This document shows, in pieces, positions 1-64,000 of a DNA stretch of 64,000 bases; position 1 is the stretch's first letter, and the number at the start of each line of letters is the position of its first letter. Origin of the DNA: Agarophyton chilense (Eukaryota; Rhodophyta; Florideophyceae; Gracilariales; Gracilariaceae); the NCBI GenBank assembly GCA_030374765.1, contig JARGXX010000117.1:992001-1056000 (forward strand), in the 5' to 3' direction. A program made the translations under genes and the position numbers. The notes under the pieces are model-generated. The model had not been told where the DNA came from, made no database searches, and saw only the letters and a list, made by a program, of their open reading frames with translations.

Positions 1-559
1 GTAGAATGAATAAAAGAACTATTGAAGTTCTTAATCATATCGGTAGAGCTTGTATTAGACTGAGTGGCAGTGAGCATGAGAAAGACTGATTTGGTGAAAA
101 CGAGACAACGGAAGTGGAGGACTACAAATATTAACATTTGGATCAACAGTCCTTCTTTTATACTGAACAGAGGCATACGAAACCGTTCAATTACGAATTA
201 TGTGGTCTTCTATACAAACACATATACAAAACCAACAGAGATCACGAAAGCAGTATAGGAACGAGTTTTTCCATAACACAAACTTTTAAGTACATTCAAA
301 GTAACTGAGATTATCCATCATCAAGTACAGATGAAACGTGGAGAGATGTTCTATGTAGTAGAAACAGATCTTTTATCAGAGACTTGGAAACTATATCGGC
401 TTGGTTGTCCTGAGACGGAACGTGATGAATAGCTTTAAATACTTGATTTAGAGCATTTAATATGTGACTATGCCTTAGATGTAATGTGCTACACTTTTCT
501 CAAACCAAATTCAGTCTTTATCCATTTAATTGTACCAAGATTGCCCTGGTACAAATTAA
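1..559. other. No recognised gene
   Basis: I see no coding signal here. The short open frames lack family motifs. The stretch may be 3' flank of the copia relic that follows on the minus strand, but I could not find an LTR boundary. Confidence 0.4.
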
Positions 560-609
560 TTGGGTAGTTAAATACCAATCTCAGTTCATTGAGGATGTTC
601 TAGATAGAA

Positions 610-850
610 GTCTGTTACTTGATGTATTCCGAGATAGTATAGAACTTCACTTCTGCCGTCGAGAAAGACGTCAATTTAGAGTGCCGAACTTTAAATCCAT
701 GGAACACAACGAATGGTGATGAAATGACCTTCCATAGCCAACGATTGTCTCAAACAAGACCCCAATCGGCATCGGGCCAAGATGTGACCGACAAAGTGGC
801 GTTGTATGGTATTTTAAAGCCATAATGCTTCGTTGCAACCAAGTACCCTA
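610..850 (-). pseudogene. copia RNase H fragment
   Basis: Translating the minus strand gives a stretch around VATKHYG and then a WPDADWG motif (first catalytic Asp region of copia RNase H). Nearer 620-690 lies SFSTAEVKFYTISEYIK, the counterpart of the usual S-T-E-A-E-F motif. Stops interrupt it. This places the 3' end of the copia pol near 600. Confidence 0.5.
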
Positions 851-1167
851 CGATCTATTTTATTCATTGCCAATGTTCAAGTAAAGGATTAGAGAAAAAG
901 CTTACTAGCATGGACAGAGCTGTTTCCAAATCAGGTCGGGTGCCGGTATTCAGGAAAAGTATTAATCCCAAAACATCCTTGTATTGGGCATTCCTGATTG
1001 GAAAGCAATTCTTTCAGAACTGCCAATTCATCATACTGGAAATGTGTTTGAGAAAGAGAAAATCAACGAGTGTTGCCGTATCAATGTGAGACAGTCAGAC
1101 AATTTGTCAATAACTGGTCGTTGATGAAGCAATTTCCATACTTGTTTTCATTAATAAAAACACCAAT

Positions 1168-1505
1168 TTATAAATGAGTCGGTCCAAGATCGGAAATATC
1201 GTACTTAGTGCATCGTTTTTTCATTAGACATGTAGTCGTCTGAGCCTGTCCAAAAAGGCTGAGATCATTTACATAGGCCATAAAGATAGCTATATCTGCT
1301 CCTGTTCTGAGATATAAAACGCAAGGGGTACATTGACGTGGTTCAAACCCGATGGAGAAGAGATAAGAAGAAATGTTTTCAAACCAGACTCTGGGGGGTT
1401 TGCGAGTGCCATACAGTGATTTGATGAGCTCCACAACACGAATTCGGCTTCTGGTACGTCTTTAATTGTAGGGAAATTAATGAAAATGGGATGTTTCGGT
1501 GGCAT
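1168..1505 (-). pseudogene. copia reverse transcriptase fragment
   Basis: Contains KSLYGTRKPPRVWFENISS, the classic copia RT segment, then FMAYVNDLSLFG. The latter corresponds to the catalytic YVDD box with its first Asp changed to Asn, so polymerase activity is not expected. It ends in KYDISDLGPTHL, normally followed by YLGI in copia RTs. Two overlapping frames (1168-1434 and 1290-1505) share the domain, which shows a frameshift. Confidence 0.7.
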
Positions 1506-1833
1506 AGATGCATGTAAATACGCTCCTTTGACATGAATATGTTCGCGATCCCCTTTAATAGTAGTGGAAAGAACTTTTATGACACAAAAGATTTCAAATT
1601 TGAATACCGATGCGTAGAGACTGTCCTCCTCAAATACGGTATGAAAAATTCCTCGTCCAACTAAAACAGCTTTAAAATGTAATAGCTAGCATTTGCGATC
1701 GCGTTTGAGACGGAAAATAAATCTGGAAGGAATTGGTTTATCATGGCCAGAGCTGGCAGGCATCCTCGTATGGGAGGAGATTTAAAATATCGTAAGATTC
1801 AGTACGGAAAGCGTCCGCCCAATGGCTGGCATC

Positions 1834-2376
1834 TCAAGACGAGAGAGCGTGAAGTAGTGAAGGTTCTACAGATGTACTTCTTTCTGCAGTAAGTGCTCGT
1901 ACTACATTTTCCACCTCTGACTCGTAGTCAGATTCAGAAAGGGCTAAGTTTGGATCATATATAAACGGTTTCTCCGGATAATGAATGAGTTCCAGGCCAC
2001 TTTCACCCTGGAATCGACTGGATGGTTCAGCTGCGTCTGCCTGAAGCAAAAGTGAAGAAGAGACACCATGAGAACCTGGTGAAGTGGGATAGTCGTCATC
2101 GCTGGAAGCGCATCCATTTGAAGAGAAATATTCAATAATGTGTGATGTACAATAAGGCATAGATGAGGCAGAGCCATTGCTGAGGGAAACACCAGGAAAG
2201 GAATCTGCAAGAAATATGACATGCGTGGTTGTGGTGACACCGTTTCTGATTAGTATTTTGTACATGCTTTCAATGATGTGTCGAAAACTGAGGTCCTGCA
2301 CAAGTCTCCATCTTCTTGAAAGCTTAGGGAGTCTCTTGCCCAGGCAACGACACCCAAAAATATGAGGATATTTCAC
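1834..2376 (-). pseudogene. copia integrase-RT linker fragment
   Basis: An open frame of 180 codons. It begins with a KYPHIFGCRCLGK-like stretch, found just after the copia integrase core, followed by a variable acidic and serine-rich linker. The GVTTTTHVIFLADSFPG segment corresponds to the region before the RT in copia polyproteins. It is the longest surviving piece of the relic and is in frame only with itself. Confidence 0.55.
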
Positions 2377-2377
2377 A

Positions 2378-3006
2378 TCAGGAGGAGGCTTCCGAAGTAA
2401 GTCGACAAAGAGAATGATTTTTGTTTTTCGGTGAGTTTTGACATTCTCGGATAAAACTACATGGTGAAGAGCACCTTCTTAAAAAAATGTAGCAGATACG
2501 TTTGTTCCAGACATGCGTGCATGAGTCCCATCGGGACAGCAATGTAACGTTCAGCAAGACAAATAATGATGGTGTGTGGACAGAAGTTTTAGTGATTAAG
2601 ACACCTCTCCGCTTCAAGGATTCGTGCTTCTTAAAGAGCTCTGAGTGAAGTGATATGAAACGATAGTTAGATATGCCTTTGAACCAATTAAAAACTTTGA
2701 GAATATTTGAGGTTTCGGAATTCCGGAGGAGTGCGGCTGCGAACACATACTGAATTTGTTCATCGACAATGATTTTATAGAAAGCGTACCCACTTTCTGA
2801 TTCTGTACCGAAAAAGATAAGACCAGTTTGCAAGTGACTAGGTTTACCGGTGGATATTTCGAAGCTTCGAAAGCTGTGCCCAAGCTTTTCCACGAAGGCC
2901 CAGGTTGCAACCAATTGCTGTTTTGCCATATTCGGATAGAACATGTCTTTGAAGTAGAGACTTTACTTTTACTTTTGTTGCAGTACGACCAAGACCGTTG
3001 TATCAC
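2378..3006 (-). pseudogene. copia integrase fragment
   Basis: The frame at 2378-2944 contains text typical of the copia integrase core: GTESESGYAFYKIIVDE followed by VFAAALLRN and later YRFISLHSE. The last should continue into the DNGGEF-type catalytic region, but here it is altered. Further down, the NGVAERYNRT-like stretch has lost its frame. An intact integrase would cut target DNA and join cDNA ends in the nucleus; this copy cannot. A neighbouring overlapping frame (2614-3006) continues the same protein after a shift. Confidence 0.6.
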
Positions 3007-3010
3007 GATA

Positions 3011-3497
3011 AAGTATTCATTGTAGTTCAGTCAATATCTTCTACAGAGTGTGCAAACGCCTCGTTGCATTTCCAATGTTGAAAATATCTTAAATACATGC
3101 CACCATACCCATTATCGGCGTTTTCAAACCTAACATTGACTGAATCTGATGAAAAAAGCAGTTTCCAGGAATATAATATCGTCAATCATGGTCTTTTTAA
3201 ACGCTACCAATGAATCCTAAGTTTTCATATAAATCAATGAAATAAGCTACTGCTGAAAGAAATAGAACGGCGAGATTCTTTGCAAAAGGAGCTGAAATAA
3301 TTAGCGGCCTCATGGCAATAATGTTAGAAACCAGTGTGTTGCTCACCAAGGTTTTATTTGTTTTTTTGTTTGATCAGAAAACAGGTCTTAAAACTTTTAC
3401 AGCGACTATAATTTCGGAATCATTGTAACGCAAGGACTGGTGGGTCAGCGTACTGGTCTCAATTTGGGGAAAAGTGGTATAGCGGGTTCTAAAATTC
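3011..3497. other. No recognised gene
   Basis: A spacer of about 490 bases between the copia relic and element A. No long frame or RNA gene was seen. It could hold unrecognisable copia gag. Confidence 0.35.
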
Positions 3498-3502
3498 GTA
3501 TC
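3498..3502 (+). repeat. Target site duplication of A, left (GTATC)
   Basis: GTATC lies directly before the 5' LTR. CTATC follows the 3' LTR at 12445-12449. Four of five bases match, consistent with a 5-bp duplication plus one later mutation. Confidence 0.6.
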
Positions 3503-4228
3503 TGTGGTGCACGCCCTCTGGGAGGGGTTCTGAAGGACTTAGTAGTTTTCCCGAAACATTCAAATGCGCATGGCGTAGCTGCAGCGCGCCGTGGCCCCGA
3601 CTTGGGTGCAACTAACACACGTGTAACGTGGTTGGCCCAGGAGAGGCTGGCACAGCATTGCTGGATATGTTCTCTATTTATTTAGATTTATTACACTAGG
3701 TTAGGGAGTTTTCTACAGTACTCTACACTATATAGTGCCAGGGCGATCTCGCCCTGACACTCAGTAAACTTCCCCAACCAGGGTTCTTGGCCCTAAGTCT
3801 TTTTCCGCTTTCGCGAGTCTTCCACACTCTACGGAGGTGAAGCCGCGTTACTAACGGTAGACTTATCCACCCTGCGTCAACAGGAGACTCACCGCTGTTA
3901 GCGTGTATATCTTTCATACCACTGCCGTGTTCTCGCCCCAGTATTGGGTTTGCTACATATTTCTTTTGGCTCTCGTGGCCCATGCCCCCGATCGCCCCCA
4001 CGGTGGTCCCTCCTTTATCACTTGCCCACTCCCGTGGAATACAGCTCATACCTGGTCTGCTCCTTTCTAGCATCCTGCACTCTCCCCGCTTGGCGTTCCG
4101 GTGAACCTCGGCCTTACACCCCGACTTAGTCGTGTTCACTCCGGAGAGGCTCCGTCGCCGTGCTACACTCCTTGGAAGAAGACTCGGACATCTTCGTGTG
4201 TTTCCGCCGCCCTTGGCGTTGCACTACT
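3503..4228 (+). repeat. Element A 5' LTR
   Basis: Starts TGTGGTGCACGCC. It ends GTTGCACTACT, where the 3' LTR has ACTACA, so the terminal base of this copy is mutated. The terminal 120 bases match the end of the element D LTRs, whereas the first part (U3) differs. It contains a palindromic TATA box followed by a perfect hairpin. Confidence 0.9.
3727..3756 (+). promoter_or_regulatory. LTR palindromic TATA plus hairpin (A 5' LTR)
   Basis: ACTATATAGT (3727-3736) is a self-complementary TATA-like box. Two bases later CAGGGCGA-TC-TCGCCCTG (3739-3756) forms a perfect 8-bp stem. The unit is conserved in the D LTRs with a changed loop (GA), so it is probably functional, perhaps as core promoter or R-region structure. 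The role is inferred. Confidence 0.5.
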
Positions 4229-4231
4229 AAC

Positions 4232-4249
4232 TGGTCTCCCGACTTAGAA
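4232..4249 (+). promoter_or_regulatory. Element A primer binding site
   Basis: TGGTCTCCCGACTTAGAA begins three bases after the LTR end. TGG is the complement of the tRNA CCA tail. The same site follows the U5 end of C and D. The predicted primer tRNA ends in CTAAGTCGGGAGACCA; I cannot name it. Confidence 0.75.
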
Positions 4250-4388
4250 AGCTAAGCGGACCTGGTTTGGTTGTTTTTCACATTGTTGTGCTCTCTTCTC
4301 TCGTCGAGATCTGCTTTCCAATTTCTTGGTTTGGAACCACTTGGTGGACGCTTTTGTTGTCCTATTCTTAGTGGTCAACTCTACAACC

Positions 4389-6518
4389 ATGTCACGACTA
4401 CCAACGGAAGCGGAACCCGCGATCACGCGGAGCCGTTCCGTCAATGACGTGGCCCCTGCGGACCCTGGAAGGGTTCCCCCGCCGTTACCTCAAGCCGCTC
4501 CGAAAGGCAAGAGTAAGGGGTCGAACTCCTCCAAGAACAACAAGCTACCGCCTTAGGCGTCGAAGAACGGACCCAATTCTGGTGCTGGACCGGCCCCTGC
4601 CGTGGATGACCCGGCTCCTGCCAACGAAAAGGCCCAGAAAAACGAGTTCCACATCGACATAAACTCAAGTGTGAGGCAGCAGATCCGCGTAATGCCGGAA
4701 GCGCACAATGCCTTCGTGGAAGAGTTCGAAGCCCTGCGTTCCAGGTGTGATGGCTCTTCTATGAAGGAAGTGGTTGACGACCTCCGCGTGTTGCGGGCGA
4801 ACGTCAACACCCTGTTGGAATGTTTTGGTGGTCCCGCCGCTTACGTGGAAGGTGTCGAGACCCGATTCAATCGTGTTAGCGCCCGTCTCCAGACGTTAGA
4901 GCAAACCATCTTGATGGAAGACATCCCGGAGAAGCCGGTTGCTGTGTCGCACCAAGCGAAACACGAGAGGAAATGGGACGATACCCGCCGTCGGCGTGGA
5001 AAGCGTGACAGCGATGACTCGGACTCGTCGAACTCCTCACGGTCGTCGCGTGGCTCTCACCATTCAAATGGGTCAGACTCGTCCGAGTCGTCTTCTGACG
5101 ATGGCCATCGCAGGCGTTCATCCCGTTCTAAACGGTCGTCTGCCACCCAAGGTGTGATCCGCGCCCGCGAGAAGGGAAGGAAACACTCCGGGTTGAAGGA
5201 GCTGAAATGCACCAACCCCCTGTACAAGAAGTTGGTTTCTTACCGATACTATCGGCTAGAGAACTCCTCTTTGGATCGCACGCCCCGTGGCACGGGTAGA
5301 GTGAAGGATTGCATAAATCGTATGCAACTGTCCCTCAGGAACCAGAACTTTTCTGGAGAAGACCCCATTTTGGTGTTGGATTTCCTTGCGAGGTTCGTCG
5401 CCCAAGCGGATATTCTGGGTATGACCGAAGGACAGGCGTTTATTGCACTCCCGTACTTTATGAAAGGCCTCGCCGAGGATCAATACAACTCTGTAAGAGG
5501 TTCGTCTAGAGCCTCCGAAGGAGGGGTAACCTGCTGGCCAGAAGCAGTACAATACCTCTTGAGGTCCTACGCCACTAATCACGCAATTCAGTCGGCCATT
5601 CTCGCTCTTCGCGATACGCGCCAGAAGTCTGGAGAAACGGAAACCGAATTCTCGGTGCGCCTGAACAAGGCTTTCCACCGTAGTGGGAACGTACACTCCG
5701 CCGGAGAGCGCTGCACCATGTTCATCGATGGACTGAACCCCGCTATCCGAACACTCGTGGCCCGTTACCGGGAAGACCGAAGGAAGACGACGTATCTGGA
5801 GTTGGTCCAACACGCGCAAGCGGAAGGTGACGGTTTAAGAGCTCGTGCCCCCGGACACAGGTCGCAAACCGCCAAGGCGTTGGTGATGGAAACGAAGTCG
5901 CCATCCCTATCGCTGATTTCGAATGAGCGCTTCCAACAGGAGTACGACAACGTACACTTCGCCCGAAGCGATATACATTCGGTCCCGACAACTGAGCTAC
6001 CGTCTACGACGGACGACTCATATGACATGGCCCAGGATGGACCCCTGCTGTACGCAGACTCTCCCCGTGTTCACGGACCTCGCATCCCGTATTCAAACGG
6101 TGCGCTCCGACAGAGTCGCCCTGGATGGAAGGATACCCGCCAAGCGGTGAAGTTCACGGATGCTTGCTCCGGTTTGCAGCCCTCACGCCCGGGACTCATA
6201 TGCCACATATGCTACGAACACGGTCACATTTCACCGGACTGTATCCTCACCATGAGGGAAGTAGCCCGAGTAATCGGTAATTATGAGGCGTTGACCCCAG
6301 TGGAAAAGCGGATTATTCCGATGACGTCGTATCTTCGAGCGAAGATCGATTTTCCACGGAGTATTCCGGAGGCGAAACAGCGCAATGCGTTGCTTTACCC
6401 TGCCGAGCAGGCTCCCGACCACCGCCCCGTTCCTTCAAACCCCGCCGCTGGCGCCCCATTGCGAGTGGCTCAGGATTCTGAGGCCCAGCCCCAGGCGGAT
6501 GGGACTCAGGAAAACTGA
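4389..6518 (+). pseudogene. gag: gag of element A (one nonsense codon)
   Basis: The Gag polyprotein forms the virus-like particle that packages element RNA. The frame runs 710 codons, the same length as D gag, from an ATG in good context (ACCATGTCA). An AAG lysine codon of D is TAG here at 4554-4556, so translation would stop after 55 residues unless reinitiated. Order: proline/serine-rich N terminus, coiled-coil-like stretch, a very acidic Ser/Asp tract, a retrotransposon Gag domain (FSGEDPILVLDFLARF to LRDTRQK), and a CCHC zinc knuckle (CHICYEHGHISPDC) near the C terminus. It ends Gln-Glu-Asn-stop at the recoding site. Confidence 0.85.
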
Positions 6519-6555
6519 TTTCGGGAGTCTCCCCTTCGGGAGAGGCGTCCCCAAC
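6509..6555 (+). promoter_or_regulatory. Putative -1 frameshift site and hairpin (A)
   Basis: The last gag codons are GAA AAC TGA. The pol frame is -1 relative to gag and is open across this point. GGAAAAC is a near-canonical slippery heptamer with an AAC A-site codon. Twelve bases further on, TCTCCC-CTTC-GGGAGA makes a 6-bp stem with a tetraloop. C and D have the same arrangement. Confidence 0.5.
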
Positions 6556-7579
6556 ATTGAGGTTGACGACGCCCGAGGCGTCTCCGCCTCGCTCCCAGGT
6601 CAAAATCCTCTCAAGGAAACAGGCCGTCTCAGACGTGGACTCTGAACACTTTAGTGTTTTACGTCGACCGTGGAAACGGGTACATCACAACCGGTTCCCG
6701 GAAAGAGTCATGGTCATGGCGAAGCGAAACTTTAAAGTTTACGCTGACCTAGGCCTTACTACCAAGTTCATGGTGCGTTTTCTCACTGTGTTGGATACAG
6801 GTACAGAACCGAACTTCGTCGTGGATTCTATCCTACCACCTGCTTTGCAGTCGCAAATCCGCCGTGGCGTAGCATTAGACGCCGCTGACGCTGGTATCAA
6901 CCCGTTAGAAACGGTTGGAGTGATCGATTTGGTGGTACGCTTAGGACCCTGCGTCGTGAAGCTGCACTTTATTGTCTGTCGGTCACTCCCCGCCCCTCTC
7001 ATCTTGGGTTGTGGTTTTTGCGACCGTTTCGTCGAAGCGATTGTACCTTGCTTAAAGCGTGTGGAATTGGACGATGGATCCTCTGTTCCCATCGTCCGCC
7101 GTCCGCCGAAGCGTGCATCAAAGAAGCATGTTCCTCTTCCTGCTGCACAGGAGTTCCCCGCCGCTTTTCGCGAGTCTACAAAGCTTCGTGTCGACGAGTC
7201 GATTGGCATTCCGCCAAAGTCCCACTCTTGGGTGCGTGTCAGTTCTCGTCAGCACGGTACTCGAATCGTTCGACCGATACCATCACTGTCGAAAAGGCAT
7301 CAACTCGCTTTCGCGGATGGAATGGTTCCCATTGAGCCCGACAAGTCGTTTTGTGTATGTGTTTCCAACTTTGGAGAGAAACACCAGTATCTGGTTAGGA
7401 ACCAAGTCATTGGAAGAGTTGCTCCTCATTCCATGTCTATCTTTACCCTTCAAGGGGATCGTACCGGTTCAACCGGAATGGGTCACTCTGAGGAGGGGGA
7501 TAATCTCGTCGGAGGTCCCCAGTCTACGCTGAACTTATCCACACTGCCGTGTGTGTCGCCACCAGCAGTACTGGTTTAG
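6519..7579 (+). CDS. Protease region of element A pol
   Basis: Open in the -1 frame with no ATG needed; the first annotatable codon is TTG at 6557. It holds a retropepsin-like aspartic protease that would mature Gag-Pol. The active-site motif is VLDTGTEPNF and the second conserved stretch is APLILGCGFCDRF. The region after the protease is Lys/Arg/Pro rich and matches D (KRASKKHVPLPAAQE). The frame stops just before the place where RT should begin, because RT and everything to the integrase end is deleted. Autocleavage remains possible in principle. Confidence 0.75.
7489..7502 (+). promoter_or_regulatory. Internal polypurine tract copy 1 (A)
   Basis: TGAGGAGGGGGATA, nearly identical to the LTR-adjacent tract of this element (GAGAAGGGGGATA at 11706-11718), sits inside coding sequence in the protease-RT linker. 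C and D have a copy at the homologous place. Confidence 0.5.
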
Positions 7580-7657
7580 TTATCCAGTGGTTCTTGGATT
7601 ATTGTCATCGACTACCGTCGGTTCTGCCCGACTGACGTCGGAAAGATACCACCTGAG
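7580..7657 (+). pseudogene. RT remnant at the deletion junction (A)
   Basis: A short stretch reads SGSW..VIDYRRF, which resembles DGSWRFCIDYRRL of the RT fingers in C and D. The remainder of RT, RNase H and integrase is absent. This marks the 5' edge of the internal deletion. Confidence 0.5.
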
Positions 7658-10225
7658 TTGGTGAATTTCAAAGCCCAGCCATTGCTGGATGGGCTACCGA
7701 ATTGTTCGAATCATGAGAGTTGCTGGAACTCGTGGCTTTCAGTAATGCCTTCAGCTGTTCAGCGTTCGATGGCCTGCATAAGCCCAAGGCGCAGAGGAGG
7801 GCCATTTAACAGAGCTCTGGATGCTTCAGCCCCTCGCAACGAGGATGGTTCTCAGAATCCCTCGCATATTGCGGAAGTTCCCGTTTCTACGGTAGGGCTA
7901 ATCTATCCCATCCAGATGGTTGCTTTACCCGCCAATAAGCGATTCCCGCTCTACAACCCACCCGTGGGACTCTCTGATATACCGATTCAATCGGACGCTG
8001 GCCTGAATGGCCTTTCTTCTCTCACGCCACTGCGCGGTGTCTATCCCCGCCAGTTGGGCGTTTCTACCACTCTCTATGCCGCTCCGTCTAAGAAAGGGGA
8101 AGAGGATGTTGACTCTTGTCGAGAGACTGTTACCGCTTCGTCGCGTTATGATAACGGTGGTACACGGAGCTCTGGACACATCCAAATGGATATTGGTGGA
8201 CGGAAAGCTTCGTCGACGGACGTGCCCTGCACTCATCTGCACCGTGCCACTGATGCCGAGTCCTCTCGAGGAAGTTCTACCTCATCTGTGCACGATGGCA
8301 CTCCCCCCGGGGATTCTGGTTTGCAGAAAGCGCCACACAATGGAAAGTCTCGCGCCGAAGCGAAGTCGTTGCTGAAAGTTAGTCGCGCTCGCAAAACATC
8401 ACCGGCACCGCCGTTGGAAGACATTCGTGGTTCTTTGCAATTGCATCCCGTGAATCACGGTTCTCTTTCGACAGCATTGCTGGGTACTGAAAGGAATGCC
8501 CTCGCGGGCTCCCTTAAGCCGATCTCGTCCGACGGCTCAACTCGTATAGTACGGAAGGACATACCGGTTATACCGGGCAAGCACACCGTACCTCGCGAGG
8601 AAACCCAACCCAGGACACTGGAATCTGATGTCGATCAACCGCAAATGTGCGAGAGAAACCCGAATGTCTCGGTTGTTACCAAAACTGTCGTCGTGGACGC
8701 ACGGGTCAGTCCGGATGCTTTACACGTCGAAGATGACGGAGGGGAGCCGGACATTCCGGGTTATGATGGAACTAAGCTAGTCATAACATCCACTCTGGAT
8801 CTTTTGCCCTTTTGGGGAAGGTCTACCGGTTTTGTGTCGGATGGTGCCCACCAATGGGATTCAACATCTGTTGTCTTGCCACAAAGTGGAAAATCTCTCG
8901 CCGAAGCGATCTTGTCGAAGGATTATTTTCGCGCTTGCGACACTGAACCGGCTGTGCCGTCGAGCGTCGATCCGCAGCCCGTGGGTCACGGTTCGTCGAC
9001 ACTAGCTACGCTGGACACTACAGAGCAGGCCCTCTCGGGATCCTCTGAGCCGACTACACCGGAAGTGTGGACACCAACTGCACGGCAGGACACACCGGCT
9101 AGGCCGGGCAAGCACACCGTACAGGACGGGAGGAACACACCCAGCACGCTTGACACTGGGTCAGGACGCTCGCGCAGTCGCGGATACAGTCCGATTGTCT
9201 CGGTTGACCCCGACAGTATTGTCGAAGTCGCACCGGTCACTCCGGAGAACGGACACGTCGATGACGGAAGCCCCTCGTCGCCGAGTGAACTTGGACCCTC
9301 GAAAGGGATAGTTTGTGACCACCTTGCTTCCCAGAGGGACAATTCGCAGGAAACGTCACAGCACGTTCGTGATGGAGACACGGTTGAGCCGGAGATGCAC
9401 GCCCGATGTGGTACTATGTCGCCAAAGCTAGCCGACACACCGGCAACGCCGTTGCACACGCCCTCACGTGAGGAGGCGGAACGCAGCACGACGCGGAGCG
9501 CTCCCAGCCATCAGCTGGTCACGTCACGTGACCAAGTGGCACCCGACAGGGAAGATGCACCAATAGGCGCTCGAGGCGATTCAACCGTCAAGAGACGACG
9601 CCCCGTGGCAAAACCGCCTCCTGCGTCAAGTTCATCACCGTCGCGACGGATTCCACTAAGGAAACTCGCGGAGCGCGATCAAGAAACCCAGCTTTGGGAT
9701 GAGTCCGCGTTCCCCCGAAGGGTGGTTTCTGCACGAGAAGTCTCGGTAAGCTCCCCGACCCGAAAACTGGGACAATTGCCCTATGGGAAGGCCTTCGGCC
9801 GAAGCCGTCGAAATGACGATTCTCGTCACGACGCCATGGCGGAACCACCACGCCAAGCGGTCAAAGCCTCCCAGAAACAGGTTCGTATCCGTACCCAGGT
9901 CAGGGAAAGGCCGTACCAAGCCGTGGACCCCTGCGGGGACGGACACAGTAGCCCACACGCGATGGCGGAAAGCTGCCAGTATGGCACTGTGAAACAGGCA
10001 CGGCAGGGCCGGAAATTCAACGACCAGTTCGTTATCGACCACGTCGTGGAGCATTCTTACCATCGGGATGGTTACATACAGTATCGCGTCCGTTGGCACG
10101 GGTTGGGTCCCGAATGGGATTCCATTGAGCCAATGCAGCACCTCCCACGTTCTAAAGTGGTTTCATATCACCGCAGGACGCGGACGGGAATCCCGGCATC
10201 GGTGGTGAAAGCCCAAGTGGGATAG
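7658..10225 (+). CDS. Post-integrase linker and chromodomain ORF (A)
   Basis: An uninterrupted 855-codon frame. Residues 1-100 have no match I recognise. From GLSDIPIQSDAGLNGLSSL on, it matches the low-complexity Ser/Pro/Thr-rich tail that follows integrase in D, and it ends with the chromodomain (FVIDHVVEHSY, YRVRWHGLGPEWDS, HLPRSKVVSYHRR). Chromodomains of chromoviruses bind chromatin marks and steer integration. Without an integrase, the tail would have to act in trans or be a passenger. The tail carries an internal duplication absent from D. The frame has stayed open although gag of the same copy carries a stop. Confidence 0.7.
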   Translation: MVNFKAQPLLDGLPNCSNHESCWNSWLSVMPSAVQRSMACISPRRRGGPFNRALDASAPRNEDGSQNPSHIAEVPVSTVGLIYPIQMVALPANKRFPLYNPPVGLSDIPIQSDAGLNGLSSLTPLRGVYPRQLGVSTTLYAAPSKKGEEDVDSCRETVTASSRYDNGGTRSSGHIQMDIGGRKASSTDVPCTHLHRATDAESSRGSSTSSVHDGTPPGDSGLQKAPHNGKSRAEAKSLLKVSRARKTSPAPPLEDIRGSLQLHPVNHGSLSTALLGTERNALAGSLKPISSDGSTRIVRKDIPVIPGKHTVPREETQPRTLESDVDQPQMCERNPNVSVVTKTVVVDARVSPDALHVEDDGGEPDIPGYDGTKLVITSTLDLLPFWGRSTGFVSDGAHQWDSTSVVLPQSGKSLAEAILSKDYFRACDTEPAVPSSVDPQPVGHGSSTLATLDTTEQALSGSSEPTTPEVWTPTARQDTPARPGKHTVQDGRNTPSTLDTGSGRSRSRGYSPIVSVDPDSIVEVAPVTPENGHVDDGSPSSPSELGPSKGIVCDHLASQRDNSQETSQHVRDGDTVEPEMHARCGTMSPKLADTPATPLHTPSREEAERSTTRSAPSHQLVTSRDQVAPDREDAPIGARGDSTVKRRRPVAKPPPASSSSPSRRIPLRKLAERDQETQLWDESAFPRRVVSAREVSVSSPTRKLGQLPYGKAFGRSRRNDDSRHDAMAEPPRQAVKASQKQVRIRTQVRERPYQAVDPCGDGHSSPHAMAESCQYGTVKQARQGRKFNDQFVIDHVVEHSYHRDGYIQYRVRWHGLGPEWDSIEPMQHLPRSKVVSYHRRTRTGIPASVVKAQVG
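8090..8106 (+). promoter_or_regulatory. Internal polypurine tract copy 2 (A)
   Basis: AAGAAAGGGGAAGAGGA at the position where C and D have AAGGAGGGGGAGGA-type tracts in the post-integrase linker. It is purine-only for 17 bases and more diverged than copy 1. Confidence 0.4.
8341..9150 (+). repeat. Diverged internal duplication in A linker
   Basis: Two protein segments resemble each other. The first runs from GKSRAEAKS (8341) to GKHTV (about 8590). The second runs from GKSLAEAI (about 8887) to GKHTV (about 9120). Both contain a HPV/QPV-x-HGS motif and an RxDxPxxPGKHTV motif. D has only one copy, so the duplication arose in the A lineage and then diverged. Confidence 0.6.
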
Positions 10226-11705
10226 TAGCCCACCTTGGTGGAGAGAAGGAGAACTATGGTTGTTTGGTCGGAAATGGAGAAGAAGGAGTATGGTTGGCTT
10301 TATTATTCATGCCGTTCATACAGGAGTGGCTCTCACTTGGTGTGAGGTCACAACAATGCTCGCTCTTAGCGGTCGGGTACCGACTGTTGTCGTGTCTGAT
10401 CGCCCCTTTCGTTTTCGGTTGTTTACACTTGATGGGTTTTTCATCCAGCTTGCTGGTTCACGATTGCTTCTGTGATCCGTAATCACGGTTTTTCTTCATT
10501 CGTTATGGTGTACAACAACCGATTGCATCGTTTCTTGATCAGCTTTGTTGCCGCTGGTCGCCCACGAGTCGTGGTGGTGAAGCCCCATACTTGGGATGTG
10601 GACTTGGTCCATCACCGCTGCGCGGGTGCTACTGTACACTACAGGTCACCTAGAGACCTTCCTCGTTTTTTTATTAATCGTTCAGAACGATTCGGCTCCC
10701 CGTTTGCTTACGGTTGCTTTCTCCGGAATCGGATGTTTCATCTCTACAGTAATACCTGGATTCCAGTTGCGGAAACCCCGTTACTTCAGGAATACTACTC
10801 TGATTCGGATGAGACTTGGACACAGACTATTCTGGAGATATAAAAGCGCCTTGGCGAAGACGAAACCCAATTATCTTGGAAAACGTCAGAGATATGACAT
10901 CTTTTCAGTTTGCCGCTCTATCCTTATCCTGAACTGAAACAGGTCGGGACTTCCCACTTTATGGTGTTCAATCTTCCCATTCTTGGGTGCAATTGAACGT
11001 TCTGCTTCTTGTGAGTACGCCGACTAGTCGGGTTAGTGCCAGGACTTTTGCATCTGAAGTCATCCGCGTTTTGCGTTGTGGACCGCTTTGAACCCGGTAA
11101 TCCTGGTTTGGACCGGTGGAAAAACCGCCCGTCCGCGGGAAGCTGGAACTCGGTTCGAGACACGATCTCCCTTTGGAGTTAGTAGACAGCACGGGAAGGA
11201 CACTGGACGTCAAGACCCACGGCACCGGGCACTAGCCGTGTTGACGAAGCTCGTGCGCTCCTACCCTTGCGGGGGGGAGGTGGTCCGATGATTCGGTGGC
11301 CGCGTACTCTCTCAGGGAGGAATCGGAACGCCTCAGGGAGGAATGTGAAGGCTATGAAGCTGACAAAAACACCTCATGGAGGGATATACCGCGCAAGCAG
11401 AGGTGCAACACAACCGAACAATCGGGATGGCGGACTACAGTATCCACGACAAGGGAACCCGACAATGAATGGTCGTGAAACTTGGTGATTGGTGATTGCG
11501 CTTCACTCTTGCTGAGGATCACAACTGCAACTCGCGGGGCGCACTGCGATCGTAGATAGAATTTCCCTCTCATGAGGATGAGCCGATAAAATCGGAGTGG
11601 ATTCGCTCCAGGCGGAGGTGTCTACCGGTAACCGAAATGTGGACGTGCACAGCGGATGTATTCCCGACGGCGTCGACGTCCCTCGTCGAGGTTGTCGCTC
11701 CGTCT
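10226..11705 (+). other. Unrecognised 3' internal region of A
   Basis: About 1.5 kb between the chromodomain stop and the polypurine tract. C and D have an antisense ORF in this interval; A shows no motif of it on either strand. The short plus frames (10260-10475, 10472-10843) and minus frames (10924-11225, 11352-11573) have no recognisable content. The first 35 bases after the stop still resemble D. Confidence 0.5.
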
Positions 11706-11718
11706 GAGAAGGGGGATA
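11706..11718 (+). promoter_or_regulatory. Polypurine tract of A
   Basis: GAGAAGGGGGATA lies directly before the 3' LTR and would prime plus-strand DNA synthesis. The same tract abuts the 3' LTR of C and D with small changes. Confidence 0.8.
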
Positions 11719-12444
11719 TGTGGTGCACGCCCTCTGGGAGGGGTTCTGAAGGACTTAGTAGTTTTCCCGAAACATTCGGATGCGCATGGCGTAGCTGCAG
11801 CGCGCCGTGGCCCCGACTTGGGTGCAACTAACACACGTGTAACGTGGTTGGCCCAGGAGAGGCTGGCACAGCATTGCTGGATATGTTCTCTATTTATTTA
11901 GATTTATTACACTAGGTTAGGGAGTTTTCTACAGTACTCTACACTATATAGTGCCAGGGCGATCTCGCCCTGACACTCAGTAAACTTCCCCAACCAGGGT
12001 TCTTGGCTCGAAGTCTTTTTCCGCTTTCGCGAGTCTTCCACACTCTACGGAGGTGAAGCCGCGTTACTAACGGTAGACTTATCCACCCTGCGTCAACAGG
12101 AGACTCACCGCTGTTAGCGTGTATATCTTTCATACCACTGCCGTGTTCTCGCCCCAGTATTGGGTTTGCTACATATTTCTTTTGGCTCTCGTGGCCCATG
12201 CCCCCGATCGCCCCCACGGTGGTCCCTCCTTTATCACTTGCCCACTCCCGTGGAATACAGCTCATACCTGGTCTGCTCCCTTCTAGCATCCTGCACTCTC
12301 CCCGCTTGGCGTGCCGGTGAACCTCGGCCTTACACCCCGACTTAGTCTTGTCCACTCCGGAGAGGCTCCGTCGCCGTGCTACACTCCTTGGAGGAAGACT
12401 CGGACATCTTCGTGTGTTTCTGCCGCTCTTGGAGTTGCACTACA
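11719..12444 (+). repeat. Element A 3' LTR
   Basis: Starts TGTGGTGCACGCC and ends GTTGCACTACA, a TG...CA terminus. Same length as the 5' LTR, with 13 differences counted. It carries the same TATA/hairpin unit at 11943-11972. Target duplication CTATC follows at 12445-12449. Confidence 0.9.
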
Positions 12445-12449
12445 CTATC

Positions 12450-13687
12450 CTTGACGGCGGCACTCCCAGAGTACTTGGTGCAATGGGCTGGCGTTTACTT
12501 CGTAGTCCTACAGGTTGGAGCTACGGAAACGATGGCTTGAATACCAAAAGGGTGGAATTAATACACCAAACGGGGTTATTTAGTATCCAAACGGTGCCTA
12601 CCGTACTCTAAGGGAGAAGAGTCACTCGAGCCAAGTAAATAGAGATAAAGAGGCGCCGGGATATCCCTGGCACTTTAATGCTAATCTATTACACTAATTA
12701 AAAAGATAATAATCTAAATGAGCCCAGCTGAGGTCGGCCGGTTCACGTGGCGTCTTTAAGATACCTCATGCCCTGGCGGCTTAAAGAGCTCAACCGTTAT
12801 CGTTGCTCCTTCACATTCATCTCCAAAAGAAAAATAGAATATTTCAGCCATAGCTTGGCGGGATATTTTTTGCGGATGATCCAAGATGTGCATTAGAATC
12901 AGCATCGAACATTACAATGTTGCTTTCTACAGTGTACATATCCATGGCTCGAGGACGTGTGGTCGCTCCGCGGTTGGTTGTTTTCTTAAAACTAAAACCA
13001 ATTTGAGTATGTCATTCGGTCTTCTCTTTCATCTCATTCTATGGAGTCTATAGATTGCAGACATACGGAAAAATTGGGCGTTGTTACCTCATGTGAGTAA
13101 AATTTTCGGCTTGATGAAACTTGAGTCGTTTTAAAAAAGGATTTGCGGGAACCGCTAACTGCTAATACAATAAATATCTCTCCTTTTTTTGGTTTCGTTT
13201 TGTTAAAGAATGTCACTTAGATTACCTCTCAGGTTTACTTTTGCAGTTTTGTTTGTCTTTCACAAATTACCTTTTTTTCATAGAGATCGTATAGTGTTTT
13301 CTCCATACGGGTTTTATACGCGTTTTTGGGTTTTGAAGTGCACTGGTGAGAATGAAATGTTATTGAACAGTATTAACAACTTGAGGCAACTGTTTTCTGG
13401 GGTTTCTATGAATTAATGATCCCTGTTCATCTCGATTCGGAAAAATGTTGTACAAGGAAGAGATTATTTTCAAAAGAAGATGTGTTTCCAGTTGTTTTGT
13501 TAATTATTGTTAGATTGATTCCGAGTCTGACCTCCGAAGTGGTGTATCTTAACGCATAGGTGATTCAACTTGAAGGACAGTGTCGACGTCCATGCGCCTC
13601 ATTCAAGGCGAAGGCAAATCACGACGCACGCATGATTACATGTGCACTGCGTCGTTTGCCTTAGCTGACACAGAAACAAATAAATTG
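12450..13687. other. Intergenic; possible LTR-like fragment at about 12600-12790
   Basis: No gene seen. Around 12658-12770 the sequence GGGATATCCCTGGCACT followed by an AT-rich TAATCTATTACACTAA stretch resembles the hairpin/TATA/AT-rich core of the D-type LTR read on the minus strand. This suggests an old solo LTR or LTR fragment. Ends could not be defined. The remainder is AT-rich with no motif. Confidence 0.3.
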
Positions 13688-13692
13688 CACAG
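13688..13692 (+). repeat. Target site duplication of B (CACAG), partner at 31491-31495
   Basis: CACAG flanks both outer ends of B exactly, assuming LTR ends at 13693 and 31490 that give TG...CA termini. Confidence 0.65.
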
Positions 13693-13953
13693 TGTGTCAG
13701 ACTATGGCCTGCAGTTGGGTCGAGAAGTTTGACCGTAAGGAAAGATGGGTTATCTTTAAAAAATCGTAGATGCGCTGTGAAGCATCGCTTTTATAGTGGT
13801 CTGTTTCTATGCTGACTGAAGTCCAGCAAGGCCGTAAAAATTGCAGAGTGGTCCTCGTCAGGTGACAGACTGTCAAAAGGACCATACTCTCTGTAGTAGA
13901 AGAATGAGCCAACCTGTAGGCTGACATGAGTGGCGCGCGTGTAGCCTGTCGAA
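13693..13953 (-). repeat. Element B 3' LTR
   Basis: 261 bp, matching 31230-31490 over nearly its whole length. The outer end is TGTGTCAGACTATGG on the plus strand, i.e. ...CTGACACA on the element strand. A purine tract (AAGGAGGGGAG on the minus strand) lies next to it at 13954-13967. Confidence 0.75.
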
Positions 13954-13963
13954 CTCCCCTCCT

Positions 13964-14392
13964 TCAAAGAGAAAAATCACGACGCGCTTTTTTCACCAAG
14001 CCCGCTGGGGTGTTTAATCGCTGATGTAGCTTCATGAAAATTTGGGGTACGTCTTCGTAGACTTTCTGGACTGGCTTCAGTGTGCCTTTGGATGAAGGAA
14101 TTCCTTTCCGGCGTAATTGGAAAAAGAGACCGTCCGTAGTTTCAGTCAAGCGCATTACGCGCTGAACCGGCATGCCAGTGTCAGAGGATACGACGTGGAT
14201 CATAACAGTTTTAAAATTAAAGGACGGGTCGTGAAAATTTTTGAGCTTTGAGGCATGAAAGTATTGGTCTAGCCCATTCTTCAGATCTTCAACTGTATAG
14301 ACATAGTCGCTCTGAGCTTTGAGGATACGACGCGGCCCCCGCCACCTGAGTGATAGCTTCTCATTGACAGCGAAATAATTGCGAGCTACCAA
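13964..14392 (-). pseudogene. Element B integrase C-terminal part
   Basis: The 142-codon frame contains EKLSLRWRGPRRILKAQSD and FHASKLKNFHDPS, the GPY/F-like integrase tail seen in Ty3 elements of this kind. It follows the catalytic core after a short gap and a frame break. It ends at the polypurine tract next to the LTR, so there is no additional domain or chromodomain downstream. Confidence 0.65.
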
Positions 14393-14413
14393 AACAAGTT
14401 CGCCTTCGCAAAA

Positions 14414-14902
14414 TTATGGCAGGGTTCCTCGTGAAATAGACTCGCCAGAGCGTTCACGGCCCGACTTGACCGCAGCTTGAACTAAAGGGTGCAGATCGAC
14501 AACTGTAGACTGCAGGCGCGAGATGTTCAAACAACGCTCTTTCTGTGGTTCCGATAAGGTGACAGGGGAGGAGATAGAAGACCTGATAAAAGTAGAGACA
14601 GGCGGGGTGGGAGTTTGGACAGTGAAGGCCTTCAGAGGTGAGACATTTCCGCGTTGCGGTGATGGACATTTGTTCAAAACGCTCTGAACGACGGGCAAAA
14701 GGTCCGGCCATTCCTCCGGGCGCATTTGAAACTCGCTGAAAGTAGCCCTAAGAACCCGAAGGAGTTCTTTGCCAAGGCGTTCAACGGCTCTATTGCTCCA
14801 CGAACTGTACGGAACAGTAAAGTGATGGGGCACCATAAGGCCCGTAGACACTAAACGAATTGTCTCGTTCTTGAAATGAGTAGGACCATCGGACATCAAC
14901 AC
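14414..14902 (-). pseudogene. Element B integrase catalytic core
   Basis: Carries SDGPTHFKNE with the second catalytic Asp, then HHFTVPYSSWSNRAVERLGKE with the catalytic Glu. Between and after lie the usual helices (PEEWPDLLPVVQSVLN). The first Asp region lies upstream in a damaged frame near 15000. Confidence 0.7.
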
Positions 14903-15014
14903 AGTAGGTACCCCAAAAGCCGCGGCCCAATCGATTAGGCCGTTGCCGCATTCTCAGCCATTGTGCTCGGGAAAGCAAAAAACCATTTGTAGGCTGAATG
15001 ATCATCCCTCAGAA

Positions 15015-16013
15015 TTAACACGTACTTGTCGTTCGTCCGGCTTGGGGCGATCTCAAAGTAGTCAAACTGCAACAAGGCGTTGGGGAAAGTGCAGGGCCGT
15101 ATGGGCGGGGGACCCTTTCACCGCCAGTTTTCGACTGGCAATGGATACATGAGCGAACGAAAGTGAGAATGTCAGTAGATAGAGTTGACCCAAAGAAATG
15201 TTGACGGAGAGTTGAATCCGTAAAGGCGGATCCATGATGTCCGCTTGGTCCAGTGTGCGCAATTATGCAGAGGCCCAGCAGGAGGTATTCGCACTCATCT
15301 GGAATCCAAATAGCCTTCATAGAGTTTCTCCATAAATCTTCGTGAGTGTTTAAGTCAGCGGGACGCTCCGAAGAATGTTTGGACTGCTGCGATTCAATCT
15401 CGGTTGACGATGGCCACACAAATTCTGCTGCGGACGAGGAAGAAAGTATTGGAACTTGAACTAGGCGATTAAAGCCAGCTGGGGCTAACCAGCGACCTAG
15501 CAAGTCCGCCAACACGTTTGAAACTCCGTGTATGAAAACACAAGTATAATTGTGGGCACTGAATCGCACGGCCAATCGGAGAACCTTAGGTAACGACGTT
15601 TGCGATAAATCTGGAACAGCAGCAAGGGGATCAAAAAGAAAAATGAGATTCTGGTGATCTGTGTACAAGTCGAACCCTGCAGTTATTGCCAAAATCCAAT
15701 GCATACGCTGGGTTGTTGTCATGATAGTGAAGGCCTCCTTTTCCAGCGTATACCAGCCGAGCTGCGGTCCGGTTAAAGGCCCGGATAAGAAACCAATAGG
15801 CTGATGGCTCTGATTGGCATGATCCTTCGAAAGGTCCTCTGGTGGCACTTGAGTAACTATGCTGGACCAATGTAGATCTGAGGCGTCAGTATAGACGCAG
15901 AGCCGCTTGGAAGGGTCTGGTTGTTCCAAAGTAACCTGGCGCTTCAAGGCAGTTTTGCAACGCTCAAAAGCCTCAACCTGGCTTGCTCCCCAGCAGATAT
16001 GAGCAAGACTCAT
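15015..16013 (-). pseudogene. Element B RNase H and integrase zinc-binding region
   Basis: A 332-codon frame. It starts in the RT-RNase H connection (QVEAFERCKTALKRQVTL), passes through RNase H (LCVYTDASDLHWSSIVTQV; GWYTLEKEAFTI; LYTDHQNLIFLFDP), and ends with the HHCC integrase finger (GHHGSAFT...CIHCQ). This is the Ty3/gypsy order. It is the best-preserved piece of B. Confidence 0.75.
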
Positions 16014-16221
16014 ACGACTGGAAGCCGACTTTGTGCGCTTTCCCGCGTGATTGTAAACAGACTCTAGGAAGGAAGCAAGTGGGAGAATGAATTAGTGGAA
16101 CTGCGGGATAGCGTGACGCATCCACTGCATAACACAGACAACTAACTACAGTTGTGAGCCAGTTGTAGGTGGTTGAATGTTTTGCAAACCTTCAATAAGC
16201 CTCGGATCAAAACGAATCCCT

Positions 16222-16665
16222 TCAGTGGTTGTCACACGACCGCACAAACGACTTAAAATCGAAACAGGGTGCACTTAGACGGGTGGAGCTTGATGTTGAA
16301 TGACATGTAAAACTCGAAGAGTAGCGTAGCGTGATCGCCTTCAAAAGTTCACTGACAGTTTTTCCAAAGAGCAATATATCATCCAGCCACAGAAGCATCT
16401 GACGAGAGAGGTCCACTGAGATGCGTACTTGTACCGTAGACTGAAAGAGCATTAGAGCATTGGTCGTACCATGTAGGGTTCTTGTTGGAGAGAATATATC
16501 ATCCGGGGTTATAAAAGACTGACACGCTTGCGATGAATTTGCCAGAGGCAACTGCCAGTAACCATGGCTGAAATCGAATGGCAAAAAAGCTCGCGATCCC
16601 GCAACCTTGGAGATTTATTGCTTAATATTGGGCATAAAAAATTGGTGATTGACGGTGATACGCTT
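16222..16665 (-). pseudogene. Element B reverse transcriptase, downstream half
   Basis: Contains FDFSHGYWQLPLA and LLWLDDILLFG, the catalytic box with LDD in the place of the usual Y-x-D-D. On the element strand the sequence begins right at the element C boundary (16665). The matching upstream half lies beyond C at 28458-28650. One stop codon occurs just after the junction. Confidence 0.75.
16661..16665 (+). repeat. Target site duplication of C (CGCTT), partner CGATT at 28458-28462
   Basis: Five bases abut each outer LTR end of C, with one mismatch. The duplicated bases lie in the RT coding frame of B. Confidence 0.65.
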
Positions 16666-17581
16666 TGTGGAGCAAAACCCAGCGACGGGAAGTGCTCTCA
16701 AGGTGTTCGAAGCCTTGCTCCCTGGGGGACGCAGACTCAGAGACAGAGCCCTCCGTTCCACCCGTAGTGTGGGGTGTAACTCCCACGGGGGATTCCGGCA
16801 GTACCGACGGAGGTGAGGGGTAGAAACCGTTGGATCGGGAATGGGTATGGGTATCCCAAAGAATGGGGGAAAATCCGGCGAAGAGGAAAAACGGGGCGAG
16901 GGTCGGGCACTAACAGGCACCGGACCCGAGAACCAGAAAAGGGGCGAAACAACAAAAGAAACCCAATACAGGGGCGAAAACCTGTCCTCGAAAGGAAACA
17001 CAAAAAGCACGCAACAAGTAAGCAGAACCCCCACGGGGTATCGTGCACGTAGGTCGTCTAAGCGGTCCCAATGGGGTGGTTGCACGGAACCCAAACGTGG
17101 GCAATCTTCGAGTGGAGTCGTGTCCCTACGCAGGCGTTGCTAACCATAGCCCGTTCCGGGTTGTAAGGCTGAAATGATGGCGACGAAGAACCTCTAAAGG
17201 GATCGAAGACCAACCTTGGTTCCCATTTACTCTGAGCTTCGGACTGTCAGATCTCATCTCCCTAAGTAGGGCCCACTAACTAAACTCTACAGTAGTGCAC
17301 ACCTGCTCAGGGCCATACACGTGGAGATCCCACTGTCAGGGCCCAAAAGTCCAACGTTCTAACAAATATCCGAAAATCGGTGCCAAAATTAAGCCACGTG
17401 TATCACGGGGCCAATCTAACCATGGGCCATCCGAATTTTCACTTCATAGGCGAACTCTAACCAGAAAACAGTGCCACTTCAGCACACCTTAGAGGGGATC
17501 AAAGTCATAACCCTCGGAGGGTTCAATCCTCATTCTATGAGTTGCATCTTCAAGTATCCCCTAACTGGGCGTTGCTCTACA
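16666..17581 (-). repeat. Element C 3' LTR
   Basis: 916 bp. On the element strand it starts TGTAGAGCAACGCC and ends GGTTTTGCTCCACA. Paired with 27543-28457 (915 bp). Sequence differs from the A/D LTR family except for general layout. Confidence 0.92.
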
Positions 17582-17596
17582 TCTCCCCCTCCTTAA
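17582..17596 (-). promoter_or_regulatory. Polypurine tract of C
   Basis: TTAAGGAGGGGGAGA on the element strand, touching the 3' LTR. The same core recurs twice inside pol of this element. Confidence 0.8.
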
Positions 17597-17643
17597 GACG
17601 AGGAAGAACATTCCGAGCCGCGGGTGTCTCGCTTTCCGGTCAC

Positions 17644-17651
17644 TATATATA
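17644..17651 (+). promoter_or_regulatory. Candidate TATA box for the antisense ORF (C)
   Basis: CACTATATATAC lies on the plus strand just inside the 3' LTR, about 140 bases before the ATG at 17792. An in-frame ATG at 17663 runs into TGA at 17771-17773. Start site and use are inference. Confidence 0.35.
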
Positions 17652-17791
17652 CTTCTCTCCCAATGGGGTCCTTCACCACTTCTGAGGATCGCCACAAAAC
17701 CGGCACATCGGTACAACTTTCTTCTACTCCTCCGACTTTCGGCGATAAGCAACTTCTCGCAAAAGCAGTCTGAACCAGCCCTCTCAAGGGA

Positions 17792-19519
17792 ATGAATCCA
17801 TACGTCCTCAACCCACTCTCGGGGCCATCGGCCTCCGCGCCGGCGGACAACGAAGCTCCCCAGCAGGGTGGATATTTCTCCGGTTTGGATGAGGCTCCAT
17901 CAGGTACCGAACCTTCCGCCTCGGCGAGAAACCGACATCCTCAGGAGGATTTGGACATTAACGCGGTGGCGTGGAACTCCGCTCATGCGATGCCCTTGGT
18001 AGCAAACTCCAGAGGTTGGATCTCAAACGAATCCTTTCGAAGGTGGAGTCCCCTTACCGATCCGGTGATATATTCCCGCGCTCCGTGGTTCCATCCGACA
18101 GCGGTTCGCGACGATGAGCTCATCGACTCCTACGTGGAGGATGGCTTATTGCCGGGTGGCCTACCTATCGAGGTTGTACGTTCTCCCGATTGGAGGGCGC
18201 GGGTAGCCATAGAGCCTCAGTATCTATACCGCGGTCGCGGGGAGTCCCTGGACAAGGCGCGCGCAGCGATGGCGGCTCTGGCCTACCAGCGATTGGAGAG
18301 GTCACGCTTTGACCATCTGGTTCCCCCGGAGTACGGGTTCGATGTCGCCTATTACCGCACGTACGGTGAGGTCTCCTACGGGGATAACCTGGCAGCCTTT
18401 CCCGAAGCCGAGTTCCGCGGACCGGGTTTTCCTCTCCGAGAAGATATGCTCCAATGGAGTCGTCCCATCCTTCGGGCTGAATTCAGGTACCTTCAACGGC
18501 AGTTTACCCAGTATGGGTTCGATCGACGCGTGCGCTTCGAGCGCCGCTCGCGCTCCCGTTTCGGGTTCCTTGTCCCGTATCCTCACGTGGAACTGTAGCG
18601 TATCCGTAACACGGCGAAGGTTGGGGGATTCGTGCCCCTTCCAGCTTGGTGGAGTAAGGTCGAGGTCCCCCGAGGGTGCTTTGCTGAACTGCCCCCATGC
18701 ATCTACTATATCGGGTCTCGTTTGATGCACGACCCGAACTCGGGATACTGGGCCCTCGTTGCAGCCGAGTGGGCAGCCCGCGTAGCGGCGCACCTCCTCT
18801 GGGATGCTCATGACCATTTCCGTATCTGGTATATTCCTCCGATGCTACGGACCATCATGCGTCAGATCGACCTTGTCCCAGCGTTGGGTTCGGCCAGCAG
18901 CGTGCAGGACCTGTATCCAATCTTGGACGTGATCGACAACACCCAATGGGATCGAGTTCCAGTGGAAAATCAGCCCGCAGGGGAAGGATCCACGCGAGAC
19001 AAGTCTCCTGGCCGGTACGATCCGGGCTCCGGTAACTGGGTCTATTACAATCCCTTCGGAGGGGTTCGCATCAGCGCGGTGCAAGCACGGGCGCTGATTG
19101 ACTCGCCTCGACCGATGCCGGTGGGACACCCGACGGGGTTCATTTATACCGACGATTACGAGTACGAGCCTCCAGTAGACCTGGACGATCCAGCGTTGGA
19201 TAACGACATGCCAGCTCCTAGTGGAGTACTCCCTGTAGAGCCATCCGCACACTTCCAACCAGTGGGAACGACCTCAGCTGCGGCGGCGAATGCATCCGGT
19301 GGCGGTCCATCTGCTCCCCCCAGGTGGGGTGTGAACACCCTTGCGCAGGCGCCGGTTGCCACTCCGCAAGCGGATAGTGTGCGACAAGGCCTCGTGAACG
19401 CGGGCATTCCGATTCCCCCGGGTATGACGGATGTGAGCCAGATGTTGGCTTTCGCCTCGGCGTACCATCAGGGTCAGAATCCCAACGGTGGGGGGCGTCC
19501 CTCCTTGGGCTTTCCGTAG
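17792..19519 (+). pseudogene. Antisense accessory ORF of element C (unknown protein)
   Basis: On the strand opposite to gag-pol, one frame runs 576 codons from ATG 17792, interrupted only by TAG at 18596-18598. The product is homologous to the antisense ORF of element D. Shared motifs in order: APWFHP-x-AV; YxR-x-YRT-x-GE; RPI-x-RAEFRY; RFERR-x-RSRFG-x-LVPY; WWS...RGC...ELPP; EWA-x-R-x-A; LLW...W; and GHP-x-GF. Both proteins end in a Gly/Pro/Ala-rich tail with a predicted helix. I recognise no family and see no signal peptide or clear membrane span. It ends 390 bases before the chromodomain stop, tail to tail with pol. Plant Grande-type elements have antisense genes in the same place, but no similarity is claimed. 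Confidence 0.75.
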
Positions 19520-19585
19520 TTCCGCCTTCGGGCAATTGTAGAGTCCATAGCTTGGCGACAATAGTAAACTTCTGATACTTGCATA

Positions 19586-19740
19586 ACTTCTTTTCTTCTT
19601 CCTTCCTAGGATCTTAACTTCTACTTCATCTTCTTCATTCCTTCTTAGGATCTTCTTCATCTTCTTCTCCTTCCTAGGGTCCAATCTTCTTCTTAATCTT
19701 CTTCTCCACTTCGTGGGTCTTCTTTTCCTTTTTCATCATA
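19586..19740 (+). repeat. Pyrimidine-rich imperfect repeat (C)
   Basis: About 150 bases of repeated CTTCTT/CTTCTC blocks with recurring CCTAGGATCTT motifs (about 30-40 base period). On the element strand this is a long purine stretch between the antisense ORF and the chromodomain. It could be a terminator region for either transcript, or simple slippage. Confidence 0.6.
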
Positions 19741-19909
19741 AACTGTCCCGATAACCGGTGTTGTGTTCCCCGGTTAACGGCGCTAGGCCGAGGGCCAGTA
19801 GACATTCCCTCTCAATACGTGTTCTTCGGGATACTCTCCTAAATTCCTCTTCAGAGGTCCAACATCTTCCTCACTTCGAGGTCGCATCCACACCAGTTCC
19901 CGTGGTGGC

Positions 19910-20200
19910 TCACCCGACTTGGGCACGATCCAGATTTGGAGGCAAGGTTACCCGAGCGCGTCGGTGATAGGATAAAACCTTAGACCTCGGAAGGTGCTCA
20001 ATGGGTTCCACTGTATACTCATCAGGCGAGAATCCGTACCATCGGACTTGGTAGCGAACTTCTCCCTCGGAAGTGTAGATGTGACGCACGATGCGATCGA
20101 TAACGAATTCCTGCGGGTACACTTTTCCCTGTTCGGGCTTCTCTTCCATCTTGGAACGCTCTAGTTCCCTTGAGGGTGTCAACGTAGGGTCTAGAGACAC
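19910..20200 (-). pseudogene. Element C chromodomain
   Basis: The frame contains FVIDRIVRHIY, VRYQVRWYGFSPDEYTVEP and HLPRSKVLSYHRR, aligned with the C-terminal chromodomains of A and D. It is in the same frame as the pol piece above (20750-23476) but separated by stops and rearranged sequence. The known role of the family is targeting of integration to chromatin. Confidence 0.75.
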
Positions 20201-20484
20201 CCCGGTGGGTTCTTTTCCGTGTTGTGAGCGGGTCTCAGCACTTCGTCCAAACGGCGCCGAGTGGCCTGTGGGCTACGTTGTAACTTCCGTCTACGGAGTC
20301 AAAACGGCCTAGTTTTAGATTCTTCTTAAAGCTGAGATCTTCTCGATAACAACAGTGTTCTTAGATTCCGTGACAGTTGAGAAACCGCGACGCGGTAGCG
20401 TCTCCAATCTCAGGGGGGTAAGACTTCAACGTCAACCCGAGCTACGGGGACGAAGGTTGCTCTTGTGCAACGCGCCGTGCGACG

Positions 20485-20584
20485 GAGGCGGTTTGCGCGA
20501 CGGTTGGTCGTCAGAGCCTTTTGATTTGCTCGGTGAGGCGGTTTGCGCGACGGTTGGTCGTCAGAGCCTTTTGATTGGCTCGGT
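20485..20584 (+). repeat. Perfectly placed 2 x 50-bp tandem repeat (C)
   Basis: Two adjacent 50-base units starting GAGGCGGTTTGCGCGACGG at 20485 and 20535, with one difference (TTTGCTCGGT/TTGGCTCGGT). They lie between the pol stop and the chromodomain and help to disrupt that junction. Confidence 0.9.
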
Positions 20585-21139
20585 GCCATTCGACGTGTGC
20601 CACATAAATACGCGGGCGCCGGTTGCCACTCCGCAAGCGGATGTGAGGTGGCGCTTTCGACACGCGCTGGCACTCTCCTGAGCTGTCCCCGACGGGTCTC
20701 ACTCATTTCTTTCCCATTCCTGAGGGTTCCAGTGTCTCCATAGGGGTTCCTATTCCCATTCCATAACGGAGAGCCAAATTTGGTCCACCTCGTCGTCGAG
20801 ATCTTCCCCGTGCGGGTCCGCTGACACAGCTCGTTCCCGAGAAAGCGGGGTTTGAGTGTGCGACACCTCAGTGTCTCTTCCGCGGCGGCGGGTGATCGTT
20901 GGCTCTGTAGGCGTTCCGGGTGCGGAGTTCTCCACACGACTCTCCCTAGGCGGGGTTTTGTCATCTTTTCTGACGTCGTGCTCCGCTGGGTCGGCGGTGA
21001 TGTCGCTACCCATACGCTGGGGTTGTGACTTCTCTGTCGCCGGCTCGGTTGGGCTCGCCGTCTCACTGTGAGAACTAGATTCCCTGTTAGGGCGACTGGC
21101 TGACGCCGAAACATCGTCCTGCGAAGGAACTAAGTCCTC

Positions 21140-21152
21140 CTCCCCCTCCTTA
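21140..21152 (-). promoter_or_regulatory. Internal polypurine tract copy 2 (C)
   Basis: TAAGGAGGGGGAG, identical over 13 bases to the LTR-adjacent tract, in the post-integrase linker. Confidence 0.5.
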
Positions 21153-24100
21153 GGCGGAGAGCCAGGAGGCTTGATTACCTCCGATGGGGGAGTAACTCTG
21201 TAAGAGTTCGTTGACTGGGCCTTTGAGGGAGCGGGCCCAGGTTCGGGAGCATCCGAAGTTTTCGGTAGGTCGGTTAAACCACGTTCCGGGTGCGGAAGTA
21301 TATCGGGGCGGGTGTTCGAATCTCCGCCTGACGGGTTAACTTCCGTTGAATCACCCCCTGTGGAGGGCGTTGGTGCCGACACCACTTCGACATTTGGGTT
21401 GGGCGCTCGTGTGATGCGGTCCCTGGAGATCCGTTCGTGGCGGTTAGCGATATCCAATACCACCGTGTCCGGGTCTACAGAAACCACACGATAGGGTCCG
21501 TCCACAATTGGCGAAAGCTTGTGCCTACGTTCCTTTTCAGGATTGTAGTATTCCTTTCGAAGGAAGACGAAGTCGTCGGGCTCCACCTGAGGTAGAGGTT
21601 TGCGAACCCGATTGTCAAAGTCCTTCTTGTAGGCGCGTTGAGCTTTGTCCATTGCTTTCCGGGCTATCGGCACCATCTTCGTAAGCCACTCCTTCCAGGC
21701 TTCTCGGTACAATCCCGGTGACGGGTACGTCGACAGCGTCGGTTGAGCCTCCATGGCGACCGGCGGCGGTGTCCTCGACCGTACCAGTTCGAATGGGGAT
21801 AACGATGTAACCCGATGTACCTGGGTGTTGTATGCATACGTGATAGCGTCTGTGTACAAGTCCCAATTGTTCGGGTGATCCGCAACATACGATCTCAAAG
21901 CGTTGAGTATCGTGCGGTTAAACCTCTCCACCTGGCCATTCCCCTGAGGGTGATACGTAGTAACAAATAAATTCCTTCCATCAAGGATTCGACATACATC
22001 CTGAAAGAACTTTGATGCGAATTGCCCTCCGTTGTCGGATAACAACTGCACCGGCGGTCCATATACGAACACCCAATGGGTCACGAACGCTTGCGCGACG
22101 GTAGCGGCGGTGATCCGCTTCAGCCGCACAGTTCTCGTTAACTTAGAGAATCTGTCAGAAATGACAAGCAGATACCGATGACCTCGGGGCGTTCTGATAA
22201 ACTTCCCTAGGATGTCTATGGCCACGAATTCGAGTGGAGCCCGTGCCGGGAACAGCGTCAACTTCTTAGAGTGCTTCCGAAGTTTGACGTCATTCTTGGC
22301 GCAATTGGCACAGGCCCGTCTGACGGCGTAACAATCGAATGCCATTACCGGCCAGTAAAAGTCCCTTCTCAACGTGAGGTACAGTTTTCTTCCCCCAGGG
22401 TGGGCGCCAACCTTCACATAGTGAGTGAGGTGTAATACCCTCTGTTGTAGGGTGTGCGGCAGCACTATCCTCGGGCGAGGTCCAACGGTCTTGATTAGGT
22501 AACCCTGATCGTCGTCCTCGAAAGGTAACTGAAATCCTCCGTTGAGGCGAGCCCGAATCCGTGTACAGAATGGGTCGAGCTGTTGCTCGCGTATCATCTC
22601 CTCTGGAGAGATAGGTATAAAAGAGCCGGTCGGCGAATCCAGACTCTCGTTGACGAGTATATCGTCACAAACATCATCCGTCAGCGGTTGAGCTCCTCCC
22701 TCGAGGTCCGATACCATAAAACATGGGATGTCATCGTCCTCGTAGGATTCCGTTTCCGCTGTGGTTCCCAAGCGGGATAGTGCATCAGCCTGAGTGTTCA
22801 GCTTCCCTTTCTTGTACAGGATCTCAAAGTCGAATTCCGACAGTCGGAGACGCCAGCGCATAAGGCGGCCCGAGGGTTCGGAGATCTCCAGGAGCCAACG
22901 CAAGCATGCGTGGTCCGTATGGACTTTGAAACGAGTACCCATCAGATAGGGGCGAAGTGTAGCTAAGGCCCACACAACGGCTAAACATTCTTTCTCGGAG
23001 ACCAAGTAGTTCCTTTCATGGACATTCAGGGAACGTGACCAGTACCCAATAGGGTGACGTTCACCATCCTCAGAAGATTGGAACAGTGCACATTCTACTT
23101 GGTTTGCACTAGCATCGGTGTCCACTTCGTAAGGGAGCCCAGGATTGGGTAGAGCCAAGATTGGCGGTGATGTTACGGCATTCACCAGTGCCGTGAAGGC
23201 AGACGCTTCCGCGTCGCCAAAAGGTTCCAGTTCAACTGGTTGTCCCTTCGTCAGGAGCCTGTTGAGGGGGGTGGCAATATTCGCAAAGTTCGGGACGAAT
23301 CGGCGATACACGTTACACAGACCTAAGAAGGATCGCAACTCCGTTTGAGTTTTCGGGTGTTTTGCTTCCTTCAAGGATTTCACTCGAACTTCATCGATTG
23401 AAAGCTGCCCGGGACGGATGATATGACCCAGATACTTAACCGAATCAGTGAAAAACTCGCACTTCGTGAGTTTCAAGGTGATTCCCGCGTCGCGCAGTAT
23501 CTACATTACGTCCCTGACGTGTTCGAGGTGGTCATCCAGGTTGTTGGAGAAGACAATAATGCCGTCTTAATACACTAGACACGTCCTCCACTTGAAGGGA
23601 GCCAACAGAATGTCTATCGCCCTTTGAAACGTTGCAGGGGCATTTGTCAACCCAAAAGGCATCCTCCGGAATCGGAAAAGTCCTTGATGACAGACGAAAG
23701 CCGTTTTGTCTCGATCTTCCTCCCTAATAGGGACTTGCCAGTAGCCCGAATTGGCTTCGAGGGTAGAGAAAACAGTAGCGCTCCCAAGGGAGTCGATGTA
23801 TTCGTCCATCCGAGGGATCGGGTACACATCCTTAATGGTTACCTCGTTCAGGCGTCTGTTCTCGATGCAGAAACGCCACGATCCATCCGGTTTCGGAACT
23901 AACACCACTGGTGAGGCCCAAGCGGACTGGGCAGGTTCAATTACGCCCGCTTTAAGCATCTTCTCCACCTGAGATTTCTCCTCTTCCCGAGCTTTCGGTC
24001 CAGCCCTGTAAGGGTGTTGGGCAATAGGCCGAGTGTTCGGTAACAAGTCGATGCGGTGTTCTGTAATCCCAATAGTTCCAAGGGAACCATCCCACATGGG

Positions 24101-24298
24101 GGTAAATTCACGAAGCATGTGCCTCAGCTTCTCCCGATGAGATGCGGGTACATGGTTGAGATCCCATTTCTCCAATTTTTGAACAGGATCCGTCTGGTCT
24201 GCTCCTGTGATAGGGCCCGTAACCTTCTGAGGTTTAAAGTGTTCAGCGTGTGGAGCTGCAGTCGTATGCTCACCGTCTTCCGCGATTTCGGCAGTGTC

Positions 24299-24311
24299 CT
24301 CCCCCTCCTTA
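24299..24311 (-). promoter_or_regulatory. Internal polypurine tract copy 1 (C)
   Basis: TAAGGAGGGGGAG, identical over 13 bases to the LTR-adjacent tract, in the protease-RT linker, encoding the Lys-Glu-Gly-Glu stretch. Confidence 0.5.
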
Positions 24312-25249
24312 GGGTCCGCCACACCAAGGACCTCTGCGATAGAGATCTTTGTAGGTACGACTGCATGCGGGTGTGGAAGAACAGAACCCAGGATCTGGTG
24401 TTTGACCAAATGCTGCGTTGCCTTTCCAAAGTTGGCTACCAAAACCTTGAAAGGTTTATCCGGTTCCACGGAGACAATCCCATTCGCAAGGGCGAGTTGA
24501 CGCCGCGTATACAGAGACGGGTTCGGTTGTACCACATGCACACCAATTTCCTTGGTAACAACTGTGACCCAAACCTGGGTTTCTGGCGGGATAGCCAATG
24601 ATTTCGCAACCTTTACCCGTGTAGACACCGGGTCCTTCTTCACAGATTCCTGCGCGACAGGGAGAGGAACGCGTGCTCGCGCTGCTCCCTGTAAGGGTTT
24701 ACGAACGATTGGGATCGTAGACCCGTCTTCGAGTTCCACAGTTCTATTCCGAGGGCGGATGGCTTCCACGAAGCGGTCGCAAAAGTCACAATCCAGTATG
24801 ACTGGTGCTGCAAGTGACTTGCATACAATAAACTCTAGCTGAACGAGATAGGAGCCTAACCTCACCATGAGGGAAATTGTACCCAGTGTCCGTAGCGGGT
24901 TGTTGTTCGCATCGGCGATATTCAAACGTGGACCGGTACGAACTTGGACCCGGAGCAGCGGGGGTAACAATTCAACATGAATTAAGTTAGGAGCTGCTCC
25001 TGTATCCCGGACAGATATTTAACGAACCATAAACTGGTTGGACAGGCCGAAGTCGGCGAATACTTTATAATTCCGCTTGGCCATTACCATAACTTGATCC
25101 GGAATACGGAGATTACGGGACCGTATCCACGGGCGACGGAGGACACTAAAGTATCCCGAGTTAACGTCGGTGTCAGCCGTTCTCCTTCAAAGGATAGTCA
25201 CAGCTGGGGAGCGAAGCTGGAGCGCCTCGGGCGTCTTCAACTCCGGCTT

Positions 25250-25294
25250 AGAAGACGCCCCTCCCGCAGGGGAGACTCCCAAGTTTAGTTTTTC
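25250..25294 (-). promoter_or_regulatory. Putative -1 frameshift site and hairpin (C)
   Basis: Gag ends AAA AAC TAA, giving heptamer GAAAAAC at 25288-25294. Downstream on the element strand CTCCC-CTGC-GGGAG forms a 5-bp stem. The pol frame is -1 and open across the gag stop. Confidence 0.5.
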
Positions 25295-27315
25295 GAAGCG
25301 GACCCCACCGAATTTGGTGCAGCTGCCTCGAAGGGGACCGGTTGTTCCCCGTTCGCGGGTACAAGTTCTGTATCCCTGTCAGCAAGGTGAGCTCGGAGTA
25401 TCCTTTGTTCCTCATAGGACCTACTCGGGACTCGAGCTTTCTCCTCAGGGGTCAGAGCCTCGTACTGAGCGATAATTCGTGAACCCTCCCGCAGGGGAAA
25501 TGTGCAGTCTGGTGCTTTGTGACCACGGAGGTAACACAAATAGCAAATCAGCTCTGCCGGGTTCGGTTGTAGACGTGAATCCACGCGATGTGGTGCTGTA
25601 TCCCTCCATCCGGGGAGAGAGAACCGAGCAGCGGTATTCGCAAAAGGTAGCGATGCTACTGGCACCCTCCGTCCGTGGGTATAGAGCGCAGGGTCTTCAT
25701 CCGTAGTCGGAGCGGATGTCGACGGCAACTCAGACGTACCCATAGATTCGGGGTTACTTCCCATGAAGTGAATGTTATCATTGACCCCCACAGGGGCAGG
25801 GCCTCCTGCGAGTGACAAAGACGAGTTACCTCCATCGGCGAGGAGTGCACGTGTCGGCCGACTCTTTCGGTTCTGCCGGGCACGGAGAGTATCCCCCTCA
25901 GCCTGGGCGTACTGAACCAGTTCCACGTAGGTCAGCTTGCGCTTCTCTTCCCAATGTCGGGCAACCAATGCCCTTATCGAGGGGTCCAAACCATCCACAA
26001 ACATGGTGCATCTCTCGTAGGCGGGGAATACATTCCCGCATCGGTGAAACGCTTTATTCAAGCGAGTTTAATACACCGTTTCGGTTTCCATCGGCTTCTG
26101 CCGCGTATCCCTTAATGCAAGGATTGCTTCCTGAATCGCATTTCCAGTAGCGTATGACCTCAAGAGGTACTGCACCGCTTCGGGCCAGCACGTGACTCCC
26201 CCTTCCGAGGCTCGAGATGATCCACGGACGGAGTTGAACTGGTCTTCAGCCATCCCCTTTAAGAAATAGGGTAATGCAAGATACGCTTGCGCTTCACTCA
26301 TACCGAGGATGTCAGCCTCCTGGACGAACCTCGCAAGGAAATCGAGCACCAGAATTGGGTCTGTTCCTGTGAACTCCCTCTTCTGTAGGGTGATGCTCAG
26401 CCTTTTGATGTAGTTTTTGACCTTACCCGTTCCGCGGGATGTTCGATCTCCCGAAGGGTTATCCAACCGGTAATAGCGGTACGATAGCAGCTTCCGATAG
26501 AGAGGATTCGTCGTCTTCAGCTCCCTTAATCCAAGGTGTTTCCTACCCTTCTTCCGGGTACGGATTGCCCCTTGAGAGGTGTAAGTAGCCTTCGATCGAG
26601 TCGCCCGGGATGACCAGCGTCCATCTTCACTATCCGAAGATTCGGAGGACGAACTCGATGACGAGCGATTGGGATCGGAATCCGATAAATCCTCTTGGAG
26701 GTGAACCCTCTTCTTGGACTTGCGGCGGTCCTGTTTAGCGGAGCGGTGTTCTCCGTCTTCCGAAACGTCGGGTTTATCCTTCGAGGCTTCTGTGTCTCTG
26801 TCCATACGGATAATGACCTCGAGGGTGTCCAGCCGAGCTCGGAAGCGTTCCGCTTGCACGCGGTGTTCCTCCACGAGGCTCCGGTACTCCTGGATAAAGA
26901 CCCCAGGGGTACCAAAGCTTTCCAAAAGGGAGTTCACATCCCTCCTCAGGGTACGAAGGTCATCGGCGACTCCCCGCACCGGGGCGTCCTTCACCTTGAG
27001 GCGGAGGGTAGTAACCTCCTGAAGGAGCTCGACGTGAGCCGCGTTGGCGATATCGATTCGAGTCTCCAGGCGCTGTAATTCAGGGTCGGCCCGACTTCGG
27101 GGTGCTGCTGAGGGGGTCTCCACCACTGGAGCTGAGCCCACAGCCACGACCTCTCGAGGACCTGAAACCACTGAGGGTGCTCTCCGAGTGTCCGGATCGA
27201 TACCGGAATCGTTCCGACCTTCGGGAATTGAGCTCCTCGGCCTAGGCGAGGCCAGGGACACTGAATCCGCTTGACGGTTCGATCCAGTCCTGGAACCACG
27301 GGTAGGCGGCGACAT
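25285..27315 (-). pseudogene. gag: gag of element C (one nonsense codon)
   Basis: 677 codons from ATG 27315, with TAA at 26068-26070 in place of an expected serine codon; the frame is the same before and after. It holds an N-terminal Arg/Ser/Pro-rich part, a coiled-coil-like region (RLETRIDIANAAHVELLQE), an acidic Ser tract (DPNRSSSSSSSESSDSEDG), the Gag core (FTGTDPILVLDFLARF...LRDTRQK) and a CCHC knuckle (CYLCYLRGHKAPDC). The core is clearly homologous to gag of A and D; the N terminus is not. Confidence 0.88.
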
Positions 27316-27522
27316 GCTGCAGACACGACACCGACGATTCGGGGTAACGAATAAATTCGATCACGAGATTCCCGGAGAACGGATGACGTAACACAAAACA
27401 AAAATAAAAACCAATTCCACCCTTTCCCAAGGGGACCACTACAACAAATCTTCACGACGGTGCTTCCTCTTCCAAAAGATATTCCAACACGTTGATGACC
27501 AACCCAAAAGTCGGAGAACGGA

Positions 27523-27540
27523 TTCTAAGTCGGGAGACCA
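27523..27540 (-). promoter_or_regulatory. Element C primer binding site
   Basis: TGGTCTCCCGACTTAGAA on the element strand, two bases after the 5' LTR end. Identical to the site in A and one base different from D, although the C LTR is of a different family. Confidence 0.75.
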
Positions 27541-27542
27541 CT

Positions 27543-28457
27543 TGTGGAGCAAAACCCGGCGACGGGAAGTGCTCTCAAGGTGTTCGAAGCCTTGCTCCCT
27601 GCGGGAGGCAAACTCAGAGACAGAGCCCTCCGTTCCACCCGTAGTGTGGGGTGTAACTCCCACGGAGGATTCCGGCTGTACCGACGGAGGTGAGGGGTAG
27701 AAACCGTTGGATCGGGAATGGGTATGGGTATCCCAAAGAATGGGGGAAAATCCGGCGAAGAGGAAAAACGGGGCGAGGGTCGGGCACTAACAGGCACCGG
27801 ACCCGAGAACCAGAAAAGGGGCGAAACAACAAAAGAAACCCAATACAGGGGCGGAAACCTGTCCTCGAAAGGAAACACAAAAAGCACGCAACAAGTAAGC
27901 AGAACCCCCACGGGGTATCGTGCACGTAGGTCGTCTAAGCGGTCCCAATGGGGTGGTTGCACGGAACCCAAACGTGGGCAATCTTCAAGTGGAGTCGTGT
28001 CCCTACGCAGGCGTTGCTAACCATAGCCCGTTCCGGGTTGTAAGGCCGAAACGATGGCGACGAAGAACCTCTAAAGGTATCGAAGACCAACCTTGGTTCC
28101 CATTTACTCTGAGCTTCGGACTGTCAGATCTCATCTCCCTAAGTAGGGCCCACTAACTAAACTCTACAGTAGTGCACACCTGCTCAGGGCCATACACGTG
28201 GAGATCCCACTGTCAGGGCCCAAAAGTCCAACGTTCTAACAAATATCCGAAAATCGGTGCCAAAATTAAGCCACGTGTATCACGGGGCCAATCCAACCAT
28301 GGGCCATCCGAATTTTCACTTCATAGGCGAACTCTACCAGAAAACAGTGCCACCTCAGCACACCTTAGAGGGGATCATAGTCATAACCCTCGGAGGGTTC
28401 AATCGTCATTCTATGAGTTGCATCTTCAAGTATCCCCTAACTGGGCGTTGCTGTACA
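27543..28457 (-). repeat. Element C 5' LTR
   Basis: 915 bp, TG...CA ends on the element strand, partner of 16666-17581. Abuts the B reverse transcriptase on its outer side. Confidence 0.92.
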
Positions 28458-28650
28458 CGATTCACGGGACGGAAGTCAAACGTAAATCTAAATTTCGCAG
28501 GACCCGGCTTCGCCACAAGTAGAGGTGCCGATTCCCATGGAGAGGACGGACTAGGATACACCATCTCACAAGACACCAATTTTTTAACCATGAAAGACAA
28601 AAATTCGCGCTCGGGTCATACAATCACCTTTGGGGTCGGCGACTGTCTTG
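28458..28650 (-). pseudogene. Element B reverse transcriptase, upstream part
   Basis: Encodes KKLVSCEMVYPSPSSPW, ESAPLLVAKPGPAKFRFTF and DFRPVNR, the N-terminal fingers of a Ty3/gypsy RT. It ends at the target duplication of C, and the downstream half resumes at 16665. This pairing shows C split one continuous RT. Confidence 0.8.
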
Positions 28651-29230
28651 TTTCGGAAGCGTGGTGACGCTCAACCGTAGGGAGCGTAGTGTCGCTCAAC
28701 CTTAGAAGGTAGAAGAGATAAACCTCGATGGTGACAGAGCACCGTAAAACGCCGCAGGGGCACACGGCGGGGAAAATAGCCTATACCGTGTAGATGAACG
28801 ATGGTAGGCGTCGACGCCCGGTAAAACCTGTGGAGTAGTTGAGAAACAATGAACCAAAAGGTATATTTATGACACAAGTGGTGCCTTTCTTTATCAGAAT
28901 AGGGTAGAGGAGGTGCAGTTTCCTATATGCACTGGACTGCACTCTCCAAAACACCCGGGAGGTGCCAGAAAGGCACGGTCTCTGGACTAGTGTCAGAGAT
29001 CTGGCCAGCACTGGCTACAGTGCCAGGGGGCCACTCCACTATTGTACTATAATAAATATAAATACAATTAAAATTACTAACAATCCCTCAAGCAGAAGGT
29101 ACATGTCAACACTACACGTGGTTGACAAGACCTAGATGGTAGCTCGCCCGGAGCTGCGTGGCCCATGATCCCTCGCATCCATCACGTACAAGGTCAGTGT
29201 AGTATATCGACAACCTCAAAGGTCAATCAT
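28651..29230. mobile_element. Insertion inside element B, probable solo LTR
   Basis: The B polyprotein is continuous in meaning from VRLRNYSQNQ (ending about 29243) to REFLSFMVKKLVS (starting about 28615), yet about 600 bases of non-coding sequence separate them. That sequence contains GCCAGCACTGGC- and TGCCAGGGGGCC-type palindromic parts followed by an AT-rich AATAAATATAAATAC stretch, like LTR cores elsewhere in the window. I could not fix its ends or a target duplication. Confidence 0.45.
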
Positions 29231-29239
29231 TCTGCCACT

Positions 29240-29446
29240 TTACGACAGCTGGTTTTGAGAATAGTTGCGGAGGCGCACTCGAACAGGTTTCGCGTCGGAC
29301 ACTAGGACAATACTCAGGGGAGGAATATCAGCAGGTGCTCCAGACGAGAATGAAGTTCTGAACATATCAACGTAGTCAGACACAATTCTCTTCAGATCTG
29401 GAAGACGGTCAGTGAGAAAGTGGCGTTCTGCCGCTCTGTGAACCAT
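29240..29446 (-). pseudogene. Element B protease-RT linker
   Basis: The frame carries ERHFLTDRLPDLKRIVSDY and PPLSIVLVSDAKPVRVRLRNYS, the segment preceding RT in Ty3 polyproteins. It ends where the presumed LTR insertion begins. Confidence 0.6.
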
Positions 29447-29455
29447 GTTGTCATC

Positions 29456-30620
29456 TTATGCTAAAACCTCATTTGACTGCGAGGAATCTACCTCATCTAG
29501 CAGAGAGGCATCGGAAAATGTGTCTTGCTCTTCATGCACGTGATCATAATTGACACTTGGACGAGTCGCGTCTGATAGCGAGGAGGAGAAGTCTTCAGAA
29601 TTGGGAAGTTGATTGCTCCGAGCTATCATCAAACGACTCAGCTGCCCGCCAAGTACCGAGGACTGTGAAGCACAAACAGAAGAGCAGTCGAAGCCGTCCA
29701 GAAAGTTTCTTTTTTCCTCAAGGAGTGTCTTAGTGTCAACACCCAAGTGCTCTAGTACAGGAAGACCAATGAGTAGATCTTCTGCCGTCAATTCTTCATC
29801 TGCTACCAGGAAGGTGATATTAACGAGAGCCAATGGGCCTGCAGACAGTTTGAGAGTTGTGCGCGGAGGCGCCCATGAGCGCCAAAATGAAAACGTTTGC
29901 GGTACATCTTTGTCCTTCAAAGTCACTTGGAGTGGTACTGGTGTTATTTTGGTAAGTTTCCCAATTCCATTGATAAAGGAGCTTTCACCCAACTTTGGAG
30001 ACACAGTTGTTGACTCGTCGCTACCATCATCAGTGCGTATGGTGGTCGTCACAATGATAGTACCATCAAACAATGGTACAGAAAACGATGAGGATGTTCT
30101 AGGATGTGAAACCGGTTGAAGACAGCCAGTCACCTTGCACCCTGGCTTCGGATCAGATCCCGCTGAGATTTGCGAAGATGCTGCTCTCTGAGAGCGATTA
30201 GACCTGGATGGCCCGTTTCTCGCCATTTCTTCTGCACGAGCTTGCAGAAGAACAAGTTTCTCGTTTTCAGGACAATAAATGCAGTCCCATAGCAAGAAAC
30301 GATAACCATTGGCCTTGTGGAGACCGTAAAGGCACATAGGTAGAAGCTTGTCGGAGGTGGAGCCCGAATTTGAGGATTCATCATCATTTTCGTTCTTACT
30401 TGCACCCCAACTTTTGTGAGACGAATTCGACCTTCAATCGGAACACTTAGACAGACCACTATCAAGGAGTGGAAACAAATCGGAAAGACGGATGACATGG
30501 TTCATGAATTCCTTAAAATCGTTGCGAATATGGTGATGAGAGAAGTCCAAATCGGACTCAAGACGCACGCGAAGCGACTAAGGACTAGTAACAGAAAGAG
30601 AGTGCTATACAGCTACTTTT
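29456..30620 (-). pseudogene. Element B gag C-terminal part and protease
   Basis: A frame open from about 30620 down to 29456. A Cys-containing stretch (CLYGLHKANGYRF...CIYCPENEK) may be the nucleocapsid finger. The protease region shows FDGTIIVTTTIRTDDGSDE, where the usual D-S/T-G triad reads DDG, then VADEELTAEDLLIGLPVLE. The active-site change means no protease activity is expected. Confidence 0.55.
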
Positions 30621-30861
30621 CGAATCTCTTTGACAATTCAGAAGAGGCCATTCCTACGAAGAAAAGAGTGGCGTGCAGCGAATAAGGACTCTATACGTCA
30701 CTTTGAGGCAGTGCCAGACATGTTGATGCGCAATTGCTTTGAGACAATGGTGTCACGTTTGTCAAGGGTGACAGTTGTTTTTGACTCCTCGGCTCTTCCA
30801 TCCTAATATTTTTTCAGCTAGGCGTTTGTGAAATGTCGTATGATGACACATCGTTTAAGAA

Positions 30862-31059
30862 TCAGGGATCAATTAAAAAATCGATCCACTCAGAGTCCAC
30901 GCAGAATTTGAGCTGCAAAGGGGTAACCACATCCGAAGGCATAACATTTTGAGCAACCAGCTGCCTAAAACCTTTTCTCTCGCGTGCATAATGATTGTAG
31001 GACCTCAAAAATACTCGCAGAGACAGAACATCTGTTGATGTAAAACGCGCGTGGTCCAT
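30862..31059 (-). pseudogene. Element B gag N-terminal fragment
   Basis: A 65-codon frame with LSLRVFLRSYNHYARER and PLQLKFCVDSEWIDFLID, which looks like the N-terminal capsid part of a Ty3-type gag. Upstream lies the 5' LTR (31230). Assignment rests on position and general appearance. Confidence 0.4.
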
Positions 31060-31229
31060 AGTCGTTGCGATGAACTTGGTAGTCAGGAAGGCTGTGCCAG
31101 GGTTGGCAGTGGTAGTTATGTCCCCTTTTATTCCTCAGATGAGAACATAGAACCTTCAACAGCTAAAACGACAAAAAGAAAATTGGACAAGGGTGTCCGT
31201 AGACCAGAGTCAAAGACCGTAGAGATCAC

Positions 31230-31490
31230 TATAGCAGACTATGGCCTGCAGTTGAGTCGAGAAGTTTGACCGTAGAGAACGATGGATTATCTTTAAACAA
31301 GCGTAGATGCGCTGTGAAGCAGCGCTTATATAATGGTCTGTTTCTATGCTGACTTAAGTACAGCAAGGCCGTAGGAATTGCGGTGTGGTCCTCGTCAGGT
31401 GACAGCCTGTCAAGAGGACCATACTGTCTGTAGTACAATAATGATCCAACCTGTAGTCTGACGTAAGTGGCGCGCGTGTAGCCGATCACA
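31230..31490 (-). repeat. Element B 5' LTR
   Basis: Partner of 13693-13953, about 90% identical by eye. The outer end reads TGTGATCGGCTACACG on the element strand. The inner end is degraded (TATAGCAG) and no clear primer site is seen next to it. Confidence 0.75.
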
Positions 31491-31495
31491 CACAG

Positions 31496-34400
31496 CTGCC
31501 GGCGGTGGATACACCCAGCCGGCATACAGGAAGAACACGAAGGAGGTTCCGACCCCTCGATTCAAACATAAATCTCAGGCTCAGAAGCACCATATTTGAA
31601 CCTGAAGCTCTGGTGAAAGGCAGTGATACTTATGGCCAATAAATATCAAAAGTAAACTTTGAAGAAAGCCTCAAGTCCTATATAAATACCCTCACGGGGG
31701 TTATATTTGATAAATGTGATAAATCTTACACTTGAGCGAACCATCTGCGACTATTGCTGGCACAGACTCGTAACGTAGTAAATGTACTGGCCCATACACA
31801 CTAAAACTATCTCCCGTGTCGACGTATTCGTTTATTATCTTTTCTTTTTCCATGTTACGGCGGCTTGTCTCGGGGTACCTCCGCGATGTATTCGTGTAGG
31901 CTCACAAAGGCTCCGTTGCAGTACCTTCTTCTTCAGGAAAAGATCGAAAGGCGTTCGTGTCGCTTTCTCTTCCAAAATTGAATCAAGTTTGACACAGTTT
32001 TCATCAAAAGTCAGGATACGGACTTTTGTGTACGTGGAAAAGATAGGGGAAATTAGAAGCCTGAATGATGACCTTATATAGTTACAGACCCAAGTAGTTA
32101 CTTACTACTTTAAGTATTTCTTTAAAGGGTTCACGCCTCTTTACATGCAGTCCCATTGACTGATAAAAACCACATTAAAATTTCAGAAGATCTCCAACGT
32201 TTGTAGATGGAAACATTGAACTTTCAAAGCACTCGTCAGACTGATCGGTAAGCTGCGAAAACTAGACTATTACAAGACAAGGATAAGTCGAGCTCTCAAA
32301 CAAAGACGATTTGAGTTACGCTGAACACAGCGTGGTTTGTACCTCATTTTGAGGTGTTTTTGAGAGGTTTTGAAACCACTGAGCAGTTGTTACTAGGTGT
32401 CAAAAATGTACTTTAATGAAATTAAAAAAATGATTGGAAAATTAGGTTTTTACTTCCAAAATATAGTAAGGCGCGACCGTTTCCTAACAATCGGTTTTTG
32501 TAAATTTTCGAAAAATAGAACTGGTCTCAAATAAGGCCACGCTGACCTCATATAAGAATTCTCTGGACGCTAATACACTAAGAGGGAAGGATGGTTCTGC
32601 ATGAAATGCTTTTGTCAAAATGAAAGCTGCTGTTGAAGAATATGATGTTTCTATGAATCGGAGTTTGTTTAAAGATAACTGGTTTTTTGAACACTTTTTT
32701 AGAGCACCAAGCTTCTGCTGTGGAAGAAATTTGTCAGTGAACATTGGCATCTATCATACCAGCCAGGATAGTTTGTGTGGCTTCCAGTTGTCATATTTGT
32801 CTTTTTTGATAATTCGTGTCAAAAAATAAGAATATCTGACGTAATTTTTTGCGGCAATGGTTTTCTGGTCACAAGGTTGGGTACTTGGATAACCATAATT
32901 ACGAAATTAGTGGAATGTGTGGTTTGAAAGGAGTGGAGCAATCAATCGAGCCGTTGGATAACCCACAAAAGGACGGTACCCACAATTTTTGGTATGGATC
33001 TATCGATCTGGAGCTGTTTAAAAGTCTTTCTTTCTTTGCAAACGAAGGGATCAATAGCTGCAAGAAGTTTATAATTGAATTAGCATTGGGCTGTAACTAA
33101 AGGAAGTTTTCTCAGTTTAAAAGCGTTGTGAGAGTAGTAGAAAGCAAGAAGGATTGCGAGAACCTGTTGGTATTCTGTAGGTGCTTCTGCAGGTCATGTT
33201 TTAATTGTGGGGCAACGCTTCTAGAGCAGAGCCTCCTGAAGAATAGAATTACACAGATTGGTTGAAAGCGGTTGTGCTCCAGAAATTGGTGCTCTTTACA
33301 ACAGTGTTGCGCTCTGACATGTGTTGTTGACAGGGTGTTTTTATATTCATTCTGCAGGTATGCTTGTGCCCTTTTTTCATTTTACACATGACCGCGAACA
33401 GTGCGGCAGCCAATCGCGTTGCGCTTCACTCCAGACGCTGTGACCCTCACTATTTGTTGGTCTATACTCTGGTGTCGAAACTTACAGCTTATCATACCTT
33501 TTAGCGATACTCTTTCATACTTTTTGCTATATGAATTTTTCTTCATATTGTAGTGCACCTTTTTTAAAACACAAACAAGATTTGATTTGCTCGAAAAGGT
33601 GTCAAATCATTCAGTGTCAGGCTTACTTATCAAGCAAGGTATTCGTCTCAGAATAATGCAATCGAAGGTGTGGTCTATTATACGAAGAATAGTTTACGGA
33701 AACATGACGTTTTGCTACATTGATACATTCTGGTTCACTCACCTTCAGACTGACACCAAAGTGAACCCAAAACGCTATAGCTACCACTAAATAAACGGGT
33801 CATGAGAAGCCACTTGAGTCTTAATCAAAGAACAGGGTAGAGGGGTGATTTTCGCGTTGCAGCGTGGAGTCTTTGTATGTGTCTCGATCGCATCCCTCCA
33901 AAGGTCATCTTGTATTCATTTGACAACAATGCAGCTACCATGGTACATTAGGAAACTACGGCCGGGTTACTCCGGGTCTCTGGCTTGCTACTAACAGAAG
34001 TTTTGAGTTGTAGGAAAGGGCTTGGCAATTCCGGGTTTGCCTTGAGACTCCTTGACTCGGCGTGGACACTGCGAAGGCAAGTATGTCATCTAAATGGGCG
34101 AGACGTGCGCTCAACAATTGGTAACAAGATGTAGCATCATGCAGTAGCACGCTGTTGGCAACAGCAGGCAACAGGATATTTGATACCGCTCTGTCAACTC
34201 ACGTCTAGAGGCAGCACAGCACAGCATAGGGTGTTCATATTTGCCAACAGGTATCAAAGAGGCGCTTATATCGGATGCGCCACAAGAGTATTAGATTCCT
34301 TCGCTTCGAAACCAAACGATGTGGCACCTATGTACACCAGCACAATTGGTCTCCCGTTTGGAAAGAAGAGCTTCATCTCTCAAGTGTTTGTTCCCTAGCT

Positions 34401-35950
34401 AGCACTTGTGTATTTTGTCAGCCGCAATTGGAAAGGTGTTGAATGGAACCAATTTTACACTATCAGTGTGACAATCGTGATCGAAAATAAGAGTGTCAAA
34501 AATTTGGCGTGCCAACCAGGATTTCAGCCTGTTTCCACGAAATAGGTATGAGTGTTTTGGTTGTTTGTCATTTTTGATTGAAAAGCGTGGAATCCCATGA
34601 CATGATGTCTTTCTGCTTTTTGAAACATACATGAGCTCTGTTTGTAATCATGGTTGTGTGAAAAACTTGTCCACTTGAAAAATAACTGCAAGAACAGCTC
34701 AGTTGATTGGAGTCGATGGAAACCTTTGTGCCCAGTACCAAAAGGTTTGGCAAGTTACATATGCACACTGTATACGATGATTGGTATTGCGAGAGGCCAC
34801 CGTTTCTCATGAGACTCGCAGCGTGCAGAAATTCAACAATGAATGGGCAATACATTGGACAACAACAAGCGGAAAAGCATGGAAGGAAAGAATGAGGTAC
34901 GAGCCCCATGTGCGCAAGCTTGCGTGCGTTTGTTTTGTTTCACAAACTGCAGCTGGCGAAAAAGTTCTAAACAGATATTGGAAAACGTTGCATGTAATGA
35001 TACTGAGTTTGTGATATTTGCCACCAATCTAGCGGGGAGATGCTACTGGAAATCCAGCAGCGAACAAACTTCTCGGTTCAATGTGAGGCCCGTGCAGCGT
35101 AATGAAAGAGGGTTCCGCGTTCTGAAAAAGCACGAGGGCTCTTGATGCCGATCACGAGGTGCGGCACTGCAGTGTGGTGATCATCACATGTTAAGCCTCA
35201 TGATTTTAAAGTTTTCGAGGCTGAGCTGCAAAAAGCAAAAACCATAATTATACGCTTACCATCGAAAAGAATGCGTCCAATTAACAGTGAGCGCTCGTGA
35301 TAGACAAACTTCGGATGGACCTAAGGACACGCAATAATCTATAATGTCTCGCGCACAGTACGAGCCTCGTGTCACCTCTTGAGTCCCTCTGCGCTCAGCT
35401 GGTCTTGCGATTAATCGTGCTTTTCCCAGCCATCGCATCTTGTCCTTAGCAGTGGAACTTAGGCGAAGCCTTGGAGGAAGAGACCAGAGGGTGAACCTAA
35501 CGGCCGACAAACACAGGCAAATTCACAAAGATATTGGATTTGATGGCGGATAAACTCGCCTTCACGCAAGCTATAGGCCACACGCAAGCTTTTCAATCAT
35601 ATTGCCCTTCAGCTGTACATAGCATATCAGAGGCAAATGCGCCTGCCATCTCTGACACACAAAAAAAAGAACAAATTCACATTTGACTTTTCTCTCCATA
35701 TTTCTCGCTTTACTGGGCGCAGCACCGTTGCATGACCGCCTCGCCAACCATTAATACAAACAACACTGGGCCTTGACTTTGACATAGCCCCAACCCTTTG
35801 CCCCCATTTGCGGCAAGGATTCGCCGGTGTATGCGCCGCCCATTCCGCTCTCAACCCTTCCACTTTCACCTTCCCTACCGCCAACACATATTCCTGATTA
35901 CTGGCAATCAGTCATCGATATCACCATATAACAGTCAACAGTTTCTTCAT
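31496..35950. other. AT-rich region without recognised gene
   Basis: About 4.5 kb in which no frame longer than about 110 codons shows a known motif. The plus frames at 32620-32829 and 32849-33100 run on from each other in different registers and could be a decayed transposon protein, but I find no signature. The stretch 35200-35950 may include the 3' UTR of the BED-finger gene. Confidence 0.35.
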
Positions 35951-38900
35951 TTACTCTCGGGTAGTGTATGTCCTTCGCAGAAACAACATGTTCAACCTCT
36001 CGTTAGTTTGTTCCTCCTTTCCAGTTATGCTTCCCTCCCCCCTCACATTACTCTCGCGCTCAAGAGCTATTCGCACATCTTCAGAATCACACACGCCTGC
36101 CAGCAGGCAATATCGCCCTGCAACACGCGCAAGTACAGGCCATCTTTGCTGGTTTTCTCGCCAGTACTCCTCCCCTCGCCACTTTTCACTCTGTTGATCT
36201 GATAGATACTGCGTTAACGAGCAACTGCTCGTAGACCCCGGAATCATGGACGTCATGTAGTGCTCGAAAGTGGGTTCAGAACCCACGCAGCCATTCAATA
36301 AACCATCTGCGTTCTTGACGTTCTTTTGACTGTCACTTCTGCGTCGTTCGTCTTCACAAGCATCAAGAACCAGTCTTTCTGCGGTGCGCGCCACATCCTT
36401 GGACGAAAAGTACCTCTGCTTGTAGCGGGGGTCTAGTATTGTGGAGCACAAAAATACATCCTGTTGTTCCATGCAGAGGAGATGCAGTGTTAGGCTCTCC
36501 ATTGCCAACTTTTTCAGCGCGCGTACTTCTTCGCTCACGGGCTGGGGTAGCTCCTCCAGCTTGTTGAGCACCATCCGCAGCGCAGGGATTCCAGCTGATA
36601 AGCTCTCTGTGAACGAAAGAGTAGGAGTATGCTCTCCCATACTGGTACAGCTTCCATTTGCAAATCCATTTGCAGGGCTGCTGTGACTTGCCATGTGGTC
36701 ATAGCAGAGGCTCTTTACAGCATCCACAAATATACTAACCATGCTATACAGGTACACCACATCGTCTTTAAGCACAAAGAGGAAATCGTACGCTTGGTTG
36801 TCAGAGTCTCGGTTGATCACGGTCCTCACAGTCTCAATGTGGTCCGAAAAGTAGGCAAGAAACGAGCTCAGATCCCACAGCGTAGAATCGCGCATCGGCA
36901 GATGCAGACGTGTGGACCACCATGCGCCAGCGGCCTCTGAGAGACAAAACTGGCGGTCCGAGAGAACCTTGTGCATGGCACGGCTCATCGGTTGGATAAA
37001 CCGACGCTCTATGAGATCATCGTGCGAGACAACCTGCTCGAGAATGGTTGTGAGGGTGCGAATCACGCAGCTGATGATGGGAAGGCGTTCGCGCGGCATG
37101 GAAAGAGGCGCGTTGTCACAGTGTGCTTCGTCGTAGCTGAGCTCAGCGCCGCCGTTGAGATGGTGCTGCGCTCGGGAGGCCTTGTACCGATCGGCAAGCT
37201 CCATGGGACTGCCTGACGTCTGGGGCAGCATGTGATAGAGGTCGAGCACTTGGTCGCCGGAGAAGATGGGTTCAGAGAGCACAATGGACAACAGCTTGCT
37301 GCGAATTTTCCAGCGATCGACGGTGGCCGAGATGCGAAGTATTAAACGCTCAAACACAGCCTTGTGGTGCTCTGACTTTCGGCCGCCGTAGCGTCGGGCA
37401 ACGCATCCATTGGCGTAGCCGCTGGCGGGCGAGGGATGAGGAGGCGGTAGCGAGGGCGTGTGCGGGGCGGGTGCTGAGGGAGGCCAGACCTCCTCTTCAG
37501 TGACAATGTCGAGCAACACAGTGCACCTCTGCAGCGGGGGGTGGAAGTATTCGCATACGATGAAGCGGTGGCCCATGGGACCGTTCTCCACCTTGAGCAC
37601 GATAGCATCAGTGTTGAGCAGGGCGGAGCTGACCTTGGCATGAACGCTCTGAACATGCGCCTTGAGGACGGTGGTTCGCAAGAAATTGAGATCCGGAATG
37701 TTGGGACTGTCCTGAAAGAGGTGGAACAGCTGCCGAAAGTGGTGGGAGGAGGATATGGAGAGGGGGAGGTTGTAGACGGCCAGAAAGCGGAGCAGCGCAA
37801 AATTGGCGTTCTGAGAGGTGGTTGTGGTGTTGGTGACATTGGTATTGGTGGAGGACTCGATGAGGTTTGGGGGCGTTTCAGAGGTGGGCTGGGGCGGAAG
37901 CGGGAGCGGATTGAGAGGCGGCAGCGGCAGCGGCGGCGGCGGTGGCGGCGGCGGCGGCGGCGGCGGTGGTGGTGGTGGCGGTGGCACTGAGGTGAGCGGC
38001 TTGGAGTGGGCCCAAGGCAGGTGAGGCAGGGGGAGCACAGCAGAATGGGAGGAAAGTGACTGGGAGTGATGAAGCAGCTTGGGGTGAAGCAGCTGGTGGT
38101 TGGAGTGGGCGAGGGACGGCGGAAGCGGATGTGGAGAATGCGGGGGCTGGTTGTGGGTGGGGTGCATGGGGTGGTGATGCGACGGCGGCAGTGGTTGCGA
38201 ATGGGGGTGATGGTGGTGGTGCAGATCGGAGGCGGTGGGCTCTGGGGGCAGCAGTTGCGGGGTTTGTGGGTGTGGGGAGGGGTGGTGTTGGGGGTTGGGG
38301 GCGCAGAGCGGGGGCGGTGGGACGGAGGGCAGCGGGAGCACCGAGGATGGTTCATCCAGTTGGGCGTGTGGAGGCAATTGGTGGTGCGGGAGCTGGTGGG
38401 GCTGGAGGTTGTTGAGATGATGAGAATTGGAGGGCGAAGGGCGGGTGCGACGCTTCCTGGAGGGCGGGTAGGAAGAGGAGGAGTTGGTTGGGGTCGGGTG
38501 AGGGCGCTTACTGGTGACGTAGGTGGCGTGCTCGGGATGGCGGTGCTCGAGGTGCTTTCTGAGATTTGTGGTGTTTCGGGCGAGGTTCTTTCCGCGCGGG
38601 ACTGCGGTGCCGCAGATTTTGCAGGAGGCTTTGTTGGGGTCGGATTCGGTCTCCTTGAAGAAGTTCCAGACGATGGAGCGCTTCTGGCGCTTGCGGGGGG
38701 ATTTGTGCGGGGGATGTTGTTGGGTGGAGAGGGAGTCAAACGGGAGCGAGGGAGTGGGAGGGGCGCGCGGGGGGGGATCTGGGAAGGGGAGGTGGTTGTT
38801 TTGCGGGATGGGGGCGGGGATGAGGGCGATTGGGGTGGGGAAGCCCCACGTGTTGTTGTGGGGGGGTTGGTGGTGGTGGGAGAGAGCTGCTGAATTATTG

Positions 38901-39043
38901 ATGTGACTGTTGTTGGATGTGTGATGGTGGTGGTGGTGGATGGCGGGGAGGGGACGAGAAGGGGGATCAAAGGGGAGCGGGTCGGCGACGGGGTCGGGGG
39001 TGTCAGCGGAGGGCGCAACTGCGACGTAGTGAAACATGGACAT
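35951..39043 (-). CDS. BED zinc-finger, hAT-transposase-derived protein
   Basis: An intact 1,030-residue frame. I chose ATG 39043 (MSMFHYVAVAP), because further upstream the frame reads only Pro, Cys and Arg simple repeats. A BED finger lies near residues 125-170: WNFF, Cys141-x2-Cys144, His164-x4-His169. Then comes a His/Pro-rich stretch including a poly-Pro run near 353-373. From about 400 a hAT-like core follows (FLAVYNLPLSISSSHHFRQ), with ILDPRYKQRYF near 870, typical of hAT transposases. A terminal WPVLARVAGRY segment near 975 recalls the dimerisation region, but the S-x-x-S-E-R signature is absent. No terminal inverted repeats were seen. It is probably a domesticated, DNA-binding nuclear protein; the C terminus might be altered by an unseen intron. 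Confidence 0.7.
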   Translation of the reverse strand: MSMFHYVAVAPSADTPDPVADPLPFDPPSRPLPAIHHHHHHTSNNSHINNSAALSHHHQPPHNNTWGFPTPIALIPAPIPQNNHLPFPDPPPRAPPTPSLPFDSLSTQQHPPHKSPRKRQKRSIVWNFFKETESDPNKASCKICGTAVPRGKNLARNTTNLRKHLEHRHPEHATYVTSKRPHPTPTNSSSSYPPSRKRRTRPSPSNSHHLNNLQPHQLPHHQLPPHAQLDEPSSVLPLPSVPPPPLCAPNPQHHPSPHPQTPQLLPPEPTASDLHHHHHPHSQPLPPSHHHPMHPTHNQPPHSPHPLPPSLAHSNHQLLHPKLLHHSQSLSSHSAVLPLPHLPWAHSKPLTSVPPPPPPPPPPPPPPPPPPLPLPPLNPLPLPPQPTSETPPNLIESSTNTNVTNTTTTSQNANFALLRFLAVYNLPLSISSSHHFRQLFHLFQDSPNIPDLNFLRTTVLKAHVQSVHAKVSSALLNTDAIVLKVENGPMGHRFIVCEYFHPPLQRCTVLLDIVTEEEVWPPSAPAPHTPSLPPPHPSPASGYANGCVARRYGGRKSEHHKAVFERLILRISATVDRWKIRSKLLSIVLSEPIFSGDQVLDLYHMLPQTSGSPMELADRYKASRAQHHLNGGAELSYDEAHCDNAPLSMPRERLPIISCVIRTLTTILEQVVSHDDLIERRFIQPMSRAMHKVLSDRQFCLSEAAGAWWSTRLHLPMRDSTLWDLSSFLAYFSDHIETVRTVINRDSDNQAYDFLFVLKDDVVYLYSMVSIFVDAVKSLCYDHMASHSSPANGFANGSCTSMGEHTPTLSFTESLSAGIPALRMVLNKLEELPQPVSEEVRALKKLAMESLTLHLLCMEQQDVFLCSTILDPRYKQRYFSSKDVARTAERLVLDACEDERRRSDSQKNVKNADGLLNGCVGSEPTFEHYMTSMIPGSTSSCSLTQYLSDQQSEKWRGEEYWRENQQRWPVLARVAGRYCLLAGVCDSEDVRIALERESNVRGEGSITGKEEQTNERLNMLFLRRTYTTRE

Positions 39044-39124
39044 GACGGTGGGAGGGGTGTGTATGTGTGTGAAGGAGAGCGGGAGCTCTCGATGGTTGAG
39101 AAGACAGAAGCGCGGGGGGAAGCG

Positions 39125-39156
<32 letters not shown>

Positions 39157-40700
39157 AGGTGAGAAAGAAGAAAGGAACAAGTAGGGGATTTAGAAGGAGC
39201 GTAGCAGCTGATAAGGCACGGAGGACTCGAGGCACACAGCGGCAGCAACAGCAACAGCAACAGCAACAGCGCGCGACGCGGCGCGAGCGTCTACGCTGCG
39301 CAGCAAGCGGCGCAGTGCGCGCGGGCGCGCGTGTGAAGAGCGATGGATGTGGGGGCATTACACGTGGAACACGGTCGGTTTGTGCGCGTGTGAGACGCGT
39401 GTGGCGTGCGTATCGGGCGGGGGGGGGGGGGGGGCGGTGGAGAACGGGACGGCGGTGGGGGTGTTGGGTTGGGTTGATGGATGTGGCGAATGTGCTGACG
39501 CAATGTGCGATTTGTTGTTTCGGTGGGGAGGGGAGAAGGTGGGGGGCGCGTATCGGATGGCGATACACACACCATCGGGGCAGGGGGAGGGGGGATGGGG
39601 GCGCTACGGCGCGCGGTAACGCGATATCGACACTTGTGTGAGTTGAGCGCGCGACAGCGGCGGTGAGCGCGAGGCGGCCACGACGACGATAACACAACTG
39701 CATGACGGCGACGCACTTGGACGCGCGCGCGCGCACCAACGCCGCACGCACGCAGCACAAACGATACACACACACAAAGAAAGACAGAGAAAGAAAGAGT
39801 TATGTATGCCGCTCGACAAAGACGCGGCTGTATGTCGCGCGCGCACAAACGTTCTTTTTTTTTTTTTTGTGTGTTTCTCCTTTCCATGAGTGCGCGCACG
39901 CGAGAGAAGGTACCCTTTTCAAAGCGCCTTTTTGTTCGTTACCTTCGCTGCGCTGTCTCGCGCGCGCCCAACTCGTCTGGCGACGACCCTTCGCGCGTTG
40001 CGCAGCTGCAAACCCATTGCTGGTAACGTTTATTAAAGTGGTCAACGTGCGCACTGCTTTTTTTGCAGCATGCATATGCAGCGCTCTTTCATTTCACACT
40101 TGTTCAACCTGTTTTACTCGTTCCTCACGTGGTGCCACGCTTCACCTTTTTTCAAAATCGCCGCATACAGTAGTACATAGCATGCCTTTTTGAGTTTATG
40201 ACACACAAGTGCCATTTGGCTACTTTTGTATTTTCTACTTTTTCTAAAACTAATCTACACATCACATCACCACACCCCACGACGGAAAAACCACCGTAAA
40301 ACTTCTTAACTTTTGCGTAGAAAAAAAAAAATACAAACCGCTGCTTGATGAGTCATTGTGACGCTCATTCACGCCGTCTTTTAAGCTGTTGTAGTGTTTC
40401 CGCATTCAAACATCTACAACAGAGTATAATACTTTCAAACTATTATTCATTACCTATGTCTGTTACCTGTCTACAGCTAGAGGTTGCCATGTAGGATGCC
40501 TACTTGAGAAAACATTTGTTTTTTTTGCATAACATTATTGGTTCTACGTGCAACACTGCGCCAGGTTCTGTTATTAGAAAACGTGGTCGTACAGACCACC
40601 TTTTCACAAGCTTTAAGGGACAACTCCGCAATAGCGACGTCAAGCCCTTTGCCGCACCGACCCGGTCACCATGGCACAACCAGAAAAGGCCCGCATTGAT
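39044..40700. other. 5' flank of the BED-finger gene, simple-sequence rich
   Basis: Beyond the G runs and CAGCAA repeat there are CG-rich alternating tracts (GCGCGCGC near 39725), a T16 run near 39857 and an A11 run near 40320. No gene seen. Base composition shifts abruptly from GC-rich to AT-rich around 40.0 kb. Confidence 0.45.
39126..39157 (+). repeat. Poly-G run upstream of the BED-finger gene
   Basis: About 32 consecutive G on the plus strand (C on the gene strand), roughly 85-115 bases before the start codon. A second run of about 16 G lies near 39419-39434 and a CAGCAA repeat at 39240-39270. These are probably in the 5' UTR or promoter. Confidence 0.8.
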
Positions 40701-40719
40701 CCACTTTAGGATTGACACC

Positions 40720-41340
40720 ACTTGTCCATCTGGAAGATACGTATTGACGCAGGCTGCGATGCTCTTGACCACATTAACATTGCGTACCACATTTCTGAAA
40801 AGCAGTCCCAATTTGAACAAGATCACAAACAGCAAGCACCCAGTGCCATAACCGTCTCGGCTTTGTCTAACGAGCCATTTCGTGTTGTTAGGAGCAACAT
40901 CAAGAATCCAGCAGTCATGATGAACAAGCTAGGAGAAACAAACCACTTTAAAACAGCAGCCTCAACAATTGCACGCATGAAAAAGCTAATATCAATGTGA
41001 TACTCTCCTGTCAAGAATGAAAGGAACTCTAGACAAGCTAGAAGCAATGAATACTGACATTCCAGAAGAGCTTTCAATTTTAATTCTCATCTCCTCAATA
41101 GAAGCGGGCGAACTTACTCCCATTACTACGGCACTGAAAACATTGTCTGATGAATCAGCTACTTGGGAAACCTTATCAGCCCGATCGATGTAAGAGCAGC
41201 AGTTTATCAAATCTAAGAACAAAAAAATAGAAAACGTACATTCAACCAAATCATTCTGCCAAATATGTTCCAAGTCTGGGCACTCGACTGACAAGTGCTG
41301 GCTCAACCCCAACAACCCCAACAATAGGCTACCTTCAGCA
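40720..41340 (+). pseudogene. Ty1/copia gag relic
   Basis: Plus-strand gag of a copia element. One frame (40722-41000) reads NPAVMMNKLGETNHFKTAAS and ARMKKLISM. After a shift the protein continues with LDKLEAMNTDIPEE, ILISSIEAGELTPITTALKT and a CCHC zinc knuckle (CQICSKSGHSTDKC, 41257-41298). The Gag order and knuckle are typical of copia UBN2-type gags. A stop lies before the knuckle. No protease or integrase follows, because a minus-strand copia relic starts within tens of bases. Confidence 0.7.
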
Positions 41341-42914
41341 AAATGAAAAGCAAGCCAAGCCCAAGAATGCCACCCAAAAGCAGTCTGATAAAAACGTTAC
41401 TAACGGTAAACACATGATCGCTGATTTCAGCTACCACGTTTTCTGTAGGACAGAATTTGGTTTCAATAAATTTCTGCTGCACAAAAATTGTTTGTATGCA
41501 AAGAATAAGTTCGTGAACATAAAAGTGTTTAATAGCAATTTTTCGATTTCTAATGACTTTCTTCATTTTTAGAAATAGATATTGCTGACGCATTGTCCAC
41601 AAACATAGTTACTGGTGTTGATGTAGCATTTTTCAGTTCATAATTCATTTCGAGAGCCATTTTGCTTCTTTAACTGCTTCACATAACGCAATCAATTTAG
41701 CTTTTGTAGTTGATAAAGAAACAAAGTTTTGCTTACGGCTTCTCTACGATTCTAAACAATTTCTATAGTATCTGGCGTATCCTGAAATTGGGTTTTGCTC
41801 TTCTTTATTTTCCCAACTTGCATCACTGAATATTTGTACAGTGTTTTTTTTCTTTTCACGTACATAAAAGACACAGACCTTTTTATTCTGTATGTTTCGT
41901 AATATTCTTTTGCAAGCAGACCAATGTTCTTTAGAAAAAGAATCAGAAATTTGGCTTAGAGTAGTAATGGAATAAGCTAACTATGGTCTCGTTCTAAACA
42001 TCAGGTATGTGATAAATCCAAATAGTTCTTGATAAGGAACTGATTCCATGCCTGTTTACTATTTTTTTTGGTTTAGAAAATGCCGTGTTAGTTTCTAGAA
42101 GGGTATGAATGGGTTTGCTGTTTTCAATACCGAATCTTTTTAAAACAGTTCCGAATACTGTCTCTGCGATAATTTCATTTTTCCTCCTTTCACGTGGTAC
42201 TCCACTTTCATTACAATAACATGGTATATTTGTTCCAGGTCTTTCATACCGAAATGGGAGCTCAACTTTGATTTGACGACCTACATTGTTTCAAATGTCT
42301 GCAATAGAGATGATGAGGTCAAATACATACGAAGCAATAAATATTAAATGCCCATTGATATTATAACGATGATTCCATTATTTGCGTTGCATTTTCCGAT
42401 TCTCATCTCTCCAAGTACCGAGAAAATTGCTTTGTACCAAGCTTTTGGTGCCTGTCTGAAACGGTAAATAGATTTCTAGAATTACCAAACATGCGTAGGA
42501 TATTTTGTGTTTTCAAACCCTACTGCTTGCTCCATGTATAGTTTTTCTTGTAGGACCCTATTTCGAAATGCAATTTTAACCCATTTAACAAATATGATTT
42601 TTAAGCTGCATAAAAAGTGCAAGAATCATTCGTAAAGAAGCCATTCTTACAACTAGTGCATATGCTTCAAAATACTCCATTCCATATTTTTTAAACCACT
42701 TATACATTAGGCGGGCTTTAAAATGTTTTTTTCTTGTTTTCCTGTTTTTGGTTTTTTTTTATAAACCCCACTTTAGCGTAAGAATCTGCATTCCAGCTTT
42801 CTTTGGTACCAGAGTACATTTATTATTACTTATGATAGAATTAATTTATATTTCTAGTGCAGTGGTCCAATATTTTTTATCAGATACTGTGACTGCTTCT
42901 TTAAAAGATTTAGG

Positions 42915-43328
42915 TTACTTTTCATTTGCTAACATAAAAACTGCTCCTGTAGTAGTATTTCCATCTTCTTCAGCATGCTCGTACGTCAGCCATGTTGGAG
43001 TCTTTTTGACTCTTGTGGATCTTCTTGGGACGATGTGATTTGATTCTAACTTTTTGTCGTCCTGATTTCCTGGTTCCTGAATATTTTCTGTGTTTGAACT
43101 GCTTTCTTCAAGCTGTTCATCATCGTTGTTTTCATATGCGTAAACTTCAAAAACATTGTCTTTTGGGAGCTCCAAAAAATGTGCATTTGCGCTCAATATA
43201 AGCGTTTTTGTATTGCTGTTTATGAATCTGTAGTTTTGCCCTTCATACCCAATAATTGTGCATAGTCTTGATTTAAAATCCGAGTTTTGCAATTCTCCTC
43301 TGGAATAAAACCTAGGCCATACGTCCAA
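42915..43328 (-). pseudogene. copia integrase-RT linker fragment
   Basis: 137 codons containing SRLCTIIGYEGQNYRFINS and later RRSTRVKKTPTWLTYE, the two landmarks that bracket the acidic linker before the copia RT. Confidence 0.65.
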
Positions 43329-44119
43329 AAACTCTCAGATTGCAAAGGTTTGGCTTCTTTCCAGACACTTTTTCTTCAGGACTCATGTTTTTTAAATTTT
43401 TTATTGCAATAATAATTCTGATTTTGTAAGATGTCCGTACTTTTTTGGCCCAAAAACTTTTAGAAACAATGTGGTAATAAAGCATACAACGAGCTTTTTC
43501 ACATAGCGTTCTATTTAGTCTTTTTAAAATTCTTTTTTGTTGCGGTTGTTGAGCAGCTGTAGGCTCAGGAACAATTTTTTTGATTTAAAAAGTTCTTGAA
43601 CTTATGTTGAGAAATATCCTCCCGCTCTGTCACTGCGATTTTTTTTGACAGAAAGTCCACTTTGACTCTCAGCCATTTCAATAAAGTCCTTTGTTTTTTG
43701 AAGCGTTTCATCTTTTGTTTTCATGAAATAGACATTAGATTTCCTAGTGTACTCATGTGTACACGTGAAAAATTAAAGTTCTCCTCCTTTTGAAAGAGTT
43801 TTCATTGGACCACAGAGGTCTGTGTGATTTAATTCTAGTTTTGATTTTGCTTGAAAGTCGTTAAGAGGTTTAAATGACTTTGAAACCATTTTTCAAAGAA
43901 CGCATCCCTTGCAGGCTTTTTCCGTCTTTGGTTCTAGCTTCGTTGGTATTCCAGTAGCAGTTTGTTTTGAAATCACTTGATTTAAAACTGATTCTTCAGT
44001 GTGATCTAGGCTGACATGCCATATTTCAAAAGTTTCCTGTACGGAAGCATATGCGAAATAGTTATTTTCCTTAGTTTTGTAGGCTTTGAAGCAGTACTTT
44101 GATGGTTCCTTTTGAACGT

Positions 44120-44434
44120 TTAAAATTGTATTCTAATTGTGTTTTGAATTTTTTCTGCATGACCTTTCTGAAAGTGAACAGTATTGCCACGTTCATCGAT
44201 TTGTCCAATAGATAAAACATTAGCAGCGATTCCGGGTACATTTAGTACATCAACGATTTTTAAAACTTCATTTTTTCCATTTCCAGGTTTGCGCATTTGA
44301 ATATTTCCTTTTATTTTTGAAGTGACTGTGGTTCCATTTACAAGTTTAATTGTAACGGGGTCAGTTTTCTGTATACTATTTGGTACAAACCACGATTGAT
44401 TAATTTTCATGTGTAATGATGCTCTTAAATCCAA
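44120..44434 (-). pseudogene. copia protease fragment
   Basis: 104 codons. The active-site triad at the start is degraded to L-R-A, so it is inactive. The following strands VTIKLVNGTTVTSKIKGNI and VLSIGQIDERGNTVHF match the copia protease fold. Confidence 0.6.
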
Positions 44435-44496
44435 GTACTATGTTTCTGGAAGTTTTGAGTCTTCTTTCTGAGCCATTAAAAATTTTCCAGGCCTTT

Positions 44497-45110
44497 TTAA
44501 TGTATAATTTGATGCGTTTGTTGAATATCCAGTCTGGTTTCTGTTTTCGGAAGTACCAATTCTCTCATCTCGCTTTTTGTGCAACATTCTCGAATTCTAT
44601 GTCCTTTTTTCTGAAAGTAGTGACTGTAGAAAGGGAATTTTGTTTTTCTCTTTTCATGTTTCACTTGAAGAAAATTTCTGTTTTGTTGTTTTTCTGATGT
44701 AAAGTTTTTTCTAGACTCTTCTCGTAATATTCTGGCATGAAGTTCTTCGAATGATATTTTTTCTGCCATGTTTTCTAGTGTTACAGCAAGACTTTTGTAT
44801 GATTTTGGCAGACTCCATAACAGTCGCATAATATATTCTTCTTTTGATTTTTGAACACCCAGTTTACGTAATCTGGTTTTTAAACTTTTTAGTTGTTCAA
44901 TATGTTCTTTTGCAGAATCTCCTTCGTTTAGTTTCTTTGAAATAAGTTGTTCTTCTATGTCCGTTTTGTTTGCCATTCTTTTATTTTCATAAACTTCTGA
45001 TCATGCGTTCCATGCTTCTGTTCCTGTTTTAGCTGATTTGAAAAAAACAATTTGATTGTCGTCTACTGAAATGCTGATATCTATGAAAGCCTTTTCATTT
45101 GCAGAAGCGT
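44497..45110 (-). pseudogene. copia gag fragment
   Basis: The 159-codon frame at 44497-44976 is the best-kept part. The N-terminal extension (VDDNQIVFFKSAKTGTEAW) is readable to about 45100 after one stop. It shows the UBN2-type Gag helices. The zinc knuckle region near 44580 reads KKGHRIRECC, with part of the Cys pattern lost. Confidence 0.65.
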
Positions 45111-45120
45111 TTTCTTCTTA

Positions 45121-46205
45121 TACCAAAAAGGGTTTACGTTTTGGTATTACTGAAGGAGGGCGAAGAGTATTTTTTTCATCCGGAGCCTGCGTAAGGATAT
45201 ATATTTCCGGAGACTTAATGAAAACTTGACACCTATTCTTTTGGTAAACAAAAGCTTTCGTCCACCTCCTCGTGTCGTCGACTGAGCACCGTAAGCTGGC
45301 TAACAGAGTAATTCAGGGAAGATTATTTGTTGGATAGGGAAGTAATCAGACCTCTATCGACCAGTGATCCCTACTTTATTGGTGTACTTTTCAGAATTCT
45401 TTAGACTTGTTTTAACTCTCTAAGAAAAATAAATTACATTTATTCGATGGACCGGCGTTGTGGTATGCTAAGGGAGTTTTTTTTGCTCGAGGTTCGATGA
45501 AATGCAGAGCTTAAATGGCTTCCTTCATGGATTGTTGTCCATTGGGCTTTACTGGCGTTGCTTTTGTTAGAGCCCGGAATCGGAATTATCTAAGGTCTTT
45601 CCTTACTTGGGTTATTAGGGTTTTTTTCTCATAGGCTGACGTTTATCATCAGTGTAATTCGGGAGCTTTCTGAAGGTCGTTCCTTGCTGGGGGTTCTGCA
45701 TGTCTTCTCCTCAAGTATTATAAGGTCTTTTGAAGTTGAATATTGTATTTAACAGTTTTTGTTATATTAGCGTTTGGTTTTTGAAGGGTGCTCTGAAAAA
45801 CGATTGTTTAAATATATGTACCATGCGCCCAGCGTATTTGAAGCGGGCCGGGTTTTTAAAGCATCAAAATTATGTCCGGTAAAAACTGTGGGTATTGTTG
45901 TCGAGGCCCGTATCTCAGGGACCTGGGGGATACGACGCCCGGATCTAGTTTTACTTGCATGGGAGTCGGGTGACGGTTGGAGCTATTAAGGTCGCGCTCT
46001 CAGACGGAAGTAGTCCTCCTAAAAGCGCAAGCCGGTACTACTGGCTAAAGTGGTCTTAGAGTCGAAAGAAGTTGACCGTTCTCAGATGTGATGGACCTGC
46101 TACAAATATAATATCAAACTACAGCGCTCACGGGAAAAATTCCAGGAATGAGGAAGGATGCCTTGCGCATTTTAAAAGATTTTTCGGGTTAAGCTTTCAG
46201 TTTAC
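45121..46205. other. No recognised gene
   Basis: About 1.1 kb with no coding motif. No LTR matching the copia relics was found here. Confidence 0.35.
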
Positions 46206-47310
46206 GTTCGAGAAAAGTCGCAGAGCAAAAATGCTCTCCTTCGTGCACTTAGAAATGAGATACCAGAGATCGCTAAAGAGTGTGAAATGAATACCTTGTT
46301 TCGTTGCATTGAAGATGAAACATACCCAATCAGTGTCGGGAGGATTGTGCCGAAGAAGAGATCTTCCAGGGGAGTAGTAAATTCTCCAGCCCTAAACTTC
46401 TCGGATAAAAAACGCCGAGGGCGTTTTAAACGCACTCCGTGCGGCAATGAGGGTGAATCCTAGAATGAATATGAGTCCGAGTCCGCTCCAGATTCCGACT
46501 CGGAAGAAGAATCAACTCCCCGCCGCAGTGAATTTCAAAGAATTCTTTCCCTCATGAAGGGTGTTGAGAAGGCACCGGCGCGCATGACAGAAGACATTAA
46601 GAACTTGAAGGAGTTGCAGAGAAATTCAAAAAACCCAAATAGTAAGGATTTTCTTGTCAATCTCAGACATGCGATCGAAGAAATGGTTGAAGATTTGATC
46701 AGGACTCTGGCACTCAGCTGACGGCGGTGATGAAGGTATTTCTAGACTAGCAAGGAAGGATTTTATTTCGAAGTGGCAGATGCCGAACAAGAAGTTCTGG
46801 GTTGCTTTTGTTTGGAAACCGTTTCCTGAACAATATGTTTCTGTTGACAGTATTGAATGGGAAGATATGCTTCGCAAAGGCCTAACGAATTATCAGACGG
46901 TGTCTGCTTTTGCTTAAGCTCATCACTTGAAGGGCAACCGTCTAGAAGCTGCAAAGCTGGCTTGAGTTATTGACTGCGTCATCAGCTCGCTTGGAGTTAT
47001 GTGCGCCAAATAAGAGTTGGCGATGGAGTCGGCAATTCATAGGTGGGCGGTAGTGATAATGGTTGATAACACTGGAAACTGGAATGTGGTCAGAGAACTC
47101 GAAGAAGAGCACGACGATTTGAAAAGCGGGGAAATGAGGCCCGAGCTTTACAAGTAGGCGAAACCTCAAAAGAAGTTTAAGAAAGATAAGTCTGCCTTGA
47201 GTAGTCAAGGAGACGAGAACGAGACTTATACAAAAACAACGACGATAACAACAACAACAGTTTTTAATTCGATGGACATGCGAAACGTGCTTCTTATTGC
47301 AGGGGGCGTC
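46206..47310 (+). pseudogene. Decayed unrecognised gene
   Basis: Plus-strand text that looks protein-coding for about 1.1 kb. Frame one runs from 46206 to about 46720 with a single TAG; it contains NEIPEIAKECEMNTLFRC, an acidic Ser tract (ESESAPDSDSEEES) and a coiled-coil-like LMKGVEKAPARMTEDIKNLK. After a shift the text continues with WQMPNKKFWVAFVWKP and VDSIEWEDMLRKGLTNYQTV, then a Thr/Lys-rich tail. Four or more stops follow. The layout (acidic tract then charged tail) could be a retroelement gag, but no zinc knuckle is seen. Element D interrupts the locus about 140 bases later. Confidence 0.4.
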
Positions 47311-47444
47311 CAAAATAAACGACGGGGTTATAAAGAAATAAAGCGCACGTCAACGACCAAAGTAAAGACATAAGAAGAGAATTCAAAACATAGTTGAGGG
47401 AATTCAAAGTGGTCTTCATTTCTTATATGTCGGTCACGTATACC

Positions 47445-47449
47445 CTTTT
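47445..47449 (+). repeat. Target site duplication of D (CTTTT), partner at 59224-59228
   Basis: CTTTT abuts both LTR outer ends exactly, showing a complete insertion. Confidence 0.85.
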
Positions 47450-48243
47450 TGTAGTGCAACGCCAAGGGCGGCGGAAACACACGAAGATGTCCGAGTCTTC
47501 CTCCAAGGAGGGTAGCACGGCGACGGAGCCTCTCCGGAGTGAACACGACTAAGTCGGGGTGTAAGGCCGAGGTTCACCGGCACGCCAAGCGGGGAGAGTG
47601 CGGGATGCTAGAAGGGAGCAGACCAGGTATGAGCTGTATTACACGGGAGTGGGAAATTGATAAAGGGGGGACCACCCAGTGGGGGCGATCGGGGGCATGG
47701 GCCACGAGAGCCAAAAGAAATATGTAGCAAACCCAATACTGGGGCGAGAACACGGCAGTGGTATGAACGATATACACGCTAGCAGCGGTGAGTCTCCTGT
47801 TGACGCAGGGTGGATAAGTCTACCGTTAGTAACGCGGCTTCACCTCCGTAGAGTGCGGAAGACTCGCGAAAGCGGAAAAAGACTTAGAGCCAAGAACCCT
47901 GGTTGGGGAGGTTTACTGAGTGTCAGGGCGAGATCGCCCTGGCACTATATAGTGTAGACTACTGTAGAGAGCTCCCTAACCTAGTGTAATAAAGATAAAT
48001 AAATAGAGAAATATCCAGCTATGCTGTGCAAACCTGTCCTGGGCCACCCGTGGGACACGTGGGTAAGTCACACCCGAATCGGGGCCACGGCGCACGGCCG
48101 CCGGTGCACTTCGCGTACAACGCGTATACACCTGGCTACGCCAGCCCGCTAGTAGCGGTATTACTCATAGATCTCACAAGTATCGCCCGAGGCGAAAAAA
48201 CAACCAAGTCCTGGAAAACGGCCCTCACGAGGGTTGCACTTCA
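47450..48243 (-). repeat. Element D 3' LTR
   Basis: 794 bp. Element strand starts TGAAGTGCAACCC and ends GTTGCACTACA. Its last 120 bases match the A LTR. TATA/hairpin unit at 47924-47953. Confidence 0.93.
47924..47953 (-). promoter_or_regulatory. LTR palindromic TATA plus hairpin (D 3' LTR)
   Basis: ACTATATAGT (47944-47953) and the 8-bp stem CAGGGCGA/TCGCCCTG (47924-47941) with loop GA, as in A where the loop is TC. Because the TATA box is self-complementary it could fire toward the antisense ORF as well as along the element. That use is inference. The 5' LTR carries the same unit at 58904-58933. Confidence 0.45.
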
Positions 48244-48259
48244 TATCCCCCTCCTGAGG
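48244..48259 (-). promoter_or_regulatory. Polypurine tract of D
   Basis: CTCAGGAGGGGGATA on the element strand, touching the 3' LTR. Confidence 0.8.
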
Positions 48260-48278
48260 CGCGAGTACGACATCCGCG

Positions 48279-50216
48279 ATGGTGGGCGACGCGCCGAGAC
48301 GAATGCATAAGAGTGCAACCAGCTCGCTGGGATCCACTTCATCGGATGCCAACAAACGCAGTGCGGCAAAACTCCAGTCTCCTGGCAACAACCGTTCTCA
48401 ACGTTCCATCTCAACCGAATCCGCATCCTTGCGTGCCAGTCCTCCGATTCCTCGGCATCGTCTCCCGCTTCGCCGGTCTCCTCTTCCGGTCATCCGGCCT
48501 CTTCGCTCACCGATGAGCAACCAAAACAATCAACCCAACCGTCTCCCTGCGGGGTACTTCTCCGGCTTCCGGTCCGTTCCGCTTCCGCAAAGCGCGTCAT
48601 GAGCTGCGCCGCAGATTCCTATCGCGAACGCGGCTGCTGCTCCGTACGGAATGTTCCCCCCGAGAGGGTGGCCGCCATACGACATGCTTGTCGGGCGCCA
48701 TCCTGGGCATCATGCGTCCGTTCTCCGGCTTGCGCCGTGGTTCCACCCGATTGCGGTGTTAAAAGAAGCGCTCATAGCGACGTACACCGATGGAAACGGG
48801 ATGCTTCCGGGCGATATTCCGGCCGTGGCGACCACTTCGTTGGATTGGCGACGCCGCGTAGCGGTTCCGGTCCACGCTGTGGCGCGCCGGGGTAGGGAAA
48901 CCTCGGCTTCCGCTCATGCGGCCTTCGTCCTTCTTGGCCATCAACGGCTTCGCCGGGCTCCTTTCGAATTTTTCATCCCCGATGGTCTCGGCACCGACAT
49001 TCGGCTTTACCGCACCCAAGGTGAGATTGGTTACGTCGACCGCCTGGCGGGTTTGGAAACACTCTCGTGGAGGGGCATCCCGATAGCACGGCAAGAGGCC
49101 ATGTGCTGGACGCGACCGATTATCCGGGCAGAATTCCGCTACATGCGTCGACTTGCGCGGGCCAACTTCCTCGCCCTGATCCGCTTCGAGCGTCGAGCAC
49201 GATCCCGATTCGGGTATTTGGTCCCGTATCAGAACGTGGAGATCGAACGCCTTCGCTTGGCCGACCGACGGGGTCGCTATGTCCTCATTCCACCGTGGTG
49301 GTCGAACCTCGAGGCCTGCCGGGGCTGTTACATCGAGCTGCCACCCGTCATCACGTATTACGGTTCGTACGTCATCGAGGATCCCGAGTCCGGACTGTGG
49401 TCCGTGGTGATTACCGAATGGGCAGTCCGCGCGGCGGTGTTCCTCCTCTGGGAGGTGTATGACCAGTACAGACTTTGGTTCCTCCCGTTCCGGTTGAGGT
49501 CCGCGATTCGCAGCCTGGACCTGAGCATCCCACTTGGTGGAGTAACCAACGCCGGGGAAGTGGCGGGTCTTCTCGATTACATCGACCAGTTGGACTGGAC
49601 CGCCGTTCCGATTGAACAAAGCGGGCGCACCGTGGGTAGCCGGGGTCAGGACCTGTCACCAGGAAGGCGTACTCCCTTGGGAGGTGATTTCGTATACTTT
49701 GACCCCTGGGAAGGGCACGAAATCTCCGCGGAGGAAGCGAACGAACTCCGGTTTGCACCACTCCATATCCCCGAGGGGCATCCCATCGGTTTCGTGGACG
49801 CGGATGAATATTACCACGTCTACGACGGCGACGATCCAATGGTGGACAACGAACCCGACGACGGGGAAGCGTACGCCGAGGCGGAGGTCGAGGGATCCGA
49901 AGCGGAAGGTCCTTCTAACGCAGGGACGCCAGCCACGCCTTACGCGGGTTTGGATAACCCCGCGGCGGCTGGGTCGGAGTACGCGGTAGCTGGACCACTT
50001 CCGGTTCCACCGGTGAATCTCCCAAGTGGTGGGGCGTCCGCCCCAGGCGATGCGAGCTCCGCTCCGGCAGGTCAAGCGGCCGTGATCTCCCAGTTCCTGC
50101 GACAGGTGGGGCTGGGGACCAACGCAGCGAGTGGCGATGCTGCTGCGATGCGCGAGGCCTTGATCACCCGCCTCCAGGGAGGTAACCAACCCGGGGGCGG
50201 TGAGCCGAACCCGTGA
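48279..50216 (+). pseudogene. Antisense accessory ORF of element D (unknown protein)
   Basis: Opposite in strand to gag-pol and starting 36 bases inside the 3' LTR. The frame is 646 codons from ATG 48279, interrupted only by TGA at 48600-48602; the part after it (from ATG 48651) is 521 codons. The N terminus is Ser/Arg rich and shares a GYFSG motif with the C copy. The middle is the conserved part: APWFHPIAV, RPIIRAEFRYMRR, RFERRARSRFGYLVPY, WWSNLEACRGCYIELPP, LLWEVYDQYRLWFLP. Many Trp and Arg positions are kept in C. The end is acidic, then Ala/Gly/Pro rich. Unrecognised; no catalytic motif seen. Pol ends 180 bases away in tail-to-tail orientation. Confidence 0.8.
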
Positions 50217-50394
50217 CGGGGCGCGCGATCCCGATGGGGAGTTTCCCCTGTGACTTAGAGTAGTATCCCGAGTGCTCGGTATTCCATCGATAGCTTCGAA
50301 TAAAAACCAAGTGACTTGTGTAACCCAAAAACTTCCTTCCCTAACCTGTTCTCAAGCAAACCTACTTCTCTTTTCTCTTCCACCGAGGTGGGTG

Positions 50395-53300
50395 TTATCC
50401 CACCTGGGCTTTAACAACCGATGCCGGGATTCCCGTCCGCGTTCTGCGGTGATATGACACCACCTTCGAACGTGGGAGATGTTCCATCGCCTCATCCGAA
50501 TCCCATTCGGGCCCTAAACCGTACCAACGGACGAGATATTGAATATAACCATCCGGATGGTATGAGTGCCCCACTATGTGGTCGACCACGAACTCCTTCT
50601 CGTAGACTTCCCGCCCTTGCAGTGTACGCGTCACCGGACCAAACAGGTGTACGTCCGCGGGTGCGTGTGGGCTACTGTGCCCTTCCCCCGAGGGGTCCAT
50701 GGGTTGGCGTTGCCTTTCCATGCCCTGGGTAGGGGAACGAACCGGGTTCCGGGTTGCCTTGGCCGCTTGGCGGGTTGTTTACGCCAAGGCGTCATGACGA
50801 AGAGCGTCAGTTCGACAGCTTCGGCCGGAGGCCTTCCCGTGGGGCAATTCTCCCAGTTTTTGGGTCGAAATGCTTTCCGAGAGTTCTCGTGCAGAGGCTA
50901 CCCTTCGGGGGAACGCGGACTCATCCCAAAGCTGGGTTTCGCGGTTGCGTTCCGCGAGTCGTCGGGGTGAAATCCGTCGCGACGGTGCTGGACTTGACGC
51001 GGGAGGCAGTTTCATCACGGGGCGTCGTGCCTTGCCGGGTGATCCGCCTTGGGCGTTGATTGGCGTATCTCCCGAGCCGGGTGTCGTCTGGTCACGTGAC
51101 ACGTCCGGCTGATGGCTGGGAGTACTCCGCGCAGTGCTGCGTTCCGCCTCCTCACGTGAGGGCGTGTGCAACGGCGCTGCCGGTATGTCTGCTCGCTTAA
51201 GCGACACAGTACCGCGACGGGCGTGCAACTCCGGGTCAACCGTGCCTTCCTCACCAACGGGCGGCGACGTGCGCGGCGAGGAACCCCTGCGGGGAGCGAG
51301 TTCGTCCTCGACTATCCCTTTCGAGGGTTCAACTTCACTCGGCGACGAGGTGCTTCCGTCCTTGACGGGCACATTATCCGGGGGGACCGGTGCGCCTTCG
51401 ACAACGCTGTCGGGGTCAACCGAGACACTCGGAGTGCGTCCGCCACTTCGCGCGGGTTCTGAACCAGCATCAAGCGTGCTGGGTGTGAATCTCCCGTCTG
51501 CTACGGTGTGCTTGCCCGGCTTAGCCGGTGTGTCCTGCCGTACAGTACGAGGGACCACTTCCGATCGATTCGGCCTAGAGGGGCCTGCGAGGGCGTGCTC
51601 TAAGTTTTCCAGCGTAGCTGGTGTCGACGAACCGTGACCCACGGGCTGCGGGTCAACGCTCGACGGCATAGCCGGTCCAGTATCGCGAGGGCAAACAGCA
51701 TCCTGCGACGATTTCGGTTTCGCTTCGGCGAGAGGGTTTCCACTACGTGGTGCGTCCTGTCGAGTAGAGTCCCCGTGGGGAGTGCGATCAGACGCAGATG
51801 CGGTGGCGCTTCCCATAGAGGGTTCAGCAACGGCTGTAGCGCCCAAATGTGGAGGTGGCACGTCGGTAGACGGGACGTCCTGGTCACCGTTGTTCTTTCT
51901 GGTGTGTCCAGGAGTCCGTGCACCACGGTTGTCATGACGCGACGAAGCGGTTTCCGTCTCTCGACGAGAGTTATGAGCCTCCTCCCCCTCCTGAGACGGA
52001 GCGGCATGGGGAGTGGTTGAAACGCCCAACGGGCGGGGATAGACACCGCGCCGTGGCGTGAGAGAAGAGAGGCCATTCTGGCCTTGGTCCGATAAGATCG
52101 GCAAGTCAGAGAGTCCCTGGGTAGGGTGTGGTAACGCAGAAGGTCTGGAAACCACGGCAGTGGGCTGAGCCACCGTTGTGTGCCGAGCACCATCATCCTC
52201 AGAGAGGGATTGTTGACCCATTTCGGTTACTTCCAACGTCGGTGGAGGGGCGAGTACAACGCGGTCGCGGGAGATCCGCTCATCAGCGTCGACAATTTCC
52301 ACCACGATGGTGTCGTCTTTCACCGAAATGACCTTGTAAGGACCGTCCGCGACGGAAGAAAGCTTGTGCTTCTTTTCCTTTTCAGGGTTCCAGTACTCCT
52401 TACGGACGAACACGAAGTCCCCGGCTTTGATTGGCGGGGCCTTACCGCATACACGAGAGTCGAAATCACGCTTGTAAGCTGCTTGGGCAGGAGCCATCGA
52501 GCTTCGGGCGACCGGGATCAGCTTCGTAAGCCACTCTTTCCACCTGTGGCGATAATCCTTCACGGAAGGGAACGCATCCAGCGTGGGCTGGGGTTCTAAC
52601 GCGACAGCCGGCGGAGGGCGGGACAAGACCAGTTCGAATGGACTCAAGCCCGTAGTACGGTGTACCTGCGTATTGTACGCGAACGTCAAGGCGTCGGTAT
52701 ATAAATCCCATGTCTTTGGGTAATTGGCAACGTAAGAACGGAGAGACGCTAATAGCGTTCGGTTAAACCGCTCCACTTGCCCATTACACTGGGGGTGATA
52801 GGTCGTTGTGAACAGGTTCTTGATGTCAAGAATCCTGCACACGTCCTCGAAGAATCGCGATGCGAACTGTTTTCCGTTATCGGATAGAAGATTAATCGGC
52901 GGGCCGTAGACGAATACCCAATGGGTTACAAATGCTTGTGCAACCGTGAAAGCGGATATCTTCCGTAAAGGTACGGTCCGAACCAGTTTTGAGAAACGAT
53001 CCGTGATAACGAGTAAAAACTTATGCCCACGTCGTGTGGTGAGGAGCTCGCCGAGGATGTCAATGGCGACAAACTCGAGAGGAGCCCGTGCCGGGAATAG
53101 TTTCAACTTCGTTGAGTACTTGCGAAGTTTCACCCGATTCTTAGCACATTCGGTACAAAACCGCACCGTTGCGTAGCAATCCACCGCCAGGGCGGGCCAG
53201 TACAAGTTCCTTCGCAAAGTGAGGTAGAGTTTCCGTCCACCGGCGTGTCCACCAAGTTTCGCATAGTGCGATAGATGCAAAACTGTAGACTGTAGAGCAT

Positions 53301-55141
53301 GCGGCACCACGACTTGTGGTGATGACTGAACCGTCCTGACGAGGTATCCAAGATCGTTCACCTCGAAAGGGAGTTGTGCACCGCCATTAAGCCAGGCGCG
53401 AATCTTCGTACAGAAGGGGTCACCCTGCTGTTCTCTGACCATCTTCTCCGGGGGTATCGGCACAAAATCACCCGGCGGGGGTTTCTTTGAATCGTCCGAG
53501 ACGAGCAATGCGTCAATATCATCGTCCGATTCCGGGCTTTCGTTCCATTTATCGTGTAACCAATCCGGGTTTCCCGGTGTTCCATCGTCTACGACGAAGC
53601 AAGGTATATCCTCGTCATCGACGGCTAGAGCTTCCCCATTCGTGGGTAAACACGAGAGCGCGTCCGCTTGCGCGTTCTGAGTGCCCTTCTTGTAGATCAC
53701 TTCAAAGTCATATTCCGCGAGGCGGAGTCTCCAACGCATTAAGCGGCCTGACGGCTCCGAGATGGTCATGAGCCATCGTAGGGACGAGTGATCCGTGTAA
53801 ACGGTAAAGTGCACACCCATGAGGTAGGGGCGGAGTGTAGAGAGGGCCTACACAACTGCGAGGCACTCCTTCTCCGACACGGAGTAGTTCCGCTCGTGGA
53901 CATTGAGCGAGCGTGACCAGTACCCAATGGGTGTGCGTTCTCCTTCGGGAGTAGTTTGAAAGAGCGCACAGCCTACCTGGTAGTCGCTAGAGTCCGTGTC
54001 CACGGACAACGGTAGTCCGGGTTTCGGTAGCGAAAGAATCGGTGCTGATGTGACAGCCTCTCTAAGGGAGTTAAAAGCATCCGTCTGGGCGGACGTAAAG
54101 GGGTCCAGTTTAGGTGGTTGACCTTTCCGCAGAAGCGCGTTCAAGGGGGCCGCGATGTCAGCGAAGTTAGGGATAAACCGTCGGTAGACGTTGACCAATC
54201 CTAGAAAGGAGCGCAGTTCCGTCTGGGTAGCGGGTTCTTTCGCCTTGCGAAGGGACCTCACTCGAGCTTCCTCGATCATTACACGTCCAGGACGGGTAAT
54301 GTGCCCGAGATACTTCACAGTATCGGTAAAGAACTCACATTTCCTCAGTTTGAGGGTTATTCCAGCGTCACGTAGCGTGGTCATTATGTCCCTGACTTGG
54401 GTGAGATGGTCATCCAGATTGTCTGAGAATACAATGATATCGTCCAAATAGACGAGGCAAGTACGCCACTTAAAGCGGGCCAACAAAATGTCGATAGCAC
54501 GCTGAAAGGTAGCGGGAGCATTGGTTAGACCAAAAGGCATCCGTTTGAAACGGTAGAGTCCCGAGTGACAGACAAACGCAGTCTTATCTTGGTCCTCCTC
54601 CCTAACGGGAACCTGCCAATATCCCCAATTGGCGTCCAAAGCCGTGAACACGGTAGCAGTGCCGAGAGAGTCGATGTACTCATCCATTCGTGGGATCTGA
54701 TACACGTCCTTGACGGTAACATCATTCAAGCGACGGTAGTCGATGCAAAAGCGCCAGGACCCATCGGGTTTCGGAGCCAGTACCACTTGGGATGCCCACG
54801 GCGACTGAGCCGGTTCGATCACTCCAGCTCGGAGCATTTTGTCCACTTGGAACTGTTCCTCTTCTCGAGCCTTGGGGCCTGCCCTGTAAGGGTGTTGAGC
54901 CACCGGTCGGGTGTTCGGCAATAAATCAATCCGGTGTTCCGTTGTATTTATCTCACCAAGAGAGCCATCCTACATTGTGGTAAACTCCCGTAACATCTCA
55001 CGCAGACTTTCACGGTGTGACTCCGATACATGACCGAGGTCGAGTTCCTCGAGTTCTTTCACGGGGTCTACCCGGTCGTAACTCGTCGGAACGGGCTTCT
55101 TTTCTGTTTCGGCAGGTTGCGATTCCGAATCATTTCGGTGA
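50395..55141 (-). pseudogene. pol: Element D RT-RNase H-integrase-chromodomain
   Basis: One frame from about 55150 to the stop at 50395. It is broken by TAG 54970-54972 and TAG 53848-53850 (both at Trp codons) and TAA 50779-50781 (at a Glu codon of A). RT is intact in its own motifs: DGSWRFCIDYRRLN, RMPFGLTNAPATFQ and VYLDDIIVF (catalytic box 54439-54450). RNase H: SVDTDSSDYQVGCALF; VYTDHSSLRWLM. Integrase: HHCC finger ending CTECAKN, core DRFSK, LLSDNGKQFASRF, QVERFNRT; GPY/F VADGPYKVISV. A tail of about 430 residues rich in Ser/Pro/Thr precedes the chromodomain (FVVDHIVGHSY, YLVRWYGLGPEWDS) at 50395-50600. Unlike C, the chromodomain is still in frame with integrase. Confidence 0.9.
51982..51994 (-). 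promoter_or_regulatory. Internal polypurine tract copy 2 (D)
   Basis: TCAGGAGGGGGAG in the post-integrase linker. It shares the D-specific CTCAGGAGGGGGA form of the LTR-adjacent tract rather than the CTAAGG form of C. Confidence 0.5.
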
Positions 55142-56142
55142 TTAGACGGCAGTTTCCTCCCCCTCCTTAGAGTGAACGAGACCGAGGACTTCGGCAGCGG
55201 TCAGCTTAGTGGGGACCATCGCGGTGGGGTGAGGCATTACCGATCCAATAACTTGGTTTTTCACCAGTGACTGGGGGTTTGAGCCCAGATTGGCAACGAG
55301 CACGGTGAACGGCTTGTCTGGGACAATCTGCGCGAATCCATTCGCCACGGCGAGTTGATATCCATCGTACAGAGATGAGAGAGGCTGAATGACTCGTAAA
55401 CCGTGTTGACGGGAAGTGACACGCACCCATACTTGGGACTCTTGCGGGATTCGGACAGATGCAGCCACGCGGAGCTTGGTAGACTCCCGAGAAGCGGGTG
55501 GAGGTTCCTGCGCGGCAGGGAGCGGTACGTGCTTCTTGGAGGCACGCCGCAGCGGACGACGGACAATCGGGACCGACGAGCCGTCTTCCATCTCAACACG
55601 CTTTAGGCGGGGCCTTATGGCGTCAACGAATCTGTCACAGAAGTCACATCCCAAGATGATGGGGGCAGCCAATTTCCGGCATACAATAAAGTCGAGTTTC
55701 ACCACGAAGGAGCCCAAGCGAACGACGAGAGCGACGGTTCCAACCGTTGACAACGGGTTGTTATTTGCGTCCGCGACGTCGGGCGCCACGCCAAGGCGGA
55801 TCTGAGACCGCAAGGGCGGGGGCAGCAGCGACTCCACGATGAAATTCGGACCAGCACCTGTGTCCAAAACAGTAAGGACTCGAACCATAAACTGGGTAGA
55901 AAGGCCAAGGTCTGCATAAACCTTGTAATTGCGCTTGGCCATTACTAAGACTCTATCCGGGAACCGGCGGTTAAGAACACGTTTCCACGGTCGACGTAGA
56001 ACACCAAAGTGTTCAGAGTCCACGTCTGAGACGGCCTGTTTCCTCGTAAGGATTGTGACCGGGGAGCAAGGCGGAGACGCCTCAGGCGTCGTCAACCTCA
56101 CTGTTGGGGACGCCTCTCCCGAAGAGGACACTCCCGAAATCA
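55142..56142 (-). pseudogene. Element D protease region
   Basis: In the -1 frame relative to gag and open across the gag stop. Retropepsin motif VLDTGAGPNF (DTG at 55856-55864) and AAPIILGCDFCDRF. It ends at TAA 55142-55144, one base out of register with the RT frame. In C the same junction is continuous, so D has suffered a single-base-type frameshift within the 30 bases around 55142, next to an internal polypurine tract. Confidence 0.8.
55157..55169 (-). promoter_or_regulatory. Internal polypurine tract copy 1 (D)
   Basis: TAAGGAGGGGGAG in the protease-RT linker, identical to the copy at the same place in C. Confidence 0.5.
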
Positions 56143-56149
56143 GTTTTCC
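56106..56149 (-). promoter_or_regulatory. Putative -1 frameshift site and hairpin (D)
   Basis: Gag ends GAA AAC TGA; heptamer GGAAAAC at 56143-56149. Downstream CCTCT-TCGGG-AGAGG makes a 5-bp stem. The stem position is as in A, but the paired bases are changed on both sides, which suggests conserved pairing. Confidence 0.5.
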
Positions 56150-58269
56150 TGAGTCCCATCCGCCTGGGGCGGGGCCTCAGAATCCTGAACCACTAGCAAT
56201 GGGGCGCCAGCGGCGGGGTTTGAAGGAACGGGGCGGTGGTCGGGAGCCTGCTCGGCAGGGTAAAGCAACGCATTGCGCGGTTTCGCCTCCGGAATACTCC
56301 GTGGAAAATCGATCTTCGCTCGAAGATACGACGTCATCGGAACAATCCGCTTTTCCCCTGGGGTCAACGCCTCATAATTACCGATTACTCGGGCTACTTC
56401 CCTCATGGTGAGGATACAGTCCGGTATAATGTGACCGTGTTCGTAACATATGTGGCATATGAGTCCCGGGCGTGAGGGCTGCAAACCGGAGCGAGCATCC
56501 GTGAACTTCACCGCTTGGCGGGCATCCTTCCATCCAGGGCGACTCTGTCGGAGCGCACCGTTTGAATACGGGATGCGAGGTCCGTGAACACGGGGAGAGT
56601 CTGCGTACAGCAGGGGTCCATCCTGGGCCGTGTCATATGATTCGTCCGTCGTAGACGGTAGTTCGGTTGTCGGGACCGAATGGATATCGCTTCGGGCGAA
56701 GTGTACGTTGTCGTACTCCTGTTGGGAGCGCTCACTCGCAATCAGCGATAGGGATGGCGACTTCGTTTCCATCACTAACGCCTTGGCGGTTCGCGACCTG
56801 TGTCCGGGGGCACGAGCTCTTAAAGCGTCACCTTCCGCTTGCGCGTGTTGGACCAACTCCAGATACGTGGTTTTCCTTCGGTCTTCCCGGTAACGGGCCA
56901 CGAGTGTTCGGATAGTGGGGTTCAGTCCATCGATGAACATGGTGCAGCGCTCTCCGGCGGATTGTACGTTCCCACTACGGTGGAAAGCCTTGTTCAGGCG
57001 CACCGAAAATTCGGTTTCCGTTTCTCCAGACTTCTGGCGCGTATCGCGAAGAGCGAGAATGGCCGACTGAATCGCGTGATTAGTGGCGTAGGACCTCAAG
57101 AGGTATTGTACTGCTTCTGGCCAGCAGGTTACCCCTCCTTCGGAGGCTCTAGACGAACCTCTTACAGAGTTGTATTGATCCTCGGCGAGGCCTTTCATAA
57201 AGTACGGGAGTGCAATAAACGCCTGTCCTTCGGTCATACCGAGAATATCCGCTTCGGCGACGAACCTCGCAAGGAAATCCAACACCAAAATGGGGTCTTC
57301 TCCAGAAAAGTTCTGGTTCCTGAGGGACAGTTGCATACGATTTATGCAATCCTTCACTCTACCCGTGCCACGGGGCGTGCGATCCAAAGAGGAGTTCTCT
57401 AGCCGATAGTATCGGTAAGAAACCAACTTCTTGTACAGGGGGTTGGTGCATTTCAGCTCCTTCAACCCGGAGTGTTTCCTTCCCTTCTCGCGGGCGCGGA
57501 TCACACCTTGGGTGGCAGACGACCGTTTAGAACGGGATGAACGCCTGCGATGGCCATCGTCAGAAGAAGAATCTGACGAGTCCGACCCATTTGAATGGTG
57601 AGAGCCACGCGACGACCGTGAGGAGTTCGACGAGTCCGAGTCATCGCTGTCACGCTTTCCACGCCGACGGCGGGTATCGTCCCTTTTCCTCTCGTGTTTC
57701 GCTTGGTGCGACACAGCAACCGGCTTCTTTGGGACGTCTTCCATCAAGATGGTTTGCTCTAACGTCTGGAGACGGGCGCTAACACGATTGAATCGGGTCT
57801 CGACACCTTCCACGTAAGCGGCAGGACCACCAAAACATTCCAACAGGGTGTTGACGTCCGCCCGCAACACGCTGAGGTCGTCAACCACTTCCTTCATAGA
57901 AGAGCCATCACACCTGGAACGCAGGGCTTCGAACTCTTCCACGAAGGCATTGTGCGCTTCCCGCATTACGCGGATCTGCTGCCTCACACTTGAGTTTATG
58001 TCGATGTGGAACTCGTTTTTCTGGGCCTTTTCGTCGGCAGGAGCCGGGTCATCCACGGCAGGGGCCGGACCAGCACCAGAGTTAGGTCCGTTCTTCGACG
58101 CCTTAGGCGGTATCTTGTTGTTCTTGGAGGAGTTCGACCCCTTACTCTTGCCTTTCGGAGCGGCCTGAGGTAACGGCGGGGGAACCCTTCCAGGGTCCGC
58201 AGGCGCCACGTCATTGATGGAACGGCTCCGCGTGATCGCGGGTTCCGCTTCCGTCGGTAGTCGTGACAT
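56140..58269 (-). CDS. gag: gag of element D (intact)
   Basis: 709 residues from ATG 58269 (MSRLPTEAEP); the open frame extends farther upstream into the LTR, but this ATG matches the A copy. Domains: basic/Pro-rich N terminus, coiled-coil-like middle (VRQQIRVMREAHNAFVEE), Asp/Ser tract (SDDSDSSNSSRSSRGSHH), Gag core (FSGEDPILVLDFLARF to LRDTRQK) and CCHC knuckle (CHICYEHGHIIPDC). The C terminus is Gln-Glu-Asn-stop at the recoding site. This is the only intact gag in the window, so it could assemble particles. Confidence 0.9.
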   Translation of the reverse strand: MSRLPTEAEPAITRSRSINDVAPADPGRVPPPLPQAAPKGKSKGSNSSKNNKIPPKASKNGPNSGAGPAPAVDDPAPADEKAQKNEFHIDINSSVRQQIRVMREAHNAFVEEFEALRSRCDGSSMKEVVDDLSVLRADVNTLLECFGGPAAYVEGVETRFNRVSARLQTLEQTILMEDVPKKPVAVSHQAKHERKRDDTRRRRGKRDSDDSDSSNSSRSSRGSHHSNGSDSSDSSSDDGHRRRSSRSKRSSATQGVIRAREKGRKHSGLKELKCTNPLYKKLVSYRYYRLENSSLDRTPRGTGRVKDCINRMQLSLRNQNFSGEDPILVLDFLARFVAEADILGMTEGQAFIALPYFMKGLAEDQYNSVRGSSRASEGGVTCWPEAVQYLLRSYATNHAIQSAILALRDTRQKSGETETEFSVRLNKAFHRSGNVQSAGERCTMFIDGLNPTIRTLVARYREDRRKTTYLELVQHAQAEGDALRARAPGHRSRTAKALVMETKSPSLSLIASERSQQEYDNVHFARSDIHSVPTTELPSTTDESYDTAQDGPLLYADSPRVHGPRIPYSNGALRQSRPGWKDARQAVKFTDARSGLQPSRPGLICHICYEHGHIIPDCILTMREVARVIGNYEALTPGEKRIVPMTSYLRAKIDFPRSIPEAKPRNALLYPAEQAPDHRPVPSNPAAGAPLLVVQDSEAPPQADGTQEN

Positions 58270-58408
58270 GGTTGTAGCGTTGACCACTAAGAATAGGACA
58301 ACAAAAGCGTCCACCAAGTGGGTCAAAACCAAGAAATTGGAAAGCAGATCTTGACGAGAGAAGACAACACAGCAATGTGAAAAACAACCAAACCAGGTCC
58401 CCTTAGCC

Positions 58409-58426
58409 TTCTTAGTCGGGAGACCA
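58409..58426 (-). promoter_or_regulatory. Element D primer binding site
   Basis: TGGTCTCCCGACTAAGAA on the element strand, three bases after the 5' LTR. It differs from A and C at one base. Confidence 0.75.
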
Positions 58427-58429
58427 GTT

Positions 58430-59223
58430 TGTAGTGCAACGCCAAGGGCGGCGGAAACACACGAAGATGTCCGAGTCTTCCTCCAAGGAGGGTAGCACGG
58501 CGACGGAGCCTCTCCGGAGTGAACACGACTAAGTCGGGGTGTAAGGCCGAGGTTCACCGGCACGCCAAGCGGGGAGAGTGCGGGATGCTAGAAGGGAGCA
58601 GACCAGGTATGAGCTGTATTCCACGGGAGTGGGAAATTGATAAAGGGGGGACCACCCAGTGGGGGCGATCGGGGGCATGGGCCACAAGAGCCAAAAGAAA
58701 TATGTAGCAAACCCAATACTGGGGCGAGAACACGGCAGTGGTATGAAAGATATACACGCTAGCAGCGGTGAGTCTCCTGTTGACGCAGGGTGGATAAGTC
58801 TACCGTTAGTAACGCGGCTTCACCTCCGTAGAGTGTGGAAGACTCGCGAAAGAGGAAAAAGACTTAGAGCCAAGAACCCTGGTTGGGGAGGTTTACTGAG
58901 TGTCAGGGCGAGATCGCCCTGGCACTATATAGTGTAGACTACTGTAGAGAGCTCCCTAACATAGTGTAATAAAGATAAATAAATAGAGAAATATCCAGCT
59001 ATGCTGTGCCAACCTGTCCTGGGCCACCCGTGGTACACGTGGGTAAGTCACACCCGAATCGGGGCCACGGCGCACGGCCGCCGGTGCACTTCGCGTACAA
59101 CGCGTATACACCTGGCTACGCCAACCCGCTAGTAGCGGTATTACTCATAGATCTCACAAGTATCGCCCGAGGCGGAAAAACAACCAAGTCCTGGAAAACG
59201 GCCCTCACGAGGGTTGCACTTCA
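58430..59223 (-). repeat. Element D 5' LTR
   Basis: 794 bp, 10 differences from 47450-48243. TATA/hairpin unit at 58904-58933. Confidence 0.93.
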
Positions 59224-59228
59224 CTTTT

Positions 59229-59760
59229 CTACTTGTAAAAGAATGAAACGCTGTCCAAAGGTCTGGAGAGGAATATATCGGAAGGCATCAAGTAGGACTC
59301 ATGTCGCCGACATTAGTTCGTTGGGGGGGTTTCCGTAGGGGAGGTTGATGCCACGTTCAAGGAAAGTACCCCTGTTAATGGATCTTGCTGAACATGGATC
59401 GAGTATCATTGCTAAAAAATATTCTGGCGGCCTCGGTTCATATTATCTCATTACACCAACAGATATCCAGGTACTGTCTATGACAAAATAGATTACTCGC
59501 ATTGAAGAACAGGTTAAGAGAACTAAGAAGCCTTTTTCTGGAGTGAAGGCGGAAGACTATCAAGCAGTGATGAGGAAGTTAGTAAGACAGGCTGGTAGAG
59601 CGAAAAATAATCCTGTCTAGCCGACCAAGAAACCAAATGCCAAGGACGTTGGCAAATCGTTAAAAACTGTTAAGGGATACCTTCAACAACAAAAATCCTT
59701 TCGGCTCTCAACGAATTAATACCGACCTAAATTCAGTCATTCAAAGCGGTTTACACCAGT
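59229..59760 (+). pseudogene. Possible continuation of the decayed gene interrupted by D
   Basis: After the target duplication, plus-strand text in one frame keeps a Lys/Arg-rich coding look, with SYYLITPTDIQVLSMTK, ITRIEEQVKRTKKPFSGVK and YQAVMRKLVRQAGRAKNN separated by isolated stops. It may be the other part of the locus at 46.2-47.3 kb. No family recognised. Confidence 0.25.
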
Positions 59761-62100
59761 GCATTCACATCTTTCAACGTTCCGCTGCAAGATTGGGCTG
59801 GGGGTTTAGATAATCATGTGGAAACTTAAACAGAAAACCGTTTAAGTCAGTTCGTCAGATTTCTGCATTCGACTCGCAGAATTCTGCCACTCGGAATCAG
59901 TTTTCTGGCAAAATCATCATAACAAAAAACTGCCTCCTGGAAAATTAACTTAGAGATCGGAACTTATGAAAAAAGTAGACAGTTTAATTAGGAATGTAGT
60001 AGTAGACCTGTCTGTTAGAATTTAAATGAGGGTTTGGTCTATTATTTGTTTTTGGGGGGTGGGGTTGAGCTGATTGGGACTCAATTATTTTTCGGTTAAG
60101 TGGCTCGGATGCTATCGATTGGTACTATATAACACTCTGGCTTCGTAATAAAAAGTGAACTGTTATTGTCAAAAATTAAAGTTTCCCCTGGCAATATTAC
60201 TTAGTTAAAATGGGGAATGTTATGGTACGTGCGTAGCGTGCTGTTACCACAGTCAAAGAGAGGAAATTTTAAATGGAAGGTTTAATGTAGTAAGATGTAG
60301 GAACATATTACTGAAGCTCTTGGAAACTTGAATTAATCACTTCACGTGTCGTACAAAAAGTTGCACGACAACTACCACTCAAAAGTGAAACCATTTCAAA
60401 AAAAGATGAAAAATGCACGAACTTAGACCGATTCTTAAATTTTTTGGGTTCTTATGTGAGTTTCGAGGAAAAAACCCTCAACTTTTAAAGAAAATCTCAG
60501 AAATTTTTGATGATGAGGGTGGCTCCCGTCCTTAGAGTCAACGAATTGTGGACGTAGTTTAAGGCCCTTAAAGAAAAAATGAAGTGGATAAAGAAATCCG
60601 AACATAAACACCACCTCAGGGCCCAAAAAAGCTCGAAACCTGCTCAAGTGGATCTAAGTCTCCGAGGAAAATGCGAGAAATGTAGTATTTGACGGATTCG
60701 GATACCCAATGCATCCTTTTTTTCGTCTAAGTACGATGATTATCATATAAAGCTGTTACTGCATGGATTGAGTCATGAGCGACATCCTGCAGAGTTTGTT
60801 TGTTTCACATGCGAATTGGCTTGCAACGGCGCTTGTAGAGGATGACCAGGTGGTAGGTAAGTCAACCCTGCGTAGATGGAAGCCTATTAAAGCCGACTAC
60901 GCTAGAGCCGGGGACCCTTTACTGTAGAGGGGTTAATTGGCTCACCAAATTTGATATGTAGATATTGAATTGTGGCTCTCACCTCTGTGCACAGTACATA
61001 TGGTACGGAGGTGAGCGCCAACTCTAAAGCAGAGGAGACAACAACGGGTTCAAAAATGTCTTTTTCTTTGTTCAGGATTCCTTAACCAGAGATCCGGGCA
61101 AGCTACAACAAGTAGTTTTCTGTTCAACAACGGTTGTAGTCTACCAACTACCCTTATTAGCAAGAGGGGCTTTACAACCCCCATCTTCAAGCTCGCTACT
61201 GCTGACGCTCTACCACCCCCTATTCTCTTTTGCCGCATGCACTCCTATCGGCGGTCCAAACGCTGTCGCAGGCGTCTGCTCTCTCCATTAGAGCAGATAC
61301 TACAAGAAATCTGAACGGAAACCCAAATTTGTGAAAAAAGAAAAGCTCGACGGCGCCAAACACGGAACCACACGAAACTAACCCGCTCCCAGCCAAAATA
61401 AACCTTATCTTAAAGCTGATATGAAAGAAGTACCACCTGCCCAATAGCATGGGCGACAAGGACATAGTTTAGGAAATCAGAAATTGGCCGTGTTCCTGTT
61501 AACGAAGTGACGTTACCGAGAAAGGCCAGAATGGGACCGAAACATATGCAGAAAGGTTCAAATTTTCTGGCTCTGAGGGTGGTTCGGGTGTTTCCAAAAT
61601 CTGGCCCAAAAAATACGTCTGGGGATGTTCGAAAAGTTGCCTCATCCACCACCGCCATTCCGAAACATGTACAACACCGACGTGCTTTGGTTATATCTTA
61701 AACATATTTCTAGCTGATGATGCAAAAGAATTCTACAGAGAACGATAACATATGTAGCGGCAAAGATGTGCATGGGTGTCTATGTATATTTACCGAACTA
61801 TTCTCTTATGGTTTCGTTGGCAGTATAAAAAGCGTCCCAACAATTTATAAAAGCTCTACGACAAAAAGCAGTCAGACAGCGCTAATGGGCTTTAAAAGTG
61901 TGTAGTGTTGTTGATAGGAAGCCCTAAACCTCGTCGATTTCCGTCTCAGGTAGCAAAAGCAAATACGTTTAAGCGGACTAAATTCGGTCTATCAATTTTC
62001 AAACTAGTGCCTAAGTGATGGGCCTACATTCCCGAAAGAGGCACCAGAAACATGCAAGAACAAGTCGAAACGCAAGCAAATGTCCGGCACAGCATGTCTG
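59761..62100. other. No recognised gene
   Basis: AT-rich, no frame over about 82 codons and no motif. I see no LTR partner of other elements here. Confidence 0.4.
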
Positions 62101-62156
62101 TACGCACGCACGCATAATCACACGCTCACGCGAACACACCCGCGCACACACACTGA
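62100..62156 (+). repeat. CA/CG-rich simple repeat
   Basis: A stretch of alternating CACGCACGCAT, CACACGCTCACGCG and CACACACAC dinucleotide blocks. Confidence 0.6.
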
Positions 62157-62401
62157 ATGGAAATCGGTTCGTACACCATCATTGTTCTACTCAAGTGCTG
62201 AATGATACAATAGTAGCGAGTACAAAGCAATAGACATATGTAAAGTGAGAGAATAGTTAGGTAGCCAAGGTCAGAGGTGACACTACATATAGGGACTTTT
62301 CATCTCCCAGACTATTCAGTAGGATTTCGCTCGCCACTTCCGTTACTCGTTAGAACGTCGAGGAGTTTAAAATACTTCTTCTCTGAGGACTTAGATCGTC
62401 G

Positions 62402-62872
62402 GTGCGCCTTGCTAGATCTCTTTCGCTGATACCTGTGCGTCTCTCTACCCGAATCAAAGATCTCAGTATCTTACACTTTGAGCAACAGAATCGCTTCACG
62501 GGAAGTCGTGCGTATTTGCAGACGAGAAAAAAGAACACAAAGCCCAAGCAAATATACGAGAAGGCGAATGAAAGTAGACTTCCTCATCTTCGAACGGCCT
62601 TCGATGAGTTTTCGCCCTCCCGCTGCGTTTCCAACCACATCGTGGCATCGATCGTAGAAAAGTGCACAACCTTTCCACTCTCTCTGGCCGAATTGCGAGA
62701 GGTCCTAACGACGGTCCTGTTTTCCCTAAAGAAGAATGATACTAAAGATAAGTTTCAGCGTGGGTTTGGGTCAGCGGCGTTCATTTTCAGGCGCAGAGTC
62801 TTGTACCGGTGCTTTCGGAACACTTGGTGCTATACTGTCAGGCGGCTTGATCTTAGCGAAGACAGCAGCTGA
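62402..62872 (+). CDS. Hypothetical ORF, 156 codons
   Basis: The longest frame in the right tail. The protein is basic (KNTKPKQIYEKANESR) with no domain I know. An overlapping frame on the plus strand (62736-62957) and one on the minus strand (62771-63022) make the true coding frame uncertain; it may be chance or an exon. Confidence 0.15.
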   Translation: MRLARSLSLIPVRLSTRIKDLSILHFEQQNRFTGSRAYLQTRKKNTKPKQIYEKANESRLPHLRTAFDEFSPSRCVSNHIVASIVEKCTTFPLSLAELREVLTTVLFSLKKNDTKDKFQRGFGSAAFIFRRRVLYRCFRNTWCYTVRRLDLSEDSS

Positions 62873-64000
62873 GATGGGCAGATGCGCCCGTATATGCCGG
62901 CATGGTTGGTTGAGCATGTCTCTAGAGGCGTCCATTACATATTTTGGCAGCATGTGATGGCTGCTCAATACCGGAATGAGAAGCGTGTGGAGGGAAGGAG
63001 TGAGTACGGCCATAGGATGCAAATTGCGAACGGAGCAAATACGACTAGGGCAGGTAACGGCTGTACGCGATGAGCTACTTTCACATCTTCTTGGGGCACC
63101 TTCTCAACACAGCTTGGAAACAGGCGACGATCGAGTTTTTCAACAACGCAGGGTATCTTTTAGTGAAATGGTCCCCATACGAGCAATGCAAGATGCGACA
63201 TGCTGAGGTAACCATGTCTTGCGTGGCTCGTGCCGACGTGGCGCCCGCTCCTTCCCCGGAGAATAACCCCTCCACAGTTTTGATCTCTGTAAATGACCCA
63301 AACCTGTTGTTTCCGAACGAGAGTCACTACAAAAAGTTCGTCAGTTCCCGGCCGGAGCGCATGTTGATGGTGTAGCACGACGGCCTTCTCAGGCTCCCGA
63401 AGCGTAGGTGAGACCTTTGAAATCACCGCGGCGAATAGATGAGATCGTGGAAGCGTGGTATCCACCTCATGGATGGGGCCGCATATACCAAGCGAGCTCT
63501 GTCCTGTTTTGAGCACTCATCAGATATCAGCGACATATAGGCATCCTACAAGCAATCTATTGCAGCATTGTATAAAGTGTTTGTCGTTTTTCGTGCCGTC
63601 CTGAACAGCTGAAGCTGAAGACCAATTCTAGACACCGGTGGTACCGCATCGCCGAGTGCAAGAGAAGCAGGCGCTGGTAGTGCCTCGTAAAAAGAATGTG
63701 CTGCGTTTCAGTCAACGCTAGATGAAATTTTCAAAACTGATGCCACCGGGCGGGATGATTGAGCGCGGGCTACCGAGAACCACGTGCGCAGTGCCCGAGG
63801 TATTTTAATTTTCTGAGCATTTTGAAGAGAAGGTCGATAGAAGTTCCTATGATTATAATGTTGCAAACCAGGGTGACGCAGGCGGATCGCACCCCATTGA
63901 TAGCCTTGACAGAATTCAGTTGGACATGTGAGGAGACCCATGAAAAGTAAAATTTATTTGCTAGACTACATACAACTACACATGCGTGATAGAGTCGGAG
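62873..64000. other. No recognised gene
   Basis: Plus frame 63070-63375 (101 codons) and minus frame 63160-63516 (118 codons) overlap, and neither shows a known motif. A minus frame at 63708-63941 is likewise unrecognised. An intron-bearing host gene cannot be excluded. Confidence 0.3.

What the first reader, a model, noticed from the sequence alone, without database searches (positions are those of the whole stretch)
48279..50216. Conserved antisense gene carried by two different Ty3-type elements
C and D carry homologous long ORFs on the strand opposite to gag-pol, between the chromodomain and the 3' LTR. The two proteins share a chain of motifs (APWFHP, RAEFRY, RFERR-x-RSRFG, WWS...ELPP, GHP-x-GF) although their LTRs belong to different families. 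Each copy has one stop at a different place, so each ancestral frame was open. I recognise no known protein. Plant Grande elements are an established precedent for antisense accessory genes at this position, but this one looks unrelated and may be new.
Basis: partly seen in the sequence, partly recalled or inferred. Interest (0 to 1): 0.9.

Follow-up and report, generated by a model that had tools for sequence, protein, structure and literature searches.

The report
Conserved antisense gene in Ty3-type retrotransposons
Several families of one class of jumping gene in this genome carry, on the strand opposite to their own genes, a protein-coding gene that natural selection has preserved and that matches no protein family we could search.

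Summary
Elements C and D carry homologous antisense ORFs between chromodomain and 3' LTR (42% identity) although their LTRs are unrelated. Pattern searches avoiding C and D codons found further carriers: at least five families (C, D, E, F, G). No stop lies in the searched span of 99/129 C, 72/103 G, 38/82 D and 55/130 E matches (lists favour preserved copies). Between families the antisense frame is strongly constrained (D-G dN/dS 0.12, 2dlnL 195); other frames give 1.6-2.9, except the mirrored one that shares third positions and holds 31 stop-bearing codons. Frame-blind DNA alignment agrees. Within families the signal is weak. The gene's best tree matches integrase's. Pfam, NCBIfam and PDB show no relative. 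Relative A lacks RT, integrase and this gene; the sequence in the gene's place has 16 close copies, suggesting action in trans. Best reading: an antisense accessory protein, probably transcribed from in or beside the 3' LTR. Expression and function are untested; papers and the large protein database could not be queried.

The parts
48279..50216 (+). antisense ORF of element D; possible starts 48279 (MVGD..., 36 nt past the LTR edge) or 48513 (MSNQ...); one in-frame stop at 48600-48602 in this copy
48603..50213 (+). 537-aa open part of the D antisense protein used as query
17774..19519 (+). antisense ORF of element C; possible start 17792 (MNPYV...); an upstream ATG at 17663 is cut off by a stop at 17771-17773 in this copy; further stop at 18596-18598
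47448..48243 (-). 3' LTR of element D (98.7% identical to 5' LTR); polypurine tract lies between it and the antisense ORF
58428..59223 (-). 5' LTR of element D; CTTTT flanks the element on both sides
50395..50778 (-). ORF with the chromodomain at the end of pol of element D, convergent with the antisense ORF (about 180 nt between the two stops)
50779..53847 (-). pol of D: end of RNase H, integrase zinc-binding and core
53848..54969 (-). reverse transcriptase and RNase H part of D
56140..58587 (-). gag-like ORF of D (Pfam match below the curated cut-off)
16665..17581 (-). 3' LTR of element C (98.1% to 5' LTR), no relation to D LTR
27542..28457 (-). 5' LTR of element C
19910..20272 (-). ORF with the chromodomain of element C
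3500..12443 (+). element A: LTR relative of D (about 93.7%) in whose three ORFs no RT, RNase H or integrase was found and which lacks the antisense gene

Best explanation
The ORF is a genuine accessory gene of a lineage of Ty3-type chromodomain retrotransposons, encoded on the strand opposite to gag-pol and lying between the chromodomain and the 3' LTR. Shown: homologous frames in at least five element families, constraint at the protein level between families, a best tree with the same topology as integrase, and start codons 36 and 82 nt from the LTR edge in the two window elements. Inferred: transcription begins in or just beside the 3' LTR on the opposite strand and runs towards pol, as recalled for antisense genes of some retroviruses. 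It would yield a protein of roughly 565-645 residues with a conserved core of about 360 residues and a variable, acidic or proline-rich tail. Because a gene-less relative amplified, the product probably acts in trans on element RNA, proteins or host silencing rather than being needed in cis. Probability of a real selected protein: 0.95. Antisense transcription from in or beside the 3' LTR: about 0.6. A trans-acting regulatory or anti-silencing role rather than a structural one: about 0.45.
For: Codon model between families: D-G dN/dS 0.12 (531 codons, 2dlnL 195) and D-C 0.067 (539 codons, 2dlnL 122); shifted and sense frames 1.3-2.9, except the mirrored frame sharing third positions, 0.29 and 0.26 with 31 and 37 stop-bearing codons. 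Four further pairs (D-E, C-G, C-E, G-E) also reject a ratio of 1 (2dlnL 90-143), but their synonymous change is saturated, so the ratio itself is not estimable. DNA-only alignments: identity at antisense codon positions 1, 2, 3 of 0.68, 0.70, 0.43 for D-G, with the same shape for D-C, E-D and C-G. Trees of the antisense protein and the integrase region both give (D,G),(C,F),E. By my count of the listings, no stop in the searched span in 72 of 103 G, 99 of 129 C, 38 of 82 D and 55 of 130 E matches. The sequence that replaces the gene in A has 16 copies at 91-100%, and the window A has no RT, RNase H or integrase match.
Against: No transcript or peptide evidence exists here. Within families constraint is weak: pairwise ratios 0.70 in D (other frames 0.73 and 0.77), 0.59 and 0.41 in the two halves of C (mirrored frame 0.63 and 0.42); E-E2 0.78, not significant. 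In a context-matched test D is not significant. The C sample was picked by similarity over the second half of the ORF, and the half outside the query is not significant. D-C dS is saturated and D-G dS is 3.4. For D-G the gene is about three times less constrained than integrase (0.12 against 0.04; for D-C 0.067 against 0.008). A TATA scan of the LTR edges of four families showed nothing shared. Only one A copy was read.
Confidence: 0.72

Rival explanations
1. The open frame is a by-product of codon bias or of a coding sense strand, and the antisense reading is not a gene.
For: The mirrored sense frame also shows lower dN/dS (0.29 for D-G) and 188 bits between C and D. Inside family D the antisense frame is hardly distinct from two others.
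Against: The mirrored frame carries 31 (D-G) and 37 (D-C) stop-bearing codons and shares third codon positions with the antisense frame, so its pattern is expected. The other sense frames give ratios of 1.3-2.9. The antisense frame has no stop in the C and D copies used and one each in the G and E copies used.
Confidence: 0.03
2. A host gene was captured once by the ancestor of these elements and now serves a host-like role, or the host keeps element copies for its own use.
For: The protein matches no retroviral or transposon domain in Pfam. Capture of host genes by LTR elements is established knowledge (recalled).
Against: Where the neighbourhood was read far enough, an element pol lies beside the gene: 20 of 20 D copies and L056-L058; L059 was too short to tell. 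A free-standing relative could not be looked for properly, because large families crowd the listings.
Confidence: 0.2
3. A different mobile element (for example a DNA transposon gene) inserted in antisense orientation before C, D, E, F and G split and is now only a passenger.
For: Orientation opposite to gag-pol and no shared domain with LTR elements.
Against: Constraint is seen between the families, the best trees agree, and no transposase domain was found. A passenger would be expected to decay. Terminal repeats around the ORF were not looked for.
Confidence: 0.05
4. The gene encodes an envelope-like or virion structural protein expressed from a spliced or antisense RNA.
For: It sits at the position of env in retroviruses (established knowledge, recalled). 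The most hydrophobic 19-residue stretch of the D protein averages 1.54, just under the customary 1.6 (threshold recalled).
Against: It is on the opposite strand. The matching value in the C protein is 0.93, and the two open copies have 3 and 2 cysteines.
Confidence: 0.1

Closest known systems
Antisense ORFs of plant LTR retrotransposons such as Grande (recalled; the review I tried could not be opened)
   Same: Extra ORF on the strand opposite to gag-pol, between pol and the 3' LTR.
   Different: No sequence comparison could be made. This protein matches no Pfam family and is present in at least five element families of one genome, in chromodomain Ty3 elements of an unidentified organism.
HBZ of HTLV-1 and other retroviral antisense genes (recalled)
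   Same: Antisense gene near the 3' LTR, accessory rather than structural.
   Different: Here LTR-driven transcription is inferred only. No sequence relation was tested, and the protein is about three times longer than HBZ as recalled.
VANC-type anti-silencing proteins of plant DNA transposons (recalled)
   Same: An accessory protein that could act in trans on silenced copies.
   Different: A different element class; no sequence relation tested; the function here is not shown.

Membership tests
Ty3-type chromodomain LTR retrotransposon (host element) | RT, RNase H, integrase and chromodomain in that order | tested here: met
   Pfam matches in D and C; the D chromodomain is at 25.0 bits against a cut-off of 25.1, C at 30.8; gag matches of D and A are below cut-off
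Ty3-type chromodomain LTR retrotransposon (host element) | LTRs with TG..CA ends, primer-binding site, polypurine tract, short target duplication | tested here: met
   read by eye: D flanked by CTTTT on both sides; C flanks differ by one base of five
Antisense accessory gene of an LTR retrotransposon | ORF opposite to gag-pol between pol and 3' LTR | tested here: met
   opposite to pol also in L056, L057 (truncated) and L058
Antisense accessory gene of an LTR retrotransposon | selection on the antisense protein | tested here: met
   between families; weak within families
Antisense accessory gene of an LTR retrotransposon | antisense transcript | not testable with these tools
   no RNA data
HBZ-like LTR-driven antisense gene | transcription start in the LTR on the opposite strand | not testable with these tools
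   ATGs 36 and 82 nt from the LTR edge are suggestive only
Retroviral envelope | signal peptide and membrane span | tested here: inconclusive
   max 19-residue hydropathy 1.54 (D) and 0.93 (C); 3 and 2 cysteines; no signal-peptide or membrane predictor available
Known Pfam, NCBIfam or PDB protein family | match above cut-off | tested here: not met
   weak matches only: DUF3905 E 0.12 and 0.24 (below cut-off), a cytochrome P450 chain E 0.26
Plant Grande antisense protein | sequence homology | not tested
   no sequence of it held; library and protein database unavailable

The most novel reading that the evidence does not exclude
A whole lineage of Ty3-type elements has a fixed two-strand genome. 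An anciently acquired antisense gene, transcribed from the 3' LTR against its own genomic RNA, encodes a new protein family that counters the host silencing which such convergent, double-stranded RNA would provoke. The protein works in trans, so gene-less relatives (family A) can live off it.
Probability: 0.15. Interest if true: 0.88.

Novelty: new variant of a known kind. Interest (0 to 1): 0.66.

Why it matters
An antisense ORF in an LTR element can easily be a chance frame. Here several families in one genome give a clean test, with constraint on one frame only. The case offers a protein family without a match in the libraries searched, many copies for further work, and a natural comparison between gene-bearing families and a gene-less relative. 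It makes the question of what antisense accessory genes do for a retrotransposon directly testable.

Tried and rejected
Codon-bias or sense-strand artefact: rejected by the six-frame dN/dS comparison and by the DNA-only alignment.

Within-family selection test: first done on shared versus private variants. The C signal (0.51; 0 of 2000 shuffles) proved to lie in the half of the ORF that had been the search query (0.36, against 0.81 and not significant in the other half), so it is not used as proof. D gave 0.82 for shared and 0.95 for private variants, neither significant. Pairwise counts give 0.70 for D, with two other frames at 0.73 and 0.77, and 0.59 and 0.41 for the halves of C; E-E2 gives 0.78, not significant. 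Weak and partly biased.

Structure: AlphaFold2 on window sequences only (3 rows) gave mean pLDDT 33.9, so no fold search was run and its secondary structure is not used. Rows from the other loci were not sent, because the tool's list of admitted sources does not name them.

Viral contigs: no relative (two peptide patterns, 118 pattern matches, none confirmed). Organism: hydrophobin and STE3 families gave no match, but the control genomes rang nowhere either, so my working guess of a fungus was neither confirmed nor excluded. No tRNA and no Rfam match at gathering threshold in the window.

Literature: all attempts failed; nothing was read, and no claim is made about what is or is not in print.

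Full report
What was checked. The finding names an ORF on the + strand at 48279-50216, inside an LTR element (D) whose gag-pol lies on the - strand, and a homologous one in a second element (C) at about 17.6-19.6 kb. Both are there. D spans 47448-59223 with LTRs 98.7% identical, C spans 16665-28457 with LTRs 98.1% identical. The D frame is broken in its window copy by one stop at 48600-48602. The C frame is broken by one at 18596-18598, and a stop at 17771-17773 cuts off an upstream ATG. The proteins align at 42% identity in stretches of 197 and 204 residues. With all six frames compared, the antisense pair scores 340 bits and the best other pair 188. The C and D LTRs share nothing longer than 23 nt.

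Element anatomy. D and C encode reverse transcriptase, RNase H, integrase zinc-binding and core domains and a chromodomain (the D chromodomain is 0.1 bit under its cut-off). D and C have a polypurine tract beside the 3' LTR, and C, D and A share a primer-binding stretch beginning TGGTCTCCCGACT (read by eye). An ATG in the antisense frame lies 36 nt (D) and 82 nt (C) from the LTR edge. In D a second candidate start is MSNQ at 48513; G also has MSN there, while E and C have M-D and M-N. The antisense stop in D lies about 180 nt from the pol stop, so the two genes are convergent.

Other copies. The window lies in G000, an assembly of 79.8 Mb in 135 contigs, eukaryotic by inference. Twenty D copies (rows 2-21 of the 40 listed by DNA similarity) were read with their pol flank. 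Over 48516-50216, 8 of 20 have no stop before the common end and none has an indel; stops occur in one copy each, except at codon 89 of the stretch, where two copies carry different stops. Of 29 C copies, picked by protein similarity, 19 have neither a premature stop nor a frameshift over 17774-19519 by my count; one more has no stop but a one-base insertion, and one of the others is not covered at its start. Protein searches list, by my count, 38 of 82 D, 99 of 129 C, 72 of 103 G and 55 of 130 E matches without a stop in the searched span. These listings favour the best-preserved copies, and the D list contains partial matches. The tool scored only part of its candidates (81 of 1977, 129 of 1520, 103 of 1800, 130 of 1567), and candidates may include other families, so true copy numbers are not known.

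More families. Short coding patterns that avoid codons used by C and D found further carriers. L058 (family G) is closest to D, 53.5% identical in protein. L056 and L059 (family E) are 36-37% identical to D. L057 (family F, truncated) matches C better than D (42% against 35%). The F query lists 11 places at 66-100% identity over its 99 residues or part of them, one of them in a 455-residue open frame. L056, L057 and L058 have pol with integrase beside the gene in the opposite orientation.

Selection. A pairwise codon model gives, for the antisense frame, dN/dS 0.12 for D-G (531 codons, dS 3.4, 2dlnL 195) and 0.067 for D-C (539 codons, dS 10, saturated, 2dlnL 122). For D-G the other frames give 1.83, 2.68, 1.64 and 2.86, and the mirrored frame that shares third positions gives 0.29 with 31 stop-bearing codons. 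For D-C they give 1.35, 2.68, 1.30 and 2.94, and the mirrored frame 0.26 with 37. D-E, C-G, C-E and G-E also reject a ratio of 1 (2dlnL 90-143), but with dS not estimable (all). Alignments made from DNA alone, blind to frame, show identity of 0.68, 0.70 and 0.43 at antisense positions 1, 2 and 3 for D-G, with the same shape for D-C, E-D and C-G. The integrase region gives 0.04 for D-G and 0.008 for D-C, so the antisense protein is constrained, but clearly less than integrase. Inside families the signal is weak, as expected when most changes follow insertion. Pairwise ratios are 0.70 in D (two other frames 0.73 and 0.77) and 0.59 and 0.41 in the two halves of C (mirrored frame 0.63 and 0.42; the second half is biased by how copies were picked). 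Two E copies give 0.78, not significant.

Inheritance. Trees of the antisense protein and of the integrase region both give (D,G),(C,F) with E apart. Support is 100/99 for D-G and 82/83 for C-F in the first, and 85/89 and 96/97 in the second. F fills only 26% of the columns of the first, and when that tree is limited to the part shared with F, its forks are unresolved. The simplest reading is that the gene was present in the common ancestor of the five families and has been inherited with pol.

A gene-less relative. Element A (3500-12443) shares LTRs (about 93.7%) and gag (91%) with D. Its three long ORFs give only a gag-like and a chromodomain match, both below cut-off, and no RT, RNase H or integrase. 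The place of the antisense gene holds sequence with no DNA similarity to D. That sequence occurs in 16 copies at 91-100% identity, plus four weaker fragments; the other copies' coding parts were not read. A relative that spread without the gene argues that the gene product, like RT and integrase, can be supplied in trans. This is inference.

What the protein is. Two open copies are 645 residues (D, from ATG) and 631 (C, from a GTG), pI 7.3 and 5.4, with 3 and 2 cysteines. The strongest 19-residue hydropathy is 1.54 in D, close to the customary membrane threshold (recalled), and 0.93 in C. The D protein has a strongly acidic stretch near the C-terminus (net -21 over 110 residues; C -8). Pairwise identity among C, D, E and G is highest over residues of about 61-420 of the D protein, numbered from the Q of MSNQ. 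Pfam, NCBIfam and PDB sequence searches give no relative (weak leads DUF3905 at E 0.12 and a cytochrome P450 chain at E 0.26). A structure prediction from window sequences alone failed (mean pLDDT 33.9). The viral contig collection gave no relative.

How it probably works. The best-supported model is an accessory gene transcribed from in or beside the 3' LTR on the opposite strand, with a product acting in trans. The position resembles HBZ of HTLV-1 and antisense ORFs of plant Grande elements, both recalled and not compared by sequence. Whether the product regulates transcription, protects element RNA, or counters silencing cannot be decided here. A silencing conflict is attractive because the antisense RNA would pair with genomic RNA, but nothing tested shows it.

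Limits. No transcript data. No paper could be searched or read, and the large protein database was off, so novelty is judged only against Pfam, NCBIfam and PDB.

Noticed in passing
window 3500-12443: Element A is a relative of D with gag-like and chromodomain matches but no RT, RNase H, integrase or antisense gene; the sequence in the gene's place has 16 close copies in the genome.
   Followed up: partly
window 35951-39799 (-): A 1281-residue ORF with a BED zinc finger (Pfam E 5e-11), possibly a hAT-type transposon gene (the hAT guess is recalled).
   Followed up: no
window 44497-45000 (-): A copia-type gag fragment (PF14223, E 2e-18).
   Followed up: no
window 15015-16091 (-): RNase H and integrase zinc-binding fragment of a further retroelement beside element C.
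   Followed up: no
G000:C68:3138295-3157903, also C77:296003-306466 and C22:1511003-1529537: Three G matches with identical scores 9197 bases apart on one strand in C68, two 9249 apart in C77, and three D matches less regularly spaced in C22: possible tandem element arrays.
   Followed up: no
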